Assembly (NCBI RefSeq): GCF_002153655.1
Contig: NZ_JOPJ01000003.1
Span: 42,834-106,833, forward strand
Origin: Acetobacter okinawensis
GTDB taxonomy: Bacteria; Pseudomonadota; Alphaproteobacteria; Acetobacterales; Acetobacteraceae
Length of the DNA: 64,000 nucleotides
Direction: 5' to 3'
Made by a program: the position numbers and the translations under genes. Below the pieces are notes generated by a model. The model did no database searches and was not told the origin of the DNA. It worked only from the letters and a program-made list of their open reading frames with translations. Positions 1 to 64,000 of the stretch are shown piece by piece. Each line of letters starts with the position of its first letter. The first letter of the stretch is position 1.

Positions 1-350
1 TGGTGGTAGGCAATAATGGCCAGTGTTTCCATCACCGCGCGGGGGAGCCGCCTTGGCCGCTCCAGCACGCGGGTCAGCATAGGTGCCAGATCAGGGGCCG
101 TGCGGAACTGCCAGCCCCCGGCCACCTCAACGGGGAACACGCCGCGCCCCTCGTAGCGGCACACCAGTGCGGCCAGAACCGCCGCCACAAACGCGCCCAG
201 GTCCTCCTCCCCCGTAGGCATGATCTGCCGGTCCTCCAGCAGGTCTGCAAGGCGGCGGGGGCTGACCGGCTCGGTCGAGGCAAAAATCAGGGCTTCGGCC
301 AGTCTTACCGCCTCGTCCGGTACGGGTATGGGTGCGGGGGTGGCGGTCAT
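1..350 (-). CDS. scpB: Segregation and condensation protein B (partial, C-terminus cut by window edge)
   Basis: ScpB is the winged-helix partner that, with ScpA and SMC, forms the bacterial condensin-like complex acting on the nucleoid. The reverse strand from 350 reads MTATPAPIPVPDEAVRLAEA and continues through ALIFASTEPVS and LPRAVMETLAIIAYH, which are typical of the first winged-helix domain of ScpB. About 116 codons are visible before the window ends at base 1, so the C-terminal half is missing. The ATG overlaps the scpA stop by 4 nt (ATGA), pointing to translational coupling, the usual arrangement for this pair. Confidence 0.9.
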   Translation of the reverse strand, partial: MTATPAPIPVPDEAVRLAEALIFASTEPVSPRRLADLLEDRQIMPTGEEDLGAFVAAVLAALVCRYEGRGVFPVEVAGGWQFRTAPDLAPMLTRVLERPRRLPRAVMETLAIIAYH

Positions 351-1300
351 GCGTCCTGCCTCTCTTCTCCGGTCTGTTGGGTCGTGCGGTCCTGTGGGGG
401 GGTGTCCTCCCCTTCCTCGGGCGACAGCGCATCATCCTGCGTCTGCTCATGCGGGCGGAGCATGATCTGGCCGAAGGTTTCGTCCTGCCGCAGTTCCAGC
501 CGCCCGGTTTTGGCCAGCTCCAGCCCTGCGATCAGGGTGCCCGCCATGGCGGCGCGGCGCTGGCGCAGGGCATCCTCGCCCTCCATCTGTTCGGGCAGGC
601 TTTCGGGGAGGAAGGCGTCCAGCGTGCTCCAGCCCGGTGGGGTCTGGCCCAGCAGGCGTGTCAGTCTGCTCAGCGCGTCCTGCACGGTCCAGAATCTTAT
701 GGTGCGGGGGGCGTAAATGCGCCTGCGCGCCGTGCGGCGAATGGCGGCAAGGTAGGCCCGCAGGAGTTGGGGCATATCCAGCGCCAGCCCCGAGCGGTCC
801 ACCTCCACCAGATTTTCTGGCAGGCCACGGGCAAACACATCACGCCCAAGGCGGGGCCGTGCCTCCAGCCAGCGGGCAAGCTCGCCCATGCAGGCCAGCT
901 CCATCAGCCGCTCTTGCAACAGCTCGGCGGCTTCCTCCCCCTCCATGGCCAGTTCATCATCAGGGGGGAGCAGCAGGCGGGATTTGAGCCACGCCAGCCA
1001 TGCCGCCATAACCAGCCAGTCCGCCGCCAGCTCCAGCCGAACACGGCGGGCGCGCTCGACCACCGCCAGATACTGCTCCACCAGTTGCAGGATGGAAATA
1101 CGCGCCAGATCGACCTTTTGTGCCCGCGCAAGGTCGAGCAGAAGGTCCATTGGCCCTTCAAACCCCTCCAGCCGCAACAGCGGCACACGCGGGACGTGGT
1201 CGTGCGCCGCCTCCGCCTGAGCGGAGGCGGGCTGGTCTGCGGGTGTGGGGGCTGGTTGCGCCCCCTGCCCCGCGGGGTCTGCTGTCTTGGCTTGCATCAC
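347..1300 (-). CDS. scpA: Segregation and condensation protein A
   Basis: ScpA is the kleisin subunit of the SMC-ScpAB complex needed for chromosome compaction and segregation. The 317-residue product has the family's N-terminal signature LEGFEGPMDLLLDLARAQ followed by DLARISILQLVEQYL around residues 45-80, and an acidic, low-complexity C-terminus. The first ~40 residues are rich in Ala, Gln and Pro and poorly conserved, so the exact start is uncertain. It lies 20 nt downstream of the SPOR-protein gene and overlaps scpB, so it probably belongs to the leftward operon dgt-argS-SPOR-scpA-scpB. In many alphaproteobacteria nagZ sits between the SPOR gene and scpA; it is absent here. Confidence 0.93.
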   Translation of the reverse strand: MMQAKTADPAGQGAQPAPTPADQPASAQAEAAHDHVPRVPLLRLEGFEGPMDLLLDLARAQKVDLARISILQLVEQYLAVVERARRVRLELAADWLVMAAWLAWLKSRLLLPPDDELAMEGEEAAELLQERLMELACMGELARWLEARPRLGRDVFARGLPENLVEVDRSGLALDMPQLLRAYLAAIRRTARRRIYAPRTIRFWTVQDALSRLTRLLGQTPPGWSTLDAFLPESLPEQMEGEDALRQRRAAMAGTLIAGLELAKTGRLELRQDETFGQIMLRPHEQTQDDALSPEEGEDTPPQDRTTQQTGEERQDA

Positions 1301-1320
1301 GCGTTTTGCCGGGCTGTGCG

Positions 1321-2367
1321 CTAGGGGCGCACCACCATGCAGGCCATGCCGCGCTCACGCACGGAGGAGCAGAAGTCCTTGGCATCCGCAACCGCGCCAA
1401 AACCCTGCACGCGCAGGCGGTAGAACGTGGCGTTGTTCTGCTCGGTACGGACAAAAGCTGGCGTCACATCACCAAACAGGGTGGGGTAGCGGGTCTTCAG
1501 CCGTGTCCATTCCTTCTGGGCATCAGCTTCTGTCTGCAAGGCCGCAAGCTGGACCTGATACTTGCCAGTAGCGCCACGCACCGCCGGAGCCGCTTTTTTG
1601 GCTGCGGGCCGGGGGGCTGCTTCCTCCTCCCCATCGGAGACCTCATCCGTGGGGGGGGGGGCTTCCTTCAACGGTTCGGGGGCTGGCTCGGCTGGCGTGG
1701 CCGTACCCTGCGCAGGCAGGGGCGTGGTGGGCACAGGTTTGAGTGCCGCCCCACCAGACTGGGCAGCGACATCGGGCACGGGGGCCGGTTCTGGCGTTGG
1801 GGTCGCATTAGCCGCAGCGGCCGGAGCAGCACTGCCCTCCGCCCCTGCTGGGGCGGGAGCCGCAGGGCTTGCCGCATTGGGGGCCGCAGCACCGGGTGCT
1901 GCGGCGGGCTGCCCACCATACTGCGCGGCCAAAGCAGCGGGGTTTGGTTTTTCCGGCGCGGGCACAGGGTGACCCTGCTGGGTTGCATCCGCATCGGGCA
2001 GGGCCAGCGTATCCAGCTGCATACCGCCCGGATCAACCGGTTTGGTGCGCATGGCAACCGGGGGCGGCCCCATAACGGGAATACCGCTCTGGTGGTGCCC
2101 GAGCACCGCCCAGCCGCCAATGCCCAGCACCAGCAGCCCGCCCAGCCCGGCAGCGCCATAGGCCAGCCGCCGCGTGCCGGACTCGCTCCCCAAAAAGCCG
2201 GTCATCAGCTCTGTCAGCCTGTTGCCGCCTGCCATCCGGCTCCCCACCGTGGAGCGGGGGGCGGGTTTGTCATCATAATCCATGCTCATGCGCTCACGCG
2301 CGCGGCTGATCCGCTCTTCTACGGTGGAGCCCTGTGTGGTGCCCTGCCGGTCTTCATCAGTATTCAT
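1321..2367 (-). CDS. SPOR-domain inner-membrane protein
   Basis: This 348-residue protein has a charged cytoplasmic N-terminus, one transmembrane segment at about residues 68-90 (AAGLGGLLVLGIGGWAVLG), a long periplasmic linker of Pro and Ala (about residues 110-260), and a C-terminal SPOR domain beginning near GKYQVQLAALQTEADAQ and ending MACMVVRP. SPOR domains bind denuded glycan strands of septal peptidoglycan, so a role in division or envelope remodelling is likely. Its ATG overlaps the argS stop by one base (TGATG), so the two genes are probably translationally coupled. The specific function is not known. Confidence 0.85.
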   Translation of the reverse strand: MNTDEDRQGTTQGSTVEERISRARERMSMDYDDKPAPRSTVGSRMAGGNRLTELMTGFLGSESGTRRLAYGAAGLGGLLVLGIGGWAVLGHHQSGIPVMGPPPVAMRTKPVDPGGMQLDTLALPDADATQQGHPVPAPEKPNPAALAAQYGGQPAAAPGAAAPNAASPAAPAPAGAEGSAAPAAAANATPTPEPAPVPDVAAQSGGAALKPVPTTPLPAQGTATPAEPAPEPLKEAPPPTDEVSDGEEEAAPRPAAKKAAPAVRGATGKYQVQLAALQTEADAQKEWTRLKTRYPTLFGDVTPAFVRTEQNNATFYRLRVQGFGAVADAKDFCSSVRERGMACMVVRP

Positions 2368-4166
2368 CAGCGCATTTCCTCCACCGGGTCCACACCCATG
2401 ACCGCAAGGCCGGAGCGGATAACTGCCGCCGTAGCCGCGACAAGAGCCAGACGCGCACGTGTGGCCTCCACCGCACCCGACTGCAAGAATCTCAGGGACG
2501 CATCATCACGCCCACGGTTCCACAGGGCATGAAAATCCCCCGCCAGTTCGGCCAGATAGAACGCAACGCGGTGCGGCTCACGCGCAAGGGCTGCGGCTTC
2601 CACCATACGTGGCCACTCGGCCAGACGGCGCACCAGAGCCATTTCCGCATCCGAAGTCAGGCTGTCCAGCGTGGCGGTGGCAAGGGCTGCATCATCCACG
2701 GCGCCGTAAGCGCCCTCCTCCGCTGCACTGCGCAGCACGGAGCGGCAGCGGGCGTGGGCGTACTGCACGTAAAACACGGGGTTGTCGCGCTGCTGGGCCA
2801 CAACAAGGTCCAGATCAAACTCCATCTGGGCATCGCTCTTGCGGGTGAGCATGGTAAAGCGCACCGCGTCACGCCCGACCTCATCAATCAGGTCACGCAG
2901 GGTGACAAATGTACCCGCACGCTTGGACATTTTGACCGGCTGGCCGTCGCGCAGGATATGCACGATCTGGCACAGCAGCACTTCCAGCGGCACGGTATCC
3001 CCCGTAAGGGCCTTGACTGCGGCCTTCATGCGCTTGACGTAGCCGCCGTGGTCAGCGCCCCACACATCAATCATGACCTGCGCGCCACGGGCCACCTTGT
3101 CCATGTGGTAGCCAATGTCGTTGGCAAAGTAGGTGTTCGTGCCATCGGACTTGCGCAGCGGGCGGTCCACGTCATCCCCAAAGCCTGTGGAGCGGAACAG
3201 GAGCTGCTCGCGCTCCTCCCAGTCGTCCGGCAGTTTGCCTTTGGGGGGCTCCAGCACGCCGTTGTACAGCAGGTCCGCCTTGGCAAGCTGGTCTATGGCG
3301 GCATCGGTCACGCCACGGGCCAGCACATCCGCCTCGGACGAAAACACATCATGGTGCACACCAAGGGCTGCGAGGTCTTCCTTTATGGCGCTCAGCATGT
3401 GCGCCACGGCAAAGCCACGCACGGTCTCCAGCCATGTTGCCTCGGGGGCCGGGCGGGGGGTGCCGTCCACATCCACCTCGGCCAGCTTGTTGCCGAATTC
3501 GGCGGCCAGTGCCTCCCCTACGGGAATAAGGTATTCACCCTGATATTGCAGGCCACCGGGGGCAAGGGCCGAAAAATCATCCTGCGCCATGGTGGTGCCC
3601 AGCACCTGCAGATAACGCCAGTAAGCCGCCCATGCCAGCGCCTTGACCTGATTACCCGCGTCGTTGATGTAGAATTCCTTGGTGACGTCAAACCCGGCCT
3701 TGGCCATAAGGTTGGCCAGCGCATCACCCACCACGGCGCCACGGCAATGGCCGACATGCATGGGGCCTGTGGGGTTGGCGGACACGTATTCCACATTCAC
3801 CCGCACACCGCGCCCGACCTGCGACTGGCCATAGACCTCGCCCGCACCCAGCACCACAGGCAGCACGGCGCGCAGCACGCCGGGGTGCAGGGTAATGTTG
3901 ACAAACCCCGGCCCGGCTGCGGCTACGGCGGCTACGCCGTCCACCTTGAGCAGGGCGGCTACAAGATCGGCTGCAATATCTGCCGGTTTGCGGCGTGCGG
4001 CCTTGGCCAGCAGCAGGGCCGCGTTTGTAGCCATATCCCCGTGCGCCGGGTCACGCGTGGGGGTCAGTTCCACACGGGCCAGCGTTTCCTCCGCCACGTC
4101 GGGCAACAGTTCACGCACAATGGCCAGAACATGATGACGGTAACGTTGGAAAACACACTCGGACAT
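2367..4166 (-). CDS. argS: Arginine-tRNA ligase
   Basis: Cytoplasmic class I aminoacyl-tRNA synthetase charging tRNA-Arg. The 599-residue product contains the HIGH-type motif in ANPTGPMHVGHCRG (HVGH at residues 137-140) and the KMSKS-type loop VKMSKRAGTF near residue 412, followed by a DALR-type anticodon-binding C-terminus ending GVDPVEEMR. I start it at the ATG at 4166 (MSECVFQRYRHHV) because that gives the usual ArgS N-terminus; the open frame extends 17 codons further upstream but into the dgt end. The gap to dgt is 40 nt. Confidence 0.96.
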   Translation of the reverse strand: MSECVFQRYRHHVLAIVRELLPDVAEETLARVELTPTRDPAHGDMATNAALLLAKAARRKPADIAADLVAALLKVDGVAAVAAAGPGFVNITLHPGVLRAVLPVVLGAGEVYGQSQVGRGVRVNVEYVSANPTGPMHVGHCRGAVVGDALANLMAKAGFDVTKEFYINDAGNQVKALAWAAYWRYLQVLGTTMAQDDFSALAPGGLQYQGEYLIPVGEALAAEFGNKLAEVDVDGTPRPAPEATWLETVRGFAVAHMLSAIKEDLAALGVHHDVFSSEADVLARGVTDAAIDQLAKADLLYNGVLEPPKGKLPDDWEEREQLLFRSTGFGDDVDRPLRKSDGTNTYFANDIGYHMDKVARGAQVMIDVWGADHGGYVKRMKAAVKALTGDTVPLEVLLCQIVHILRDGQPVKMSKRAGTFVTLRDLIDEVGRDAVRFTMLTRKSDAQMEFDLDLVVAQQRDNPVFYVQYAHARCRSVLRSAAEEGAYGAVDDAALATATLDSLTSDAEMALVRRLAEWPRMVEAAALAREPHRVAFYLAELAGDFHALWNRGRDDASLRFLQSGAVEATRARLALVAATAAVIRSGLAVMGVDPVEEMR

Positions 4167-4206
4167 GGACAACTCAACCCCGTAATTGGTGCAGCAAACG
4201 CGTTTA

Positions 4207-5397
4207 TCAGCCTGCAACGGACAGGTCCGTCAACCGCCTATGTTCTTCCATGGCGTAGCGATCGGTCATGGAAGCCACGTAATCCGCCACGGTGCGGTGT
4301 ACGGCCCCCTCATCTTTGCCCCCTGCGCGCTGCTGCCACTCGGCTGGCAGCAGGTTGGGCGACTCCGTAAGTGTGGTGAACAGCTCCCCCGTAACCCGCC
4401 GGGCCTTATGGGTCATCCGGTTGACCTTCCAGTGCCTGTACAGCTTTGCGAACAGGAACTTGCGGATCCCCTTGTTTGCTTCCTCCATAGCCTCGCCAAA
4501 GGCCACAACCGGGGCATTGGCTGCGCGGATGTCCTCCACACTGCGTGGCGCCAGATCGGCCAGCCGTGCGCGGGTGCAGACCAGCACATCGCTGACCAGC
4601 GCATGAATGACGCGGCGCACCATTTCGTGCCGGATGCGCTGGGGGGTCCGGGTATCGGAGCGCGGCAGGTCTGCTGCCAGTGCGCGGGCCTCGGCCAGTG
4701 CCTGCCCCACCAGTGGCACGTCCACCAGATCATCCAGCGCAAGCAGGCCGGATTTTACGCCATCGTCCAGATCATGTCCGTGGTAGGCAATATCATCCGC
4801 CAGGGCGGCCACCTGCGCCTCGGCCGAGGCATAGCCCCCCAGATCCAGCGGGAACAGCGCATCCAGCTCCGCCAGACGGGCAGAGGGCCTGCGCACGGGG
4901 CCATTGTGCTTGGCCAGCCCTTCCAGCGTCTCCCACGTCAGGTTCAGCCCATCAAACGCAAGGTAACGCCGCTCCAGCAGCATGACCTGCCGCAGGGCCT
5001 GTGCGTTGTGGTCAAACCCGCCATGGGGCAACATGTGTTTGGCAAGGGCGTCCTCCCCCGCATGGCCAAAGGGGGTGTGGCCAAGGTCATGCGCCAGTGC
5101 AACGGCCTCGGTCAGGTCCTCATCCAGCCGCAGGTAGCGGGCCATGGAGCGGGCCACCTGTGCGACCTCAAGCGAATGGGTCAGCCGTGTGCGAAAAAAA
5201 TCGCCCTCGTGGTTGATGAACACCTGCGTTTTATACTGCAAGCGCCTGAAGCCCGAGGAATGGACAACACGGTCCCGGTCACGCTGCCAGGGGGAGCGGG
5301 TCAGGGATTCGGGCTCTACATGCAGCCGCCTGCCCCGTCCTTCGGCAGGTTGTACGGCATAGGGCATCAGCTCATCGCGTTGTGTGGCCTGCGGCAT
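4207..5397 (-). CDS. dgt: Deoxyguanosinetriphosphate triphosphohydrolase-like protein
   Basis: HD-superfamily enzyme that hydrolyses dGTP, or dNTPs more generally, to the nucleoside and triphosphate. The metal ligands are visible in RLTHSLEVAQVAR and ALAHDLGHTPFGHAG, and the family's SSGFRRLQYKTQVF motif is present near the N-terminus. I choose the ATG at 5397 because AGGAGG lies about 6 nt upstream; an in-frame start 13 codons earlier has no such site. The ~396-residue length fits the short alphaproteobacterial type-2 subfamily. It is the first gene of the leftward run and diverges from erpA across ~135 bp. Confidence 0.92.
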   Translation of the reverse strand: MPQATQRDELMPYAVQPAEGRGRRLHVEPESLTRSPWQRDRDRVVHSSGFRRLQYKTQVFINHEGDFFRTRLTHSLEVAQVARSMARYLRLDEDLTEAVALAHDLGHTPFGHAGEDALAKHMLPHGGFDHNAQALRQVMLLERRYLAFDGLNLTWETLEGLAKHNGPVRRPSARLAELDALFPLDLGGYASAEAQVAALADDIAYHGHDLDDGVKSGLLALDDLVDVPLVGQALAEARALAADLPRSDTRTPQRIRHEMVRRVIHALVSDVLVCTRARLADLAPRSVEDIRAANAPVVAFGEAMEEANKGIRKFLFAKLYRHWKVNRMTHKARRVTGELFTTLTESPNLLPAEWQQRAGGKDEGAVHRTVADYVASMTDRYAMEEHRRLTDLSVAG

Positions 5398-5533
5398 TAT
5401 GCACCTCCTGGCAGGTCCGGGCGGCACAATGCCCACGGACCATGCCCCCCGATCCTAGGCTATTGGAGGAAAGTTGACCATTGGAGGTGTCTTTCCCCTT
5501 CAAACCGGCGCGTGGGCGGATTATCTATGGAGC

Positions 5534-5905
5534 ATGACACAGCCAGCTCCCATTTTTTCCGTCTCCGATTCTGCGGCCAGCCGCATTGCCAGCGTGGTTG
5601 CCAAAAAGCAGGCCAGCGCTACCAGTGCGCAGGAAGCCCCCGTGGCCCTGCGCGTGGCGGTAGAAGCCGGAGGGTGCAACGGATTCCAGTATCAGTTCAT
5701 CCTCACGCCCCCGGACGGACTGGCCGCCGATGACGTGCGGATAGAAAAAAACGGCGCCCTTGTGGTGGTGGACCCCACAAGCCTTGACCTGCTGGCCGGT
5801 GCGGAGCTGACGTTTGAGGACAAGCTGATGGGCGCGCATTTTGGTGTTTCCAACCCCAATGCGGCCTCCTCCTGCGGTTGCGGCACGAGCTTTTCCCTCG
5901 CATGA
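5534..5905 (+). CDS. erpA: Iron-sulfur cluster insertion protein (ErpA/IscA family)
   Basis: A-type carrier that receives and passes on Fe-S clusters to apoproteins. The 123-residue product carries the three conserved cysteines: C48 in EAGGCNGFQY and C114/C116 in SSCGCGTSF. The first motif has Asn where Ser is most common (GGCSGFQY). I start at the ATG at 5534 (MTQPAPIFSV), which follows a GGAG sequence; a longer frame from 5474 adds 20 residues that do not look like the family. Its stop overlaps the xthA start by 4 nt. Placement next to dgt is common in related alphaproteobacteria. Confidence 0.9.
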   Translation: MTQPAPIFSVSDSAASRIASVVAKKQASATSAQEAPVALRVAVEAGGCNGFQYQFILTPPDGLAADDVRIEKNGALVVVDPTSLDLLAGAELTFEDKLMGAHFGVSNPNAASSCGCGTSFSLA

Positions 5906-6687
5906 AGCTCGCAACATGGAACGTAAACTCGGTTCGCCTGCGGCAGGACCTGGTGCTGGACTGGCTGGCGCGCGAACAGCCCGATGTGCTGATGATGCAG
6001 GAAATCAAGTGCGAGGCGCATCTGTTCCCCACCGCCGCGTTTGAGCAGGCTGGCTACGGCTGCGCCGTGGTCGGGCAGAAGTCGTATAACGGGGTTGCCA
6101 CTCTGGTGCGCGGGGACTTTACGGTCACCACCGAGCACCTGCCCGGCTTTACCGACCCCGCCGCACGCTATGTGGAGGTGCAGACCCAAGGGCTGGTGCT
6201 GGGCAACCTGTACCTGCCCAACGGCAACTCCGGTGCGGAGCAGGGATATGCCACCAAGCTGGAGTTTCTGTCCGCGCTCACTACGCGCGCTCAGGCGTTT
6301 TTGGGGCAGGATACGGACTTTGTGCTGGCGGGGGACTATAACATCTGCCCCACAGCCGAGGACTGCGCCCCCGGCGCTCTTGGCCCGGATGATGCGCTGG
6401 TGCGCCCACAAAGCCGGGCCGCATGGCGGCGTCTGCGCTGGCTGGGCCTGACCGACGCGCTGCGCGCCCTCCACCCCAGCGGGGCGGCCTACACCTTCTG
6501 GGATTATCAGGCCGGGGCATGGCCGCGTGACAGCGGGTTGCGGATCGACCACATGCTCCTCTCCCCCCGCGTGGCCGAACGCCTGCAAACAGCACAACCA
6601 GACAGGGACGAACGCGCCAAGGAGCGCCCGTCCGACCATGTGCCGCTCATTGTCACCCTTGCCGATGGCGCGCCTTCCCCTGCCTGA
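5902..6687 (+). CDS. xthA: Exodeoxyribonuclease III (AP endonuclease)
   Basis: Base-excision-repair enzyme that cuts at abasic sites and degrades 3' ends. From the ATG at 5902 the product begins MKLATWNVNSVRLRQ, carries QEIKCE (metal-binding Glu), GDYNICP, and ends with the catalytic SDHVPLIVTL. These are the exonuclease/endonuclease/phosphatase fold motifs of the XthA family, and the 261-residue length is standard. The start overlaps the erpA stop (ATGA), and the 3' end overlaps the next gene by 23 nt, so erpA-xthA-GNAT appear to be one transcript. Confidence 0.95.
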   Translation: MKLATWNVNSVRLRQDLVLDWLAREQPDVLMMQEIKCEAHLFPTAAFEQAGYGCAVVGQKSYNGVATLVRGDFTVTTEHLPGFTDPAARYVEVQTQGLVLGNLYLPNGNSGAEQGYATKLEFLSALTTRAQAFLGQDTDFVLAGDYNICPTAEDCAPGALGPDDALVRPQSRAAWRRLRWLGLTDALRALHPSGAAYTFWDYQAGAWPRDSGLRIDHMLLSPRVAERLQTAQPDRDERAKERPSDHVPLIVTLADGAPSPA

Positions 6688-7288
6688 GCGGACCAACGGC
6701 GCGGGGTTTACGCCCCACACGCAAGCCCGCCATGCAGCAGGGCCACGCTCCTGCACAGTCCGCCTTGCCACTCTGGCGGAGTGTGCCCACCTGCCCGCAC
6801 TGGAGCAGGACGCGGCACGAGCTTTTGCCAACATACCGGAGCTGGCATGGCTGGTCGGGAGCGCAACCATGCCCGCAACCGCCCACCAGAACTGCGTTGC
6901 AACACAGACCTGCTGGGTCGGGGTAGAGGCAACGGGCCAGTTACGCGGCTTTTTAAGCGCCACCCCTTGCGGGCAGACACTGCATATACAGGAAATGTCG
7001 GTCGCACAGGCTGCACAGGGCCACGGGCTGGGCCGCCGCCTGCTGCGTAGCGCGTGCCAAGCGGCACAGGAGCGGGGTATGCGCCACGTCACGCTTACAA
7101 CCTTTCGGGCCGTGCCGTGGAACGCGCGGTTTTATGCCTCCGCCGGGTTTTACGTTGTACCCGCCAATGCGCTGGATGCACGGCTGAGCCATATACTGGA
7201 ACAGGAGGTGGCGCATGGCTTTGACGCCACCACCCGCTGCGCCATGCGGCTGGACCTGCACCCGACCGTTCAATGTGTTTCAGAATGA
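6665..7288 (+). CDS. GNAT-family N-acetyltransferase
   Basis: Putative acetyl-CoA-dependent N-acetyltransferase of unknown substrate. The acetyl-CoA-binding signature is visible as VAQAAQGHGLGRRLLRSACQ (Q/R-x-x-G-x-G/A type), followed by the late strand and helix in PWNARFYASAGFYVV, both typical of GNAT folds. I start it at the ATG at 6665 inside the end of xthA, because the frame upstream simply follows xthA antisense-free sequence without family similarity; a later start is possible. It is the last gene before the pqq cluster. Nothing in the context names a substrate. Confidence 0.75.
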   Translation: MARLPLPERTNGAGFTPHTQARHAAGPRSCTVRLATLAECAHLPALEQDAARAFANIPELAWLVGSATMPATAHQNCVATQTCWVGVEATGQLRGFLSATPCGQTLHIQEMSVAQAAQGHGLGRRLLRSACQAAQERGMRHVTLTTFRAVPWNARFYASAGFYVVPANALDARLSHILEQEVAHGFDATTRCAMRLDLHPTVQCVSE

Positions 7289-7485
7289 AACACCTGCACC
7301 AGCCCTGAAGGGGGCGGTCAATCACACTCCCGTGAGAAAGCCGTGCACAACCCCCTTATGCAGGCGCAAACCCTTGCACGTTTGTTATTTTTCATCACAC
7401 TGACCCCCGCTCTGACGCACCGCATGTTCTTGCGATGTGTGGCTGCGTTTTGTGCACACCACACCCAATGCCAAGGAGGCACATC

Positions 7486-7566
7486 ATGGCCTGGAACGCA
7501 CCAAAAGTGACGGAAATCCCGTTGGGCGCAGAAATCAACAGCTATGTCTGCGGTCAAAAAAAATAA
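7486..7566 (+). CDS. pqqA: PQQ precursor peptide PqqA
   Basis: This 26-codon gene encodes the peptide substrate of pyrroloquinoline quinone synthesis, and it is well placed after AAGGAGG at 7473-7479. The peptide starts MAWNAPKVTEIPLG and ends EINSYVCGQKK. It contains the obligatory Glu-x-x-x-Tyr pair (E16 and Y20), whose side chains are cross-linked by PqqE to build the cofactor. The tail after the tyrosine, with a cysteine two residues on, is shorter on aromatic residues than in some relatives. The gene is too short for most ORF callers; the position before pqqB and the E-x3-Y motif make the call firm. Confidence 0.93.
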   Translation: MAWNAPKVTEIPLGAEINSYVCGQKK

Positions 7567-7585
7567 GGGAGGGCTCCCCCTCCTC

Positions 7586-7635
7586 AGCCGTCAGGTGGGT
7601 TGTGCCTAACCGGCTTGCCCCCTGACGGCTTTTTT
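7586..7635 (+). terminator. Hairpin plus T-tract between pqqA and pqqB (attenuating terminator)
   Basis: AGCCGTCAGG at 7586-7595 pairs perfectly with CCTGACGGCT at 7621-7630, and six Ts follow at 7630-7635. The loop is 25 nt. It ends 16 nt before the pqqB ATG. A partial terminator here would give abundant short pqqA mRNA and lower readthrough into pqqBCDE, matching the need for many precursor peptides and few enzymes. Such pqqA-heavy transcription is described in other PQQ producers; that it happens here is inferred. Confidence 0.8.
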
Positions 7636-7651
7636 GTTCAGAAAGCCTCTT

Positions 7652-8563
7652 ATGCTTGATATTGTTGTCCTTGGCGCTGCCGCCGGTGGCGGTTTTCCGC
7701 AATGGAACTCCAACGCCCCCGCCTGCCGCCGCGCCCGCGCGGGCGACCCCGCAGCCCCTGCCCGCACACAGGCCTCCATTGCTGTCAGCGGGGATGGCAC
7801 ATCATGGTATGTGCTCAATGCCTCCCCCGACCTGCGGACCCAGATCAACCAGACCCCCGACCTGCACCCCCGCACCGGCCTGCGCTCCACCCCCATTGCC
7901 GGAGTTGTGCTGACCAGTGGCGAAATTGACGCCATTACCGGCCTGCTGACCCTGCGTGAGCGGCAGGCGTTTGGGCTGTATGCAACCCAAGCCGTGCTGG
8001 ACCAGCTGGACGCCAACCCCATATTTACCGCGCTCGACCGCACTCTTGTGCCGCGCCTGCCCATGATGCTGGACCGCCCGATAGCCCTTGAACCACCGGG
8101 CTTTTGCATTACCCCGTTTTCGGTCCCCGGCAAGGTGCCACTCTATGCCGAAAAAACCGAAAACCCGGCCGAGATCATGAATAATGGTGAGACAATCGGG
8201 CTGGACATAACCGATGGCACGTCCCACGCCCTGTTCATTCCCGGTTGCGCCATGATGACAGACGCCCTGCGCACGCGCATAAACGGTGCGGACGCCGTGT
8301 TCTTTGACGGCACCCTGTGGACTGATGATGAAATGGTGCGCGCAGGCCTTGGCAGCAAAACCGGCCACCGCATGGGCCATATGTCTCTGGCTGACCAGCC
8401 CGATGGCACCTTTGCCGCCTTTGCCGGGATGGATGTCAAACGCAAGATTCTCATCCACATCAACAATTCCAACCCCGTTCTGCTCGCAGACAGCCCCGAG
8501 CGCAAACAGGCCGAAGCCGCAGGCTGGGACGTGGCCTTTGATGGCATGAAGGTAAGACTATGA
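7652..8563 (+). CDS. pqqB: PQQ biosynthesis protein PqqB
   Basis: Metallo-beta-lactamase-fold protein of PQQ synthesis, reported as an iron-dependent hydroxylase acting on the Glu-Tyr diamino acid intermediate. The product starts MLDIVVLGAAAGGGFPQWNS, the characteristic PqqB N-terminus, and is ~303 residues as expected. I start at the ATG at 7652; an in-frame TTG at 7634 lies inside the terminator T-tract and is unlikely. The stop overlaps the pqqC start by 4 nt. Confidence 0.96.
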   Translation: MLDIVVLGAAAGGGFPQWNSNAPACRRARAGDPAAPARTQASIAVSGDGTSWYVLNASPDLRTQINQTPDLHPRTGLRSTPIAGVVLTSGEIDAITGLLTLRERQAFGLYATQAVLDQLDANPIFTALDRTLVPRLPMMLDRPIALEPPGFCITPFSVPGKVPLYAEKTENPAEIMNNGETIGLDITDGTSHALFIPGCAMMTDALRTRINGADAVFFDGTLWTDDEMVRAGLGSKTGHRMGHMSLADQPDGTFAAFAGMDVKRKILIHINNSNPVLLADSPERKQAEAAGWDVAFDGMKVRL

Positions 8564-9300
8564 CAGACCGTATTCTCACCCCCGATGCGCTGGAAGCCGC
8601 CCTGCGCGCCATTGGGGCGGAGCGTTACCACAACCTGCACCCCTTCCACCGCGCCCTGCATGACGGCAAGCTCAACAAGGGGCAGGTGCAGGCATGGGCG
8701 CTGAACCGCTACTATTATCAGGCCAGCATTCCCGCAAAAGATGCCTCCCTGCTGGCCCGCCTGCCCACCACGGAACTGCGGCGTGAATGGCGGCGCAGGC
8801 TGGAGGACCATGACGGCACACAGCCCGGCACGGGGGGCGTGGCCCGCTGGCTCAAGCTGACCGATGGGCTGGGGCTGGACCGCGCGTATGTGCAATCACT
8901 CGACGGGTTGCTACCGGGCACACGCTTTGCCGTGGAGGCCTATGTACAGTTCGTACGCGAACGCTCCATTCTGGAGGCCATAGCCTCCTCCCTGACGGAG
9001 CTTTTCTCCCCCACCATCATCAGCGAACGTGTGGCGGGCATGCTCGGCAACTATGACTTTGTGACCGAGGAAACACTTGCCTACTTCAAACCCCGGCTGA
9101 CGCAGGCCCCGCAGGATTCCGCCTTTGCACTAGCCTATGTGCGCGAACACGCCCGCACGGCGGAACAGCAGAAAGCCGTGCTCGACGCGCTGAAGTTCAA
9201 ATGTAACGTGCTGTGGTCCATGCTGGATGCGCTGGATTACGCCTATGTGGTGCCTGCTCGCATTCCCCCCGGCGCATTCCGCCCGGACACGCAGGCATGA
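8560..9300 (+). CDS. pqqC: Pyrroloquinoline-quinone synthase PqqC
   Basis: Cofactorless oxidase that performs the last ring closure and eight-electron oxidation to PQQ. The 246-residue product shows the family's YHNLHPFHRALHDGKLNKGQ N-terminal region, the RYYYQASIPAKDA helix and the C-terminal KFKCNVLWSMLDALDYAY segment. The start overlaps pqqB (ATGA) and the stop overlaps pqqD (ATGA), so B, C, D and E are translated as one coupled unit. Confidence 0.97.
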   Translation: MTDRILTPDALEAALRAIGAERYHNLHPFHRALHDGKLNKGQVQAWALNRYYYQASIPAKDASLLARLPTTELRREWRRRLEDHDGTQPGTGGVARWLKLTDGLGLDRAYVQSLDGLLPGTRFAVEAYVQFVRERSILEAIASSLTELFSPTIISERVAGMLGNYDFVTEETLAYFKPRLTQAPQDSAFALAYVREHARTAEQQKAVLDALKFKCNVLWSMLDALDYAYVVPARIPPGAFRPDTQA

Positions 9301-9593
9301 CCGGGGCTCCGGCCCACAGCATAACCGAGACCACCGTGCCACGCTTTGCGCGTGGCACGCGCCTGCAATACGACCGCGTGCGCGAGATGTGGTTTATTCA
9401 GGCCCCCGAACGCGCCTTCCATGCCGACCCGGTAGCAGCAGAAATTCTGCAACTGGTGGATGGCACACGCACGCTTGGCGCAGTCATAGACCTGCTGGCA
9501 CAGAAGTTTGACGCGCCCCGCCCCGTTATTGCGCAGGACGTGCTGGCCATGGTGGCCGAACTGGCCGAAAAGCAGGTTCTGCTGCACGCATGA
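9297..9593 (+). CDS. pqqD: PQQ biosynthesis chaperone PqqD
   Basis: Small peptide chaperone that binds PqqA and presents it to the radical-SAM enzyme PqqE. The 98-residue product contains the PqqD features RFARGTRLQYDRVR, then DPVAAEILQLVDGTRTLG and a C-terminal helix ending MVAELAEKQVLLHA. The ATG at 9297 overlaps the pqqC stop by 4 nt, and its own stop overlaps pqqE by 4 nt. The long open frame upstream of 9297 lies inside pqqC and is not used. Confidence 0.95.
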   Translation: MTGAPAHSITETTVPRFARGTRLQYDRVREMWFIQAPERAFHADPVAAEILQLVDGTRTLGAVIDLLAQKFDAPRPVIAQDVLAMVAELAEKQVLLHA

Positions 9594-10678
9594 CCGCCCC
9601 ACCACCCCCCATGAGCCTGCTGGCGGAGCTAACCCACCGCTGCCCCCTGCAATGCCCCTACTGCTCCAACCCGCTTATGCTCGACCCCAGAACGCAGGAA
9701 CTGGGTACGGCGGAATGGCAGCGCGTGCTGGACGAGGCCGCGCAGATGGGCGTGCTACAGGTGCATTTTTCCGGCGGGGAGCCAATGGCCCGCCCCGACC
9801 TGCCCGAGCTTGTACGCCATGCGGCCAAGGCGGGCCTGTATTCCAACCTCATTACGTCAGGCGTGCTTATCCGCCCCGATAGCCTGCGCGCACTGGCTGA
9901 TGCGGGTCTGGACCATATCCAGCTCTCCTTCCAAGACGCGCAGGCCACAACAGCAGACCGTATTGCCAACATGGCTGGCGCCCATGCCAAAAAGCTGGAA
10001 GCCGCCCGTCTGATTACGGACGAAGGCCTGCCGCTGACACTCAACTTTGTTATCCACCGCCAGAATGCAGAGCGGGTACCCGCCATGCTGGAACTGGCCG
10101 AGCAACTGGGGGCAAGGCGGGTGGAAATTGCGCATACCCAGTATTATGGCTGGGGCCTGCTCAACCGCGATGCACTCCTGCCCGACCGCGCCCAGATTGA
10201 CGCCACGACCGAGGCCGTTAACGCTGCACGCACAAGGCTTGCGGGGCGCATGAGCATAGATTTTGTAACCCCCGATTATTATGAGGACCGACCCAAACCC
10301 TGCATGGGCGGGTGGGGCCAGCGTTTTTTAAACGTCACCCCCACCGGCAAAGTTCTGCCCTGCCATGCGGCGGAAACCATACCCAACATCACCTTCCCCA
10401 ATGTGCGCGATGCAGGACTGGCCGCCATATGGGAGGAAGCTCCCATTTTTACCCTCTTCCGTGGCACACAGTGGATGCCCGAACCCTGCCAGTCCTGCGC
10501 CTTCAAGGAGGAGGACTGGGGGGGCTGCCGCTGTCAGGCGCTGGCCCTTGCAGGCAACGCCAGCGCTGCCGACCCGGTGTGCCATAAATCCCCCGACCAC
10601 CAGCAGGTCACGCAGGCCATTGCCAGCCGCCCGCAAACACCCCCTCCGTTCCGTTACAGACGTTTTGGGAACGCCTGA
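9590..10678 (+). CDS. pqqE: PqqA peptide cyclase PqqE (radical SAM)
   Basis: Radical-SAM/SPASM enzyme that forms the C-C bond between Glu and Tyr of PqqA. The SAM cluster motif is C18-x3-C22-x2-C25 in LTHRCPLQCPYCSNP, with the GGEPM motif at FSGGEPMARPDL. C-terminal SPASM cysteines are visible in KVLPCHAAE, EPCQSCAFKEEDWGGCRCQA and DPVCHK. At 362 residues it is of normal length. It is the last gene of the cluster; no pqqF or pqqG follows, so the protease that trims PqqA must be encoded elsewhere. Confidence 0.97.
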   Translation: MTAPPPPMSLLAELTHRCPLQCPYCSNPLMLDPRTQELGTAEWQRVLDEAAQMGVLQVHFSGGEPMARPDLPELVRHAAKAGLYSNLITSGVLIRPDSLRALADAGLDHIQLSFQDAQATTADRIANMAGAHAKKLEAARLITDEGLPLTLNFVIHRQNAERVPAMLELAEQLGARRVEIAHTQYYGWGLLNRDALLPDRAQIDATTEAVNAARTRLAGRMSIDFVTPDYYEDRPKPCMGGWGQRFLNVTPTGKVLPCHAAETIPNITFPNVRDAGLAAIWEEAPIFTLFRGTQWMPEPCQSCAFKEEDWGGCRCQALALAGNASAADPVCHKSPDHQQVTQAIASRPQTPPPFRYRRFGNA

Positions 10679-10693
10679 TCCAAAACGGCTTTT
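10661..10693 (+). terminator. Possible terminator at the 3' end of pqqE
   Basis: CGTTTTGG at 10661-10668 pairs with CCAAAACG at 10680-10687, followed by GCTTTT. The hairpin overlaps the pqqE stop codon. The T-run is only four bases, so termination efficiency is uncertain. Confidence 0.5.
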
Positions 10694-10873
10694 ATAGGTG
10701 CGTGGCATCACAACCACCTGTGCACCAAGCACCCACCGACATACCAAATTGCGCTGGACCTGCACTTGTGGCTAAGAGGCATACACATACACTCCCCCCG
10801 CAGTTCCGCCTTCGGGTTTTGCCCACCCGGTAGAACAGCGGGCCCCATCATTCCGATTAAGGCGGCATAAACC

Positions 10874-11833
10874 ATGCACCATCCGGCCGAGCACCATAAC
10901 CTTGGTAAAGGTATTGCCTGTGGCATGGGGGCCGGTGCTCTGTGGGGGCTGGTCTTTTTGGCGCCCGAGCTCATCCGCAGTTTTACACCGCTGGAAATGG
11001 CCTGTGGCCGCTACGTCCTGTATGGCCTGTTTGCTGCCGCCATGGTTGCCCCACGCTGGCGGGTTTTAAGCCACACCGTGCCACTCCGCACGTGGTGGAC
11101 CCTTAACTGGCTCTCCTTTGCGGGGAATACGGCTTACTATGTTCTGCTCTCCAGCGCGGTCAAAAACGGGGGCATAACCACCACTACTCTTGTCATCGGG
11201 TTTTTGCCCGTGCTGGTCACGCTGGTTGGCAGCCGCGACAAGGACGCGCTGCCCCTGCGCCAGCTGCTGCCTTCCATCACACTTTGTGTGGCGGGGGCAA
11301 TCTGTATTGGCTGGCAGGCCATGCACACGCACTCCGTCGCACGCGCGCCTTTTTTTGGGCTGCTCTGTGCCGTAGCCGCCCTTGGGTCATGGACGCTGTA
11401 TGCCGTGGGCAACAGCCGCGCCCTTGTGCGCCAGCGCCATTTTTCCGCCCATGACTGGAACCTGCTGACCGGGCTTGCAACAGGTGCGCAGAATCTGGCC
11501 CTGCTCCCCCTTGCCCTGCTGCTGGACCCCACAACCCACGGGCTGGCGCAATGGAGCAATTTTGCACTGGTCAGCGCCGGGGTGGCCCTGCTGGCCTCCA
11601 TTGCGGGCAATGCGTTGTGGAACAGGATGAACCAGCTCCTCCCGCTGACACTGGTCGGGCAGATGATCCTGTTCGAAACCCTATTCTCGCTCTGCTACGG
11701 GTTTATATGGGAGCAGCGCATGCCTACAGGCACACAGGCCGTGGCTTTTGGCTGTGTCGTGTTCAGCGTGCTGCTGTGTGTACGCGCCCATCGCAAACCG
11801 GTGGCACAGGCCACAAACGCCTCCACCGCATAA
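10874..11833 (+). CDS. EamA/DMT-family transporter
   Basis: Putative inner-membrane metabolite exporter or importer of the drug/metabolite transporter superfamily. The 319-residue product has about ten hydrophobic segments in two EamA-like repeats, for example GMGAGALWGLVFLAPELI near the N-terminus and VTLVGSRDKDALPLRQLLPS between helices, ending in a short basic tail. The substrate cannot be read from the sequence. It stands alone, 195 bp after pqqE, and nothing indicates a link to PQQ. Confidence 0.8.
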   Translation: MHHPAEHHNLGKGIACGMGAGALWGLVFLAPELIRSFTPLEMACGRYVLYGLFAAAMVAPRWRVLSHTVPLRTWWTLNWLSFAGNTAYYVLLSSAVKNGGITTTTLVIGFLPVLVTLVGSRDKDALPLRQLLPSITLCVAGAICIGWQAMHTHSVARAPFFGLLCAVAALGSWTLYAVGNSRALVRQRHFSAHDWNLLTGLATGAQNLALLPLALLLDPTTHGLAQWSNFALVSAGVALLASIAGNALWNRMNQLLPLTLVGQMILFETLFSLCYGFIWEQRMPTGTQAVAFGCVVFSVLLCVRAHRKPVAQATNASTA

Positions 11834-11924
11834 GCCACGCTGAACTAATGCACTGCGCTGCCGCTATTTCTATTGGCCGGCGCATGTATTAGGTTGCCCC
11901 CGATTGTAACACGGGGGGATGCAC

Positions 11925-12278
11925 ATGAGCGACCAACACAACTGTCCGCAATGCGGGTGTGAGCATATTTATCAGGACGGTGGGCTGTGGGTCTGCCCCG
12001 AATGTGCGCATGAATGGAACGAACTCTCCACCAGCGCGGAGACGGATGCGGGGGACACCGGCGTTATCCACGATGCCAACGGCAATGTGCTGGCTGATGG
12101 TGACACCATTACCGTAACCAAGGACCTTAAGGTCAAAGGGTCATCGCTGGTGGTCAAAAGTGGCACCAAGGTCAAGAACATCAAACTGGTTGATGGCTCG
12201 GACGGACACAACATTGCCTGCAAGATCAGCGGCATTGGTGCAATGAACCTGAAGTCCGAATTTGTAAAAAAATCCTGA
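11925..12278 (+). CDS. PhnA-like (YjdM) zinc-ribbon protein
   Basis: Small protein of the PhnA/YjdM family. An N-terminal zinc ribbon is visible as [26 protein letters not shown] (two CxxC pairs), followed by a beta domain with [20 protein letters not shown] and [20 protein letters not shown]. Although called alkylphosphonate-uptake protein in older annotation, the family has no proven role in phosphonate uptake. I prefer the ATG at 11925, which has GGGGG 6-8 nt upstream; the ATG two codons earlier sits directly on that G-run. Confidence 0.88.
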
Positions 12279-12392
12279 CCAGCCCCACATTATGGCGCGG
12301 GCAGACACCCGCACCATAAACAGAGGGTAAACAGCAAACCCTGCGCGGCAGGCAGAGCCCTTACTGGAGCGGGCCTGCCGTGTGGCCATTCT

Positions 12393-13262
12393 TCAGGGCT
12401 TTGTGGCGTTCAGGCGGTCTTCTGTTCTGGTTGCAAAATCGCTGGCATCGTGGCGCTCATGCAACTGGCTGGCGGGGTCGCCAAAAGTGCGGTTGACCAT
12501 GCGCCCGCGCTGCACGGCGGGGCGGGCAAGCAGTTCGGTTGCCCAGCGTTGCACATGCGGGTAGTCCTGCACGCTCAAAAACTCTGCCGCATTATACAGC
12601 CAGCCTTCCACCAGCCAGCCATACCACGGCAAAATGGCCATATCGGCAATGGTATAGTCATCGCCCGCAATATATGCGCTCTGGGCCAGCCTGCGGTTGA
12701 GCACATCAAGCTGCCGCTTGGTCTCCATGGCAAAACGGTCGATCGCATATTCTATCTTGTGGGGGGCATAGGCGTAAAAATGCCCAAACCCGCCACCCAC
12801 ATAGGGTGCGCTACCCATTTGCCAGAACAGCCAGTTCAGGCACTCGGTACGGCCCTGATGATCGGCAGGCAGGAACGCCCCAAATTTTTCGGCCAGATAG
12901 AGCAGAATGGAGCCGGATTCAAACACCCGGACCGGGTGTTCCCCGCTCTGGTCCACCATAGCCGGAATTTTTGAATTCGGGTTGATCTGCACAAACCCGC
13001 TGCCAAACTGATCCCCCTCCCCAATACGGATCAGCCACGCATCGTATTCCGCCCCCTTGTGGCCCAGCGCCAGCAGTTCCTCCAGCATGGTCGTAACCTT
13101 GACGCCGTTCGGGGTCGCCAGAGAATAAAGTTGCAGCGGATGTTTGCCGACTGGCAGCGCCTGCTCATGCGTGGGGCCAGCCACCGGACGGTTGGTGCTG
13201 GCAAACGCACCCCCATTACCCTTGTTCCAGACCCATACCCGTGGGGGAGAATACTCGGTCAT
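12393..13262 (-). CDS. yghU: Glutathione S-transferase family protein (YghU-like disulfide reductase)
   Basis: Thiol-disulfide enzyme of the Nu-class GST family; E. coli YghU reduces organic disulfides using glutathione. The 289-residue product shows the family hallmarks: N-terminal VWVWNKGNGGAFASTNRP, then ATPNGVKVTTMLEELL in the thioredoxin-like domain, FESGSILLYLAEKFG and the helical domain with YAIDRFAMETKRQLDVLNRRL. I start at the ATG at 13262 (MTEYSPPRV); an open frame continues 23 codons upstream without similarity. It converges on the PhnA-like gene. Confidence 0.88.
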   Translation of the reverse strand: MTEYSPPRVWVWNKGNGGAFASTNRPVAGPTHEQALPVGKHPLQLYSLATPNGVKVTTMLEELLALGHKGAEYDAWLIRIGEGDQFGSGFVQINPNSKIPAMVDQSGEHPVRVFESGSILLYLAEKFGAFLPADHQGRTECLNWLFWQMGSAPYVGGGFGHFYAYAPHKIEYAIDRFAMETKRQLDVLNRRLAQSAYIAGDDYTIADMAILPWYGWLVEGWLYNAAEFLSVQDYPHVQRWATELLARPAVQRGRMVNRTFGDPASQLHERHDASDFATRTEDRLNATKP

Positions 13263-13399
13263 GACACTACCCTGTTCCTGATCATCTGTACCAAAACCGT
13301 GCGTCCCAAGCCGGTCTGGGCCGCACAGCATGCGTATTAGGTAAGGAGCATGCGCCGTGTTTTACACCCCGGCCTGCATGAAGCCGCACATACCGCTCC

Positions 13400-13436
13400 A
13401 AACAAAAACAGCCTGCCCCAGATCGGGGCAGGCTGC
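13400..13436 (-). terminator. Rho-independent terminator of the ferritin-like gene
   Basis: CAGCCTGCCCC at 13409-13419 pairs with GGGGCAGGCTG at 13425-13435 (11 bp, 5-nt loop). On the minus strand the hairpin is followed by TTTTTGTTT (plus 13400-13408). It lies 27 nt past the stop of the leftward gene at 13463. Confidence 0.88.
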
Positions 13437-13462
13437 CAGCGCATGCACAACTGCCAAAAAAC

Positions 13463-14476
13463 TCAGGCAGCCTTTTTGGCATTGGCTTTGAAAATGCCAG
13501 AAGCAAACTCCCACGCACGCCCCACATCGCGGATAACGCGGGCAATGGCGGGGGTTGTGGTCGGACGGAGCAGACGGGGGTCATACCCGGCAAAACGCCG
13601 GTCGTCCTCTTCCAGGCACAGGTCCATGAACTCGGGCAGGGTGATCTGGATGTTGGTCACTTCCTTGGTGCCGGTCACGGTAAAGTTGTTATCCTGCGTG
13701 TGGACCTGCCCGCTGTCATCCACCGTGCGGGCAAGGCTCATGCGTTCGTAGGCCAAAAAGCCCCAGACAGCCCATACCTTGGCCTCAAAGAACGGGCGGC
13801 GCCACCACGGCATGACCGCGCGGTACCATGCCAGCCAGTTGGCAAACAGCAGGATGTGGCGGCATTCTTCCTGCATGATCGGCTCGAACGTGTCTGTCAG
13901 CGCTTCGGGGAAGTAGCCCGAACGCTTGGCCAGTTCGAACATGCCAAAAGCAAAAAAACTGTCCACACATTCCGAAAACCCGGTGACCAGATACGCCCAC
14001 TCAACGTCTTTTGGCTCAACATACGGGGGCTCGGGGGCCATGGGAATGTTGTAGGCCGCCACCATCTTGGACAGCACTTCCTTGTGCCGGTTTTCTTCCC
14101 ACGCATTGCGCGAGATGGCGTCCTTGACATCGGGGTCCGTGACCAGATTGGCATAGGCGGCCATGCGCAGGCGGGCCTTGCCCTCGGTCTGCACGGCAAT
14201 GTCCCAGATCGGCAGGGAGGTCACGCGGTGCAGGGTCTCGGGGTCCAGTTTGGGCCAGTCGATGACGGATGGCTTGTAGGGATTAAACGTATCGCGGAAC
14301 ATTTCCGCCAGTGCACGCTTGTGTGCGTCCGACCCGGGCTTGAGCGGCCCACGGACGGGGCTCAGCCAGTGGCGTGCACGAAAATCCGCCTCAACCACAG
14401 CCTCTGCATTGGGCGGAGCCGGAAGGTCGTCCATGCTTTCGGGCAGACGGGAATAAATATCGCTCAGAGAACCCAT
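13463..14476 (-). CDS. Ferritin-like di-iron domain protein of unknown function
   Basis: The 337-residue protein is not a gene I recognise by name. It carries a full set of candidate carboxylate-bridged di-iron ligands in the order expected for a ferritin-like four-helix bundle: E98 (QTEGKARLRM), E128-x-x-H131 (AWEENRHKEVL), E169 (TGFSECVDSFF) and E204-x-x-H207 (MQEECRHILLF). A hydrophobic stretch WLAWYRAVMPWWRRPFFEAK follows the last ligand helix. The C-terminus is lysine/alanine-rich. No neighbour suggests a pathway: a terminator follows it and clpP lies 129 bp upstream on the same strand. An oxidase, oxygenase or iron-handling role is possible. Confidence 0.75.
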   Translation of the reverse strand: MGSLSDIYSRLPESMDDLPAPPNAEAVVEADFRARHWLSPVRGPLKPGSDAHKRALAEMFRDTFNPYKPSVIDWPKLDPETLHRVTSLPIWDIAVQTEGKARLRMAAYANLVTDPDVKDAISRNAWEENRHKEVLSKMVAAYNIPMAPEPPYVEPKDVEWAYLVTGFSECVDSFFAFGMFELAKRSGYFPEALTDTFEPIMQEECRHILLFANWLAWYRAVMPWWRRPFFEAKVWAVWGFLAYERMSLARTVDDSGQVHTQDNNFTVTGTKEVTNIQITLPEFMDLCLEEDDRRFAGYDPRLLRPTTTPAIARVIRDVGRAWEFASGIFKANAKKAA

Positions 14477-14605
14477 GTGAGGAACCCGTTATCTGGGGAC
14501 CTCCCCTTTGTGCAACCGGCCCTGAGTGGCTGGAACGCCGGAAGGTCCAATAAACCTGAAACATGCCGCCACTCCCCAATGAAGAATGGCGGCGATGCCC
14601 CCGTG

Positions 14606-15289
14606 TTAGTGCAGATCACCCAGCTTAGAAATGATCTTGGTCACTAAACCGTAATCAATCGCCTCTTTTGCGGACATCCAGTAGTTACGGTCCGTGTCCT
14701 TGACGATTTTTTCGTAGGCCTGTCCGGTTTCTCGCGCGAACAGGTGGTTCAGGCGTTCACGCATTTTAATAATTTCACGCGCTTCGATATCAATATCAGT
14801 CGCGGGGCCGCGCACACCGCCCATGGGCTGGTGGAGCAGGAAGCGCGTGTTGGGCAGGCAGAATCGACGGTCCTTGTGACCGGCGGCAAAAATAAGCGCA
14901 CCAGCAGATGCCACCCAACCCGTGCCGATCATGTTGACCGGAGCAACCGAATCGACAAAGCGGATCATGTCATGGATTGTGTCGCCACTTTCCACATGCC
15001 CGCCGGGGGAGTTGACGTACACATCAATCGGCTTGTCGGACTCACCGGCCAGAGCCAGCAGGCGGCCGGTTACGTCACGCGCGACCTTGTCGTTTATGCC
15101 ACCAAAAATAAGCACCTTCCGCTGCTTGAACAGCTTGTGCTCAAGCTCACCCTGCGGGGCACCAGAGGCTTTGCCTTCCTCTTTTTCCGGGGTTTCGGGG
15201 GTTTCCGGTTCATCGTCCAGCCTGATGGCGTTACGGGAGAAGAGGCCCGTCATTGCTGTCTCCGCACATTGTTCCGTATCAGTGTTCAT
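14606..15289 (-). CDS. ClpP-type serine protease (atypical Clp proteolytic subunit)
   Basis: ClpP-fold protease, probably a paralogue of the housekeeping ClpP. The catalytic Ser128 lies in [13 protein letters not shown] (canonical ClpP has GxAASMG), His153 in [10 protein letters not shown], and the Asp in the [15 protein letters not shown] segment. An N-terminal extension of ~45 charged residues ([13 protein letters not shown]) precedes the core. The chosen ATG at 15289 has AGGA about 8 nt upstream. It is not next to clpX or tig, unlike the principal clpP. It is divergent from the OmpA-like gene. Confidence 0.85.
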
Positions 15290-15413
15290 GTCCTTATCCT
15301 GCGCTGCCCGAACGTGCCTGCCAAGGGGCAATCATGCGCTCTCTCGCCACGGAGGAGGGAAAAGGGTAAGGTAGGGTGCAAATTGTATCAGGTTTTGGAG
15401 CAGTCACCTCGCC

Positions 15414-16496
15414 ATGCAGCAGCCCCCCTTGGAGCGTAAGCCGACAGGCCGGACCCATACCCCCCGGCACGCCCGCTTTACGCAGGCTGCCCGCGTGGTC
15501 GCTCTTATGGCCTGCGGCAGCGCCATAACAGGCTGCGAACACCGCGATGCAGTGGACGCAACGCTGGAGTGGACGCGCACCCTGCGTGGCGGGGTTATTG
15601 CCACACAGCGCCCACCACCACCGGGGCAGTATGACCCCTACCCCATAGTGGGCCTGACCCCCACACAAGCCCCCGACTTACCCTCCCCGCAGGCCCGCGT
15701 GCTGCTGAGCGAGCAACTGGCCCGCGAGCGCAACCTTGCCTACCGGACCGTAGCCGCCAACGGCACGATCATTCCTGATATTCCGCCCCCACCCGGCCCG
15801 ACTGGCACTGGCACTGGCACTGGCACTGGCACTGGCACTGGCACTGGCACTGGCCAAAAAACCACCCAGCCGACCCTGCCTGAAGGGGTGAACGGCGCAA
15901 TCATGGATGCGGCGGACACACCACCCCCACCGGCCCCCACGGCGCTGCCCACACCGCCAAAGCTGCCAAAGCCGAGCCTTCCGGGCATAACCGGGCTGAG
16001 CAGCGCCACCACGGCAAAAACGCAAGCACAAGCCGAGGTGGCCATGCCCGAGGTGCATGAAAAAGCAGACATTCCCGACCTGCGCCCCGACCAGATTCCA
16101 CAAATACCGCAAAGCCCGCCTACGGCGCCCACCTTCCCCGGTTTTGACGTCCCAACGGATGCCAACATCCCCGACGCCAAACGCCCCAACTATGACCTGA
16201 CAGATATCCGGGGTACGGCCTTCCACTTCCTGCCCCAGTCCGACCAGCTCTCCAGCGGGCAGGAGCAGACGCTGGACAAGGTGATACAGAAAAGCCCTCA
16301 CGGCCCGCTGAGCATTCGCGGGTTTGGCGATGCCGCCTCCATGAGCGCTCAGGATCAGGCCGATGCCGTGCGCCTTGGCCTGCTGCGCGCCAACCGCCTT
16401 GCCACGGAACTTGCCAAACGAGGTGTTCCCCCCAGCGCCATAACCGTGCGCGGAGATGCGTTTGGAACCGGGGCAAAAGTGCTGACACCCCCATAA
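15414..16496 (+). CDS. OmpA-family lipoprotein with (Thr-Gly)9 linker
   Basis: Probable outer-membrane lipoprotein that anchors to peptidoglycan. The N-terminus has basic residues, a hydrophobic stretch and a lipobox ending SAITGC (C41). A long Pro-rich linker follows, including nine Thr-Gly pairs near residues 130-147. The C-terminal ~110 residues resemble an OmpA-like peptidoglycan-binding domain: GTAFHFLPQSDQLSSGQEQ, SIRGFGDAA, then LGLLRANRLATELAKRGVP and ITVRGDAFG. The domain is divergent, so peptidoglycan binding is likely but not certain. It is transcribed away from clpP. Confidence 0.78.
   Translation: MQQPPLERKPTGRTHTPRHARFTQAARVVALMACGSAITGCEHRDAVDATLEWTRTLRGGVIATQRPPPPGQYDPYPIVGLTPTQAPDLPSPQARVLLSEQLARERNLAYRTVAANGTIIPDIPPPPGPTGTGTGTGTGTGTGTGTGQKTTQPTLPEGVNGAIMDAADTPPPPAPTALPTPPKLPKPSLPGITGLSSATTAKTQAQAEVAMPEVHEKADIPDLRPDQIPQIPQSPPTAPTFPGFDVPTDANIPDAKRPNYDLTDIRGTAFHFLPQSDQLSSGQEQTLDKVIQKSPHGPLSIRGFGDAASMSAQDQADAVRLGLLRANRLATELAKRGVPPSAITVRGDAFGTGAKVLTPP
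15801..15854 (+). repeat. Nine tandem copies of ACTGGC
   Basis: Perfect hexanucleotide microsatellite, 9 x 6 bp, inside the OmpA-like lipoprotein gene. It encodes (Thr-Gly)9. Because the unit is two codons, gain or loss of copies changes linker length without shifting the frame. Confidence 0.97.
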
Positions 16497-16602
16497 AACA
16501 CCCCACCACCACCCGGCAGCGGCCTGCCAGCGGACGGTAAAAACACACCCGCACGGCGGTTTTGCATCCACAGGAGTTGCCTGTTCCGTTTTGGCGATTA
16601 CT

Positions 16603-17901
16603 ATGCCCTCTCCCTACCATCCAACAGGGGCCATGCCCCCTGTCCTTTCAGAGCACCCAAAGTCCATGACCGAAGAGTTCCATCGCATCCGCCGCCTGCC
16701 GCCTTACGTGTTTGCCTCTGTCAATCAGGCCAAGGCAGCAGCGCGCGCACGGGGCGAGGATATTATTGACCTTGGCATGGGCAACCCGGACACCCCCACC
16801 CCGCCCCACATCGTCAACAAGCTGATTGAAACGGTAAACGACCCGCGCTCGCACCGCTATTCGGTCAGCCGGGGTATTCCCGGCCTGCGCAAGGCCGTGG
16901 CGGGGTATTATGACCGGCGCTTTAACGTAAAGCTCAACCCCGACAGCGAAGTGATTGTGACCCTTGGCTCCAAGGAAGGGCTGGCCAATCTGGCCTCCGC
17001 CATTACCAGCCCGGGGGACACCATTCTGGTGCCTAACCCGTCCTACCCCATTCACCAGTTCGGGTTTATTATTGCCGGGGCGTCCGTGCGCTCCATCCCC
17101 GCCACCCCGAACGAGGACATGCTGCGCGCACTCGAACGCGCTGTCCGCCACTCCGTGCCCAAGCCCACGGCGCTGATTGTCAACTTTCCGTCCAACCCCA
17201 CGTCGTATCTGGCTGATCTGGATTTTTACAAGGAGCTGGTCGCCTTTGCCCGGCGTGAGGAAATCTGGATTCTGTCTGATCTGGCTTACGCGGAAATCTA
17301 TTTTGGCGATCTGGTGCCCCCATCCATTCTGGCCGTACCCGGCGCGCGTGACATTGCGGTGGAATTTACCTCACTCTCCAAGACCTACTCCATGGCAGGC
17401 TGGCGCGTGGGCTTTGCCGCAGGTAATGAACGGCTGATTTCTGCCCTGACGCGCATCAAATCCTATCTGGATTACGGGGCGTTCACCCCCATTCAGGTTG
17501 CGGCGGTCACGGCACTGAACGGGCCGCAGGACTGCGTGGCCGACCTGCGCAACCTGTACAAGGAGCGCCGCGACGTGCTGATAAAGGGCCTGCATTCGGC
17601 CGGGTGGGATGTTCCCTCCCCCGAAGGGTCCATGTTTGCATGGGCGCCCATTCCCGAACACTTCCGCGAGATGGGGAGTGTTGCCTTCTCCAAACTCCTG
17701 CTTGAGGAGGCAGGCGTTGCCGTGGCTCCGGGCCTTGGCTTTGGTGAATACGGCGATGACCACGTCCGCATCGGGCTGGTGGAGAACACTCACCGCCTGC
17801 GTCAGGCCCTGCGTTCGATCAAGGGCTTTATGGCGGCCCACGGCGTCAAAGCCCCTCCCTCTTCCAACCCAGCCCAAAAACCGGAGTCTGTTGTACCGTG
17901 A
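16603..17901 (+). CDS. Pyridoxal-phosphate aminotransferase (AlaC / LL-DAP aminotransferase-like)
   Basis: Class I/II aminotransferase. It carries EDIIDLGMGNPDTPTPP, the YSVSRGIPGLRKAVAGYY substrate region, NPSYPIHQFGF, and the PLP-lysine region SLSKTYSMAGWRVGFAAGN. This type is usually annotated as glutamate-pyruvate transaminase AlaC or LL-diaminopimelate aminotransferase; the sequence alone does not choose between them. The family N-terminus begins at MTEEFHRIRRLPPYVF (ATG at 16666), so the 21 residues before it from the ATG at 16603 may not be translated. Its TGA overlaps the GTG of hom, so amino-donor metabolism of aspartate-family amino acids is plausible. Confidence 0.85.
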   Translation: MPSPYHPTGAMPPVLSEHPKSMTEEFHRIRRLPPYVFASVNQAKAAARARGEDIIDLGMGNPDTPTPPHIVNKLIETVNDPRSHRYSVSRGIPGLRKAVAGYYDRRFNVKLNPDSEVIVTLGSKEGLANLASAITSPGDTILVPNPSYPIHQFGFIIAGASVRSIPATPNEDMLRALERAVRHSVPKPTALIVNFPSNPTSYLADLDFYKELVAFARREEIWILSDLAYAEIYFGDLVPPSILAVPGARDIAVEFTSLSKTYSMAGWRVGFAAGNERLISALTRIKSYLDYGAFTPIQVAAVTALNGPQDCVADLRNLYKERRDVLIKGLHSAGWDVPSPEGSMFAWAPIPEHFREMGSVAFSKLLLEEAGVAVAPGLGFGEYGDDHVRIGLVENTHRLRQALRSIKGFMAAHGVKAPPSSNPAQKPESVVP

Positions 17902-19211
17902 CATCCTCTCCCTCTTCTTCTCCTCTTCGTCTTGGCATTGCCGGGCTCGGCACGGTTGGCGCGGGCGTTATTACACTGTTGCGCGCCAATGCGGACCTGC
18001 TGAGCGCACGCGCTGGCCGTCCTTTGGAGGTTGTGGCCGTCAGCGCGCGTGAGCGCACGCGCGACCGTGGGGTGGATGTGTCCGCCCTGCGCTGGTACGA
18101 CAACGCAACCGATCTGGTAAACGACCCGGACGTGGACGTGGTGGTGGAGCTGATTGGCGGGGCAGAAGGCACGGCCCGCGCACTGGTGGAAGCCGCCCTT
18201 GCCGCAGGCAAGCCGGTGGTTACGGCCAACAAGGCGCTGTTGGCCCTGCATGGTTCCACCCTTGCCCGCCTGAGTGCGGACAACAACGCCCCCCTGCTGT
18301 TTGAAGCAGCGGTTGCTGGCGGCATTCCCGCCATTAAAACCGTGCGAGAAGGGCTGGCGGCAGACCGTCTGCTGCGCGTTGGCGGTATTCTCAACGGCAC
18401 CTGCAACTACATCCTCACCGTCATGCGCGAGACGGGCAAGGACTTTGCAACCGTGCTCAAGGACGCGCAGGACCTTGGCTATGCAGAGGCCGACCCCTCC
18501 ACCGATGTGGACGGGCTGGACGCCGCCCACAAGCTGACCATTCTGGCAGGTCTTGCCTTTGGCCAGCCCGTGGCGTTTGACAGCGTGCATGTGGAAGGCA
18601 TCCGCAGCATTGGCGCTGTGGACCAGAGCTTTGCCCGCGCTCTTGGCTACCGCATCAAACTGCTCGGCCTTGCCAGCATGACTGACGCCGGGCTGCATGC
18701 CCGCGTAACCCCCTGCCTTGTACCCCAGCATGCCCCCCTTGCGCAGGTGGATGGCGTGTTCAACGCCGTGGTGGCGGAAGGCGAATTTGTCGGCCGGATC
18801 ATGATCGAGGGACGCGGAGCCGGTGCAGGCCCCACGGCCAGTGCGGTCACGGCGGATCTGGTGGATATTGCGCGTGGCAACACCATTGCCGTATGGGGCG
18901 TGCAGAGCAGCAGCCAGCCCCCGCTGCGGGCCTGCCCCATCTCCAGTGGTGAAGGGGCATTCTACCTGCGCCTGATGGTGGAGGACCGCCCCGGCGTTAT
19001 TGCCGACATTACCGCCATATTGCGTGACTGTGGTGTCTCGCTACGCAGCATGCTCCAGCATCCGGCGGAAAATGACAGCACGCCTTATGTTCCCCTTGTT
19101 CTGGTCACACATCGGACATCCGAGGCGGCCATGCAGGACGCTATCACCCGGATTGACGCCCTGAGTGTTGTGACAGACTCCACAGTCGTGATCCGGATCG
19201 AGGCTGCCTGA
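17898..19211 (+). CDS. hom: Homoserine dehydrogenase
   Basis: Reduces aspartate semialdehyde to homoserine on the way to threonine and methionine. The 437-residue product has the NAD(P) fold LGIAGLGTVGAGVITLL, VTANKALLALHG, the catalytic-domain signature GGILNGTCNYILT, and YAEADPSTDVDGLDAAHK, followed by a C-terminal ACT regulatory domain (YLRLMVEDRPGVIADITAIL). The start is GTG at 17898, overlapping the preceding stop as GTGA. It is followed 63 nt later by glpX. Confidence 0.96.
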   Translation: MTSSPSSSPLRLGIAGLGTVGAGVITLLRANADLLSARAGRPLEVVAVSARERTRDRGVDVSALRWYDNATDLVNDPDVDVVVELIGGAEGTARALVEAALAAGKPVVTANKALLALHGSTLARLSADNNAPLLFEAAVAGGIPAIKTVREGLAADRLLRVGGILNGTCNYILTVMRETGKDFATVLKDAQDLGYAEADPSTDVDGLDAAHKLTILAGLAFGQPVAFDSVHVEGIRSIGAVDQSFARALGYRIKLLGLASMTDAGLHARVTPCLVPQHAPLAQVDGVFNAVVAEGEFVGRIMIEGRGAGAGPTASAVTADLVDIARGNTIAVWGVQSSSQPPLRACPISSGEGAFYLRLMVEDRPGVIADITAILRDCGVSLRSMLQHPAENDSTPYVPLVLVTHRTSEAAMQDAITRIDALSVVTDSTVVIRIEAA

Positions 19212-19274
19212 GACCCCTTGGCCAGCCCCGCTCCACCCTCTGACCGATTGTGCAATTAAGGATCCCGCTTTCTC

Positions 19275-20273
19275 ATGTCTGATTCCATTGGCCCCTCCCC
19301 TTTTGTTGTTTCCGACCGCAATCTGGCTCTTGAGCTGGTACGCGTAACCGAAGCAGCGGCCCTTGCCTCTGCCCGCTGGACGGGCCGTGGCCGCAAGAAC
19401 GATGCAGATGGCGCTGCGGTGGAAGCCATGCGCATTGCCTTTGACACCGTGGCCATTGACGGCACCGTGGTCATTGGTGAGGGCGAAATGGACGAAGCGC
19501 CCATGCTCTATATTGGTGAAAAAGTGGGCTCCGGCGGCCCCGCCATGGACATTGCCGTGGACCCGCTTGAAGGCACAAACCTGTGCGCCAAGGACATGCC
19601 AAACGCCATTACCGTGGTGGCACTGGCTGAGCGCGGCAATTTTTTGCACGCACCGGACGTGTACATGGACAAGATCGTGGTTGGCCCCAACCTGCCCGCA
19701 GGCGTTGTGGACCTTGAAAACACAATTGAAACCAACCTGAAGAACCTTGCCAAGGCCCGTGGCAAAAGCGTGCAGGACCTCCTGCTCTGCACACTCGACC
19801 GCGAACGGCACGAGGAAATGATCGCCCGCGCCCGCGCCGCAGGTGCGCGCGTACGCCTGCTGAGCGATGGTGACGTAGCCGGCGGCATTGCCGCCTGCCT
19901 GGACAGCAGTCAGGTTGATATTTACGTAGGCTCCGGCGGCGCGCCTGAAGGGGTGCTGACGGCTGCTGCCGTACGCTGCGTAGAAGGCCAGATGCAGGGC
20001 CGCCTGCTGTTCGAGGACGACGCACAGCGTGCGCGCGCACAGAAGATGAACCCCGGCAAAAACCCCGACCGCAAGCTGGACCTGCACGACATGGCCGCAG
20101 GCTCCGTGCTGTTCTCCGCAACAGGCGTAACCACAGGTGCGCTACTGCGCGGCGTGCGGCAGTACCCGCATCAGGCCGTCACGCACTCGCTGGTCATGCG
20201 CTCCAAATCCGGGACCTCCCGCTTTATCGAGGGGCACCACAACTTCAAAACCAAAACATGGACGCCCCAATAA
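19275..20273 (+). CDS. glpX: Class II fructose-1,6-bisphosphatase
   Basis: Gluconeogenic and pentose-phosphate-cycle enzyme hydrolysing fructose-1,6-bisphosphate. The 332-residue product contains GEGEMDEAPMLYIGEKVG and the metal/phosphate motif AVDPLEGTNLCAKD, with SDGDVAGGIAACL and GSGGAPEGVLTAAAVRC further on. The ATG at 19275 has AAGGA about 11 nt upstream. The order hom-glpX-recJ is common in alphaproteobacteria, which supports the call. Confidence 0.96.
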   Translation: MSDSIGPSPFVVSDRNLALELVRVTEAAALASARWTGRGRKNDADGAAVEAMRIAFDTVAIDGTVVIGEGEMDEAPMLYIGEKVGSGGPAMDIAVDPLEGTNLCAKDMPNAITVVALAERGNFLHAPDVYMDKIVVGPNLPAGVVDLENTIETNLKNLAKARGKSVQDLLLCTLDRERHEEMIARARAAGARVRLLSDGDVAGGIAACLDSSQVDIYVGSGGAPEGVLTAAAVRCVEGQMQGRLLFEDDAQRARAQKMNPGKNPDRKLDLHDMAAGSVLFSATGVTTGALLRGVRQYPHQAVTHSLVMRSKSGTSRFIEGHHNFKTKTWTPQ

Positions 20274-20291
20274 CAGGCGTTTTTTAACCCC

Positions 20292-22127
20292 ATGCTCCCC
20301 ACCGCCACACCGCCCGATGCGCAAACACCCAGCCCCGTCCCAACACCCGCTGTGCTCAATGTGGAGCACAGCGTAAACGGGCGGCGCTGGTCATGGCGGG
20401 AGGGAGCAGACAACCCCGCGACCAACCGGCTGGGGGCCGCACTGGCCCAGCAGCTTGGCATACCCGAAATTGTGGGCCGTCTGCTGGCCATGCGCGGGGT
20501 CAGCCCCGAGCATGCTCCCCACTTTCTGGCGCCATCGCTCCGCGCGCTTATGCCCGACCCCTCCTGCCTGACCGATATGGACAAGGCTGCGGCCCGCATG
20601 GCGCAGGCCGTACAGGCGGGGGAGACCATAGGTGTTTTTGGTGACTATGACGTGGACGGGGCCTGCGCCAGTGCCGTGCTGGCCGCTTTTTTTGAGCAGC
20701 TCGGCTGTTCTGTTCTAACCCATATTCCCGACCGCATGACCGAGGGCTACGGCCCCAACCTGCCCGCACTCGAGGCTCTGGTGGCACAAGGGGCCACACT
20801 GCTGGTCTGCGTGGACTGTGGCACGGCATCCGCCCCCATTCTCAACCAGTTGGCAGGCAAGGCCGATGTGGTGGTGCTCGACCACCATAAGTCCGAGGAT
20901 GCGCTGCCCGACATTCTGGCAACCGTAAACCCCAACCGGGTGGACTGTACCTCCGGGCTTGGGCATATCTGCGCTGCGGCACTGAGCTTTCTGGCAACTG
21001 TGGCTACCAGACGCACCTTGCGCCAGAACGGCTTTTTTACCGCCGAACACCCCCAGCCCGACCTGCGCCCACTGCTGGACCTTGTAGCACTGGCCACGGT
21101 GTGTGACGTCATGCCCTTACAGGGGGTCAACCGCCTGTTTGTGGCTGAGGGGCTTAAAATCATGGCGGCGCGCCAGCGCGTGGGCATTGCCGCCCTGCTG
21201 GAAGTTGCAGGGGTGAGCAAGGCGCCGGATGCGTTTTCGTGCGGGTTTGCACTGGGGCCACGCATCAACGCCGGTGGCCGCATAGCCGAAGCAGCCCTTG
21301 GCCTACGCCTGCTCCGCTGCCCCGATGTGCATGACGCAAAGCAGATGGCTGAGCGGCTGGATGCGGTCAACCGCCGCAGGCAGGACGTGGAAGCCGATAT
21401 TCTGAACCGCGCCATGGAGCAGGCCGCAGAACAGAGGGACGCTGGCCACGGCGTTATTCTGCTGGCCGGGCAGGACTGGCACCCCGGTGTTGTCGGCATT
21501 GTGGCCGGGCGCATAAAAGAACGCTTTAACCGCCCCGCTCTTGTTGGCGCACAGCAGGAGGACGGCAGCATAAAAGGCTCCGGTCGCTCGGTACCCGGGC
21601 TGGACCTTGGCACCGTCATTATTGCCGCACGTCAGGCAGGTATGCTCAAGACCGGGGGCGGGCACGCCATGGCGGCCGGGTTCTCGCTGGATGCGGGCAG
21701 GCTGGCCGAGTTCCACACCTTTCTCAACACCCGCCTGCCACAGGCTGCCGCGTTGCCCCCTACCGTGGACCTGACCATAGATGCGGTTGTGGCAGTCAGT
21801 GGCGCTACGGCGGAACTGGCGGGGGATATGGCCGCCCTTGCACCCTTTGGCGCGGGCAACCCCGAACCGCTGCTTGCCCTGCCCAATGCCACTATTGTAC
21901 GCACAGACCGCATCGGGCGTGATGGCAACACCCTGCGGGTGCTGATCCGCGCCAGCAATGGCAGCAGGCTCAAAGCTCTTTTATTCAAAGCGGAAGGGAA
22001 CCCTCTGGCACAGGTGCTGGAGGACGCAACGCGCCCTTCCCTCCATCTGGCGGGGTACCTGCGGGCGGAAAGCTGGAACGGGCGCACGGACGCCACGTTT
22101 TTTGTGCAGGACGTCGCCCACGCCTGA
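20292..22127 (+). CDS. recJ: Single-stranded-DNA-specific exonuclease RecJ
   Basis: 5'-3' single-strand exonuclease in recombination and repair. DHH-family motifs are visible: FGDYDVDGACASAVL, VCVDCG, VLDHHKSED, then GPRINAGGRIAEA, and the DHHA1 domain with GIVAGRIKERFNRPAL and KTGGGHAMAAGFSL. The 611-residue length is normal. It starts 18 nt after glpX and is likely co-transcribed. It converges on rpoH, whose stop lies 113 bp downstream. Confidence 0.96.
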   Translation: MLPTATPPDAQTPSPVPTPAVLNVEHSVNGRRWSWREGADNPATNRLGAALAQQLGIPEIVGRLLAMRGVSPEHAPHFLAPSLRALMPDPSCLTDMDKAAARMAQAVQAGETIGVFGDYDVDGACASAVLAAFFEQLGCSVLTHIPDRMTEGYGPNLPALEALVAQGATLLVCVDCGTASAPILNQLAGKADVVVLDHHKSEDALPDILATVNPNRVDCTSGLGHICAAALSFLATVATRRTLRQNGFFTAEHPQPDLRPLLDLVALATVCDVMPLQGVNRLFVAEGLKIMAARQRVGIAALLEVAGVSKAPDAFSCGFALGPRINAGGRIAEAALGLRLLRCPDVHDAKQMAERLDAVNRRRQDVEADILNRAMEQAAEQRDAGHGVILLAGQDWHPGVVGIVAGRIKERFNRPALVGAQQEDGSIKGSGRSVPGLDLGTVIIAARQAGMLKTGGGHAMAAGFSLDAGRLAEFHTFLNTRLPQAAALPPTVDLTIDAVVAVSGATAELAGDMAALAPFGAGNPEPLLALPNATIVRTDRIGRDGNTLRVLIRASNGSRLKALLFKAEGNPLAQVLEDATRPSLHLAGYLRAESWNGRTDATFFVQDVAHA

Positions 22128-22240
22128 CCCCACAACCCTGTGGGCGAAGTGCTGCATGCACCGGCACATCGGTTTTATCACCACCGGATAGCCGTTACAG
22201 CACGCAACCGCTGCCCCTTGCAGCCCACACCAGGGGGAAC

Positions 22241-23125
22241 TTAGTCCCCCGATGTAGCGCTACGGCGGGCCGCGACTTCCTTCTTCATCGCTTCCTGCAC
22301 TTTTTCAAACGCCCGCACTTCAATCTGGCGTACCCGCTCGCGGGATATGCCGTAGTCGTGGGCCAGCTCTTCCAGCGTTGCCGGGTCATCTTTGAGCCTG
22401 CGTTCGGAAAAAATACGGCGTTCACGCTCATTCAGCGTCTCAAGCGCTGTGGTCAGCAGGGCTTTGCGGCCCGACATTTCCTCGTTCTCGGCGTAAACTT
22501 CTTCCTGATTGACCTGATCGTCCACCAGACGGTCCTGCCACTCGCTCTCCTGATCAGCCTTGAGCGGCGCGTTCAGGCTATGGTCGGGGGCAGCCATGCG
22601 GCGGTTCATGTCCACCACATCCTGCTCGGACACACCAAGGGTTGTGGCGATCTTGTTGACCTGTTCGGGTTTGAGATCGCCATCATCAATCGCCTGCATC
22701 TGGCCCTTGAGGCGGCGCAGGTTGAAGAACAGCTTTTTCTGGGCGGCGGTAGTCCCCATTTTGACCAGCGACCAGCTATGCAGGATGTATTCCTGAATGG
22801 CCGCACGGATCCACCACATGGCATAGGTTGCCAGACGGAAGCCTTTTTCGGGGTCGAAGCGGCGCACGGCCTGCATCATACCCACGTTGCCTTCGCTGAT
22901 CAGTTCGTTAATTGGCAGGCCGTAGCCCCGGTACCCCATGGCAATCTTGGCAACCAGCCGCAGATGGGAGGTGACCAGCCGGTGGGCGGCCTTGACGTCC
23001 CCCTTGTCGCGCCATTTGCGCGAGAGGGAGAGTTCCTCTTCCGGCGTAAGCAGGGGGTATTTACGAATTTCCTGAAGGTACCTTGAAAGATTGCCTTCAG
23101 GCCCAACATCAATGACGGAGGCCAT
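22241..23125 (-). CDS. rpoH: RNA polymerase heat-shock sigma factor RpoH (sigma-32)
   Basis: Alternative sigma factor for the heat-shock regulon. Region 2 is visible as GLPINELISEGNVGMMQAV and GFRLATYAMWWIRAAIQEYI, the RpoH-box-type segment as LVKMGTTAAQKKLFFNLRRL, and region 4.2 as YGISRERVRQIEVRAFEKVQ. I start at the ATG at 23125 (MASVIDVGPEGNLSRYL), preceded by AGGAAGGAG; an open frame of 88 more codons upstream has no sigma similarity. Length is 294 residues. The rluD gene upstream ends in its own hairpin, so rpoH probably has its own promoter. Confidence 0.96.
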   Translation of the reverse strand: MASVIDVGPEGNLSRYLQEIRKYPLLTPEEELSLSRKWRDKGDVKAAHRLVTSHLRLVAKIAMGYRGYGLPINELISEGNVGMMQAVRRFDPEKGFRLATYAMWWIRAAIQEYILHSWSLVKMGTTAAQKKLFFNLRRLKGQMQAIDDGDLKPEQVNKIATTLGVSEQDVVDMNRRMAAPDHSLNAPLKADQESEWQDRLVDDQVNQEEVYAENEEMSGRKALLTTALETLNERERRIFSERRLKDDPATLEELAHDYGISRERVRQIEVRAFEKVQEAMKKEVAARRSATSGD

Positions 23126-23412
23126 GATTTGAGTACTCCTTCCTGAGCTGGAAACTCCCACGGGTGCGTTTGGTTCCTGTCCCGTCAACAGGCGCACCCA
23201 ATAAGTAGCGGCAAGTTCCAGTACCCGATGGAAAATAGTGGCAGCCCCAGCACCTGCCCTCTGCATGAGCAACAGACACCCAAGGCCCCTTCCCGCCGTA
23301 CGGTACACAAAGCGGTATGGAGCAAGAGGGTGCGCCCGAAAAATACACCCTGTCAAGAAAACAGCTACGCATGGTAGCAAAACCGCCACAGTTAGTGGAC
23401 CTGTGCGGTCCT
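23126..23412 (-). promoter_or_regulatory. rpoH upstream region (presumed promoter and leader)
   Basis: About 290 bp between the rluD terminator hairpin and rpoH hold no credible gene. On the minus strand a TTGACA hexamer occurs at plus 23352-23357, but no matching -10 box is seen at normal spacing. An in-frame open stretch joins rpoH but lacks protein similarity. The promoter is inferred only from the gene layout. Confidence 0.3.
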
Positions 23413-23440
23413 CTTTAAACGGGACTCGGGGTCAGTCCCG
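23413..23440 (-). terminator. Terminator hairpin after rluD
   Basis: CGGGACT at 23420-23426 pairs with AGTCCCG at 23434-23440 (7 bp). On the minus strand it lies 5 nt past the rluD stop and is followed by TTTAAAGAGG, a weak T-tract. Confidence 0.5.
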
Positions 23441-23445
23441 CCCGG

Positions 23446-24465
23446 TTACGAGTCGCTCAGGCTTTGTTCGAGTTCGTGCATGTCGGGCGGCATTGGGGTT
23501 TCAAACAGCAGTTTTTCCCCTGTTCTGGGGTGGGTAAAGCCCAGCCGCGCCGCATGGAGTGCCTGACGGGGGAAGTCCAGCCCCGCCCCCCGTGCCGCAG
23601 GGGACAGGCCACGGGCCGCCGCAGGCACGCGCCGCAGGTAAAGCGGGTCCCCCATGAGCGGGTGAGCATTGGCCGAAAAATGCACCCGGATCTGGTGCGT
23701 GCGCCCGGTAGCCAGCTTGCAGGCCACGAGTGCTGCCGATGCGCTGAACACCTTGAGCGTGCGGTAATGGGTTAGCGCCCATTTGCCACCATGCGTCACC
23801 AGCGCCATGCGTTTGCGGTCACGCTTGTCACGGCCTATCGCGCCTTCAAAATCCCCTTCTGCCGGGGTAGGCACACCCCAGCAGAACGCCAGATAGGCAC
23901 GGTCTATACGGCGGGCGGCAAAATCCTCGGAGAGGGCGAGATGCGCCTTTTCCGTCTTGGCCACCACCATCACGCCCGATGTATCCTTATCCAGCCGGTG
24001 CACAATGCCGGGGCGGCGCTCGCCCCCAATGCCCTGCAGGCTGTCCCCGCAATGGGCGATCAGTCCGTTGACCAGCGTGCCGGTCTCGTTCCCCGGTGCG
24101 GGGTGGACCACCAGACCGGCTGGCTTGTCCAGCACGATCAGGTCGTCATCCTCATACAGGATGGCAAACTCCATGGACTCGCCCTGCGGGGTAGCCGGGG
24201 CTGCGGCAGGGAGGTCCAGCACCACCACCATACCGGGTTTGACCGGCATGGCGGGCTCACGCAGCACCACACCATTGCACAGCAGATGCCCGCCCTCGAT
24301 CAACCCCTTGATGCGTGAGCGCGAGGGCGCTCCGGGGCAGGTGGACAGGAACCTGTCTACCCGCTCGCCCGCCTGCTGCGCGTCCACGGTAAAAGCAAGG
24401 GTGGTGCCGTGGGTGGGGGCAAAGCCGGGTTCGGCCCCGCCCTGTGCTGGAACTGTCTGTGCCAA
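23446..24465 (-). CDS. rluD: Ribosomal large-subunit pseudouridine synthase (RluD/RluC family)
   Basis: Modifies uridines in 23S rRNA. An N-terminal S4 domain (QQAGERVDRFLSTCPGAPSRSRIKGLI) precedes the synthase domain with the catalytic aspartate in GIVHRLDKDTSGVMVVAK, plus LDKPAGLVVHPAPGN and ATGRTHQIRVHFSANAHPLMG. No ATG lies at the N-terminus; the likely start is the TTG at 24465 and the ribosome site is weak, so the start is uncertain. Adjacency to rpoH is a widespread alphaproteobacterial arrangement and favours RluD over RluC. Confidence 0.92.
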   Translation of the reverse strand: MAQTVPAQGGAEPGFAPTHGTTLAFTVDAQQAGERVDRFLSTCPGAPSRSRIKGLIEGGHLLCNGVVLREPAMPVKPGMVVVLDLPAAAPATPQGESMEFAILYEDDDLIVLDKPAGLVVHPAPGNETGTLVNGLIAHCGDSLQGIGGERRPGIVHRLDKDTSGVMVVAKTEKAHLALSEDFAARRIDRAYLAFCWGVPTPAEGDFEGAIGRDKRDRKRMALVTHGGKWALTHYRTLKVFSASAALVACKLATGRTHQIRVHFSANAHPLMGDPLYLRRVPAAARGLSPAARGAGLDFPRQALHAARLGFTHPRTGEKLLFETPMPPDMHELEQSLSDS

Positions 24466-24635
24466 AGCCCGTCTGTCTCACTCACGTTGCTAGGGTGGAT
24501 GGGTGCGCGTACAAAGCCCGCTCACGCACCCTGCGTCAAGCCGGGAGAGCCACAGGGGGAACACCGCAGCATTTTGGCCCGGCGGGGACCAAGCCCCCTT
24601 GCCCTGCGCTATATAGCGCGGGATAGTGTGCGCCC

Positions 24636-25691
24636 ATGCAGCACCACCCCAACGCCACAATTGTACAGACCTACCGCACCACCATGCGCCGCCACAGCCT
24701 TGTGCTGGCAGGGCTTGTGGCGGCACTGGCCTTGTCCGTGCTGGTGGATTGCGCGGTGGGGCCTGCCGCACTCTCCCCCGCCACGCTGCTGCACGCCATA
24801 CTCGCCCCCTCCGGGGTGGAGGAGCAGACCCGCCTGATCGTATGGCAGATCCGCCTGCCCTATGCGCTTATGGCTGCGTGTGTAGGTGCCGCACTGGGGC
24901 TGGCCGGGGCGGAAATGCAGACCATTCTGGCCAACCCGCTGGCCAGCCCGTTTACGCTGGGCCTGTCTGCCGCGGGGGCATTTGGCGCATCGCTTGCCAT
25001 TGTTCTGGGCTGGCACATCAGCCACGTGCCCGACATGTGGCTGACAGCAGGGAGCGCGTTTGTCTGCTCGGCACTTTCCGTCTGGCTGCTGGACATACTG
25101 GTGCGGCTGCGCCGGGGCGGGACAGGTACGGTCATTCTGTGCGGCGTTGCACTTGTATTTTCGTTTCAGGCGCTGGTGGCACTCATGCAGTTTGTGGCGA
25201 GCGAGGACGCACTGCAAAATCTGGTGTTCTGGACCCTTGGCAGCCTGACACGCGCCACATGGGGCACACTGGCCCTGCTGGCAGGAACACTGGGGTGTGT
25301 TTTTCCGTTTTCCATGCGCGCGGCATGGCCGCTGACCACACTGCGCATGGGCGAGGACAGAGCCGCAAGCCTTGGGGTGGACGTGCAGCACCTGCGCCGC
25401 ATGTGCCTGCTACGCATAAGCCTGTTATGCGCGTTAGCGGTCGCCTTTGTTGGCGTTATTGGCTTTATCGGGCTGGTAGCCCCCCATATTGCCCGCCGCA
25501 TGGTGGGGGAGGACCACCGCTTTTACCTGCCTGCCAGCATGCTGAGCGGGGCGTTTATTCTCTCCCTCTCCGCCCTTGTGGCGCGGCTTCTGGTGCCGGG
25601 GGTGGTGGTGCCGACCGGCATTGTCACGGCACTGGTGGGCATACCGTTCTTTCTGGCCATTGTTCTGCGCCGCGGGGGAGATACGCCATGA
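24636..25691 (+). CDS. FecCD-family ABC transporter permease
   Basis: Inner-membrane permease of the type importing ferric siderophores, heme or vitamin B12. The 351-residue product has about nine to ten hydrophobic segments. It shows family sequences such as RLPYALMAACVGAALGLAGAE, NPLASPFTLGLSAAGAFGA, TLRMGEDRAASLGV and GVIGFIGLVAPHIARRMVGE. A second in-frame ATG at 24684 is possible. The stop overlaps the ATPase start by 4 nt. No periplasmic binding protein or TonB receptor gene is adjacent, so the substrate is open. Confidence 0.9.
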   Translation: MQHHPNATIVQTYRTTMRRHSLVLAGLVAALALSVLVDCAVGPAALSPATLLHAILAPSGVEEQTRLIVWQIRLPYALMAACVGAALGLAGAEMQTILANPLASPFTLGLSAAGAFGASLAIVLGWHISHVPDMWLTAGSAFVCSALSVWLLDILVRLRRGGTGTVILCGVALVFSFQALVALMQFVASEDALQNLVFWTLGSLTRATWGTLALLAGTLGCVFPFSMRAAWPLTTLRMGEDRAASLGVDVQHLRRMCLLRISLLCALAVAFVGVIGFIGLVAPHIARRMVGEDHRFYLPASMLSGAFILSLSALVARLLVPGVVVPTGIVTALVGIPFFLAIVLRRGGDTP

Positions 25692-26482
25692 CCCATACCC
25701 CGCCACAGGGGCTACACGTCCGCGCGCTGGGGGTGCGTTATGGCCGCAGGCCGGTGCTGGAGCATGTGGATGCAGGGCCATTCCCCCACGGAGCTGTAAG
25801 CGCCGTGCTTGGCCCCAATGGCAGCGGCAAGTCCACCCTGCTGCGCGCCATGGGCGGGCTGCTCCGCGCGACCGGCACCGTTCTGCTGGACGGGGTGGAC
25901 CTGACCCCGCTGCCATTGGCCCAGCGCACGCAGCACTGCCTATACCTGCCGCAGGCCCTGCCCGAACCCGTGCGCCTGAGCGTGCTGGACGCCATGCTGG
26001 CCGCACGCCACGCCACGGGTCGGCAAAATGGTGCGGACACAACCAAAGACATAGACGCCGCGATGGCCTGCCTGCACGACGTAGGCATTGCCCACCTTGC
26101 CACACGGAGCCTGCATGAACTCTCTGGCGGGCAACGCCAGCTTGCGGGGCTTGCGCAGGCCCTTGGCCGCAAACCGCGCGCCCTGCTGCTGGACGAGCCA
26201 CTCAGCGCGCTTGACCCTTACTACCAGCAGACCATCATGGCCCTGCTCCGGCGCGAGACGGCACAGCGCGGGCTGGTCACCATTATGGTGCTGCATGACC
26301 TGAACATGGCGCTCAACCAGTGCGATCTGGCCTGCCTTTTGCACGGCGGGCGTATTCTGGCCAGCGGGGAGCCTGCACATGTGCTGACCCCGGAGCACCT
26401 GCGCACCGTCTACCGTATTGCAGCACGGGTGGATGAGGGGGCCAACGGGCAACGCTTCATCAGCACCACGGGTGTGGTGTAA
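25688..26482 (+). CDS. ABC transporter ATP-binding protein (FepC/BtuD type)
   Basis: ATPase partner of the preceding permease. The 264-residue product has Walker A GPNGSGKST, the signature LSGGQRQLAGLAQALG, Walker B RALLLDEPLSALD and the switch His in MVLHDLN. The signature region is a standard importer type. The start ATG at 25688 overlaps the permease stop. A longer open frame runs through the permease gene in another frame and is not coding. It converges on selO with a 7-nt gap. Confidence 0.92.
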   Translation: MTHTPPQGLHVRALGVRYGRRPVLEHVDAGPFPHGAVSAVLGPNGSGKSTLLRAMGGLLRATGTVLLDGVDLTPLPLAQRTQHCLYLPQALPEPVRLSVLDAMLAARHATGRQNGADTTKDIDAAMACLHDVGIAHLATRSLHELSGGQRQLAGLAQALGRKPRALLLDEPLSALDPYYQQTIMALLRRETAQRGLVTIMVLHDLNMALNQCDLACLLHGGRILASGEPAHVLTPEHLRTVYRIAARVDEGANGQRFISTTGVV

Positions 26483-26489
26483 GCCGCCC

Positions 26490-27968
26490 TTACGTGCCGC
26501 AATAGGTGTAGGGGACAACTTCCTCCGCACGCGGGGGAGTGGCGTACCGCTCCATGCCCGGCTGCTCCACATAGGGGGTGGCCAGCAGGTGCAGCATCTC
26601 ATGGAACATTGTGTAGTCCCGCTCCTGCACGGCGGCCTTTATCATGGCCTCCACCTTGTGGTTGCGCGGAATATAGCACGGGTTGACCTGCCGCATGCCC
26701 TGCGCACGGGCCGCCCAGTCCGCACCACCGGCGCTGGCCACACGCGCCCGCCATGCCTCCAGCCATGGGGCCAGCCCCGCTGCCATACCGGCAGGCAGAC
26801 CCGCAGGAGCCTGCTGCCCCGACAGCACCCCGGCGTGGCTGAACGCGCGGAAGCTGTTGGTCATGTCCGCCCCGTGATCGGCCATCTGGTCCAGCAGGGT
26901 TTTGAACAGGGCTTCATCCTCGTCCTGTTCGCCCACAAGCCCCAGCTTGGCCCGCATGCCCGCAAAATAGACCGCATGAAAACGCGGATGGAACTCGGCC
27001 AGAGCCTGCTGGGCAAGCTCTATGGCCTGTGTGTCCTCCTCCGCCAGCAAAGGCAGCAGGGCCTCGGCAAAACGGGTCAGGTTCCATAACGCCATGGTGG
27101 GCTGGTTGGTGTAGGCATAGCGGCCGCGCTTATCAATAAAGCTGAACACGGTGGCGGGGTTATACACATCCATAAAGGCGCAGGGGCCGTAGTCTATGGT
27201 CTCGCCCGAGATGGCCATGTTGTCCGTATTCATCACGCCATGGATAAAGCCAACCAGCATCCATTGTGCCACCAGCGCAGCCTGCGCTGCCACAACCGCC
27301 TGAAGGAGCGCCACATAGGGTCGCTCGGCCTGTGCGGCCTGCGGGTAGAGCCGGGCAATGGTAAAATCAGCCAGAGCGCGCAGGCCTGCCTCGTCCTGCG
27401 TTGCGGCAAAAAACTGGAATGTGCCAACCCGCACATGGCTGCGGGCAACGCGGGCCACTATGGCGCCGGGCAATGGTGTTTCACGGTAAACATGCTCCCC
27501 CGTCTCCACCGCGGCCAGAGCGCGGGTGGTGGGAAGACCAAGGGCTGCCATGCTCTCGCTCAGCAGGTATTCACGCAGGACGGGGCCAAGGGCTGCCCGC
27601 CCATCCCCCCTGCGTGAATACGGCGTAGGGCCCGCCCCTTTGAGCTGGATTTCATGCACAAGACCCTGCCGGTCAGTCACATCCCCCAAAAGCAGGGCGC
27701 GGCCATCCCCCAACTGGGGGGAGAAATGGCCAAACTGGTGCCCCGCATACACGGTGGCCAGCGGGTCCATGCCCTGTGGCATCTGGTTGCCTGCCAGCAT
27801 GGCCAGCCCCTGCGGGCCAGCCAGCCACGCTGCGTCCAGTCCCAGTGCGTCAGCCAGCGGCCTGTTCAGCACAATCAGCCGGGGGGCAGCCACCTGTGTG
27901 GGCTGTGTGCGGGAATAAAAACGCGCAGGCAGCGCTGCGTAACCCTGCCGTATGGAGGAATGGGGCAT
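26490..27968 (-). CDS. selO: Protein adenylyltransferase SelO (YdiU family)
   Basis: Pseudokinase-fold enzyme that transfers AMP to proteins; the E. coli member acts in redox stress. Family motifs seen are TVYAGHQFGHFSPQLGDGRA, LKGAGPTPYSRRGDGRAALG, and HGVMNTDNMAISGETIDYGP with the nucleotide/metal residues. The C-terminus ends PYTYCGT; the Cys occupies the region where some relatives carry selenocysteine. I start at the ATG at 27968 (MPHSSIRQGYAALP), preceded by AAGGTGG; the longer open frame upstream is not conserved-looking. Length is 492 residues, as usual for the family. Confidence 0.94.
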   Translation of the reverse strand: MPHSSIRQGYAALPARFYSRTQPTQVAAPRLIVLNRPLADALGLDAAWLAGPQGLAMLAGNQMPQGMDPLATVYAGHQFGHFSPQLGDGRALLLGDVTDRQGLVHEIQLKGAGPTPYSRRGDGRAALGPVLREYLLSESMAALGLPTTRALAAVETGEHVYRETPLPGAIVARVARSHVRVGTFQFFAATQDEAGLRALADFTIARLYPQAAQAERPYVALLQAVVAAQAALVAQWMLVGFIHGVMNTDNMAISGETIDYGPCAFMDVYNPATVFSFIDKRGRYAYTNQPTMALWNLTRFAEALLPLLAEEDTQAIELAQQALAEFHPRFHAVYFAGMRAKLGLVGEQDEDEALFKTLLDQMADHGADMTNSFRAFSHAGVLSGQQAPAGLPAGMAAGLAPWLEAWRARVASAGGADWAARAQGMRQVNPCYIPRNHKVEAMIKAAVQERDYTMFHEMLHLLATPYVEQPGMERYATPPRAEEVVPYTYCGT

Positions 27969-28230
27969 TGGAACACCACCTTGCAAAAAACCAGACCAGC
28001 ACGGCACAGCCGCCAAGCCCTGCCACAGCCGCACAACACACACGAACGCACCACATGCGCACACGTTTGCACCTATCTGGCACAGACACGGCGGACATGA
28101 TAGGAAAGAGCCCGACCGGGCGACCGGCAGGCTGCGTTGCCGCGCGCCTGAAACAACAGAACAAAACCGTATATCGGAGCAACCAGGCCTCTGGTCCCCA
28201 TACCAGCGCCGCGGAAGACGCGAGAGCACC

Positions 28231-29334
28231 ATGACCACCGTATCTGACAACATCGCCTTCAAGATCACCCGCAAAACGGATGGCACCCCTGCCGCCGAGC
28301 GCGAAAGCCTGGTAGCCAACCCCGGCTTTGGCCGCGCGTTTACCGATCATATGGCCGTTGTCACCTACACCGAAGGCCGGGGCTGGCACTCGGCTGAAAT
28401 TCTGCCCCGTCAGCCGCTCATGCTCGACCCTGCGGCCTCCGTGCTGCACTACGCGCAGGAAATTTTTGAAGGCATGAAGGCCTACCGCACCCCCAACGGG
28501 GCTGTGCAGCTCTTCCGCCCCGAAGCCAATGCCCGCCGGTTCCAAAAATCCGCCGAGCGCATGGCCATGGCGCAACTGCCCGAAGACCTGTTCTTGGAAG
28601 CCGTGACCCAACTGGTCACAATCGACCGCGACTGGGTGCCCGCACCCGAGGTGGGCACGCTCTACATCCGCCCGTTCATGATCGCGACGGAAGCAGCCCT
28701 TGGGGTCAAGCCTGCCTCCGAGTTCAAGTTCATTGTCATTGCCTGTGCTGCGGGGGAATATTTCTCCAAGGATGCAGGCCCCGTTTCCGTGTGGGTGGAA
28801 ACAGATACCGTGCGCGCCTCCCGCGGGGGGACTGGCACAGCCAAATGTGGGGGCAACTACGCCGCCAGCCTGACCGCACAGATGGAAGGCAAGGAGCACG
28901 GCTGCCAGCAGGTGCTGTTCCTTGACGCAGAAGAACGCCGCTGGCTTGAAGAAATGGGCGGCATGAACGTGATGATGGTGTTTGAAGATGGCACCCTGCT
29001 CACCCCCCCTCTGGCGGGTGGCACCATTCTGCACGGCATTACGCGTGACAGCCTGCTGACTCTGGCGCGCGATGCGGGGATGCCCGTAAAAGAAGAGCGC
29101 TACGCGCTCGACCAGCTTTTTGCCGATGCCAAATCGGGTAAGCTGCGTGAGGTGTTTGCCTGCGGCACGGCTGCCGTTGTCTCCCCCATTGGTGCGTTCA
29201 AAAGCAAGACCGATAGCTGCACCATCAACAACAACACGGTGGGGGACGTTACCGCCAAGCTGCGCCAGACCCTGTGCGACATCCAGTTCGGCCGCACAGC
29301 CGACCCGCATGACTGGATCCGCACGGTGGCGTAA
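28231..29334 (+). CDS. ilvE: Branched-chain amino-acid aminotransferase (class IV, type II)
   Basis: PLP enzyme for the last step of Val, Leu and Ile synthesis and the first step of their breakdown. The 367-residue product carries LHYAQEIFEGMKAYR, YIRPFMIATEAALGV, the PLP-lysine region GTAKCGGNYAASL, and the signature GTILHGITRDSLLTLAR with EVFACGTAAVVSPIG. I start at the ATG at 28231 (MTTVSDNIAFK). It is divergent from selO across 262 bp and ends in a strong terminator. Confidence 0.95.
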   Translation: MTTVSDNIAFKITRKTDGTPAAERESLVANPGFGRAFTDHMAVVTYTEGRGWHSAEILPRQPLMLDPAASVLHYAQEIFEGMKAYRTPNGAVQLFRPEANARRFQKSAERMAMAQLPEDLFLEAVTQLVTIDRDWVPAPEVGTLYIRPFMIATEAALGVKPASEFKFIVIACAAGEYFSKDAGPVSVWVETDTVRASRGGTGTAKCGGNYAASLTAQMEGKEHGCQQVLFLDAEERRWLEEMGGMNVMMVFEDGTLLTPPLAGGTILHGITRDSLLTLARDAGMPVKEERYALDQLFADAKSGKLREVFACGTAAVVSPIGAFKSKTDSCTINNNTVGDVTAKLRQTLCDIQFGRTADPHDWIRTVA

Positions 29335-29362
29335 GCCCCGCCCCCCCAGACCACCCTGTACG

Positions 29363-29390
29363 CACCCCGGCCCCAGGCCGGGGTGTTTTT
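29363..29390 (+). terminator. Rho-independent terminator of ilvE
   Basis: CACCCCGGCC at 29363-29372 pairs perfectly with GGCCGGGGTG at 29376-29385 (3-nt loop), followed by TTTTT. It lies 28 nt past the ilvE stop. Confidence 0.95.
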
Positions 29391-29502
29391 ATGTAAAACC
29401 CGCCACCACGGCAGACATGCTGGACAGCGCGCCCCAAGCGGCATATCCCAAAACCATGTTTGCTTTCCTGTCCGCCCTTTCTTGCACACGGTTCCCCCAG
29501 CC

Positions 29503-32313
29503 ATGACAGACACACCGCATCTGGTTCTTGTGGATGGCAGCGGCTTTATTTTCCGCGCTTTTCATGCCCTCCCCCCCATGACCAGCCCCGAAGGGGTGCC
29601 GGTCAATGCGGTGTATGGCTTTACCAACATGCTCGCCCGCCTGCTGCGCGACCATGTGGGTACGCATCTGGCCGTGCTGTTTGATGCCAGCCGCCAGACC
29701 TTCCGCTCCGATATTTACCCCCAGTACAAGGCCCACCGCCCCGAACCACCCGAGGACCTGCGTCCCCAGTTCGGCCTGATCCGCGACGCCACGCAGGCTT
29801 TTAACGTCCCGGGCATAGAGCTACCGGGCTGGGAGGCAGACGACCTGATTGCCTCTTACGCAGTTGCCGTGCGCAAGATGGGGGGGACATGCACCATCAT
29901 CTCCTCCGACAAGGACCTGATGCAGCTTGTAGGTCAGGGCGTGTGCATGCTCGACCCCATCAAGCAGACCCCCATCGGCCCGGCGGAAGTGGAAGCCAAG
30001 TTTGGTGTGCCGCCCGAAAAAGTGGTGGATGTGCAGGCCCTTATGGGCGACCCGACGGATAACGTCCCCGGTGTACCCGGCATTGGCCCCAAAACCGCCT
30101 CAGCCCTGATTAACGAATTCGGCACGCTGGAAGACGTGCTCAGCGCCGCCCCGGAGATGAAAAAATCCAAAAAGCGGGACATGCTGATCGAACACGCGCA
30201 GGCGGCCCGCCTCTCGCTCCAGTTGGTTACGCTGGCAACGGATGTGCCCCTGCCCGTGCCGGTAGCCGACCTGAGTACGCGGGAGCCGGACAAGCTGGTA
30301 CTGGCTGACTGGCTGGACAGCATGGGCTTCCGCTCCGTGCTGACGCGCATGGGTATGGGCAGCACCTCTGGCGCACACGCGCACCGCGCAGCCCGTGCCT
30401 CCGCCCATGCCAGCGCAAACGGGCAGGATACCCCCGCACAGGCAGCCCCAGCCCCTTCCACCGGCCCTGCCGACCTGCTGAGCGCACCCTATACGGAGTA
30501 CGAGACCGTACGCACGGCTGAAGCCCTGCAAAAATGGGTCAGCGCCGCACAGGAAGCCGGACTATGCGCCGTGGATACGGAAACAGACGGGCTGGACCCA
30601 CTGTCCGCAACCATGCTGGGGTTCTCCCTTGCCACCGCCCCCGGCAAGGCCTGCTATGTCCCCCTACAGCACGAGGGTACGCTGGAGGCCCCGACCGGCG
30701 AACAGCTTGCCCCTGACCGGGCACTGGACCTGCTGCGCCCCCTGCTGGAGGATGACAGCGTTCTCAAGGTCTTCCAGAACGCCAAGTTCGACCTGCTGGT
30801 GCTTGACCATGCGGGCATAGACCACGCCAGCATCGGCCCGGTGGATGACACGATGCTGATCTCCTACAGCCAGTCAGCCGGGCTGCATGGGCAGGGTATG
30901 GACGAGCTTTCGGCCCTGCACCTCAACCACACGCCCATACCCTACGACGCCATGACTGGCACAGGCCGCAACCGCATACCCTTTGCTCAGGTCCCCGTAG
31001 AAAAAGCCACCACCTACGCCGCCGAGGATGCGGACGTCACCCTGCGCCTGTGGCATGTGCTGCACCCCACCTTGCGCACAAACCACGCACTGACCCTGTA
31101 CGAGCAGATGGAGCGCCCGCTGGTGCAGGTGCTCGCTGCCATGGAAAAATGCGGCATTGCCGTGGACCGCGCGGAGCTGACCCGCCTGTCCACCGATTTT
31201 GAAACCCGCATGAAAAACATGGAACAGGGCATTTATGCTGCTGCGGGCCGGGAGTTCAACATTGCCTCCCCCCGTCAGCTGGGCGAAATCCTGTTTGATG
31301 AGATGGGGCTCAAAGGCGGTAAGCGCGGCAAGGCAGGCGCATGGAGCACGGATTCCTCCGTGTTGCAGGACCTGGCCGATCAGGGGCACGACCTGCCGGT
31401 GCGTGTGCTGGAATGGCGCCAGCTTGCCAAGCTCAAGTCCACCTACACCGATGCCCTGCTCAAGCAGACCAGCAAGGAAAGCAGGGTCCATACATCATTC
31501 CAGATGGCCATCACCACCACGGGCCGCCTGTCCTCCTCCGACCCGAACCTGCAGAACATTCCGGTCCGCACGGAGGAAGGGACGCGCATCCGTCAGGCTT
31601 TTGTGGCCCCTGCGGGGCGCAAGCTCATTTCGGCCGACTATTCGCAGATTGAATTGCGGCTGCTGGCCGATGTAGCCAACATCCCGACCCTGCGTGAGGC
31701 GTTTGAACTGGGGCAGGACATTCACGCCCGCACGGCCTCCGAGGTGTTCAACATCCCGCTTGAGGGCATGGACGCCCTGACCCGCCGCCGCGCCAAGGCC
31801 ATTAATTTTGGCATTATCTACGGTATTTCCGCCTTTGGGCTGGGCAAGCAGCTTGGCATTCCCGCAGGGGAGGCCAAAAGCTACATTGATGCATATTTTG
31901 CCCGCTACCCCGGCATCCGCGATTATATGGAGCGGATCAAGGCGGAAGCACGCGCCAATGGCTATGTCCTGACCCCCTTTGGCAGGCGCTGCTACGTACC
32001 CGGCATTCACGAAAAAAGTGCCGTGCGCCGCCAGTATGCGGAGCGGCAGGCCATTAACGCCCCCTTACAGGGCGGAGCTGCGGATATTATTAAACGCGCC
32101 ATGGTGCGCCTGCCCGCAGCCCTTGCCGCCGCAGGGCTGGACAGTGCGCGCATGCTTTTGCAAGTCCATGACGAACTGCTGTTTGAGGTGGACGACGCAC
32201 AGGCTCAGGCCGTGGCGGAAAAAGCAAAAAGCATTATGGAGGCGGCAGCGCAGCTCAGCGTGCCGCTGGTGGTCGAAACAGGTATAGCCCAGACTTGGGC
32301 GGAGGCACATTAA
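29503..32313 (+). CDS. polA: DNA polymerase I
   Basis: Repair and Okazaki-processing polymerase. The 936-residue product has a 5'-3' exonuclease domain (VDGSGFIFRAFHALPP, GWEADDLIASYA, VPGIGPKTA), a 3'-5' proofreading domain with the DxE motif in CAVDTETDGL near residue 357, and the family A polymerase domain with SADYSQIELRLLA near 711 and QVHDELLFEV near 888. I start at the ATG at 29503 (MTDTPHLVLVDGSG); the open frame upstream overlaps the ilvE terminator. Confidence 0.97.
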   Translation: MTDTPHLVLVDGSGFIFRAFHALPPMTSPEGVPVNAVYGFTNMLARLLRDHVGTHLAVLFDASRQTFRSDIYPQYKAHRPEPPEDLRPQFGLIRDATQAFNVPGIELPGWEADDLIASYAVAVRKMGGTCTIISSDKDLMQLVGQGVCMLDPIKQTPIGPAEVEAKFGVPPEKVVDVQALMGDPTDNVPGVPGIGPKTASALINEFGTLEDVLSAAPEMKKSKKRDMLIEHAQAARLSLQLVTLATDVPLPVPVADLSTREPDKLVLADWLDSMGFRSVLTRMGMGSTSGAHAHRAARASAHASANGQDTPAQAAPAPSTGPADLLSAPYTEYETVRTAEALQKWVSAAQEAGLCAVDTETDGLDPLSATMLGFSLATAPGKACYVPLQHEGTLEAPTGEQLAPDRALDLLRPLLEDDSVLKVFQNAKFDLLVLDHAGIDHASIGPVDDTMLISYSQSAGLHGQGMDELSALHLNHTPIPYDAMTGTGRNRIPFAQVPVEKATTYAAEDADVTLRLWHVLHPTLRTNHALTLYEQMERPLVQVLAAMEKCGIAVDRAELTRLSTDFETRMKNMEQGIYAAAGREFNIASPRQLGEILFDEMGLKGGKRGKAGAWSTDSSVLQDLADQGHDLPVRVLEWRQLAKLKSTYTDALLKQTSKESRVHTSFQMAITTTGRLSSSDPNLQNIPVRTEEGTRIRQAFVAPAGRKLISADYSQIELRLLADVANIPTLREAFELGQDIHARTASEVFNIPLEGMDALTRRRAKAINFGIIYGISAFGLGKQLGIPAGEAKSYIDAYFARYPGIRDYMERIKAEARANGYVLTPFGRRCYVPGIHEKSAVRRQYAERQAINAPLQGGAADIIKRAMVRLPAALAAAGLDSARMLLQVHDELLFEVDDAQAQAVAEKAKSIMEAAAQLSVPLVVETGIAQTWAEAH

Positions 32314-32316
32314 CCC

Positions 32317-32940
32317 ATGACACCAGCAGGAAAGCGCGCCGTTCTGATTGGCGCTGGCATTCTGGCCCTTGCCGGGGCTGGTAGCTTTGTAGCCACCAAT
32401 CTGGCGCTCAAACACAGCATCAGCCTGAACTCCTACGGTAACCCCGTTGGCGGGTCCTTCCGCCTGATGGATGCCACCACCGGCACCATGACGGACAAGA
32501 GCTTTGCTGGCCAGTGGATGCTGGTGCTGTTCGGCGCCACCCATTGCGGGGATGATGCCTGCGCACCCGCCCTGCGCACCATGTCCGCCGCCATGGACGA
32601 GGTTGACCCGGGCAAGCGCAAAATGGTCATTATTTTTGTAAGCCTCGACCCTGATCGTGATGACGCCGAGCGCTTGCGCCAGTATGGCGAGCAGATAAGC
32701 CCCCGTGTGGTCGCTGGCACGGCGGCCCCCTTTGCACTGGCCGACCTTGCAAAAGAATACCATGCGCCGGTGGAAAAAATGACCGACCCTGAGTGGGACT
32801 ACGCCATGCGCATGTCCCCGCAGTTTGTGGTCATGGACCCGCAGACCCGCTACCGTGGCACCATAGCCGCCAACGCCGACCAGCCCACAATGACAGCCAG
32901 CCTGCGCCAGATCATGGCGGGCGACAAACCCAGCCCCTGA
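32317..32940 (+). CDS. SCO1/SenC-family protein with non-canonical metal ligands
   Basis: Thioredoxin-fold, membrane-anchored periplasmic protein of the copper-chaperone family used for cytochrome oxidase assembly. An N-terminal transmembrane segment (residues ~8-30) is followed by GGSFRLMDATTG and the redox region ATHCGDDACAP. Canonical SCO has Cys-x3-Cys and a later His in a DHS motif. Here the cysteines are C77 and C82 (Cys-x4-Cys), and the position of the His reads RMS with Met166. It starts 3 nt after polA and is probably co-transcribed. A general thiol-redox role is an alternative. Confidence 0.75.
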   Translation: MTPAGKRAVLIGAGILALAGAGSFVATNLALKHSISLNSYGNPVGGSFRLMDATTGTMTDKSFAGQWMLVLFGATHCGDDACAPALRTMSAAMDEVDPGKRKMVIIFVSLDPDRDDAERLRQYGEQISPRVVAGTAAPFALADLAKEYHAPVEKMTDPEWDYAMRMSPQFVVMDPQTRYRGTIAANADQPTMTASLRQIMAGDKPSP

Positions 32941-32998
32941 CGGGCGTTTATACCCTGACCACCCGTTCTGTGTTCCAGCAGGTCTGTTGCGTGCCGCC

Positions 32999-33775
32999 AT
33001 GCCGTTGCTTCAATCCATAAGCGCTCCCGTGCGTTTTTATACTTCCCTGCTGGTGACAGGCGGCGTTTTTGCAGCGCTGGACGCGGGCACCTGCGTGCTG
33101 CGCCTGAGCATGCCAGAAGGGCCACGGCGCAGGCGCATGGCCCGGCGCTGGCTGTGCACCATGGCCAGACTGGCCGTAGGCTACCTGCACCGGGCTGGCA
33201 TACTGGACTGCGACATGGCGGCTCTTACCACCATTGCCCAGCGCCGGAACCTTGTGCTGGTTGCCAACCATCCCTCCCGGCTGGACTGCCTTATTCTGGC
33301 CTCCGCCCTGCCCCACATGGTGTGCGTTACCAAGGCGTCCATCTGGGAACGCGGGGTGCTGGGCAGCACATTACGCACCGCAGGCTATGTGCGACATGAC
33401 AGCCTGCTCAAGATTATTGGCCCTGCCTCCCAGTCCTTGCGGGAGGACTGCCAGCTTCTGCTGTTCCCCGAAGGAACACGCTCACGCGCAGGGGCGCAGG
33501 CAGGGCCAATACAGCCCGGTTTTGCCGCCATAGCCCAGCGTATGCGTGCTGATGTGCAGGTTGTGCTGATAGAAACACAATCCCCCTATCTGTCGCAGGG
33601 GTGGCCGTTTTTGCGGCGTCCACCCCTGCCCATGCGCTACCGCATAACACTGGGGCCGGACTTTTGCGCCCCCTCGCGCGACGAGGCCAGCGGGCGCGCC
33701 CTGATAGACGCTGTTGAGCGCTGTTTTCAAAAAAAATCCTCCCCGCAGGACGGGGAGGACTTAAAGAACACCTGA
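32999..33775 (+). CDS. 1-acyl-sn-glycerol-3-phosphate acyltransferase family protein (PlsC-like)
   Basis: Putative membrane-associated acyltransferase of phospholipid or lipid synthesis. The catalytic NHxxxxD motif is NHPSRLD (N90-D96) and the second motif is LFPEGTRSRAG near residue 155. I start at the ATG at 32999 (MPLLQSISAP); a TTG four codons earlier is also open. The last codons are formed by a hairpin and A-run that, read on the other strand, make the ppk2 terminator. The substrate is not known. Confidence 0.82.
   Translation: MPLLQSISAPVRFYTSLLVTGGVFAALDAGTCVLRLSMPEGPRRRRMARRWLCTMARLAVGYLHRAGILDCDMAALTTIAQRRNLVLVANHPSRLDCLILASALPHMVCVTKASIWERGVLGSTLRTAGYVRHDSLLKIIGPASQSLREDCQLLLFPEGTRSRAGAQAGPIQPGFAAIAQRMRADVQVVLIETQSPYLSQGWPFLRRPPLPMRYRITLGPDFCAPSRDEASGRALIDAVERCFQKKSSPQDGEDLKNT
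33729..33759 (-). terminator. Terminator of ppk2, embedded in the 3' end of the acyltransferase gene
   Basis: TCCTCCCCG at 33737-33745 pairs with CGGGGAGGA at 33751-33759. On the minus strand the hairpin is followed by eight Ts (plus 33729-33736). It lies 35 nt beyond the ppk2 stop and inside the convergent coding sequence. Confidence 0.85.
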
Positions 33776-33793
33776 TCTGTTTTTTAAACAGAT

Positions 33794-34711
33794 TTAGTAT
33801 ATTTCAGGAACAATCATGTTCTCTGGCGTGGACTGGCGCTCATAGTCCGGGTGGTACACACGCGGGGGCAGAGCCACCTCGGGGTGTTCCACGGGCTGGT
33901 AAGGCACCTGTGCAAGCAGATGGCTGATGCAGTTCAGCCGTGCCCGCTTTTTGTCCACAGCCTGCACAACCCACCACGGCACTTCAGGAATACTGGAACG
34001 CTCCAGCATGGTTTCCTTCGCCTTGGTGTAAAGTTCCCAGCGGCGGCGGCTCTCCAGGTCCATCGGGCTGAGCTTCCACTGCTTGAGCGGGTCTTCAATC
34101 CGGGCACGGAAGCGGGCTTCCTGCTCATCATCAGTGATGGAGAACCAGTATTTGACAACCTGAATACCGCTACGCACCAGCATGCGCTCGAACTCAGGCA
34201 CGGAACGGAAGAATTCTTCATACTCCTCATCGGAGCAGAACCCCATGACCCGTTCCACACCGGCACGGTTGTACCAGCTCCGGTCAAACAGAACGATCTC
34301 GCCCGCAGCGGGAAGCTGGGCGACATAGCGCTGGAAGTACCACTGTGTTTTTTCGCGGTCAGTCGGGGCTGGCAGTGCCGCCACGCGGCAGATACGCGGG
34401 TTAAGGCGCTGGGTAATGCGCTTGATCGCGCCGCCCTTGCCTGCGGCATCGCGCCCTTCAAACAGCACAACCAGCCGGTGGCCGGTGGCTTTTACCCAGT
34501 CCTGCAAACGCACCAGCTCGCCTTGCAGGCGCACCAGTTCGCTAAAATAGGTATGGCGGAAGCTGCGATCGGATGGTGAAGATTCACCGCCCAACCCCTC
34601 CTCTTGCAATTCGAGTTCGATCTCTTCATCCAGATCGTCAATAATTTCCTGCCGCATCCGCTCGCGTTCACGCTCGGCGGCTGTCAGGCTCGTCGCATTG
34701 GCATCAGACAT
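33794..34711 (-). CDS. ppk2: Polyphosphate kinase 2
   Basis: Transfers phosphate between polyphosphate and nucleotides. The ~305-residue product has an acidic N-terminal segment (IIDDLDEEIELELQEEG), Walker A LFEGRDAAGKGGAI (about residues 84-96), FDRSWYNRAGVERVMGF with the Walker B region, and the lid-like SPMDLESRRRWELYTKAK. This single-domain form fits class I PPK2. I start at the ATG at 34711 (MSDANATS), preceded by GAAGG. It sits 71 bp downstream of pitA on the same strand, suggesting that phosphate uptake and polyphosphate use are linked. Confidence 0.93.
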   Translation of the reverse strand: MSDANATSLTAAERERERMRQEIIDDLDEEIELELQEEGLGGESSPSDRSFRHTYFSELVRLQGELVRLQDWVKATGHRLVVLFEGRDAAGKGGAIKRITQRLNPRICRVAALPAPTDREKTQWYFQRYVAQLPAAGEIVLFDRSWYNRAGVERVMGFCSDEEYEEFFRSVPEFERMLVRSGIQVVKYWFSITDDEQEARFRARIEDPLKQWKLSPMDLESRRRWELYTKAKETMLERSSIPEVPWWVVQAVDKKRARLNCISHLLAQVPYQPVEHPEVALPPRVYHPDYERQSTPENMIVPEIY

Positions 34712-34782
34712 GATCTTGCCTTCGCAGTTTGGAAGAGAAAGAGGCTCTGGCATGGGGTGTTCCCCACACCAGAGCAGATGTT

Positions 34783-36396
34783 TTAGAAAATGTGGCGGAA
34801 CACCACATACAGCACGCCGCTAATCAGCATGGCGGCAGGCAGGGTGGTAATCCATGCCATGCCCATGGCGCGCAGTGTGCCCCACTGCAACCCGCCGCCA
34901 CCGGCGGCCATGGTGCCAGCAACACCGCTGGAGAGGATATGCGTGGTGGAAACCGGCAGGCCATACCCTTCGGCCAGACCAATGGTGCCCATGGCGACAA
35001 ACTCAGCCGAAGCACCCTGAGCATAGGTCAGGTGGCTTTTGCCGATTTTTTCGCCCACGGTCACAACAATACGCTTCCAGCCCACCATGGTGCCAAGGCC
35101 CAGAGCCAGTGCGACGGCAATTTTAACCCACACGGGAATAAAGCGCGTGCCTGCGTTAAGCTGCTTCATAAACTGGGCAAGCTGGCCATCTTCCGCTTTG
35201 GTGAAGGTCGCGGATTTGCCCATGTTGTGAATGGCTTCCGCCACCAGATACATGTCGGTACGCACGTTAGGCACGGTTGCTGCAGGAATTTCATGCAAGG
35301 AGTGGTAACCCCCCACAGCCTGCGCAATGTCAGCAGACAGAACGGACAGGGCACCATACACTTCCGGGCGGTCAACGGATTTGACGCGCAGCGCATCGGT
35401 CACCTGAGCGCGGGCCTGTTCCGCCGTAGGCTGCTGGAGCATGGGCTGGGCATGGCTCTCAAACACATGGGAGGCCTGCTGTGCGGTTTCCACAAAGCCG
35501 GGCATCATGCTGTCTGGCATGGCGCGGTTCAGGGCGTAGGCGGTCGGGGCGGCGCCGATCAGGATCAGCATGATCAGGCCCATGCCCTTCTGCCCGTCGT
35601 TGCTGCCGTGGAAGAAGGACACACCCGTGCAGGTGCCAATCAGCAGGCTGCGGATCCACAGCGGAGGAGGGGCATCACCCTCTGGTGCGCGGTAGAGGGC
35701 GGCGTTGCGTACCACAACGCGCAGGACCATAAACAGGCCCGCAGCAAGGATAAAGCCACACAGGGGGCTGAACAGCAGGGCGGAGAAAACCTTTTTAACC
35801 TGCGTCCAGTCCACGCCATACAGCGCGCTCCCCGAAGGAGACATAAGCTGGTTTGCAAACCCCACACCCAGAATGGAGCCAACCAGCGCGTGGGACGAAC
35901 TGTTGGGAATACCCAGCGCCCATGTTGCCAGGTTCCACACAATGGCGGACAGCAGCAGGGCAAAGATCATGGCATGGCCAGCACCACTGCCAACCTGAAG
36001 GATAAGTTCCACCGGCAGCAGCGTAACAACACTATACGCCACAGCGCCGGAGGAGGTCAGAACCCCAAGCAGGTTCCACATACCAGACCAGACCACCGCC
36101 ACCAGTGGGGGCAGGCTGTTGGTATAGATAACGGTTGCGACCGCGTTGGCGGTGTCATGAAAGCCGTTTACGAATTCAAAGCCCAGAGCAATAAGCAACG
36201 CCAGCGCCAGCAGGGCGAAGGCCCCGGTTGCTATGCCACTGGTGCCAACAGCGTGCAGGTCTGCCAGCACGCTGTAACCAACAAACGCCAGAGCTGCTGC
36301 AATCACTCCCAAAAAGAACATGCGGAAAGCCTGATGCTCCCCTTTACGCATATTCGGACGTCCTCCAACCGGAGGACTCAGCATTGTATCTGACAT
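34783..36396 (-). CDS. pitA: Inorganic phosphate transporter (PiT family)
   Basis: Low-affinity, metal-phosphate symporter of the inner membrane. The duplicated PiT signature is present: FVNGFHDTANAVATVI and GIPNSSSHALVGSILG in the first half, FHGSNDGQKGMGLI and GYGLPVSTTHILSSGVAG in the second. The 537-residue product has about ten hydrophobic segments and a large central soluble loop. The ribosome site overlaps a hairpin (see 36405-36430). It precedes ppk2 on the same strand. Confidence 0.93.
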   Translation of the reverse strand: MSDTMLSPPVGGRPNMRKGEHQAFRMFFLGVIAAALAFVGYSVLADLHAVGTSGIATGAFALLALALLIALGFEFVNGFHDTANAVATVIYTNSLPPLVAVVWSGMWNLLGVLTSSGAVAYSVVTLLPVELILQVGSGAGHAMIFALLLSAIVWNLATWALGIPNSSSHALVGSILGVGFANQLMSPSGSALYGVDWTQVKKVFSALLFSPLCGFILAAGLFMVLRVVVRNAALYRAPEGDAPPPLWIRSLLIGTCTGVSFFHGSNDGQKGMGLIMLILIGAAPTAYALNRAMPDSMMPGFVETAQQASHVFESHAQPMLQQPTAEQARAQVTDALRVKSVDRPEVYGALSVLSADIAQAVGGYHSLHEIPAATVPNVRTDMYLVAEAIHNMGKSATFTKAEDGQLAQFMKQLNAGTRFIPVWVKIAVALALGLGTMVGWKRIVVTVGEKIGKSHLTYAQGASAEFVAMGTIGLAEGYGLPVSTTHILSSGVAGTMAAGGGGLQWGTLRAMGMAWITTLPAAMLISGVLYVVFRHIF

Positions 36397-36404
36397 AAAA
36401 GCAC

Positions 36405-36430
36405 CCTGCGCAGAAAAAGATTGGCGCAGG
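36405..36430 (-). promoter_or_regulatory. Leader hairpin overlapping the pitA ribosome-binding site
   Basis: On the minus strand CCTGCGC and GCGCAGG can pair with a 12-nt loop rich in T. The 3' arm merges with the likely ribosome site CAGGGTG, about 10 nt upstream of the pitA ATG. Folding would hide part of the site. Regulation by this structure is inferred only. Confidence 0.4.
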
Positions 36431-36541
36431 ATAAAGCTTTTTTTAACAAAAGTTCCGTTAAGATATTATGAAAGAAAAATCCGTTTTACATCAGATTATT
36501 ACCATAAATACCCATCAATCCGATGCATTACTGCAACAAAT

Positions 36542-37123
36542 CTAGCGTTCACTCTGCGTAATCCACTTTGTGTCCTGCGGGGGGTGCCACGTGGCCAGCC
36601 CGTCCAGCAGGGTGGCGGGTGTACTGGCCACCTGCAACATGCTCCTGTGCACCGGTTTGAGAAAACCCTCCTCCACCACATGGTCCAAAAACAGACCCAA
36701 TGTGCTGTAAAAACCGTTCACATTCAGCACCCCGCACGGTTTGGCGTGGTTGCCAAGCTGGGTCCATGTCCAGACCTCAAACAGTTCCTCAAGCGTGCCA
36801 ATACCGCCGGGTAGCGCCACAAAAGCATCGGACAGGTCCGCCATAAGCGCCTTGCGCTCATGCATGGAGCCAACAATACGCAGGTCTTCCAGCCCGTTAT
36901 GTGCGACCTCGCGCGCCACCAGTGCCTGTGGGATAACACCCGTAACCTGCCCGCCAGCAGCCAGAACAGCATTGGCCACCGCCCCCATAAGCCCGACCGA
37001 GGCACCGCCATAAACCAGCCCTATACCCCGCTTGGCCATAAGCTGGCCAAGCTGCTCGGCCGCATGCAGGTAAGCACTCCCCCGCCCCGGACTTGACCCA
37101 CAGAACACACAGATCCGACGCAC
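36542..37123 (-). CDS. LOG-family protein (nucleotide 5'-monophosphate nucleosidase type)
   Basis: Rossmann-like protein of the LOG (LONELY GUY) family, which includes cytokinin-activating and general nucleotide phosphoribohydrolases. The family motifs are SMHERK (residues 86-91) and PGGIGTLEE (105-113). The start is GTG at 37123 (M-RRICVFCGSSPGRG), with GGGAG 6 nt upstream; earlier in-frame sequence lacks similarity. Length is 193 residues. Its cellular role here is unknown. Confidence 0.88.
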   Translation of the reverse strand: MRRICVFCGSSPGRGSAYLHAAEQLGQLMAKRGIGLVYGGASVGLMGAVANAVLAAGGQVTGVIPQALVAREVAHNGLEDLRIVGSMHERKALMADLSDAFVALPGGIGTLEELFEVWTWTQLGNHAKPCGVLNVNGFYSTLGLFLDHVVEEGFLKPVHRSMLQVASTPATLLDGLATWHPPQDTKWITQSER

Positions 37124-37396
37124 GGCACTCCCTTTCCACAAAACTCCAGCCGCTCTGCCCGGCAGAGCGCGCAAAACGCCCGAATACCCTGCCCTGCACA
37201 GGTCTGTGCGGCAAGAACACACAACTTTGTTGTTTTTTCATACCCCCCGCATGGGGGCAACCCTTTCCAAACCGCAACAAGAGGGAGTAGCCTACCGCGC
37301 ACATGCACAAAGATGCTTGATATAACACAATAAGTTTTCGCCAACGCCCATCATGGACGCCAAGACAAGAACAATAAAAACAGAAAGATAACCAGC

Positions 37397-38692
37397 GTGC
37401 TTCCCTCTACAGCCCCTCTCTCCAGTTCACACCAGCGGTTCCTCTATCTTCAGGTTCTCGCAGCCGTTGCCGCGGGCATTCTTGTGGGTGCCCTGTTCCC
37501 CTCTGTTGCAACACTGCTCAAACCGTTGGGGGACGGGTTTGTCAAACTGATTAAAATGGTCATTGCACCGGTTATTTTTCTAACCGTCAGCACTGGCATT
37601 GCCGGCATGGCGGACCTGAAGCAGACAGGCCGCGTAGCGGGCAAGGCCATGCTGTATTTTCTGTGCTTTTCCACGCTTGCACTTGCTGTGGGTATGGTGG
37701 TCGCCAATATCGTGCGCCCCGGCGCGGGCATGCACATCCACCCGCAAAGTCTGGACAGCGCCTCGGTCGAGCAGTTTGTGCAGGCAGCACATGGCCACTC
37801 CTTTACCGACTTTTTGCTCCAGATCATCCCCTCCACCACGGCAGGAGCGTTTACCTCGGGCGAGATTTTGCAGGTTCTGCTGGTCGCCATCCTGTTTGGC
37901 ATCAGCATGGCGCAGATGGGTCAGGCGGGGGAGAGCGTGCTCAACCTGTTCCGCAGCCTGACGGAAATGGTGTTCGGCGTTGTGCGGCTGGTCATGTATC
38001 TGGCCCCTGTTGGTGCTTTTGGCGCCATGGCGTTTACCGTTGGCAAGTTTGGCCTTGGCTCCATTGTGCATCTGCTTGGGCTGGTGCTGACCTTTTATTT
38101 TACTGCCGGTCTGTTTGTGCTGGTTATTCTGGGGGTTGTGGCCCGTCTGGCGGGGTTCAGCATTCTGCGGCTTCTGATGTTCATCAAGGAGGAACTGCTG
38201 ATTGTACTGGGCACCAGCTCGTCCGAGTCCGCACTGCCCGGGCTTATCAGCAAGCTGGAGCAGGCCGGGTGCAAGCCCGGTATTGTGGGGCTGGTGGTAC
38301 CCATGGGCTATTCCTTCAACCTTGATGGCACCAATATCTACATGACCCTTGCCGCCCTGTTTATTGCTCAGGCAACGGATGTGCATCTGGGTTTTGGCGA
38401 GCAGCTTGCCCTGCTGCTTGTGGCCATGGTCAGCTCCAAGGGGGCTGCGGGTGTAACCGGGGCTGGGTTTATTACTCTGGCCGCAACCCTGTCTGTTGTG
38501 CCGAGTGTGCCTGTGGGTGGTATGGCACTTATACTGGGTATTGACCGCTTTATGTCCGAGTGCCGCTCACTGACCAACCTTGTGGGCAATGCCGTGGCGA
38601 CCATTGTGGTCGCACGGTGGGAAAACGCGCTGGATATGGAGCAGCTCCACAAAACCCTCCACCCTTCCGCAGCCGATACACCCCAGGCCTGA
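37397..38692 (+). CDS. dctA: Dicarboxylate/amino acid:cation symporter (DAACS family)
   Basis: Inner-membrane sodium- or proton-coupled uptake of C4-dicarboxylates or acidic amino acids. The 431-residue product shows the family's serine-rich loop [18 protein letters not shown] and the signature [20 protein letters not shown], plus [20 protein letters not shown] near the N-terminus. The start is GTG at 37397 with only a weak ribosome site. DctA versus GltP cannot be decided from sequence alone. A strong terminator follows. Confidence 0.9.
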
Positions 38693-38711
38693 CCACCGCG
38701 CGCCCGACCTG

Positions 38712-38752
38712 CCCCTTCCTTTGAGCCTCAAATGGAAGGGGAGATGGTTTTT
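38712..38752 (+). terminator. Rho-independent terminator of the dicarboxylate symporter gene
   Basis: CCCCTTCC at 38712-38719 pairs with GGAAGGGG at 38734-38741, extended by TTTGAG/CTCAAA inside the stem. A T-run (TTTTT at 38748-38752) follows six bases later. It also faces the end of the leftward deaminase gene. Confidence 0.82.
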
Positions 38753-38764
38753 AGCGCCCCGCTG

Positions 38765-40138
38765 TCAGGCTCCAGCGCACAGGCGGGCGGCAAGCGCATT
38801 ATGCCGCCCGACCAGCTCATGCAGGTCAAGCCTGGAAAAATAGCCGTCCTGCACAAGAATATTGCCGTTGACCATGCTCATGGACACCTGCGTCGGTGAG
38901 CAGAACACAAGGGCTGCCACCGGGTCTGTCTGTGCGCCTGCATGGGCAAGGCCACGCACGTCAAACGCCACAATATCCGCCGCCATACCCACCGCAAGCT
39001 GGCCTATGTCATCGCGCCCCAGCACGGCGGCTCCGCCACGCGTGGCAAGGGCCAGAGCATCACGCGCGCTCATCATCCCCGGTGTTTGCGGGGTTTGTGG
39101 CAACAGGCGGGAGAGCAGCATGGCCTGCCGTGTTTCTCCCAGCATGCTGGCACCATCGTTGGAGGCCGAGCCATCAACCCCCAGCCCCACGCGTATGCCA
39201 GAGGCCTGCATCTGCCGCACTGGCGCAATGCCCGAGGCCAGCCGCATGTTGGAGCACGGGCAGTGGGCGACCCCCGTGTGGGTGCGCCCAAAGCGGGCCA
39301 GACCATCCGCATCCAGCTTAACGCAGTGTGCATGCCACACGTCGGCCCCGAGCCAGTCCAGACCTTCGGCATATTCTGCCGGTGTCTGGCCAAAACGCTC
39401 GCGGCTGTAGCTGACATCATGGTCGTTTTCTGCCAGATGTGTGTGCAGCATGGTACCGGTCGCGCGCGCCAGTGCCGCCATGTCGCGCATGAGTTCCCGG
39501 CTGACCGAAAAAGGCGAGCATGGAGCGCCCGCCACCCGCAGCATGGCGAGCGGTTCGGGGTCATGGTACGTCTCGATCAGCCGCTGCGTGTCCTGCAGAA
39601 TGTCAGCTTCGCGCTCCACCAGCGTGTCGGGGGGCAGGCCGCCCTTGCTCTCGCCCACGCTCATGGCCCCACGGCAGGCATGAAAGCGCATGCCCATGGC
39701 AAAGGCGGCCTCGATCTGGTCGTCCAGCCTGCACCCGTTGGGAAAAATGTAGAGGTGGTCACTGGTTGTGGTGCAACCTGAAAGCAGCAGCTCCGCCATG
39801 GCCGTGCGGGTGGACACCTGCACCATCTCCGGCGTCAGCCCCGCCCAGATCGGATAAAGCGTTTTAAGCCAGCCGAATAACGAGACATCCTGCGCCTGCG
39901 GAACAGCCCGTGTGAGCGACTGGTACATATGGTGGTGGGTGTTGACCATGCCCGGCAGCACAACATGGCCTTGCAGGTCTATAATGTGCTCGGCACCCTG
40001 CGGAGGCGCCTCCGCCCCCCCACCGAGTGCTACAATCTGCCGCCCCTCTACCAGAACCCACCCGTTTTCCAGTTCGGTGCGTGCATCATCCATACACACA
40101 AGTCTGGTTATGTTTGTCAGCAGGGTGCGGCGTGGCAT
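38765..40138 (-). CDS. 8-oxoguanine deaminase-like amidohydrolase
   Basis: Zinc amidohydrolase of the AtzA/TrzN/8-oxoguanine deaminase group. Metal ligands are visible in VNTHHHMYQSLTRA (HxH), MLHTHLAENDHDV, DVWHAHCVKLD and GLGVDGSASNDGASM (Asp). The DHLYIFPNGC and SVGESKGGLPPD segments match the subgroup annotated as 8-oxoguanine deaminase, which would convert 8-oxoguanine to urate and ammonia. I start at the ATG at 40138 with CAGGAG about 7 nt upstream. It lies 46 nt downstream of the TonB receptor gene, at the edge of the purine island. Hydroxyatrazine- or guanine-type activity is the alternative. Confidence 0.82.
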   Translation of the reverse strand: MPRRTLLTNITRLVCMDDARTELENGWVLVEGRQIVALGGGAEAPPQGAEHIIDLQGHVVLPGMVNTHHHMYQSLTRAVPQAQDVSLFGWLKTLYPIWAGLTPEMVQVSTRTAMAELLLSGCTTTSDHLYIFPNGCRLDDQIEAAFAMGMRFHACRGAMSVGESKGGLPPDTLVEREADILQDTQRLIETYHDPEPLAMLRVAGAPCSPFSVSRELMRDMAALARATGTMLHTHLAENDHDVSYSRERFGQTPAEYAEGLDWLGADVWHAHCVKLDADGLARFGRTHTGVAHCPCSNMRLASGIAPVRQMQASGIRVGLGVDGSASNDGASMLGETRQAMLLSRLLPQTPQTPGMMSARDALALATRGGAAVLGRDDIGQLAVGMAADIVAFDVRGLAHAGAQTDPVAALVFCSPTQVSMSMVNGNILVQDGYFSRLDLHELVGRHNALAARLCAGA

Positions 40139-40150
40139 GCAAACTCCTGT

Positions 40151-40172
40151 AACACCCGGCAAGCCGGGTGTT
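40151..40172 (-). other. Perfect hairpin between the TonB receptor and deaminase genes
   Basis: AACACCCGGC at 40151-40160 and GCCGGGTGTT at 40163-40172 form a 10-bp inverted repeat with a 2-nt spacer. On the minus strand no T-run follows; the next bases are the ribosome site of the deaminase. It may act in mRNA processing or partial termination. Confidence 0.6.
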
Positions 40173-40184
40173 GTTGTCGTAAAC

Positions 40185-42608
40185 TCAGAAAGACGTGGAA
40201 ACAGAACCTACCATGGTAAAGCGCGGCTCCACCATAAAGGAGTTGCCATAGCCTGCAGCCGCAGCGTTGCTCCCGCTCCAAACCGGATGCGAGTTCAGGT
40301 CGCTGCCACGGTAAACCGCACCCATGGCACCCGTGCGGACAATGGAGCCGGTCAGATTGGTAAAGTTGAGCTTGAACGTGGGGGATTTGAGGAAACTAAA
40401 CGGCTTGAAGTGATACCCCAGAGAGAGCGTATTGGTCACATAGCCCGGAATACGCTGGTCATTGGCAATGGAGACGGACTGCGGCCCGGTATAATGCACG
40501 GCACCGTTGGCAAAAAATCCTTTATACGTATAGGTCAAACCAAAGTTGGCCATAACACGGGGCGCCATAATGGCCTGCGAGCCCTTGGAATGGATCAACG
40601 TATTATCGTACGGGTCCTTTACATCGCTGTCCTGCGTAGCGTGCAGATACTCGATGGACGCATAGGGGCTGAAGCCGTGGATGGACGTGCCCGCCACCAT
40701 AAGGTCAAACCCACGCATGGTCTGGTTACCAATGGACATGGGGCTGAACTGGTTCATACCCATATACTGGTCCACAATGCGGTTTGTCACATTGTAGTTG
40801 AACAGGGACATGTCCACCATGACGTATTTGTTGTGGTAGCGATACCCCAGCTCTTCCTTGATGGAATACTGGTTTTTCAGCATTGGACCACTGGCACTCA
40901 TCCACCCCATGTCGGTCGCGCTGGGCTGGCGGTAATCACCTTCCGCGTTCACGTAAATCTGGTTGTTGTCATTGATCTGGTAGCTAATAGACAACTGCGG
41001 CAGCGGCGCGGTCGTGTTTGAACCAGAACTATTGCCCGAAATCAGGTTCCGGTCATTGCCGCTCCAGCCTTTGTTCCACGCATTGGACATGACAAACTTA
41101 AAGCCCGCGTTCATAACCAGACGGTTGTCCAGATACCGTGCCTGATCCTGAATAAACAGCGAGTGCAGCTCATACCCTGCGGTCTGGCCATACATGGGCG
41201 TGTTAACCTGATACTGGGCCCAGTTGGGGCTGGCGGCAGCACCATTGGCCATGGTCAGGCTCTGGGGGTAAGCCTGAATGGTCTGGTTGTTTTCATACCA
41301 GTATCCAAAGCTCAGGTGGTTGTGGCGGTCAATGTCATACCCCAGCTTGGCCACAACCCCGACCTGACGGGCTTCGTTTTCCAAAAAGAAGTTTGTGAGA
41401 TTGCCAGACTGCAGTGCCGTACCACCGGAGCTCGCTGTAACCGTTTTATTGGTTGCCGGGTTTGTTGTGCCGATAACACCCCCCGGAGATGCATCCCAAC
41501 CCTGCCCCATACTGAAATAGGGCTGGATGTCGAATGTCATTTTGTGGGGCAGAACAACATGCACCGGAGCTGTCAGAAAAATCTGGTTCCAGTGGTCGTT
41601 ATTGTTTTTCCAGTAGTTGACATTCCCCGGATCAGCCGAGCGACCATAGCCATTGCCTGTGTGCTTGTAGGCGTAAAACTGGTCTGCGGTCGGGTAGTTG
41701 TCGATAACAAAGTCTTCAGAGTTCCATGACAGGAACAGATGGGCGTTGGACCCGTTCTCCCAGTCTTTGCGCACACCAAAGTCGATGTGCTTGCGCTGGT
41801 TGGTGCCAGCCCCCATCCAGCTCCGGTCATGCGTATTGGAGAAGGAGAAGTAGCTCTTGATCCCGGTTTTGCCGATCTCGCCCGATTCCAGACGGATGAA
41901 CTCGCGCGAGAGGTTGTTGGTCCCGTAGGAAAAATCGACCATGCCGCCCATTTTGCTCGACGGCAGATGGGTGCGTGAGTTCAGAACCCCGCCCGCAGCA
42001 GACATGGTGGGCAGGTCGCGTGATGCACTACCGGGGGTTACGCTCACCTCGTCCAGATTTTCCGAATCAATGTCTTCGGTCATGTATTTGGCCGCAGCCG
42101 CAGGTGCGCCATCCACCATAAGCCCCATGTCCAGATCAGTCAGCCCGCGTGACTGAATGGCCCCCCCCTGCATACCCGATGCATCGGGGGTCATCACGTT
42201 CAGGCTCGGCAGGTTCTTGACCAGATCCAGCGGGGTGGATGTGGGGCTGCGCATGTTGATGTAGTCTTTGGTAACGGTCTGCACAGCATGGGGCGCCACT
42301 TCCAGGCGCATCATGCCCCCACCACCGGAGCGGGCGGTACGGTTGGAGGCGACTGAAATCTCTTCCGCGCGGGAGGACTGGAGCGAGCTATTCCGCGCTT
42401 TGGCGGTTTTGCCCGCTTTGGCCGGACCATGCCCGACCTTGCCCGCCACTGGCGCGCTCTGGCTGGCGGCGGCACGCGCCTGCCCTACCTCTGCACCACT
42501 TGCACAAAGGCCAGCAACACTGGCCAGACAGGTCAGGGTGGCAAGGCGCTGCCGGTATGTCAGCGCGGAACCGACAGGGCGACGCACGAAAAAAAATCGG
42601 GAAGGCAT
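40185..42608 (-). CDS. TonB-dependent outer-membrane receptor
   Basis: Energy-coupled outer-membrane transporter. The 807-residue product has an N-terminal signal region (TYRQRLATLTCLASVAGLCASG), a Lys/Ala-rich stretch, a TonB-box-like EEISVASN, a plug domain with LVKNLPSLNVMTPDASGMQG and IQSRGLTDLDMGLMVDGAP, and a long beta-barrel ending in a terminal Phe (VGSVSTSF). I start at the ATG at 42608, with GGGAG ~10 nt upstream; the earlier TTG is unlikely. It precedes the 8-oxoguanine deaminase gene on the same strand and diverges from allC. The ligand is unknown; context suggests a purine, ureide or a carrier of one, rather than a siderophore. Confidence 0.9.
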   Translation of the reverse strand: MPSRFFFVRRPVGSALTYRQRLATLTCLASVAGLCASGAEVGQARAAASQSAPVAGKVGHGPAKAGKTAKARNSSLQSSRAEEISVASNRTARSGGGGMMRLEVAPHAVQTVTKDYINMRSPTSTPLDLVKNLPSLNVMTPDASGMQGGAIQSRGLTDLDMGLMVDGAPAAAAKYMTEDIDSENLDEVSVTPGSASRDLPTMSAAGGVLNSRTHLPSSKMGGMVDFSYGTNNLSREFIRLESGEIGKTGIKSYFSFSNTHDRSWMGAGTNQRKHIDFGVRKDWENGSNAHLFLSWNSEDFVIDNYPTADQFYAYKHTGNGYGRSADPGNVNYWKNNNDHWNQIFLTAPVHVVLPHKMTFDIQPYFSMGQGWDASPGGVIGTTNPATNKTVTASSGGTALQSGNLTNFFLENEARQVGVVAKLGYDIDRHNHLSFGYWYENNQTIQAYPQSLTMANGAAASPNWAQYQVNTPMYGQTAGYELHSLFIQDQARYLDNRLVMNAGFKFVMSNAWNKGWSGNDRNLISGNSSGSNTTAPLPQLSISYQINDNNQIYVNAEGDYRQPSATDMGWMSASGPMLKNQYSIKEELGYRYHNKYVMVDMSLFNYNVTNRIVDQYMGMNQFSPMSIGNQTMRGFDLMVAGTSIHGFSPYASIEYLHATQDSDVKDPYDNTLIHSKGSQAIMAPRVMANFGLTYTYKGFFANGAVHYTGPQSVSIANDQRIPGYVTNTLSLGYHFKPFSFLKSPTFKLNFTNLTGSIVRTGAMGAVYRGSDLNSHPVWSGSNAAAAGYGNSFMVEPRFTMVGSVSTSF

Positions 42609-42986
42609 GGCGTAGTCTCCCAAAAAACAGAATGAAGCGACATAAAGGCGTTATTCGCGGTCGGCCCCCTTGGTGAACATGCCTGAGCGGGGGGATGGAT
42701 TTAGAACACTGCCCAAAAACGATACGTTTCCGATATATAATTATGAGTTCCCTTTCTCACAAAATAAAAAAAAGCACTTTCTCATTGCTTTTTTCAGCAC
42801 GGGGGCCGCGCTCAATTTTGCAACGCGAAATTGCTTTTTTTGCTTTTGGGAGAACGGAACAAACCCGTCTATAATTGCCTGAGCAGACCAGCCACTTTGG
42901 CAAACCCTACCCGGCCCACCACACCAAGGACGAAAAAAATCTCCCAAACCCCGCCCTTCCCCACCGGCCTGCCAGAGGCCGCCACA
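42609..42986. promoter_or_regulatory. Divergent AT-rich regulatory region between the TonB receptor and allC
   Basis: This 378-bp stretch has no credible gene and is much more AT-rich than its surroundings around 42720-42880. It must hold promoters for both directions. TATAAT occurs at 42736-42741 and again at 42870-42875. Repeated TTGCTTTTTT-like tracts occur near 42790-42845. Operators for the local LysR regulator were not identified here. Confidence 0.6.
42846..42875 (+). promoter_or_regulatory. Candidate promoter for allC
   Basis: TTGGGA at 42846-42851 and TATAAT at 42870-42875 are separated by 18 bp, a fair sigma-70 match. Transcription would start near 42882, about 105 bp before the GTG proposed for allC, which argues against the upstream in-frame TTG. 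Confidence 0.45.
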
Positions 42987-44246
42987 GTGGTCTCCCGCCC
43001 GGTCAGCCGGTGTGACCATCTGGGCGCGCACCCTTTTTCCGACACGCAGGACGGTCTGTTCCGCGCGTATCTGTCCGATGCGCACAGGAGCACCTGCCAG
43101 CAGGTTGCCCAGTGGATGCACGCCGCAGGCATGACCACGCGCACGGACGCCGCAGGCAACCTGATCGGCCGGTACGAGGGGCAGTTACCCGGCGCACCCG
43201 CGCTGCTTATTGGCTCACACTTGGATACCGTGCGTAACGCGGGCCGGTATGATGGCACTTTGGGTGTTATGCTGGGCATAGAAGTCGTAGCCCATCTGGC
43301 CGAGCGGGGTGAACGCCTGCCATTTGCCATAGAGGTGATCGGCTTTGGGGACGAGGAAGGCTCGCGCTTTCCCGCCTCCATGCTGACCTCCCGCGCGGTG
43401 GCTGGCACGCTGGACACCCTCCCGCTGGACGCGGTGGACGCCAGCGGCAGCACACTGGCCGATGTGCTGCACCACGCAGGGCTTGACCCCGCCCGCTACA
43501 GGGAGGCCGCCTACACCCCCAAACAGGTTGTCGCCTATCTGGAGGCGCATATAGAGCAGGGGCCGGTGCTGGAGGCGGCGGACATGAGCGTTGGCGTGGT
43601 CACGGCCATTGCCGCGCAATACCGCTTTAAGGTGAGTATGGTGGGGGTGGCGGGCCATGCAGGCACCATGCCCATGTCCCTGCGCAAGGATGCACTGGCC
43701 GCCGCCGCACAGGCCCTTGTGGAAATCGAACGCATTGGCGCCAGTGGCCCGGCCGATCTGGTGGCAACGGTTGGCCAGCTACACGTGGGGCCGGGGGCCA
43801 GCAATGTTGTGCCCGGGCAGGTCACCTTCAGTCTGGACATCCGCGCAGGTACGGCGGACGTGCGCGACCGGGCCGCTGCCAAAATCCGCACAGCCTTGCA
43901 AGATATTACAGATACCCGTGGCGTGGCACTGCGTATTGAACTCCAGAACGATCTGGCCCCCACCCCGTGCGACCCGGAGCTGACCGCGCGTCTGGCAACA
44001 TCCGTTGCCCATGTTACCGGCCAGCCCGCACACAGGCTGGTCAGCGGTGCGGGGCATGATGCCATGGTCATGGCAGCACTCACCCCGGTTTGCATGCTGT
44101 TCCTACGTTGCCATAAAGGGATCAGTCACAACCCGGCCGAAGCCGTGCGGCATGATGATGCACACACGGCCCTGCTGGTCATGCTCGACTTTATACAGGC
44201 ACTTGCCGCCACCCCGGCCCCAACACCAACGGAGTTTTCTGCATGA
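42987..44246 (+). CDS. allC: Allantoate amidohydrolase (M20 family)
   Basis: Hydrolyses allantoate to ureidoglycine, CO2 and ammonia. The M20 metallopeptidase-fold ligands are visible: H78 in LIGSHLDTV, D89 in GRYDGTLGVM, E123/E124 in GFGDEEGSRFP and a later His in HIEQGPVLE. The dimerisation domain contains VGVAGHAGTMPMSLRKDA, and SGAGHDAMVMA is present near the C-terminus. No ATG exists at the N-terminus; I choose GTG at 42987 with AGAGG upstream, giving 419 residues, the usual size. The stop overlaps pucG (ATGA), which supports allantoate over N-carbamoyl amino acids as substrate. Confidence 0.9.
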   Translation: MVSRPVSRCDHLGAHPFSDTQDGLFRAYLSDAHRSTCQQVAQWMHAAGMTTRTDAAGNLIGRYEGQLPGAPALLIGSHLDTVRNAGRYDGTLGVMLGIEVVAHLAERGERLPFAIEVIGFGDEEGSRFPASMLTSRAVAGTLDTLPLDAVDASGSTLADVLHHAGLDPARYREAAYTPKQVVAYLEAHIEQGPVLEAADMSVGVVTAIAAQYRFKVSMVGVAGHAGTMPMSLRKDALAAAAQALVEIERIGASGPADLVATVGQLHVGPGASNVVPGQVTFSLDIRAGTADVRDRAAAKIRTALQDITDTRGVALRIELQNDLAPTPCDPELTARLATSVAHVTGQPAHRLVSGAGHDAMVMAALTPVCMLFLRCHKGISHNPAEAVRHDDAHTALLVMLDFIQALAATPAPTPTEFSA

Positions 44247-45469
44247 GTTCCTCTTTTTTCCGGCAGATTGATCCGCCCCAGCGTATGTTAATGGGCCCCG
44301 GCCCCATTAACGCACACCCGCGCGTGCTGCGCGCCATGTCTGCGGACATGCTGGGCCAGTTCGACCCGGAAATGACAGAGTACATGAACGAAACCATGGC
44401 TCTGTACCGTCAGATTTTCATGACACAGAACCAGTGGACCTTTCTGGTGGACGGCACGGCGCGCGCGGGCATTGAGGCGGCTCTGGTCTCTCTGGTGGAA
44501 CCGGGCGACAAAATTCTGCTTGTCCGGGCCGGGCGCTTTGGCCTGCTCCTGTCCGAAATAGCCGAGCGTATTGGCGCCACCATCTGCTCGCTGGACCTGC
44601 CATGGGGGGAAGTGGCCACACTGGCCCAGATCGAGGACGCGCTAAAAACCCACAAGCCCAAAGTTTTTGCCTGTATTCATGGGGACACCTCCACCACCAT
44701 GGCACAGCCACTCGATGGCGTGGGCGCACTGTGCCGCAAATACGGTGTGCTGTCCTACACGGATGTAACCGCAACACTGGGGGGCATGCCGGTCAGGACA
44801 GACGCATGGGGGATTGATGTGGTCTCCGGCGGGTTGCAAAAATGCATGGCAGGCCCCCCCGGCTCCGCCCCCATTACCATATCCGACCGGGCGGCCGAGC
44901 ACATTATGGCCCGCCGCCACGTGGAGGCGGGTATTCGCGCCGAGGGTGTGCACAACGGCAGCCGTGCACGCATTTTGTCCAATTACTTTGATCTGGCCAT
45001 GGTCATGGACTACTGGTCGGAAAAGCGCCTCAACCACCATACCGAGGCCACAACCATGCTCTACGGCGCGCGGGAAGCCGCACGTATTGCCCTGGAAGAA
45101 GGGCTGGAGGCCCGCTTTGCCCGCCACGTACAGGCCAGTTCGTGCCTGATTGCGGGGTTGCGCGCCATGAACCTGCGCCTTTTTGGCAATGACGCACACC
45201 GCATGAGCAATGTGACCGGCATATGGATTCCAGACGGTGTGGACGGCGAGGCTATACGCACCCGCATGCGCGATGACTTTGGCATAGAAATCGGCACGGC
45301 CTTTGGCCCGCTGGCAGGCCGCGTCTGGCGCATTGGCACCATGGGGTACAACGCCGTCAAACATAAGGTGCTGCTGACCCTTGGCGCGCTGGAAGCCTGC
45401 CTTGCGGCACAGGGCCATGCCCTGCCACGCGGTGCTGCGGTGGACGCGGCACTGGCGGACTGGCCGTAA
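44243..45469 (+). CDS. pucG: (S)-Ureidoglycine-glyoxylate aminotransferase
   Basis: Class V PLP aminotransferase that moves the amino group of unstable ureidoglycine to glyoxylate, giving oxalurate and glycine. The 408-residue product has MLMGPGPINAHPRVL at the N-terminus, FLVDGTARAGIEAA, TDVTATLGGMPVRTDAWGID and the PLP lysine K200 in VVSGGLQKCMAGPPG; the family's Gln before Lys is present. Alanine- or serine-glyoxylate aminotransferase is the alternative, but 4-nt coupling to allC and the hpx genes downstream make ureidoglycine the likely donor. Confidence 0.92.
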   Translation: MSSSFFRQIDPPQRMLMGPGPINAHPRVLRAMSADMLGQFDPEMTEYMNETMALYRQIFMTQNQWTFLVDGTARAGIEAALVSLVEPGDKILLVRAGRFGLLLSEIAERIGATICSLDLPWGEVATLAQIEDALKTHKPKVFACIHGDTSTTMAQPLDGVGALCRKYGVLSYTDVTATLGGMPVRTDAWGIDVVSGGLQKCMAGPPGSAPITISDRAAEHIMARRHVEAGIRAEGVHNGSRARILSNYFDLAMVMDYWSEKRLNHHTEATTMLYGAREAARIALEEGLEARFARHVQASSCLIAGLRAMNLRLFGNDAHRMSNVTGIWIPDGVDGEAIRTRMRDDFGIEIGTAFGPLAGRVWRIGTMGYNAVKHKVLLTLGALEACLAAQGHALPRGAAVDAALADWP

Positions 45470-45480
45470 AAGGCCAGTCC
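45457..45480 (+). other. Hairpin enclosing the pucG stop codon
   Basis: GGACTGGCC at 45457-45465 pairs perfectly with GGCCAGTCC at 45472-45480. The 6-nt loop holds the pucG stop (TAA at 45467-45469). No T-run follows; the hpxZ ribosome site AAGGAGG begins about 9 nt later. A role in differential expression of pucG and the hpx genes is possible. Confidence 0.65.
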
Positions 45481-45503
45481 ATAACAACAAGGAGGCAAAG
45501 CGC

Positions 45504-45908
45504 ATGCAACTCGATGATGCCCAGACCATCGTGGCGCTGACCCACTGCTCCGACCAGTACGAACACGCACTGGCCGAAAACAGGGTCGAGGCGCTGGATG
45601 CCCTGTTCTGGCAGGGTCCGCAGACCGTGCGCTACGGTGTGGGAGAAAACCTTTACGGCGCGGAGGAAATTGCCGCCTTCCGCCGTAACCGCACGGGGGG
45701 CTCACCCGCACGCACCGTGCTGCGCCGCACCATAACCCCCATTGGCACCCATGCAGGGGTTGTCAGTCTGGAATTCCGCCGCATCGGCTCCACCCGCACA
45801 GGGCGGCAGATGCAGACATGGATCAACACACCCGATGGCTGGAAAATTCTGGCAGCTCATGTGTCCATCATGGCCGAGCAGCCAGAAACAGAACGCCCCA
45901 CGCTGTAA
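45504..45908 (+). CDS. hpxZ: Oxalurate catabolism protein HpxZ (AtzH-like)
   Basis: Small SnoaL/NTF2-like protein of the AtzH family. The 134-residue product begins MQLDDAQTIVALTHCSDQYE, carries DALDALFWQGPQTVRYGVGE and AFRRNRTGGSPARTVLRRTI, and ends near WKILAAHVSIM. The family is found beside AtzE-type amidases in purine and triazine gene clusters; in Klebsiella it is hpxZ. The ribosome site AAGGAGG is strong and fixes the start at 45504. The biochemical role is unsettled. Confidence 0.88.
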   Translation: MQLDDAQTIVALTHCSDQYEHALAENRVEALDALFWQGPQTVRYGVGENLYGAEEIAAFRRNRTGGSPARTVLRRTITPIGTHAGVVSLEFRRIGSTRTGRQMQTWINTPDGWKILAAHVSIMAEQPETERPTL

Positions 45909-45923
45909 GGAAAGGAGCACGCC

Positions 45924-46112
45924 GTGACTTCGCCTCCCTTCTCTGACGAGGTTCTTGTTGCCGCCCGCGCACAGGCTATGGAGCTTGCGCTCCCCCCTGC
46001 CTGTGTTGCCGGTGTTATTGCCAACACCAGAGTGTTGCAGAACTATGCTGCCCTTATAAGGGACTTTCCATTACCCGATACGTGCGAACCTGCGGGGGAT
46101 TACACGCCATGA
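45924..46112 (+). CDS. hpxX: Oxalurate catabolism protein HpxX (AtzG-like small subunit)
   Basis: 62-residue AtzG-like protein. It contains MELALPPACVAGVIANTRVLQNYAAL split around the DUF4089 core, ending FPLPDTCEPAGDYTP. AtzG is the small partner that forms a complex with the AtzE amidase in the cyanuric-acid pathway, and HpxX is the purine-pathway counterpart. The start is GTG at 45924 after AAGGAG. Its stop overlaps the hpxY start by 4 nt, consistent with a 1:1 complex. Confidence 0.88.
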   Translation: MTSPPFSDEVLVAARAQAMELALPPACVAGVIANTRVLQNYAALIRDFPLPDTCEPAGDYTP

Positions 46113-47458
46113 CCCGCTTTGCAAGTGCTCAGAGCATTGCGCATGACATCCGCAGTGGCAAACGCAGCGCTGCGTCCACCATGCAGGCCGTGCTCAACAC
46201 CATAACCCAGCATGACAGCGCCATTCATAGCGTAACGCATCTGTTTGCCCAGCAGGCCATGCAGCAGGCCCACGCGGTCGATGCCATGGTTGCGCGTAAG
46301 GAGCCGCTCCCTCCGCTGGCCGGTGTGCCCTTCGGGGTCAAGGACCTGTTTGATATTCAGGGCCATGTGACCACCGCAGGCTCCATTGTGCTGCGTAACA
46401 CCCCCCCTGCGGCACAGGATGCAGCCCTTGTCGCCCGGTTGCGCACAGCCGGGGCCATTCCCGTAGCCACGCTGAACATGGATGAATTTGCCTACGGTTT
46501 TGCCACGGATAATGCCCATTACGGCATAACCCGCAACCCGCATGATACGCAGCGCATGGCCGGTGGCTCCTCCGGCGGGTCTGCTGCCGCTGTGGCCGCA
46601 GGCTTTTTGCCCTTTACACTGGGGACAGACACCAACGGCTCCATCCGTGTACCCGCATCCCTTTGCGGGGTATGGGGGCTCAAACCCACACTTGGCCGCC
46701 TGCCGCGCGCAGGGGCCTACCCTTTTTCCGCCAGTCTGGACGTGGTGGGCCATTTTACCGGCACGCTGGAAGACCTGCGGAATATTTTTTACATCATGGC
46801 AGATACCCCTGCCGAGCCCGAACCGCAGGACCTGCGCGTCGCCTGTCTGGGCGGCTGGTTTGCCCAGAACCTGAGCCCCGCACTGGCAGCCGCCATAAGC
46901 CGGGTTTGCGCACACCTTGGGCTTACGGGCACCACCGAGCTGCCACAAACACCCACAGCGCGGGCCGCCTCCTTTGTCATCACCGCTTCCGAAGGGGGGA
47001 CACTGCACCTGCCCCGCCTGCGTGCTGCAGCAGAGGATTACGACCCTGCAACCCGTGACCGGCTGCTGGCTGGTGCCATGCTCCCCGCCAGCACCTATGT
47101 GCAGGCACAGCGCTTCCGCCGCTGGTTCCGTGAGCAGGTGCATGCTGCGTTTGAGCAGGTGGATGTGCTGATTGCCCCATCCGTCATGTGTGAGGCCCCT
47201 CTGCTGGATAACCCGACCATCATGGTTGGGGGCAAGCCCGCCTCCGCCCGTGCCAATCTGGGCCTGTACACCCAGCCACTCAGCCTGCCCGGCCTGCCCG
47301 TGCTGTGCCTGCCCCTGAGCAACACGGGCACACTGCCCCTTGGGTTACAACTGGTTGCCGCCCCCGGGCGTGAGGCAGCCCTGTTCAGCCTTGCACGCAA
47401 ACTGGAGCAGGCAGGCCTTGCCGGGCGCTACCCACACAACACGCAGCAGGCCGCCTGA
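46109..47458 (+). CDS. hpxY: AtzE-family amidohydrolase HpxY
   Basis: Amidase-signature hydrolase. The Ser-cisSer-Lys triad is K78 (GVPFGVKDLF), S154 (GGSSGGSAAAVAAG) and S178 (GTDTNGSIRVPAS). The 449-residue product is related to AtzE and to the GatA fold. In Klebsiella purine clusters this gene (hpxY) is assigned to oxalurate breakdown by gene association; the exact reaction is not firmly shown. The ATG at 46109 overlaps hpxX. Biuret- or glutamyl-amide-like substrates remain alternatives. Confidence 0.88.
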   Translation: MTRFASAQSIAHDIRSGKRSAASTMQAVLNTITQHDSAIHSVTHLFAQQAMQQAHAVDAMVARKEPLPPLAGVPFGVKDLFDIQGHVTTAGSIVLRNTPPAAQDAALVARLRTAGAIPVATLNMDEFAYGFATDNAHYGITRNPHDTQRMAGGSSGGSAAAVAAGFLPFTLGTDTNGSIRVPASLCGVWGLKPTLGRLPRAGAYPFSASLDVVGHFTGTLEDLRNIFYIMADTPAEPEPQDLRVACLGGWFAQNLSPALAAAISRVCAHLGLTGTTELPQTPTARAASFVITASEGGTLHLPRLRAAAEDYDPATRDRLLAGAMLPASTYVQAQRFRRWFREQVHAAFEQVDVLIAPSVMCEAPLLDNPTIMVGGKPASARANLGLYTQPLSLPGLPVLCLPLSNTGTLPLGLQLVAAPGREAALFSLARKLEQAGLAGRYPHNTQQAA

Positions 47459-47556
47459 CCGGCACAAGATGGTATAATGTTGTAATATTAAGGTTGCTCT
47501 TTCGTCCGTTTACGGTCAACCATTTCGGTACCGATACATTGTACGAAAGAACACCC

Positions 47557-49431
47557 ATGCACAGGTTTCTGCTTTTCTTGGGGTGCGGGCTGGCCGCTCT
47601 TGCGGTCAGCCATGCCCATGCAGGCACGTTACCCGACACCATTGGACGCGGGGCTTGCGCAGTCCACAAACAGACGGATGTCGCTGCCACCATGCGTGAT
47701 GGTGTTGTCCTGCGCGCAGATGTGTACACGCCTGTAACAAAGGACAAAGTCCCTGTTCTTCTCATGCGCACGCAGTATGGCAAGGCTGGCGCACAGACGG
47801 ACCCGTCGCGCTTCCACTCCCCCGACTGGTTTGCATCCCACTGCTATATTGTAGCGGTGCAGGACATTCGCGGTCAGGGAAAATCCGATGGCGTGTTCTA
47901 CGAATATCGCAATGACCGTGATGATGGGTATGACACCGTGGAATGGGCCGCACGCCTGCCCGGCTCCACCGGCAAGGTTGGCATGTATGGGTCCTCCTAT
48001 GTGGGTGCGACCCAGTGGCTGGCCGCCACCGCCACACCTCCATCACTTGCCACCATTGTTCCCTCCAACACCGGCTCGGATTACGGCGATGGCTGGACTT
48101 ACGAGGACGGCGCCTTCCGTCTGGCGTTTATTGAACCGTGGATGATGGAGGATATTGCCTCCTCCGCAGCAGAAAACCGGGGGGACAAAAAACTGGCGGC
48201 AGAACTGGCGGCACAGGGCCACAATGCGGCAGCACTTATGCGCCAGCGCCCCTATGCCACCTTTACGCCCTTTACGGTGGACGGCGAAAATGTTGCCCCG
48301 TATTTTTACGATGCCGTCAAACATTCCACATCTGATGCATACTGGAAGGCGTTCGACATCAAATCCCGCTATGCCAAGGTGACCGTGCCCGTACTGGCGT
48401 TTGATGGATGGTATGATTCCTTTTTGAGCGGCGCGCTGGAAAACTTTAACGGCATGCAAGCCCAAGGTGGCTCGGCGGCTGCACGCGCCAACCAGCGCAT
48501 TGTCATCGGGCCGTGGGACCACATTGGCTGGGGCCGCCCGGATTCCAGTGTCAGCCCACGGCTCAAGGCCATTGGCCCCGTGGCCAACAGCCCGGTGAAC
48601 GAACTGATGCTCCTGTGGTTTGACCATGTTTTAAAAGGCATGGACAACGGTGTGCAGACCGGCCCGCGCGTGGACTACTTTACCATGGGCGAGAACCGCT
48701 GGCACACAGCCTCCTCCTGGCCCATTGCCGGAACACAGTACCAGAAGTGGTATCTGGGCAGTGGTCGCAGCGCATCCTCGGTTATGGGCGATGGTAGCCT
48801 GACACCTGAGCATCAGGACAAACACAGCACAACAAAGACCGACACCTTTGTGTATGACCCACACAACCCCGTACCCAGCGTAGGTGGACATTCCTGCTGC
48901 GAGTGGAGCTTTGGCCCGCAGGGACAATACGACCAGTCACAAGTTGAGCAACGGCCGGACATACTGGTCTATACCAGCAAACCGCTGGATGCCCCTTTGG
49001 CCGTAACCGGCCCGATTACGGTTGACCTGTTTGCCACCTCCACCGCAACAGATACGGACTTTACCGCCAAACTGGTGGATGTCGCCCCCGATGGCACGGC
49101 CCTTAACCTGAACAATGGTATTCAGGTCGCACGTTTTCGCAATTCACTCTCCACCCCGGAGTTGATCACCCCCGGCGCAGTGTACGAATACCGGATAAAA
49201 GTCTGGCCAACCAGCAACCTGTTTTTAAAAGGTCACAGCATACGACTGGAAATTTCCTCCAGTGATTATCCGCAGTTTGCACCCAACCCCAATACCGGGG
49301 AGGTGTTTGGCCAGTCCGACCGCATGCTTGTCGCCACACAAACCATTCTGCATGACAGCAAACACCCCTCCGCCCTTGTTCTGCCCGTTATCCCTGTAAC
49401 GCAAGGGGGGGATCACCCGCCTGCGTTGTAA
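47557..49431 (+). CDS. Secreted CocE/NonD-family hydrolase
   Basis: Alpha/beta hydrolase of the X-Pro dipeptidyl-peptidase S15/cocaine-esterase group. A cleavable signal peptide is visible (FLLFLGCGLAALAVSHAHAG). The nucleophile serine lies in KVGMYGSSYVGATQWLAA, with QDIRGQGKSDG before it, GPWDHIGWG (likely His region) and a C-terminal jelly-roll domain (VTGPITVDLFATSTATDTDFTAKLVDV). The natural substrate is unknown; relatives cleave esters, amides or acyl-peptides. It follows hpxY by 98 bp on the same strand and its 3' end overlaps xdhC by 44 nt on the opposite strand. Confidence 0.85.
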   Translation: MHRFLLFLGCGLAALAVSHAHAGTLPDTIGRGACAVHKQTDVAATMRDGVVLRADVYTPVTKDKVPVLLMRTQYGKAGAQTDPSRFHSPDWFASHCYIVAVQDIRGQGKSDGVFYEYRNDRDDGYDTVEWAARLPGSTGKVGMYGSSYVGATQWLAATATPPSLATIVPSNTGSDYGDGWTYEDGAFRLAFIEPWMMEDIASSAAENRGDKKLAAELAAQGHNAAALMRQRPYATFTPFTVDGENVAPYFYDAVKHSTSDAYWKAFDIKSRYAKVTVPVLAFDGWYDSFLSGALENFNGMQAQGGSAAARANQRIVIGPWDHIGWGRPDSSVSPRLKAIGPVANSPVNELMLLWFDHVLKGMDNGVQTGPRVDYFTMGENRWHTASSWPIAGTQYQKWYLGSGRSASSVMGDGSLTPEHQDKHSTTKTDTFVYDPHNPVPSVGGHSCCEWSFGPQGQYDQSQVEQRPDILVYTSKPLDAPLAVTGPITVDLFATSTATDTDFTAKLVDVAPDGTALNLNNGIQVARFRNSLSTPELITPGAVYEYRIKVWPTSNLFLKGHSIRLEISSSDYPQFAPNPNTGEVFGQSDRMLVATQTILHDSKHPSALVLPVIPVTQGGDHPPAL

Positions 49432-50263
49432 AGACCTGCTGCCGGGGTGAGGGATGGAGCAGTTTTTCCACCACCTCGGCCGCCACAAGGGCGGCAATAA
49501 CCTCGGGGCGTTTGTCCCGCACGCCCCGGTCCCCTATGGGGCAGACCAGTTTTGACAGATGCTCTGGCAAAACTCCAACTTCTGCGAGCGATTTTTCAAA
49601 CCGGAGGCGCTTGGCGCGCGAGCCGATCAGCCCCACATAGGCCAGACCGGGCTGGAGGAGTGCCGCCTCCACAATCAGTGCGTCCAGCGTGTGCGATGGG
49701 GTGAGCACCAACACCCCCGCCCCCGGTTGTGCCGTAGCCAGCACCCCGGCCCAGTCGGATGTTACGCGCACATCCACCCCGCTGGGCACGGTACCAAATT
49801 CATGCGCACGCGGGTCCACCCAGACCAGTCGCAGCGGCAGGGGGGTAAGTGCGTGGGCAAGTGCGCGCCCCACATGCCCGGCCCCAAACAGGAACAGGCT
49901 GACCCGCTGGTTGCTCTGGCGGGCAAGCCGGTCCTCCAGCTCCGTGCATAACTCCGGGGTCAGCACCTCCAGCCTGACAGCCACACGGCCACCACAGCAC
50001 TGGCTGACATTTGCCCCCCCCAGCACAATCTGGTGTTCGCGCACCACCTCGCCCGAGCAGAGCATGGCATGGGCGTGCTGCTCACACGCCAGTTCCAGCG
50101 CACCGCCCCCCACAGTGCCTGCCACAACAGCCTGCCCTACCAGCATAAAGGCCCCTTCCTCCCGCGGGGTGGAGCCGCGCGTCAGGGTTACACGCGCCAC
50201 AACAAGGGGCTGCGGGGCCAGCCGCCACTGGCGGAGCAGGGCGTCAGGCGCGAGCCTGTGCAT
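49388..50263 (-). CDS. xdhC: Xanthine dehydrogenase accessory protein XdhC
   Basis: Chaperone that binds, sulfurates and inserts the molybdenum cofactor into xanthine dehydrogenase. The product has GSTPREEGAFMLV, GTVGGGALELACEQ, a Rossmann motif LFLFGAGHVGRALAHAL, and YVGLIGSRAKRLRF with CPIGDRG near the C-terminus. I start at the ATG at 50263 (MHRLAPDALL), 20 nt inside the xdhB 3' end; a longer open frame exists. Length is 291 residues. The last codons overlap the convergent CocE-type gene. Confidence 0.93.
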   Translation of the reverse strand: MHRLAPDALLRQWRLAPQPLVVARVTLTRGSTPREEGAFMLVGQAVVAGTVGGGALELACEQHAHAMLCSGEVVREHQIVLGGANVSQCCGGRVAVRLEVLTPELCTELEDRLARQSNQRVSLFLFGAGHVGRALAHALTPLPLRLVWVDPRAHEFGTVPSGVDVRVTSDWAGVLATAQPGAGVLVLTPSHTLDALIVEAALLQPGLAYVGLIGSRAKRLRFEKSLAEVGVLPEHLSKLVCPIGDRGVRDKRPEVIAALVAAEVVEKLLHPSPRQQVFTTQAGDPPLALQG

Positions 50264-52634
50264 CTGCCCCCGCACGGCGCTGGCGCAGGCGTTCGGCCAC
50301 GCGCAAAATCTGCTCAGGCGTTGCCGGAGCATTCAGCCCCGGGCAGGTGCGGTAGTCATCCACACTGGCCAGCGCATCGGAAATGGCATGCAACACGGCC
50401 ACACCATGCACAAAAGGCGGCTCCCCCACCGCCTTGGAGCGGAAGATGGTGTCCTCCCTGTTGGGGACGTTTTCCATAAGGCGCACATTAAAAATACGGG
50501 GCCGATCAGAGCAGGCAGGAATTTTGTAGGTACTGGGGGCATGTGTGCGCAACTGGCCTGCCGTATCCCAGAACAGTTCCTCCATGGTCAGCCAGCCAGC
50601 GCCCTGCACAAAGCCGCCCTCTATCTGCCCGATGTCAATATCAGGGTTAAGCGAGAGACCGGCATCATGCAGAATATCCACCCGCTCCATGCGGTTCTCG
50701 CCTGTCAGCAGGTCCACCGCCACTTCTGCGCAGGCGGCACCATAAGCGAAGTAGTAAAAAGGGCGCCCCCGCCCGGTTGCCGCATCCCACGAGATTTTAG
50801 GCGTTTTGTAAAACCCCGTGGAGGAGAGGGAGATACGCGCCATATACGCCGCATTGACCAGCGTTGCGAACGGCACCAGTGCTGCCCCCACCACAACGCC
50901 CTGGGCGGTAAACTGTATCTGTTCGGGCGGGGTCTGCCAGTGGCTGGCGGCAAATGTTACCAGCCGGTCCTTGATTGTGCGCACAGCCGCCAGCACGGCC
51001 ATGCCGTTCAGGTCCGCACCGCTGGACGCCGCGGTTGCTGAGGTATTGGGCACTTTGCCAGTGGTGGTGGCGGTAATGCGCACACGCTCCTGCGCAAGCC
51101 CGAACTCGCGCATGGCAATCTGCACCATTTTGGTGTGCAGGCCCTGCCCCATTTCCGTGCCGCCATGGTTCACCTGCACGGAGCCATCGGTATAGACATG
51201 CACCAGTGCCCCCGCCTGATTGAAATGCGTGGCGGTAAAGGAAATACCAAACTTAACCGGCGTAATGGCAATACCGCGCCGCATATGCGGGCTTGTCTTG
51301 TTAAAAGCCCTTATCTGCTCACGGCGCTTACGATAATCACAATCTATGGCAAGCTGGCTCAGCACCTCCGTGGTAATGGAATCTTCCACGGTCATATGGT
51401 ACGGGGTCAGGTTCCGCTCGGTTGTGCCATAGGCATTGCGTAGCCTGACATCCAGCGGGTCCAGCCCGGTGGCAAAGGCAATTTCCTCCATAATCCGCTC
51501 GGCTGCGGCAACCCCCTGCGGGCCGCCAAACCCACGAAAAGCCGTGTTGGACTGTGTGTTGGTCCGCAATGGCAGGGAACGCAGGCGTACATCGGGGTAG
51601 TAATAGGCGTTATCGGCATGGAACAGGGCGCGGTCCGTAACCGGGCCGGACAGGTCGGCCGACCAGCCACAACGGGCGGCCAGCTCCATATCCACCCCCA
51701 GCACATGGCCCTGTGCGTCAAACCCCACATCATAATCGATCACAAAGTCATGGCGTTTGCCTGTGAGCATCATGTCGTCATCACGGTCGAGGCGGAGTTT
51801 GGCGGGGCGGCCCGTGCGGGCGGCGGCAAGGGCTGCAAGGCAGGCCACAATGTTGGCCTGTGTTTCCTTCCCGCCAAAACCACCGCCCATGCGCCGCACT
51901 TCCACGGTCACAAGGTTGTTGGGGCAGCCCAGAACATGGGCCACCATATGCTGGGTTTCCGTCGGGTGCTGGGTGGAGGAACACACGCGCATCTCCCCAT
52001 CCTCCCCCGGGCAGGCGAGTGCGGCCTGCCCTTCCAGATAAAAATGTTCCTGACCGCCAACCACAAGCTGGCCCGCAAGCCTGTGTGGGGCATGGGCCAG
52101 AGCCTGCGGGGCGTCTCCGCGTGTCATTTCCAGCGCGCGGCAGACCAGTGCGCCGCCCTGGGCACGTGCCTGCTCTATGCTCAGGGCGGCGGGCTTGTCC
52201 TCGTACGTGACCTGCGCAAGGGCTGCTGCGTGGCGGGCGGCATGGCGGGTCTGGGCCACCACGGCAAACAGGGGCTGGCCATAAAAAAACACATGATCTT
52301 CGGCCAGAAGTGGCTCGTCACCCGCCCCCACGGGGCTGATCTGGTTATGCGCCACGTCCTGTGCGCGCAGCACGCACAACACGTCAGGGTGGGCCTCGAC
52401 CGCACTCAGGTCCATGCTCAGGATACGCGCGTGAGCACTCCGGCTCAGGCCCAGAGCAACGTGCACGGCGTTGGGGGGGAGTGGCACGTCATCCACATAC
52501 CGCGCCTCCCCCGCTACGTGCAGATGCGCACTTTCGTGCCGCAAGGAGGAAGATGCCCCCCCAGCAACCGGCACGGAACCGTGGGGCAGCGTTGCATTGC
52601 TCTGAGCCTGCACCGTGTTCTGTACCTCAACCAT
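50244..52634 (-). CDS. xdhB: Xanthine dehydrogenase, molybdopterin-binding subunit
   Basis: Large catalytic subunit where xanthine or hypoxanthine is hydroxylated to urate at molybdenum. The 796-residue product shows RYVDDVPLPPNAVHVALGLS at the N-terminus, VEVRRMGGGFGGKETQA, NTAFRGFGGPQGV, VNHGGTEMGQGLHTKMVQ, and the C-terminal GEPPFVHG containing the catalytic Glu. This layout matches bacterial XdhB. It overlaps xdhA by 8 nt and xdhC by 20 nt. Confidence 0.96.
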   Translation of the reverse strand: MVEVQNTVQAQSNATLPHGSVPVAGGASSSLRHESAHLHVAGEARYVDDVPLPPNAVHVALGLSRSAHARILSMDLSAVEAHPDVLCVLRAQDVAHNQISPVGAGDEPLLAEDHVFFYGQPLFAVVAQTRHAARHAAALAQVTYEDKPAALSIEQARAQGGALVCRALEMTRGDAPQALAHAPHRLAGQLVVGGQEHFYLEGQAALACPGEDGEMRVCSSTQHPTETQHMVAHVLGCPNNLVTVEVRRMGGGFGGKETQANIVACLAALAAARTGRPAKLRLDRDDDMMLTGKRHDFVIDYDVGFDAQGHVLGVDMELAARCGWSADLSGPVTDRALFHADNAYYYPDVRLRSLPLRTNTQSNTAFRGFGGPQGVAAAERIMEEIAFATGLDPLDVRLRNAYGTTERNLTPYHMTVEDSITTEVLSQLAIDCDYRKRREQIRAFNKTSPHMRRGIAITPVKFGISFTATHFNQAGALVHVYTDGSVQVNHGGTEMGQGLHTKMVQIAMREFGLAQERVRITATTTGKVPNTSATAASSGADLNGMAVLAAVRTIKDRLVTFAASHWQTPPEQIQFTAQGVVVGAALVPFATLVNAAYMARISLSSTGFYKTPKISWDAATGRGRPFYYFAYGAACAEVAVDLLTGENRMERVDILHDAGLSLNPDIDIGQIEGGFVQGAGWLTMEELFWDTAGQLRTHAPSTYKIPACSDRPRIFNVRLMENVPNREDTIFRSKAVGEPPFVHGVAVLHAISDALASVDDYRTCPGLNAPATPEQILRVAERLRQRRAGADAQARA

Positions 52635-54144
52635 CCGCCAGTTCCTGCCAGTTCTGTAATGTTGGAGCCCCTGTGGTCATGCCCTCTGTGCTGCTGGCTG
52701 GCGCAGGTTCAAACAGGCGGGCCAGCAGATTGGCTGCAACAGTGGAGCGGTACCATGCACTGGCGCGCATGTCTGACAGGGGGGTAAAATCCTCCTGTAT
52801 GGCAGCCTGAGCGGCGCGCAGGGTCGCCTGTGTTCTGGGCTGGCCAAGCATGGCGGCCTCTGCCTTTTTGGCCCGGCAGGGTATGCCCGCCATCCCCCCA
52901 TAGGCCAGACGGGCCTGCTGTATGGTGCCGTCCGTGGCCATAACCAGCACAAACGCCCCCAGCACAGCCGAGATATCCTGATCAAAGCGCTTGGAAACCT
53001 TATACACCGCGCACACGCTCCCCTGCGCCAGTGGCGGCACCAGAACCCCTTCTATGAACTCGCCGGGCTGAATATCCTGCTTGCCGTAGTCCAGAAAAAA
53101 CGCCTCCAGCGGCACAACGCGCCGTACGCCTGCGCACCGCAGGTGCAACTGCGCCCCCGCCGCCATAAAAATGGGCGGGCCATCCCCAATGGGGGAGGCA
53201 TTGCCAATATTACCACATACCGTGGCGGCATTGCGCACCTGTGTTGAGCCGATGCGCCGCAGCGTCTGCTCTGCCGCAGGCAGGTGTGCAAGCAGGTGGG
53301 GCATGGCCTCGGTATAGGTGACCGCAGCCCCTATCCACAATGCGCCATCGGGGCGGGTGTGGATGTTGTGCAGGTCCTGTGCAGACCGCACGGCAATAAT
53401 ATGGGGGAGTTGGCGCAACCGTTTGGTCACCCACAACCCCACATCCGTGCCACCAGCAACCAGCACGGCCGCCGGGTCCTGCGCATAGGCCGTAGCCAGT
53501 GCGTCCACACTGGCGGGCAGCGTTATGCGCCCTTTGGGGCTGCGCAGTTCCACCGTTTTACCATCCTGCAAGGCGCGCAGGCGTGCGGTCAGTTCCTCTT
53601 GGCGCGCACTTATGGGTTCACCATTGCGGGCACAGTGGGCGGCGGCTTTTTTCATGGCGCGCACAATGGGTGCATAGCCCGTGCAGCGGCACAGATTGCC
53701 TGCAAGGGCCTCGTTTATCACGCGCTCGCCATCCAGTGTGCCTTCCAGCTCCGCCAGATCCGCGCGCGTGGACAATGCGACCATGGACATGACAAACCCC
53801 GGTGTGCAGAACCCACATTGCGACCCGTGCTCGTCCACCATGGCCTGCTGCACGGGGTGCAGCGTACCGCTGGCCGTGCGCAGGTCCTCCACAGTCAGCA
53901 GTTGCGCGCCATCGAGCATCCATACCATATGGATGCAGGCATTGACCGCACGCCACACCAGCCTGTCCTGCTCCAGCCGCCCGACAAGCACGGTGCAGGC
54001 ACCGCAGTCTCCCTCGTTACAGCCTTCCTTCGTCCCTGTGCGGCTCTGCTGCTCGCGGAGCCAGTCCAGCAGGGTCATCTCCGGCGGCAGGTCAGAGAGA
54101 TGGTGGAGTGTATCCCCCACATAAAAGCGGATGTGCTGGCGCAT
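52627..54144 (-). CDS. xdhA: Xanthine dehydrogenase, FeS/FAD subunit
   Basis: Electron-transfer subunit. The first 2Fe-2S site is C42, C47, C50 and C70 (KEGCNEGDCGACTV); the second is C110, C113, C152 and C154 (SQCGFCTPGFV, LCRCTGY). A FAD domain follows from about residue 195, with VAGGTDVGLWVTKRLR and ICGNIG-like VCGNIGNASPIGD. The fusion of both parts in one 505-residue chain is the bacterial XdhA form. The ATG at 54144 follows GGGAG. It is preceded by the NCS2 permease gene in the same operon. Confidence 0.96.
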   Translation of the reverse strand: MRQHIRFYVGDTLHHLSDLPPEMTLLDWLREQQSRTGTKEGCNEGDCGACTVLVGRLEQDRLVWRAVNACIHMVWMLDGAQLLTVEDLRTASGTLHPVQQAMVDEHGSQCGFCTPGFVMSMVALSTRADLAELEGTLDGERVINEALAGNLCRCTGYAPIVRAMKKAAAHCARNGEPISARQEELTARLRALQDGKTVELRSPKGRITLPASVDALATAYAQDPAAVLVAGGTDVGLWVTKRLRQLPHIIAVRSAQDLHNIHTRPDGALWIGAAVTYTEAMPHLLAHLPAAEQTLRRIGSTQVRNAATVCGNIGNASPIGDGPPIFMAAGAQLHLRCAGVRRVVPLEAFFLDYGKQDIQPGEFIEGVLVPPLAQGSVCAVYKVSKRFDQDISAVLGAFVLVMATDGTIQQARLAYGGMAGIPCRAKKAEAAMLGQPRTQATLRAAQAAIQEDFTPLSDMRASAWYRSTVAANLLARLFEPAPASSTEGMTTGAPTLQNWQELADG

Positions 54145-54208
54145 GCGTGCTCTCCCGGCCTGCTGTTTTTTACGTCTCTGGCTGCATGTCCGTGCGGCCG
54201 GGTCGTGC

Positions 54209-55669
54209 TTAGGGCGTAGGGGTATGCCCCGCAGGATTACCCCCCACCTGAGGTTTGTCCTGCATGCCCACTACGTTCCACACCGGCGTCTCCAGTATGA
54301 CGGTATCCTGCGCGACAGACTGCTCCGTGGAACACAGATTGCCAAAATTGAACACCAGATGCAGCACAATGGCGGACATGGCCCCCAGTGTAATGCCGCT
54401 CCCAAAAATAACCTGCATCCATGCGGGAAAATGGTCGGCAATATGCGGCTGGGCTGTAGCCAGCATGCTCAGCCCGATGCTGGTGCCCACAATAACCGTG
54501 TTGTTCAGGTTATCAAAATCCACTTTGACAAGGGTTTGAATACCCACCACGGCCACAGCAGCAAACATGGCCAGCGCAGCCCCGCCCAGTACGGGCAATG
54601 GCACGCTGGCAATAATGGCCGCCAGCTTGGGCAGGCAGCCAAGCCCCATCATGATCACGGCAGCCGCAACCACAACCCAGCGGCTGGTTACACGGGTCAG
54701 CCGCACAAGGCCCACATTCTCGGCAATGCAGGTATAGGGGAAGGAGTTGAGCACGCCCCCGATCATGGTGGCCAGACCATCGGCCCGGATCGCACGCGTA
54801 ATGTCCTCCGAGGTAATGTCCTTTTTCACAATCGAGCCGGTTGCAAACACATCGCCCGTGGTCTCAAGCATGGTAATGATCATGACCACCAGCATGGACA
54901 GCACAGGCACCACATGGAATGTGGGCATGCCAAAGTAAAAAGGCTGGGCCACGGTTACCCACGGGGCGGACAGCACACCACTAAAGCTGGCATCCCCCAG
55001 AAACCACGCGGTCAATGTCCCCGCCACCAGCCCGAACAGCACGGCAATGCTGGCGACAAACCCCTTGAACATACGCTGAATGAGCAGAATGGACGCAAGC
55101 GTACCCAGACCATACGCCACATTGCGCATGTTGACCGGGTTCTGCATGACCCCCGTGCCCTGCCCGTTGACAATGTCGTTCGCGGCCACCGGCAGCAACG
55201 CCAGCCCGATAACCAGAATGACCGAGCCTGTGACCACGGGAGGGAAGAATTTGACCAGCCTGCCAAACCACGGGGCGGCCAAAAAGGTAAAAATACCCCC
55301 AGCAATGACAGCCCCAAAAATCTGGGGCAGACCCTGCACGCCCCCGCCCGCCGCCACGCCAATGGCGATCATGGGGGTTACGGCCACAAAGGTGACCCCC
55401 TGCAACAACGGCAGCTTGACCCCGATATACCGCCCCAGCCCGGCTGACTGGATAAAAGAGGCAATACCGCAGGTAAACAGGTCAGCCTCGATCAGGTGTT
55501 CAAGGGCGGCGCGGGGCAGACCCATGGCACCTGCCAGCAGAACAGGCACAATCACCGCCGCAGCGTAGAATGTGAGCACATGTTGCAGGCCATAGAACCC
55601 CAGCTTCCAGACCGGAAGCATCTGGTCCACGGGATGAACGGCATTTTGCGTTTTGCTGGCAGGCTGCAT
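54209..55669 (-). CDS. NCS2-family purine (uracil-xanthine/urate) permease
   Basis: Inner-membrane nucleobase:cation symporter. The 486-residue product has about 12-14 hydrophobic segments and NCS2 motifs: LPVWKLGFYGLQHVLTFYAA at the N-terminus, GASFIQSAGLGRYIG-type GIASFIQSAGLGRYIG, PLLQGVTFVAVTPMIAIG and ETTGDVFATGSIVKKDIT in TM8. Within its operon xanthine or urate is the likely cargo. The ATG at 55669 has GGGGGAG 9 nt upstream; it starts 4 nt after the uraH stop. Confidence 0.92.
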   Translation of the reverse strand: MQPASKTQNAVHPVDQMLPVWKLGFYGLQHVLTFYAAAVIVPVLLAGAMGLPRAALEHLIEADLFTCGIASFIQSAGLGRYIGVKLPLLQGVTFVAVTPMIAIGVAAGGGVQGLPQIFGAVIAGGIFTFLAAPWFGRLVKFFPPVVTGSVILVIGLALLPVAANDIVNGQGTGVMQNPVNMRNVAYGLGTLASILLIQRMFKGFVASIAVLFGLVAGTLTAWFLGDASFSGVLSAPWVTVAQPFYFGMPTFHVVPVLSMLVVMIITMLETTGDVFATGSIVKKDITSEDITRAIRADGLATMIGGVLNSFPYTCIAENVGLVRLTRVTSRWVVVAAAVIMMGLGCLPKLAAIIASVPLPVLGGAALAMFAAVAVVGIQTLVKVDFDNLNNTVIVGTSIGLSMLATAQPHIADHFPAWMQVIFGSGITLGAMSAIVLHLVFNFGNLCSTEQSVAQDTVILETPVWNVVGMQDKPQVGGNPAGHTPTP

Positions 55670-55673
55670 GGAC

Positions 55674-56006
55674 TTAGCTCCCCCTGTAAGTCGAATAGGC
55701 GTATGGGGCGACCAGCAGGGGCACATGGGCATGCCCGCTGCCGCCAAGGCCAAAATGAATGGGTACACAGTCAAGGAACGGCGGGTCAGCCAGCGGTGTG
55801 CCCTGCTGGCGGAAATAGGCCGCCACCTCAAACTCAAGGCAGTATGCCCCAGCAGCAAGTTCCAGCGACCGCAGTGCAGGGCAACGGCCATCCGCGTCGG
55901 TCACACCTGTAAACAGTATGCCCTGCGCACCGCGCAGGCGCAGGGTTACGCCCTGTGCCGGACGCCCCGAAACCGTATTGAGAACATGGGTTGAAAGAGA
56001 GCTCAT
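55674..56006 (-). CDS. uraH: 5-Hydroxyisourate hydrolase (transthyretin-like protein)
   Basis: Hydrolyses 5-hydroxyisourate to OHCU. The 110-residue product opens with the family's LSTHVLNTVSGRPAQGV (catalytic His) and ends with the signature YSTYRGS. VPIHFGLGGSGHAHVPLLVAPY is also typical. Its presence implies that the cell makes 5-hydroxyisourate from urate. The start overlaps the uraD stop by 4 nt. Confidence 0.97.
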   Translation of the reverse strand: MSSLSTHVLNTVSGRPAQGVTLRLRGAQGILFTGVTDADGRCPALRSLELAAGAYCLEFEVAAYFRQQGTPLADPPFLDCVPIHFGLGGSGHAHVPLLVAPYAYSTYRGS

Positions 56007-56521
56007 GCCACCACCTTATCGTGCAGACGTAACGCGGCTATGGCGTCAATCTGGTGCAGGGCCTCGGCCAGCTCGGCCTGGGGCGTGCTGGCAAGCCGCC
56101 GCTCCATGGCCTGAGCTATAACCTCTTTGGCATGCCCGCCAACCTTGCGCACGCAAATAACAAACGGCATGCCGAACTTTTGCGTGTACGCATCATTCAA
56201 AGCCCGAAAACGCGCGTATTCCTCTGGCGTTAACCGGTCCAGCCCTGCCCCGCCCTGCTCCTGCGCGGAGGCCGCTGTCAGCCCCGCGTCCACCCCAAGG
56301 CGATGCCCCAGCTCGGGGTGGGCACGCACAAGGGCGTACTGCTCGGCCTCACCCGCGCCATGCATGGCGGCTGAAAATGCCTGACACATAGCCCCAAGAT
56401 CAGCAAAGGGGCGGCTGAGGGCAGCTTTTTGCGCAACCCAGGGGGAGTGCTCGTACACCCCGCCAAATGCCTCCACAAAGGCGGCCTGTGGCATGGTGTT
56501 GACGTCTGCCAGTGTAATCAT
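56003..56521 (-). CDS. uraD: 2-Oxo-4-hydroxy-4-carboxy-5-ureidoimidazoline decarboxylase
   Basis: Converts OHCU to (S)-allantoin. The 172-residue product begins MITLADVNTMPQAAFVEAFG and holds GGVYEHSPWVAQKA with the catalytic His, RAHPELGHRLG, LNDAYTQKFGMPFVICVRKV and a C-terminal basic tail. The ATG at 56521 overlaps the puuE stop (ATGA). With uraH it gives stereospecific allantoin from urate oxidation. Confidence 0.96.
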   Translation of the reverse strand: MITLADVNTMPQAAFVEAFGGVYEHSPWVAQKAALSRPFADLGAMCQAFSAAMHGAGEAEQYALVRAHPELGHRLGVDAGLTAASAQEQGGAGLDRLTPEEYARFRALNDAYTQKFGMPFVICVRKVGGHAKEVIAQAMERRLASTPQAELAEALHQIDAIAALRLHDKVVA

Positions 56522-57414
56522 GCGGGGTGGACCTTCTGCCAGTGGCGGGCAATATCGGCCCGGGTGGCAACCCACACATCCGTATGGGCGGCCACGTGCT
56601 CCAAAAACCGGGCAACAGCCAGCGCGCGCGCGGGTTTGCCAGCAAGGCGGCAGTGCAGACCGACAGACATCATACGCCCCCCTTCACGGTAGAGCATGTC
56701 AAACGTGTCCCGCAGGTAATGGAAGAACTGCTCACCTTCGGTAAAGCCGTTCAGGGCGGCAAACTTCATGTCATTCACGTCCAGCGTATAGGGTACCACA
56801 AGCTGGGGTTTACCGTATTGCCGGTCGTAATACGGCAGGTCATCGGCGTAGGAATCTGCATCGTATAAAAAACAGCCTTCCTCCACCACCAGCCGGGCGG
56901 TGTTGGGGCTGGTGCGCCCCTGATACCAGCCAAGGGGGGCGGCCCCCGTAACCTGCGTGTGCAGGGCTATGGCCTCGCGCATGTGGGCGCGCTCCACGTC
57001 CTCGGGCACATTCTGGTAATCTATCCAGCGCAGACCGTGGGTTGCAATCTCCCACCCGCTGGCCTGCATGGCGGCAACCACCTGCGGGTTGCGCGCCAGC
57101 GCCATAGCTACGCCAAAAACCGTAACTGGCAGGCCCGCACCCGCAAACAGGCGGTGCAGCCGCCAAAAGCCCGCACGGCTGCCGTATTCATACAGGCTTT
57201 CCATCTGCATGCAGCGCGCGCCTACAACGGAGCTTGTACCCACCATTTCGGACAAAAAGGCCTCGGACCCGCGATCCTTGTGCAAAATGCAGTTTTCTGC
57301 ACCTTCCTCGTAATTAATCACGAACTGTACGGCTATGCGTGCGCCACCGGGCCACTGTGCATCGGGCGGGGCAGCGCCATAACCGATCATGTCACGCGGG
57401 TATGTCTGAGTCAT
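56518..57414 (-). CDS. puuE: Allantoinase PuuE (polysaccharide-deacetylase fold)
   Basis: Metal-independent allantoinase that opens allantoin to allantoate. The 298-residue product carries MIGYGAAPPDAQWPGGARIA, VNYEEGAEN-like VINYEEGAENCILHKD, EYGSRAGFWRL, EIATHGLRWIDYQ and YDADSYADDLPYY, which mark the PuuE subgroup rather than peptidoglycan deacetylases. The gap to the upstream flavoprotein gene is 28 nt, and it overlaps uraD by 4 nt. Confidence 0.94.
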   Translation of the reverse strand: MTQTYPRDMIGYGAAPPDAQWPGGARIAVQFVINYEEGAENCILHKDRGSEAFLSEMVGTSSVVGARCMQMESLYEYGSRAGFWRLHRLFAGAGLPVTVFGVAMALARNPQVVAAMQASGWEIATHGLRWIDYQNVPEDVERAHMREAIALHTQVTGAAPLGWYQGRTSPNTARLVVEEGCFLYDADSYADDLPYYDRQYGKPQLVVPYTLDVNDMKFAALNGFTEGEQFFHYLRDTFDMLYREGGRMMSVGLHCRLAGKPARALAVARFLEHVAAHTDVWVATRADIARHWQKVHPA

Positions 57415-57442
57415 TTTTATCCCGTTTTACGCTTGTTTTTTC

Positions 57443-58861
57443 TCAGGTCTGCTCTGGCGGATCAAAGCTGGTCAATTCATCCACATTATAGTCCAGCAGG
57501 CTTTGCAGGTGCAGTGCGCCGTCCTGCACAAACAGGCTGCGCCCGATGCAGGTGGTCAGTTTTTCCACCCCAAAGCGCATGCCGCTAATGGTTGCACCAG
57601 CAAGGCCCATGCTGGGCATGGCGGAAAATGTAAAGTTGTAGATGCACTGCATCATCGGGGCGAGCGGGTCGTTTGCATCGAGTGGTTGGAACTGGAACGC
57701 GTTGCTCAGGTACGGGTGGCTGCCCAGCAGAGCGCTCTGCTCATCGGCCGGGGCTTCAAACCGGTCTTTCCACAAGGCAATGCGGCTGGCCATACGTGCA
57801 AGCTCGGGCCGCTTGGTCAGGTCAATAATAAAGCCTGTACCGATAATGAGGAAGTCAAACGTCATCTCACCCTGCGGGGTGGTGACGACCACAGCGCCGT
57901 TTTCCTCCCGCGCGGCAGTCCATGGCGTGCCGGTGTGGTAAGCAAAATTGGTGTGCTTGCGGCACCGCCAGAACGTGTCCTGCGGGGGCGGCTGGTTCAG
58001 GTCATAAATCTTGTACATGAACCGCCAGCGCAGCAGGTCCGGCAGGTCGGCCAGATAGCTCAGAAAACCTGCGTTTTCCATCCAGCGGTACGGGTTGATG
58101 GTGGGGATCTGCTTACGGCGCAGGCACAGGTCCACGCTGGCGGCTCCGTGCTCCAGTGCGGTGGCGGCATTGTCAAAAGCCGAGGCCCCGGCACCCAGAA
58201 CACCAATGCGCTTGCCGCGCAGGGACTCAAAATCAATCTGCTCGCAGGTATGGGCATACCGGCTTTTGGGCACCCCCTGGCTGATGAAGTCGGGCACATG
58301 CCACGCGCCACCCCCTTCTATACCCGTTGCCAGCACAACGCGGCGCGCCCACACCACCTGCTCGGCACCCCCGGCACAGTCAAAGGTCAGCCTGAGCAGA
58401 CCGTCTTCCCATGCAATGTCGCTCAGCCGGTGTTCGTTGCGGACCGGCAGGTCCAGCACCGTGCGCAGCCAGACCAGATACTCCTGCCAGTCATGGCGGG
58501 AAATCTTGTCCAGATCACGCCATGCCTGCTCGCCATATTTTGCCTCAAACCAGGACTGGGGGGTCAGGCTGGGAATACCAAGGTCAGGCCCGACCACATG
58601 CTTGGGTGTGCGCAGGGTAATCATACGCGCAAAGGTCACCCACGGCCCTTCCTCCCCCTGTGGGGCCAGATCGAACACACAGGTGTTGGTCACCCCGCGC
58701 CGCCGCAGCCCGAAACACGTGGCAAGCCCGCCCTGCCCGCCACCAATAATGGCAACGTCAAGCACATCCTTGCCGTTGTGTTGGTGGGGAATACACCAGT
58801 TGCCCGAGGCAAACTGGATTTTGGCAAGGTCGTCCCGGACGCGTCTGTTAAGCTGTTCCAT
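57443..58861 (-). CDS. FMO-type flavoprotein monooxygenase; candidate urate-oxidising enzyme
   Basis: The 472-residue protein has two dinucleotide folds: FAD-binding GGGQGG at residues 40-45 (DVAIIGGGQGG) and NAD(P)-binding GVLGAGASAFD at 220-230. It also has LATGIEGG near 178 and the GTGF motif in FLIIGTGFIIDL. This is the class B (FMO/BVMO-like) layout, unlike the pHBH-type urate hydroxylase HpxO or cofactor-free uricase. It is the first gene of the operon with puuE, uraD, uraH, permease and xdhABC, divergent from lysR. No other urate oxidase is in the island, so a role in urate hydroxylation is my inference; oxidation of another purine intermediate is the alternative. Confidence 0.8.
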   Translation of the reverse strand: MEQLNRRVRDDLAKIQFASGNWCIPHQHNGKDVLDVAIIGGGQGGLATCFGLRRRGVTNTCVFDLAPQGEEGPWVTFARMITLRTPKHVVGPDLGIPSLTPQSWFEAKYGEQAWRDLDKISRHDWQEYLVWLRTVLDLPVRNEHRLSDIAWEDGLLRLTFDCAGGAEQVVWARRVVLATGIEGGGAWHVPDFISQGVPKSRYAHTCEQIDFESLRGKRIGVLGAGASAFDNAATALEHGAASVDLCLRRKQIPTINPYRWMENAGFLSYLADLPDLLRWRFMYKIYDLNQPPPQDTFWRCRKHTNFAYHTGTPWTAAREENGAVVVTTPQGEMTFDFLIIGTGFIIDLTKRPELARMASRIALWKDRFEAPADEQSALLGSHPYLSNAFQFQPLDANDPLAPMMQCIYNFTFSAMPSMGLAGATISGMRFGVEKLTTCIGRSLFVQDGALHLQSLLDYNVDELTSFDPPEQT

Positions 58862-58888
58862 ACCTGTTTATCAGTCCACGTTATGCGC

Positions 58889-58914
58889 ATCGGGAATCCT
58901 GCGTGGTTCCTGAT
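58889..58914. promoter_or_regulatory. Dyad in the lysR/flavoprotein intergenic region (candidate LysR operator)
   Basis: ATCGGGAA at 58889-58896 and TTCCTGAT at 58907-58914 form an inverted repeat with 7 of 8 matching positions around a 10-bp spacer. LysR-type regulators typically bind such interrupted dyads between divergent genes. It lies 28-53 bp upstream of the flavoprotein start and ~100 bp upstream of lysR. Confidence 0.55.
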
Positions 58915-59012
58915 CGCGGCAAATAAAATCAGACTTACTGTTTCACACACGTATCGTTCTTGTATATGACTTAATTCAGCATGGTGCGTTCGCAAAAAGA
59001 GAGCAAAAGCTG

Positions 59013-59915
59013 ATGCCCGTTTTTTCCCGCTTCTTGCGGTACTTTATGGCCGTTGCCCAGCATGGCTCGATCAGAAAAGCCTCTGACGAGCTGCATATTG
59101 CCGCCTCCGCCATAGACCGGCAGGTGTTGCAGGGCGAAAAAATTCTGGGCACCCAACTGTTCGAGCGCCTGCCATCGGGCCTGCGCCTGACCACGGCGGG
59201 GGAACTGCTGCTGACCTCCTGCCGCCGCTGGTCGCGGGACCTTAACGCCCTGCAAACCCAGCTTGATAACCTCAAGGGCCTGCGGCAGGGCTCCACGGAT
59301 ATTCTGATCCCCGACGCCCTGACCAAAGGCTTTTTGCCCACCCTGCTGGGCAGGCTGCGCCAGACGCACCCGGGCATTATGGTCAGCGTGCATGTGCGCA
59401 AAAGCCATGACATGGGGGAACTGCTGGTCAAGGGGCATGCGGATTTTGCGCTCATGTTCAACCCCGGCCACATGCGTGAGCTGAGTGTGCGCACCCACAA
59501 GGAAATTCCGCTCGGCTTCGTCTGCCTACCCTCCCACGAAATTGCGGACATGAAGGAGGCACGCTTCAGCCTTGCGGCCGAATACCCCATGATCATCCCC
59601 ACCCCTCCGCTGGCCCTGTGGCGGCCCATTGGTGTGCTGGAGGCGGAAACAGGGGTCAAGGTCGCAACCGTGGCCAAGGCTGACAATATCCAGATGATCA
59701 AGTCCATGGTGCTCGAAGGGGCAGGCGTTGGTATTCTGAGTTATCTTGATGCCTATGACGAGGTGCAGAAGGGCCAACTGGCCTTTACCCCCATTGCCAA
59801 CCGCAAGCTCCCCCCCCTGACACTGGCCCTGTGCGTGGACCGCTCCCGCCAGCTGTCCACTGCGGCACGGTTCATTATTACCGAGATTGAAAACTTTTTT
59901 GCCGACCAGTTCTAA
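59013..59915 (+). CDS. LysR-family transcriptional regulator
   Basis: Probable regulator of the purine operon. The 300-residue product has an N-terminal winged helix (RFLRYFMAVAQHGSIRKASDE, then IDRQVLQGEKILGTQLFERL) and a periplasmic-binding-like effector domain from about residue 90 (GSTDILIPDALTKGFLPTLLG). It is divergent from the flavoprotein gene across 151 bp that hold a dyad. The effector is not known; a purine or ureide intermediate is likely by context. The guanine deaminase gene follows 19 nt after its stop. Confidence 0.9.
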   Translation: MPVFSRFLRYFMAVAQHGSIRKASDELHIAASAIDRQVLQGEKILGTQLFERLPSGLRLTTAGELLLTSCRRWSRDLNALQTQLDNLKGLRQGSTDILIPDALTKGFLPTLLGRLRQTHPGIMVSVHVRKSHDMGELLVKGHADFALMFNPGHMRELSVRTHKEIPLGFVCLPSHEIADMKEARFSLAAEYPMIIPTPPLALWRPIGVLEAETGVKVATVAKADNIQMIKSMVLEGAGVGILSYLDAYDEVQKGQLAFTPIANRKLPPLTLALCVDRSRQLSTAARFIITEIENFFADQF

Positions 59916-59934
59916 CGGCCCGAAAGCCCCCGCC

Positions 59935-61266
59935 ATGCCCCACACCCCCGCCCGCCACGCCATACGAGGCAGCTACGTAACCTTCCGCGCGGACCCGTTT
60001 GCCGCCCCCGCAGCCGATGCGCTGGTGCTGGAGGAGGATGGACTGATCATTATGGAGCACGGGCGCATTACCCATTGCGGCCCCTATGCTCTTGTGCGCG
60101 CACATCTGGGGGAGAACACCCCCCTGACCCACTACCCCGACTGCCTGATCAGTGCGGGTTTTATAGACGCGCATGTGCACTACCCCCAGATTTCGGCCAT
60201 TGCATCATGGGGGGAGCAGCTTCTGCCTTGGCTGGAGCAGTATATTTTCCCCACCGAGGCACAGTTCGCCAGCATGGACGTGGCCCGGCAGACCGCGCGG
60301 CTGTTCCTGTCCGAGCTGCTGCGCAACGGCACCACAACGGCTGCGGTGTACTGCACGGTGCACCCCCAGTCGGTCGATGCGTTTTTTGAGGAATCCGCAC
60401 GCCTTGGCACCCGCATGATCGCGGGCAAGGTGCTGATGGACCGCAACTGCCCCCCCAACCTACAGGACACAGCCCAAAGCGGGTACGACCAGTCTGCCGC
60501 ACTCATTGCGCGCTGGCATGGCACGGGCCGCCAGCTTTATGCCGTAACCCCGCGCTTTGCCATAACCAGCACCCCCGAACAGCTTGAACTGGCAGGCGAC
60601 CTGCTACGCCGCACGCCGGGGCTGTACATGCAGACCCATCTGGCCGAAAATCTGGACGAAATAGCCGCCGTGCGCAGCCTGTTCCCCCACCACAGCTCCT
60701 ATCTGGATGTGTATGCAAAAGCAGGGCTGGATGGGCCACGCGCCATATTCGGCCATGCCATCCACATGAGCGAGCATGACTTTGCCCATTGCCACCACTC
60801 CGGCTGCACACTTGTCCATTGCCCCACATCCAACCTGTTCCTCGGCAGTGGGGCCTTCCGCCTGTTTGATGCACTCAGGCCTGACCGCCCCGTGCATGTG
60901 GCATTAGGGACGGATATTGGGGCGGGTACATCACTCTCCCTGCTGGCCACAATGGGGGAGGCCTACAAGGTGTCTCTCATGGCGGGGGATACGCGTCTTT
61001 CTGCCGCACAAGCACTCTGGCTGGCAACGGCGGGGGCAGCACACGCCCTGCACCTGCATGACCGGATCGGCCATATTGCTCCGGGCATGGAGGCTGATCT
61101 GTGCGTCATGGACCCCCAAGCCACACCGCTTATGGCCCAGCGTAGCGCCCGCGCCACCACATTAGCCGAACGCCTGTTTACCCTGATGGTCCTGGGCGAT
61201 GACCGGGCCATCCGCGCAACATGGGTCAATGGCAAAGTCGTGCATACCCGTGCAGAGGCGGCCTAA
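59935..61266 (+). CDS. guaD: Guanine deaminase
   Basis: Zinc amidohydrolase turning guanine into xanthine. The 443-residue product shows FIDAHVHYPQISAIAS, TTTAAVYCTVHPQSVDAFF, TPRFAITSTPEQLELAG, MQTHLAENLDEI, IFGHAIHMSE and GTDIGAGTSLSLLATMGEAY, which together mark guanine deaminases. I start at the ATG at 59935 (MPHTPARHAIRGSY); the TTG upstream lies inside lysR. The ribosome site is weak, so coupling to lysR translation is possible. Its stop overlaps the convergent hpxW stop by 4 nt. Confidence 0.94.
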   Translation: MPHTPARHAIRGSYVTFRADPFAAPAADALVLEEDGLIIMEHGRITHCGPYALVRAHLGENTPLTHYPDCLISAGFIDAHVHYPQISAIASWGEQLLPWLEQYIFPTEAQFASMDVARQTARLFLSELLRNGTTTAAVYCTVHPQSVDAFFEESARLGTRMIAGKVLMDRNCPPNLQDTAQSGYDQSAALIARWHGTGRQLYAVTPRFAITSTPEQLELAGDLLRRTPGLYMQTHLAENLDEIAAVRSLFPHHSSYLDVYAKAGLDGPRAIFGHAIHMSEHDFAHCHHSGCTLVHCPTSNLFLGSGAFRLFDALRPDRPVHVALGTDIGAGTSLSLLATMGEAYKVSLMAGDTRLSAAQALWLATAGAAHALHLHDRIGHIAPGMEADLCVMDPQATPLMAQRSARATTLAERLFTLMVLGDDRAIRATWVNGKVVHTRAEAA

Positions 61267-62855
61267 AACGCCGCCACGCATCCATCGCTCCGCGGGTCTG
61301 CCGCCCCCTCAAACAGGCCATTGGCATGGCGCACCACAGCGCCTGCGTGGCCCATCATGCTGGTAAAGGGGGCAACGCGCTCCACCTCATGCCCGGCCTG
61401 TTCCAACCGGGCCAGCACGCCTGCATCAAACCGGCTTTCGAGCTTGAGCGAATGGCTGTTGCTGCCCCATGTGCGCCCCAGCAGCCAGCGCGGCGCGGTG
61501 ACGGCCTGCTGTATGGGCACACCAAACATGGCATAGCGTGTGAACACGGCAGCCTGTGTCTGCGGCTGGCCCTCGCCACCCATGGTGCCGTACACCATGA
61601 CCCGACCATCATCAAACCGGGCCAGAGCGGGGTTGAGGGTATGGAACGGTTTGCGGCCGGGAACAAAGGCGTTCCACGCCCCTTCCTCCAGCTGGAAGGA
61701 CGCCCCACGGTTCTGCCACAGCAGCCCTGTTTGCGGCAGAAACACACCGGACCCGAATTCAAAATACAGGCTCTGGATCATGCTGACAGCAACACCCGAG
61801 CGATCCACAGCCCCCATCCATGTTGTATCCCCCATCTGCGATGGAGCAGGCCATGGCATGGCGCGGTGGGGGTCAATGCTGGCGGCCATGGCACTCAGGC
61901 GGGCCTCATCATCAAGGAAACCCTGCGCGCTCTCAGTCATCCAGCGCGGGTCACCCACATGCGCGTTGCGGAAGAGGAAGGCATGTTTGGTCGCCTCCAC
62001 CAGCGCATGCACATAGGCAAAGCCGTCCACCTCCTGCACTTTGAGTTTTTCAAACAGTTTGAGAATGGCAAGGGAGGCCACACCCTGTGTTGGCGGGGGG
62101 GCGTTATACACTTGTGCCCCCGCCACGCGCGCATGCAGGGCGGCGGGAGTGGCCACCGCGTGGTGGGCAAAGTCCTCCGCACGTAATGGGCTGCCCGCAT
62201 GGGTCAGGTCATCAAGCAGCCTGCGCCCGACATCCCCGGTGTAAAAGCTCTCCAGCCCATTGTGGAGCAGGCTTTGCAAGGTCTCGGCCAATGCTGGGTT
62301 CTTGCGGATATCCCCCGCACGCGGCAGACACCCATCGGGCGCATATGCCGCGGCAAAATGGGGGTTACCCATGAGTTCGTCCTGTTTTTCAGCCAGCAGG
62401 GTGGCCTCGCTCAGGCTCAGGGCATAACCGTTTTTGGCATACCAGATGGCATCTTCAAGCACCGCATCCAGCGGTAGAGCAGGCTGGAGCGCCGCACTGC
62501 GCGCCAGTGCCGCCTGCCAGCCCGAGACGGTACCAGCCATGGTGTTGGCAGCCCATCCCCCGCGCCATGGCACGCTGGTATGCCCTGCCGCCGTGTAATC
62601 GGCAGCGCTGGCGTGCAGGGCAGCGGCCCCGCAGGCCTCCAGCACCTCCGTGCGCCCATCGGGGTAGGAGATCAGCCAGAACGCATCCCCCCCCATGCCG
62701 GTCATATGGGGGTAAACCGCGCACAATGTTGCGGCCATGGCGGTGACCGCCTCCAGCGCCGTGCCACCTTTTTTGAGGATCTCCAGACCACTCTGGCTGG
62801 CCAGATGGTGGGGGGATGTGACCATCCCACGGGTTGACTGAAAACTATGCAGCAT
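61263..62855 (-). CDS. hpxW: Oxamate amidohydrolase-like protein HpxW (gamma-glutamyltransferase fold)
   Basis: Ntn-hydrolase of the GGT family. The predicted autocleavage and nucleophile Thr is T344 in MGDTTWMGAVDRSG, followed by YGTMGGEGQPQTQAAVF in the small subunit. The N-terminal half holds SQSGLEILKKGGTALEAVTAMAA and MTGMGGDAFWLISY. There is no signal peptide, which fits a cytosolic oxamate hydrolase rather than periplasmic GGT. Klebsiella HpxW hydrolyses oxamate to oxalate and ammonia. I start at the ATG at 62855 (530 residues, family size); the open frame runs on upstream without similarity. Confidence 0.87.
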   Translation of the reverse strand: MLHSFQSTRGMVTSPHHLASQSGLEILKKGGTALEAVTAMAATLCAVYPHMTGMGGDAFWLISYPDGRTEVLEACGAAALHASAADYTAAGHTSVPWRGGWAANTMAGTVSGWQAALARSAALQPALPLDAVLEDAIWYAKNGYALSLSEATLLAEKQDELMGNPHFAAAYAPDGCLPRAGDIRKNPALAETLQSLLHNGLESFYTGDVGRRLLDDLTHAGSPLRAEDFAHHAVATPAALHARVAGAQVYNAPPPTQGVASLAILKLFEKLKVQEVDGFAYVHALVEATKHAFLFRNAHVGDPRWMTESAQGFLDDEARLSAMAASIDPHRAMPWPAPSQMGDTTWMGAVDRSGVAVSMIQSLYFEFGSGVFLPQTGLLWQNRGASFQLEEGAWNAFVPGRKPFHTLNPALARFDDGRVMVYGTMGGEGQPQTQAAVFTRYAMFGVPIQQAVTAPRWLLGRTWGSNSHSLKLESRFDAGVLARLEQAGHEVERVAPFTSMMGHAGAVVRHANGLFEGAADPRSDGCVAAF

Positions 62856-63079
62856 GGTCCTGGGCGGCTCCCGCTCTGGTGTGGCCTGTATGACACCATA
62901 CGATAGCCCGCTTTTGCGCCATCCCCCCCTAAACAAAAAAAGCACGCCCCCATTGCCACGGAGCGAACGGGCCAGAGCACCGCGCACACTCGCACCCACC
63001 CCACGGCCTTTGCGCCTGACAGAAGGCGCAAAATCTGACAACCATAACCCGGACACCACCGCCAGCAGGACCGCACGCC

Positions 63080-63691
63080 ATGCCAGACCACGGACCACAC
63101 CACCACCAGACCGAGCAACCCACGGCAGCCCAGCCTGCTGTTTATCTGGCAGGGCCAGGCGTCTTCCGCCCCGATGCACGCGCACACGGGGCAGCACTGG
63201 TGGCAAGCTGCGCCCGCGCGGGCCTGCGCGGCCTCTACCCGCTGGACGCAGCACTGGACCCGCAGGCCCATGCCAGCCCAAAAGCCCTTGCCACGGCCAT
63301 TGCCCGCGCCAATATGGCGCTCATACGCCAAAGCTGCGGTGTTATTGCCGATCTGAGCCCATTCCGTGGCCCCAATGTGGATGACGGCACAGCGTTTGAA
63401 ATCGGATATGCCCATGCCCTTGGCCTGCCCGTTTTTGGCTACGCCAGCACAGCCACCCCCATGGCCTCCTACCCCGAGCGCGTGCTGGCCTGCGGAGGCA
63501 GCATGGACAGGGTCCTGCGCGATGGCCACGCCACGCTGGTCGATGAAAACGCAATGGTGGTGGAAGATTTTGGGCTGCCCGTTAACCTGATGATTGCAAC
63601 AGTCCTTGGTGATTGCGGCACCATTTTTTCCTCAGCTCAGGCGGCTATTATGGCGCTGGCGGCCTCTCTGGCCACACAGCGCACGGCCTGA
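63080..63691 (+). CDS. Nucleoside 2-deoxyribosyltransferase-like protein
   Basis: Member of the nucleoside 2-deoxyribosyltransferase/Rcl hydrolase superfamily. The product has AVYLAGPGVFRPDA near the N-terminus and the catalytic region DLSPFRGPNVDDGTAFEIGYAHALG, with the nucleophile Glu in AFEIGY. It could exchange bases between deoxynucleosides or cleave deoxynucleotides, freeing purine bases for the pathway next door. It lies 224 bp beyond the hpxW start, on the opposite strand. The substrate is open. Confidence 0.8.
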   Translation: MPDHGPHHHQTEQPTAAQPAVYLAGPGVFRPDARAHGAALVASCARAGLRGLYPLDAALDPQAHASPKALATAIARANMALIRQSCGVIADLSPFRGPNVDDGTAFEIGYAHALGLPVFGYASTATPMASYPERVLACGGSMDRVLRDGHATLVDENAMVVEDFGLPVNLMIATVLGDCGTIFSSAQAAIMALAASLATQRTA

Positions 63692-63825
63692 GCAGCCACC
63701 CTGCCGGGCACTTTTATGTGCCTCTACCTCCTGTTTTGCCGCAGCAGGGGTAGCGCATGCACACACAACTCCCTTATGCTGGCCACCTGATCCGCCAGTT
63801 AAAACACACATCAGGAACATACAGC

Positions 63826-64000
63826 TTGAAACGTAGAGACCTGTTTGCGGCTTCTCTGGCAGCCGGAATGATGGGGGTTGCACGCCGGAGCTGGAGTGCT
63901 GCACCAGACGGGGCAGCCCCTCAGGCCGCCGCAGCCCTTGGCCGCACGGCCCTGCACGGCACCATCCCCCGGCTGGTGCCCATTCGCGCCCATGCCGACC
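63826..64000 (+). CDS. Twin-arginine-type exported protein (partial, cut by window edge)
   Basis: From a TTG at 63826 the frame reads LKRRDLFAASLAAGMMGVA, a plausible Tat signal (KRRDLF plus hydrophobic core), with AGGA about 9 nt upstream. An ATG at 63757 is in the same frame but would place 23 residues before the motif. Only ~58 codons are visible, ending near HGTIPRLVPIRAHAD. This end faintly resembles the mature start of Tat-exported FAD-dependent oxidases, but that is a guess. Confidence 0.55.
   Translation, partial: MKRRDLFAASLAAGMMGVARRSWSAAPDGAAPQAAAALGRTALHGTIPRLVPIRAHAD

What the first reader, a model, noticed from the sequence alone, without database searches (positions are those of the whole stretch)
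57443..58861. FMO-type flavoprotein stands where a urate oxidase should be
The operon encodes xanthine dehydrogenase (makes urate) and UraH/UraD (use 5-hydroxyisourate), yet none of the known urate oxidases (cofactor-free uricase, pHBH-type HpxO, membrane PuuD) is in the island. The first gene is a class B-like flavoprotein with both FAD and NAD(P) folds, 28 nt before puuE. It may be a non-orthologous, mechanistically different urate hydroxylase.
Basis: partly seen in the sequence, partly recalled or inferred. Interest (0 to 1): 0.82.

Follow-up and report, generated by a model that had tools for sequence, protein, structure and literature searches.

The report
HpyO-type urate hydroxylase in Acetobacter
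This Acetobacter gene belongs to HpyO, a family of flavin enzymes already described from Xanthomonas, and likely carries out the one urate-oxidising step that the purine-breakdown genes beside it lack, so it is a known kind of enzyme rather than a new one.

Summary
ORF 57443-58861(-) encodes a 472-aa flavoprotein with FAD and NAD(P) folds, 28 nt before puuE, at the head of a puuE-uraD-uraH-permease-xdhABC cluster. Searches of the whole genome (2.72 Mb, 100% complete) found no cofactor-free uricase, PuuD or HpxO. The protein aligns end to end (45% identity, 471 positions) with a Xanthomonas protein that its NCBI source names "FAD-dependent urate hydroxylase HpyO". A careful tree puts the two in one clade (support 89/93), apart from related flavoproteins not found beside urate genes. 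In 60 genomes of the family, all 15 with a close copy (>=54% identity) have uraD and none has uricase or PuuD. Homologues sit between uraD and uraH in Niveispirillum, Novosphingobium and Sphingobium and beside uraH on a Priestia plasmid; one is fused to UraD. A 2023 paper already assigns EC 1.14.13.113 to a related acetic acid bacterium. Most likely mechanism: NAD(P)H reduces FAD, O2 adds, and urate is hydroxylated to 5-hydroxyisourate. I found no assay of this protein. It is a new member of a known kind; interest is low to moderate.

The parts
57443..58861 (-). hpyO-type FAD/NAD(P)H flavoprotein, predicted urate hydroxylase, 472 aa
58727..58744 (-). FAD-binding glycine motif GGGQGG, residues 40-45
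   Evidence: sequence; G40, G42, G45 invariant in 70 sequences; motif role recalled
58178..58195 (-). NAD(P)-binding glycine motif GAGASA, residues 223-228
   Evidence: sequence; G223, G225, A226, S227 invariant in 70 sequences; motif role recalled
58076..58096 (-). NPYRWME stretch, residues 256-262; M261 and E262 are shared with the Xanthomonas HpyO clade but not with relatives away from urate genes
57986..57997 (-). NQPP stretch, residues 289-292; N289 and Q290 are shared with the Xanthomonas HpyO clade but not with relatives away from urate genes
57415..57442 (-). 28-nt gap between hpyO stop and puuE start
56518..57414 (-). puuE, allantoinase
   Evidence: NCBIfam TIGR03212, 522.9 bits, over cut-off
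56003..56575 (-). uraD, OHCU decarboxylase (true start probably inside this ORF)
   Evidence: TIGR03164, 176.6 bits, over cut-off
55674..56006 (-). uraH, 5-hydroxyisourate hydrolase
   Evidence: TIGR02962, 102.4 bits, over cut-off
54209..55891 (-). xanthine/uric acid-type permease (NCS2); true start probably inside this ORF
   Evidence: TIGR03173, 488.8 bits, over cut-off
52627..54144 (-). xdhA, xanthine dehydrogenase small subunit
   Evidence: TIGR02963, 607.1 bits, over cut-off
50244..52634 (-). xdhB, xanthine dehydrogenase molybdopterin-binding subunit
   Evidence: TIGR02965, 1272.9 bits, over cut-off
49388..50332 (-). xdhC
   Evidence: TIGR02964, 255.8 bits, over cut-off
59013..59915 (+). 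divergent LysR-type regulator
   Evidence: Pfam
59887..61266 (+). guanine deaminase
   Evidence: TIGR02967, 549.3 bits, over cut-off
61263..62849 (-). gamma-glutamyltransferase-like protein, possibly an HpxW-type oxamate amidohydrolase (inferred)
   Evidence: TIGR00066, 312.6 bits, below its cut-off of 357.85
38765..40162 (-). 8-oxoguanine deaminase, a predicted second source of urate
   Evidence: NF006055, 693.5 bits, over cut-off
42831..44246 (+). allantoate amidohydrolase
   Evidence: NF006775, 607.4 bits, over cut-off
44243..45469 (+). class V aminotransferase, possibly ureidoglycine-glyoxylate aminotransferase (inferred)
   Evidence: best NCBIfam hits far below cut-off
45381..45908 (+). 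HpxZ, oxalurate catabolism protein
   Evidence: NF033625, 144.5 bits, over cut-off of 135
46082..47458 (+). AtzE family amidohydrolase
   Evidence: NF006631, 595.7 bits, over cut-off

Best explanation
The gene at 57443-58861 encodes a member of the HpyO family of FAD/NAD(P)-fold flavoproteins, and it likely acts as the urate hydroxylase of this purine-catabolic island. Predicted cycle: NAD(P)H bound in the second Rossmann domain reduces FAD; the reduced flavin takes up O2 to form a C4a-(hydro)peroxyflavin; urate is hydroxylated at C5 to 5-hydroxyisourate, with water as the by-product instead of H2O2. UraH and UraD then turn 5-hydroxyisourate into OHCU and (S)-allantoin, and PuuE opens allantoin to allantoate. 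Shown here: sequence membership, conserved FAD and NAD(P) motifs, no match to the three other urate oxidases in the genome, and gene linkage. Inferred: substrate, reaction, flavin-peroxide chemistry, and preference for NADH or NADPH.
Against: No activity data for this protein. Identity to the Xanthomonas proteins (42-45%) is no higher than to some relatives not linked to urate genes (up to 48%), so identity alone does not settle function. Clade support is moderate (89/93). The clade holds members without urate linkage: Mesorhizobium L191, Rhizobium L196, four Acetobacteraceae loci with uraD elsewhere in the genome, and, in the quick tree, two Bradyrhizobium-like rows (L080, L197) that I left out of the careful tree. 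Three of 19 uraD+ genomes without uricase or PuuD (G006, G033, G052) have no clade member either, so a further urate oxidase is possible in the family. Three genomes with the flavoprotein beside uraH (G003, G005, G016) have no uraD match. The protein actually assayed (X. campestris) was not seen here; P0243 carries its name by annotation, and the Xanthomonas gene neighbourhood was not obtained.
Confidence: 0.88

Rival explanations
1. The protein is a paralogue with another substrate in purine or ureide breakdown (for example an N-heterocycle or amine hydroxylase), and urate is oxidised by an enzyme not yet known.
For: The wider flavoprotein family has many members away from urate genes: 0 of 26 phylum-wide loci outside the family, and only 14 of the 44 loci fetched from the 60 family genomes besides the window, had uraD or uraH in the stretch. 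The fold is shared with amine N-hydroxylases. Three uraD+ genomes have no assigned urate oxidase.
Against: Tree position with Xanthomonas HpyO, shared residues, 15 of 15 co-occurrence with exclusion of uricase and PuuD, fusion to UraD, and repeated placement between uraD and uraH in distant lineages.
Confidence: 0.09
2. It is a new, fifth type of urate hydroxylase, not homologous to any described one.
For: No NCBIfam model reaches its cut-off for it, and no solved structure matches by sequence at E<=0.001.
Against: 45% full-length identity to a protein named HpyO; tree; some relatives already carry the name FAD-dependent urate hydroxylase in several sources.
Confidence: 0.02
3. The flavoprotein is a bystander (for example a flavin reductase or an FMO for detoxification) that merely sits in the operon.
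For: Class B-like FMOs are versatile (established knowledge); no direct assay.
Confidence: 0.01

Closest known systems
HpyO, FAD-dependent urate hydroxylase (EC 1.14.13.113), described from Xanthomonas
   Same: Full-length homology (45% with P0243), same Pfam domains, one clade, eight shared positions absent from relatives away from urate genes, linkage to uraD/uraH for members of the HpyO clade.
   Different: Only 42-45% identical; belongs to an Acetobacteraceae group outside the 100/100 Xanthomonas-Sphingobium-Priestia clade; activity unproven here.
HpxO, FAD urate hydroxylase of Klebsiella (pHBH-type)
   Same: Predicted same reaction and cofactors.
   Different: Different fold family (FAD_binding_3, recalled); no urate_HpxO match in this genome at E<=1e-20; this protein has a separate NAD(P) domain.
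Cofactor-free uricase (PF01014) and PuuD (PF06181)
   Same: Same pathway step; across uraD+ genomes they and this protein exclude each other.
   Different: Unrelated folds; no match in this genome.
SidA/PvdA/KtzI flavin N-hydroxylating monooxygenases
   Different: Act on amines; no sequence match in the PDB at E<=0.001.

Membership tests
HpyO urate hydroxylase | Homology to a Xanthomonas HpyO over the whole length | tested here: met
   45% over 471 positions with P0243, named HpyO by its source; 42% over 466 with P0161. The assayed X. campestris sequence itself was not seen.
HpyO urate hydroxylase | Groups with HpyO apart from relatives not linked to urate genes | tested here: met
   35-row clade 89/93 in a careful tree, with one C row inside it; AU test does not reject A+B, p 0.607. 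Support is moderate.
HpyO urate hydroxylase | FAD and NAD(P) binding domains in one chain | tested here: met
   Pfam PF07992, PF13738, PF13454; invariant glycine motifs; predicted fold. Binding not measured.
HpyO urate hydroxylase | Occurs with uraH/uraD where uaZ, hpxO and puuD are absent | tested here: met
   for this genome; for 60 genomes
HpyO urate hydroxylase | Converts urate to 5-hydroxyisourate with NAD(P)H and O2 | not testable with these tools
   needs an enzyme assay
HpxO urate hydroxylase | Match to the curated urate_HpxO model (cut-off 500 bits) | tested here: not met
   No match in the own genome at E<=1e-20; 0 of 60 genomes over cut-off, 32 of 60 with weaker matches
Cofactor-free uricase | PF01014 domain | tested here: not met
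   No match in the genome
PuuD | PF06181 membrane domain | tested here: not met
   No match in the genome
Flavin N-hydroxylating monooxygenases (SidA/PvdA) | Shared fold and PF13434 | tested here: met
Flavin N-hydroxylating monooxygenases (SidA/PvdA) | Hydroxylates an amine nitrogen | not testable with these tools
   No support from gene context

The most novel reading that the evidence does not exclude
HpyO is the ancestral, vertically kept urate hydroxylase of acetic acid bacteria, and Xanthomonas HpyO is a late offshoot that spread by gene transfer, even to Gram-positive plasmids; in this enzyme line urate hydroxylation is physically coupled to UraD (natural fusion P0103), so that labile 5-hydroxyisourate and OHCU are handed on without release and without H2O2.
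Probability: 0.25. Interest if true: 0.42.

Novelty: new member of a known kind. Interest (0 to 1): 0.25.

Why it matters
It proposes a name for the urate-oxidising step in Acetobacter, whose uric acid use has been tied to fitness of Drosophila hosts (passages of PMC11936674), and shows that in this family most genomes with uraD but no uricase or PuuD (16 of 19) carry a member of the HpyO clade. Many of the named relatives are still called "NAD(P)/FAD-dependent oxidoreductase" or "CzcO", so pathway tools may wrongly report the pathway as broken. The residues that set the urate group apart offer a way to annotate it.

Tried and rejected
New enzyme class: rejected because a full-length homologue is named HpyO.

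HpxO hidden among PF01494 proteins: rejected; the three full-length ones of ten matches are UbiH/COQ6-type, UbiM and halogenase-like (25 best models shown for each), and urate_HpxO has no match at E<=1e-20.

PDB by sequence: nothing at E<=0.001. No HpyO was named among the 50 listed fold matches of each search, which does not show that none is solved.

NCBIfam does not name the protein: the best hit, ArsO, has 35 bits against a cut-off of 425.

Xanthomonas genomic context: not obtained. A search of the order of G613 with the Xanthomonas protein reached two genomes only.

Papers on HpyO: one search listed 5 and one search listed 26, of which only the same 5 concern the enzyme or urate; urate hydroxylase with Xanthomonas gave only PMC4562309. 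I found no paper that assays an Acetobacter HpyO (searches; the library lacks most subscription journals).

PMC7520893 (passages) speaks of host allantoin rather than bacterial urate oxidation, so I did not use it as support.

Full report
The ORF. Window 57443-58861 on the minus strand is one open frame of 472 codons with an ATG start. Four Pfam models reach their cut-offs: Pyr_redox_2, Pyr_redox_3, Lys_Orn_oxgnase and NAD_binding_9. No NCBIfam model comes near its cut-off. The stop codon and the puuE start are 28 nt apart. The closest named loci are from Acetobacter; the A. okinawensis locus is 99% identical in this protein, so the window is from A. okinawensis or a close relative.

The island. 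Curated models over cut-off name PuuE, UraD, UraH, an NCS2 xanthine permease, XdhC and guanine deaminase and XdhA and XdhB. Further out lie 8-oxoguanine deaminase, allantoate amidohydrolase, an unassigned class V aminotransferase, HpxZ, an AtzE-type amidase and a gamma-glutamyltransferase-like protein below its cut-off. The path from guanine or 8-oxoguanine to oxalurate-type products thus looks nearly complete on paper; between xanthine and allantoate the step without a named enzyme is urate oxidation, and the flavoprotein is the candidate beside it. The roles of the aminotransferase and the gamma-glutamyltransferase-like protein are inferred from the Klebsiella hpx genes (recalled).

No other urate oxidase. 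The assembly has 2.72 Mb in 147 contigs and is given as 100% complete. Uricase PF01014: no match. PuuD PF06181: no match. urate_HpxO: no match at E<=1e-20, 26 of 29 candidates scored. Of ten PF01494 matches, the three full-length ones are UbiH/COQ6-type, UbiM and halogenase-like.

Relatives. The homologue search gave 6973 proteins at E<=0.001 among 7998 scored; of the 120 listed, those with a name are mostly Acetobacteraceae, and seven carry the source name FAD-dependent urate hydroxylase, some cut short in the listing. One, P0103 (653 aa), is a UraD domain (200 bits, cut-off 96) followed by the flavoprotein, 54% identical to the window's. G613 is of the window's phylum but another class, so probably a gammaproteobacterium (inferred); against that, the identical protein P0121 is labelled uncultured Bradyrhizobium by its source, so its host is uncertain. 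A third search, with the Xanthomonas protein P0161, listed P0243 under the name [quoted passage not shown]. The window's protein aligns with P0243 over 471 positions at 45% and with P0161 over 466 at 42%.

What HpyO is. [quoted passage not shown] it cites Michiel et al. 2012, which I have not seen. A table entry in PMC13210998 (passage) shows KEGG K22879 as FAD-dependent urate hydroxylase assigned together with COG2072 (CzcO flavoprotein) to a Caballeronia protein, which fits the CzcO names given to many relatives.

Co-occurrence. In 60 genomes of the family (G000 included), 46 had some match, 27 had uraD, 8 PuuD and 5 uricase; none passed the HpxO cut-off of 500 bits, though 32 had weaker matches. 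Fifteen genomes have a copy at 54% or more: all 15 have uraD, and none has PuuD or uricase. Of 19 uraD+ genomes without PuuD or uricase, 16 have a member of the urate clade and three (G006, G033, G052) do not; G033 and G052 have HpxO-like matches of 141 and 119 bits, far below the cut-off. Within uraD+ genomes the clade and the other two oxidases exclude each other, 0 of 16 against 8 of 11 (Fisher p 7e-5; for the 15 closest copies, 0 of 15 against 8 of 12, p 2e-4). These tests ignore relatedness among the genomes. Against the pattern: three genomes (G003, G005, G016) have the flavoprotein beside uraH but no uraD match.

Neighbourhoods (recounted). puuE, uraD and uraH lie within about 8 kb in 11 of 11 named loci. 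Of 45 other full-length matches in the 60 genomes I fetched 44 (G026:C408 left out). Of the 14 at 54% or more, 10 had uraD or uraH in the stretch (one of them uraH alone) and four did not (their genomes have uraD elsewhere); of the other 30, four did, all directly beside the flavoprotein. Of 26 loci outside the family from 398 phylum-wide genomes, none did. Of 340 plasmid records with a match I fetched nine: Niveispirillum, Novosphingobium and Sphingobium show uraD-flavoprotein-uraH, Priestia shows uraD-uraH-flavoprotein; Mesorhizobium, two Rhizobium, Bradyrhizobium and Sinorhizobium have neither gene in the stretch. Genomes G613 and G023 also show uraD-flavoprotein-uraH. So linkage marks a part of a larger family, and the window's protein is in that part.

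Tree. A quick tree of 92 rows showed three groups: A (Xanthomonas HpyO, Sphingobium, Priestia, G613, G023), B (window, Acetobacteraceae, P0103) and C (not linked), with the rest, D, further out. Holding A and B together raised the likelihood by 6.84 and was not rejected (p-AU 0.607); the groups were named after the tree was seen. A careful tree of 56 of these rows gave A at 100/100 inside a 35-row clade with B at 89/93, leaving out group D and ten of the eleven C rows; the eleventh, Rhizobium L196 near an annotated 8-oxoguanine deaminase, joined the A side. The 36 rows left out for that tree were ten rows of B and C, among them two (L080, L197) that had fallen in B without urate linkage, and 26 D rows. 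Eight positions (T85, T205, M261, E262, N289, Q290, L420, S426) are kept in at least 90% of 11 A and 24 B rows and in at most 30% of 16 C and 37 D rows; L080, L191 and L197 were left out of B and L196 out of C, so this count leans towards the grouping.

In print. PMC10149009 (passage) reports in Commensalibacter communis, an acetic acid bacterium, genes for EC 1.14.13.113, 3.5.2.17, 4.1.1.97, 3.5.2.5, 3.5.3.9 and 2.6.1.112, which is this pathway with a FAD-dependent urate hydroxylase. PMC11936674 (passages) reports that an A. pasteurianus strain with uric acid degradation genes lowered uric acid by about 50% against a strain without them, only on a high-sugar diet. [quoted passage not shown] 2017, not held. 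The A. pasteurianus type-strain locus here, L019, carries the same cluster with a 76% identical flavoprotein; whether the strain in that paper does was not checked.

Verdict. What is left of interest is the spread of HpyO through acetic acid bacteria, the UraD fusion, the Gram-positive plasmid copy and three uraD+ genomes still without an assigned oxidase.

Noticed in passing
P0103 (653 aa): Natural fusion of an OHCU decarboxylase (UraD) domain to the HpyO-type flavoprotein, which suggests coupling of the first and third steps of urate breakdown.
   Followed up: partly
L192 (Priestia filamentosa plasmid p5, CP136440.1): Permease-uraD-uraH-flavoprotein genes in a row on a 98-kb plasmid of a Gram-positive bacterium.
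   Followed up: partly
L106, L108, L111 (genomes G016, G003, G005): HpyO-type flavoprotein directly beside uraH in genomes without any uraD match; OHCU may decay on its own or a different decarboxylase may act.
   Followed up: no
genomes G006, G033, G052: uraD present, but no uricase, PuuD, HpxO over cut-off or urate-clade flavoprotein; the urate oxidase is unassigned.
   Followed up: no
   Followed up: no
P0116 (705 aa): Protein with what look like two flavoprotein halves in tandem; fusion, duplication or misassembly.
   Followed up: no
L023 (Acetobacter persici JCM 25330): The hpyO and LysR frames appear split in this draft record; sequencing error or real breakage, not decided.
   Followed up: no
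L194, L198 (Rhizobium etli p42e, Sinorhizobium meliloti pSymB): Related flavoproteins beside ABC transporter genes (amino acid type in L194), with peroxidase-related proteins close by in both: a sister subfamily with an unknown substrate.
   Followed up: no
L196 (Rhizobium sp. ACO-34A plasmid pRACO34Ac): Flavoprotein 50% identical to the window's near an annotated 8-oxoguanine deaminase and a PuuE-like deacetylase; possibly a separate urate route.
   Followed up: no
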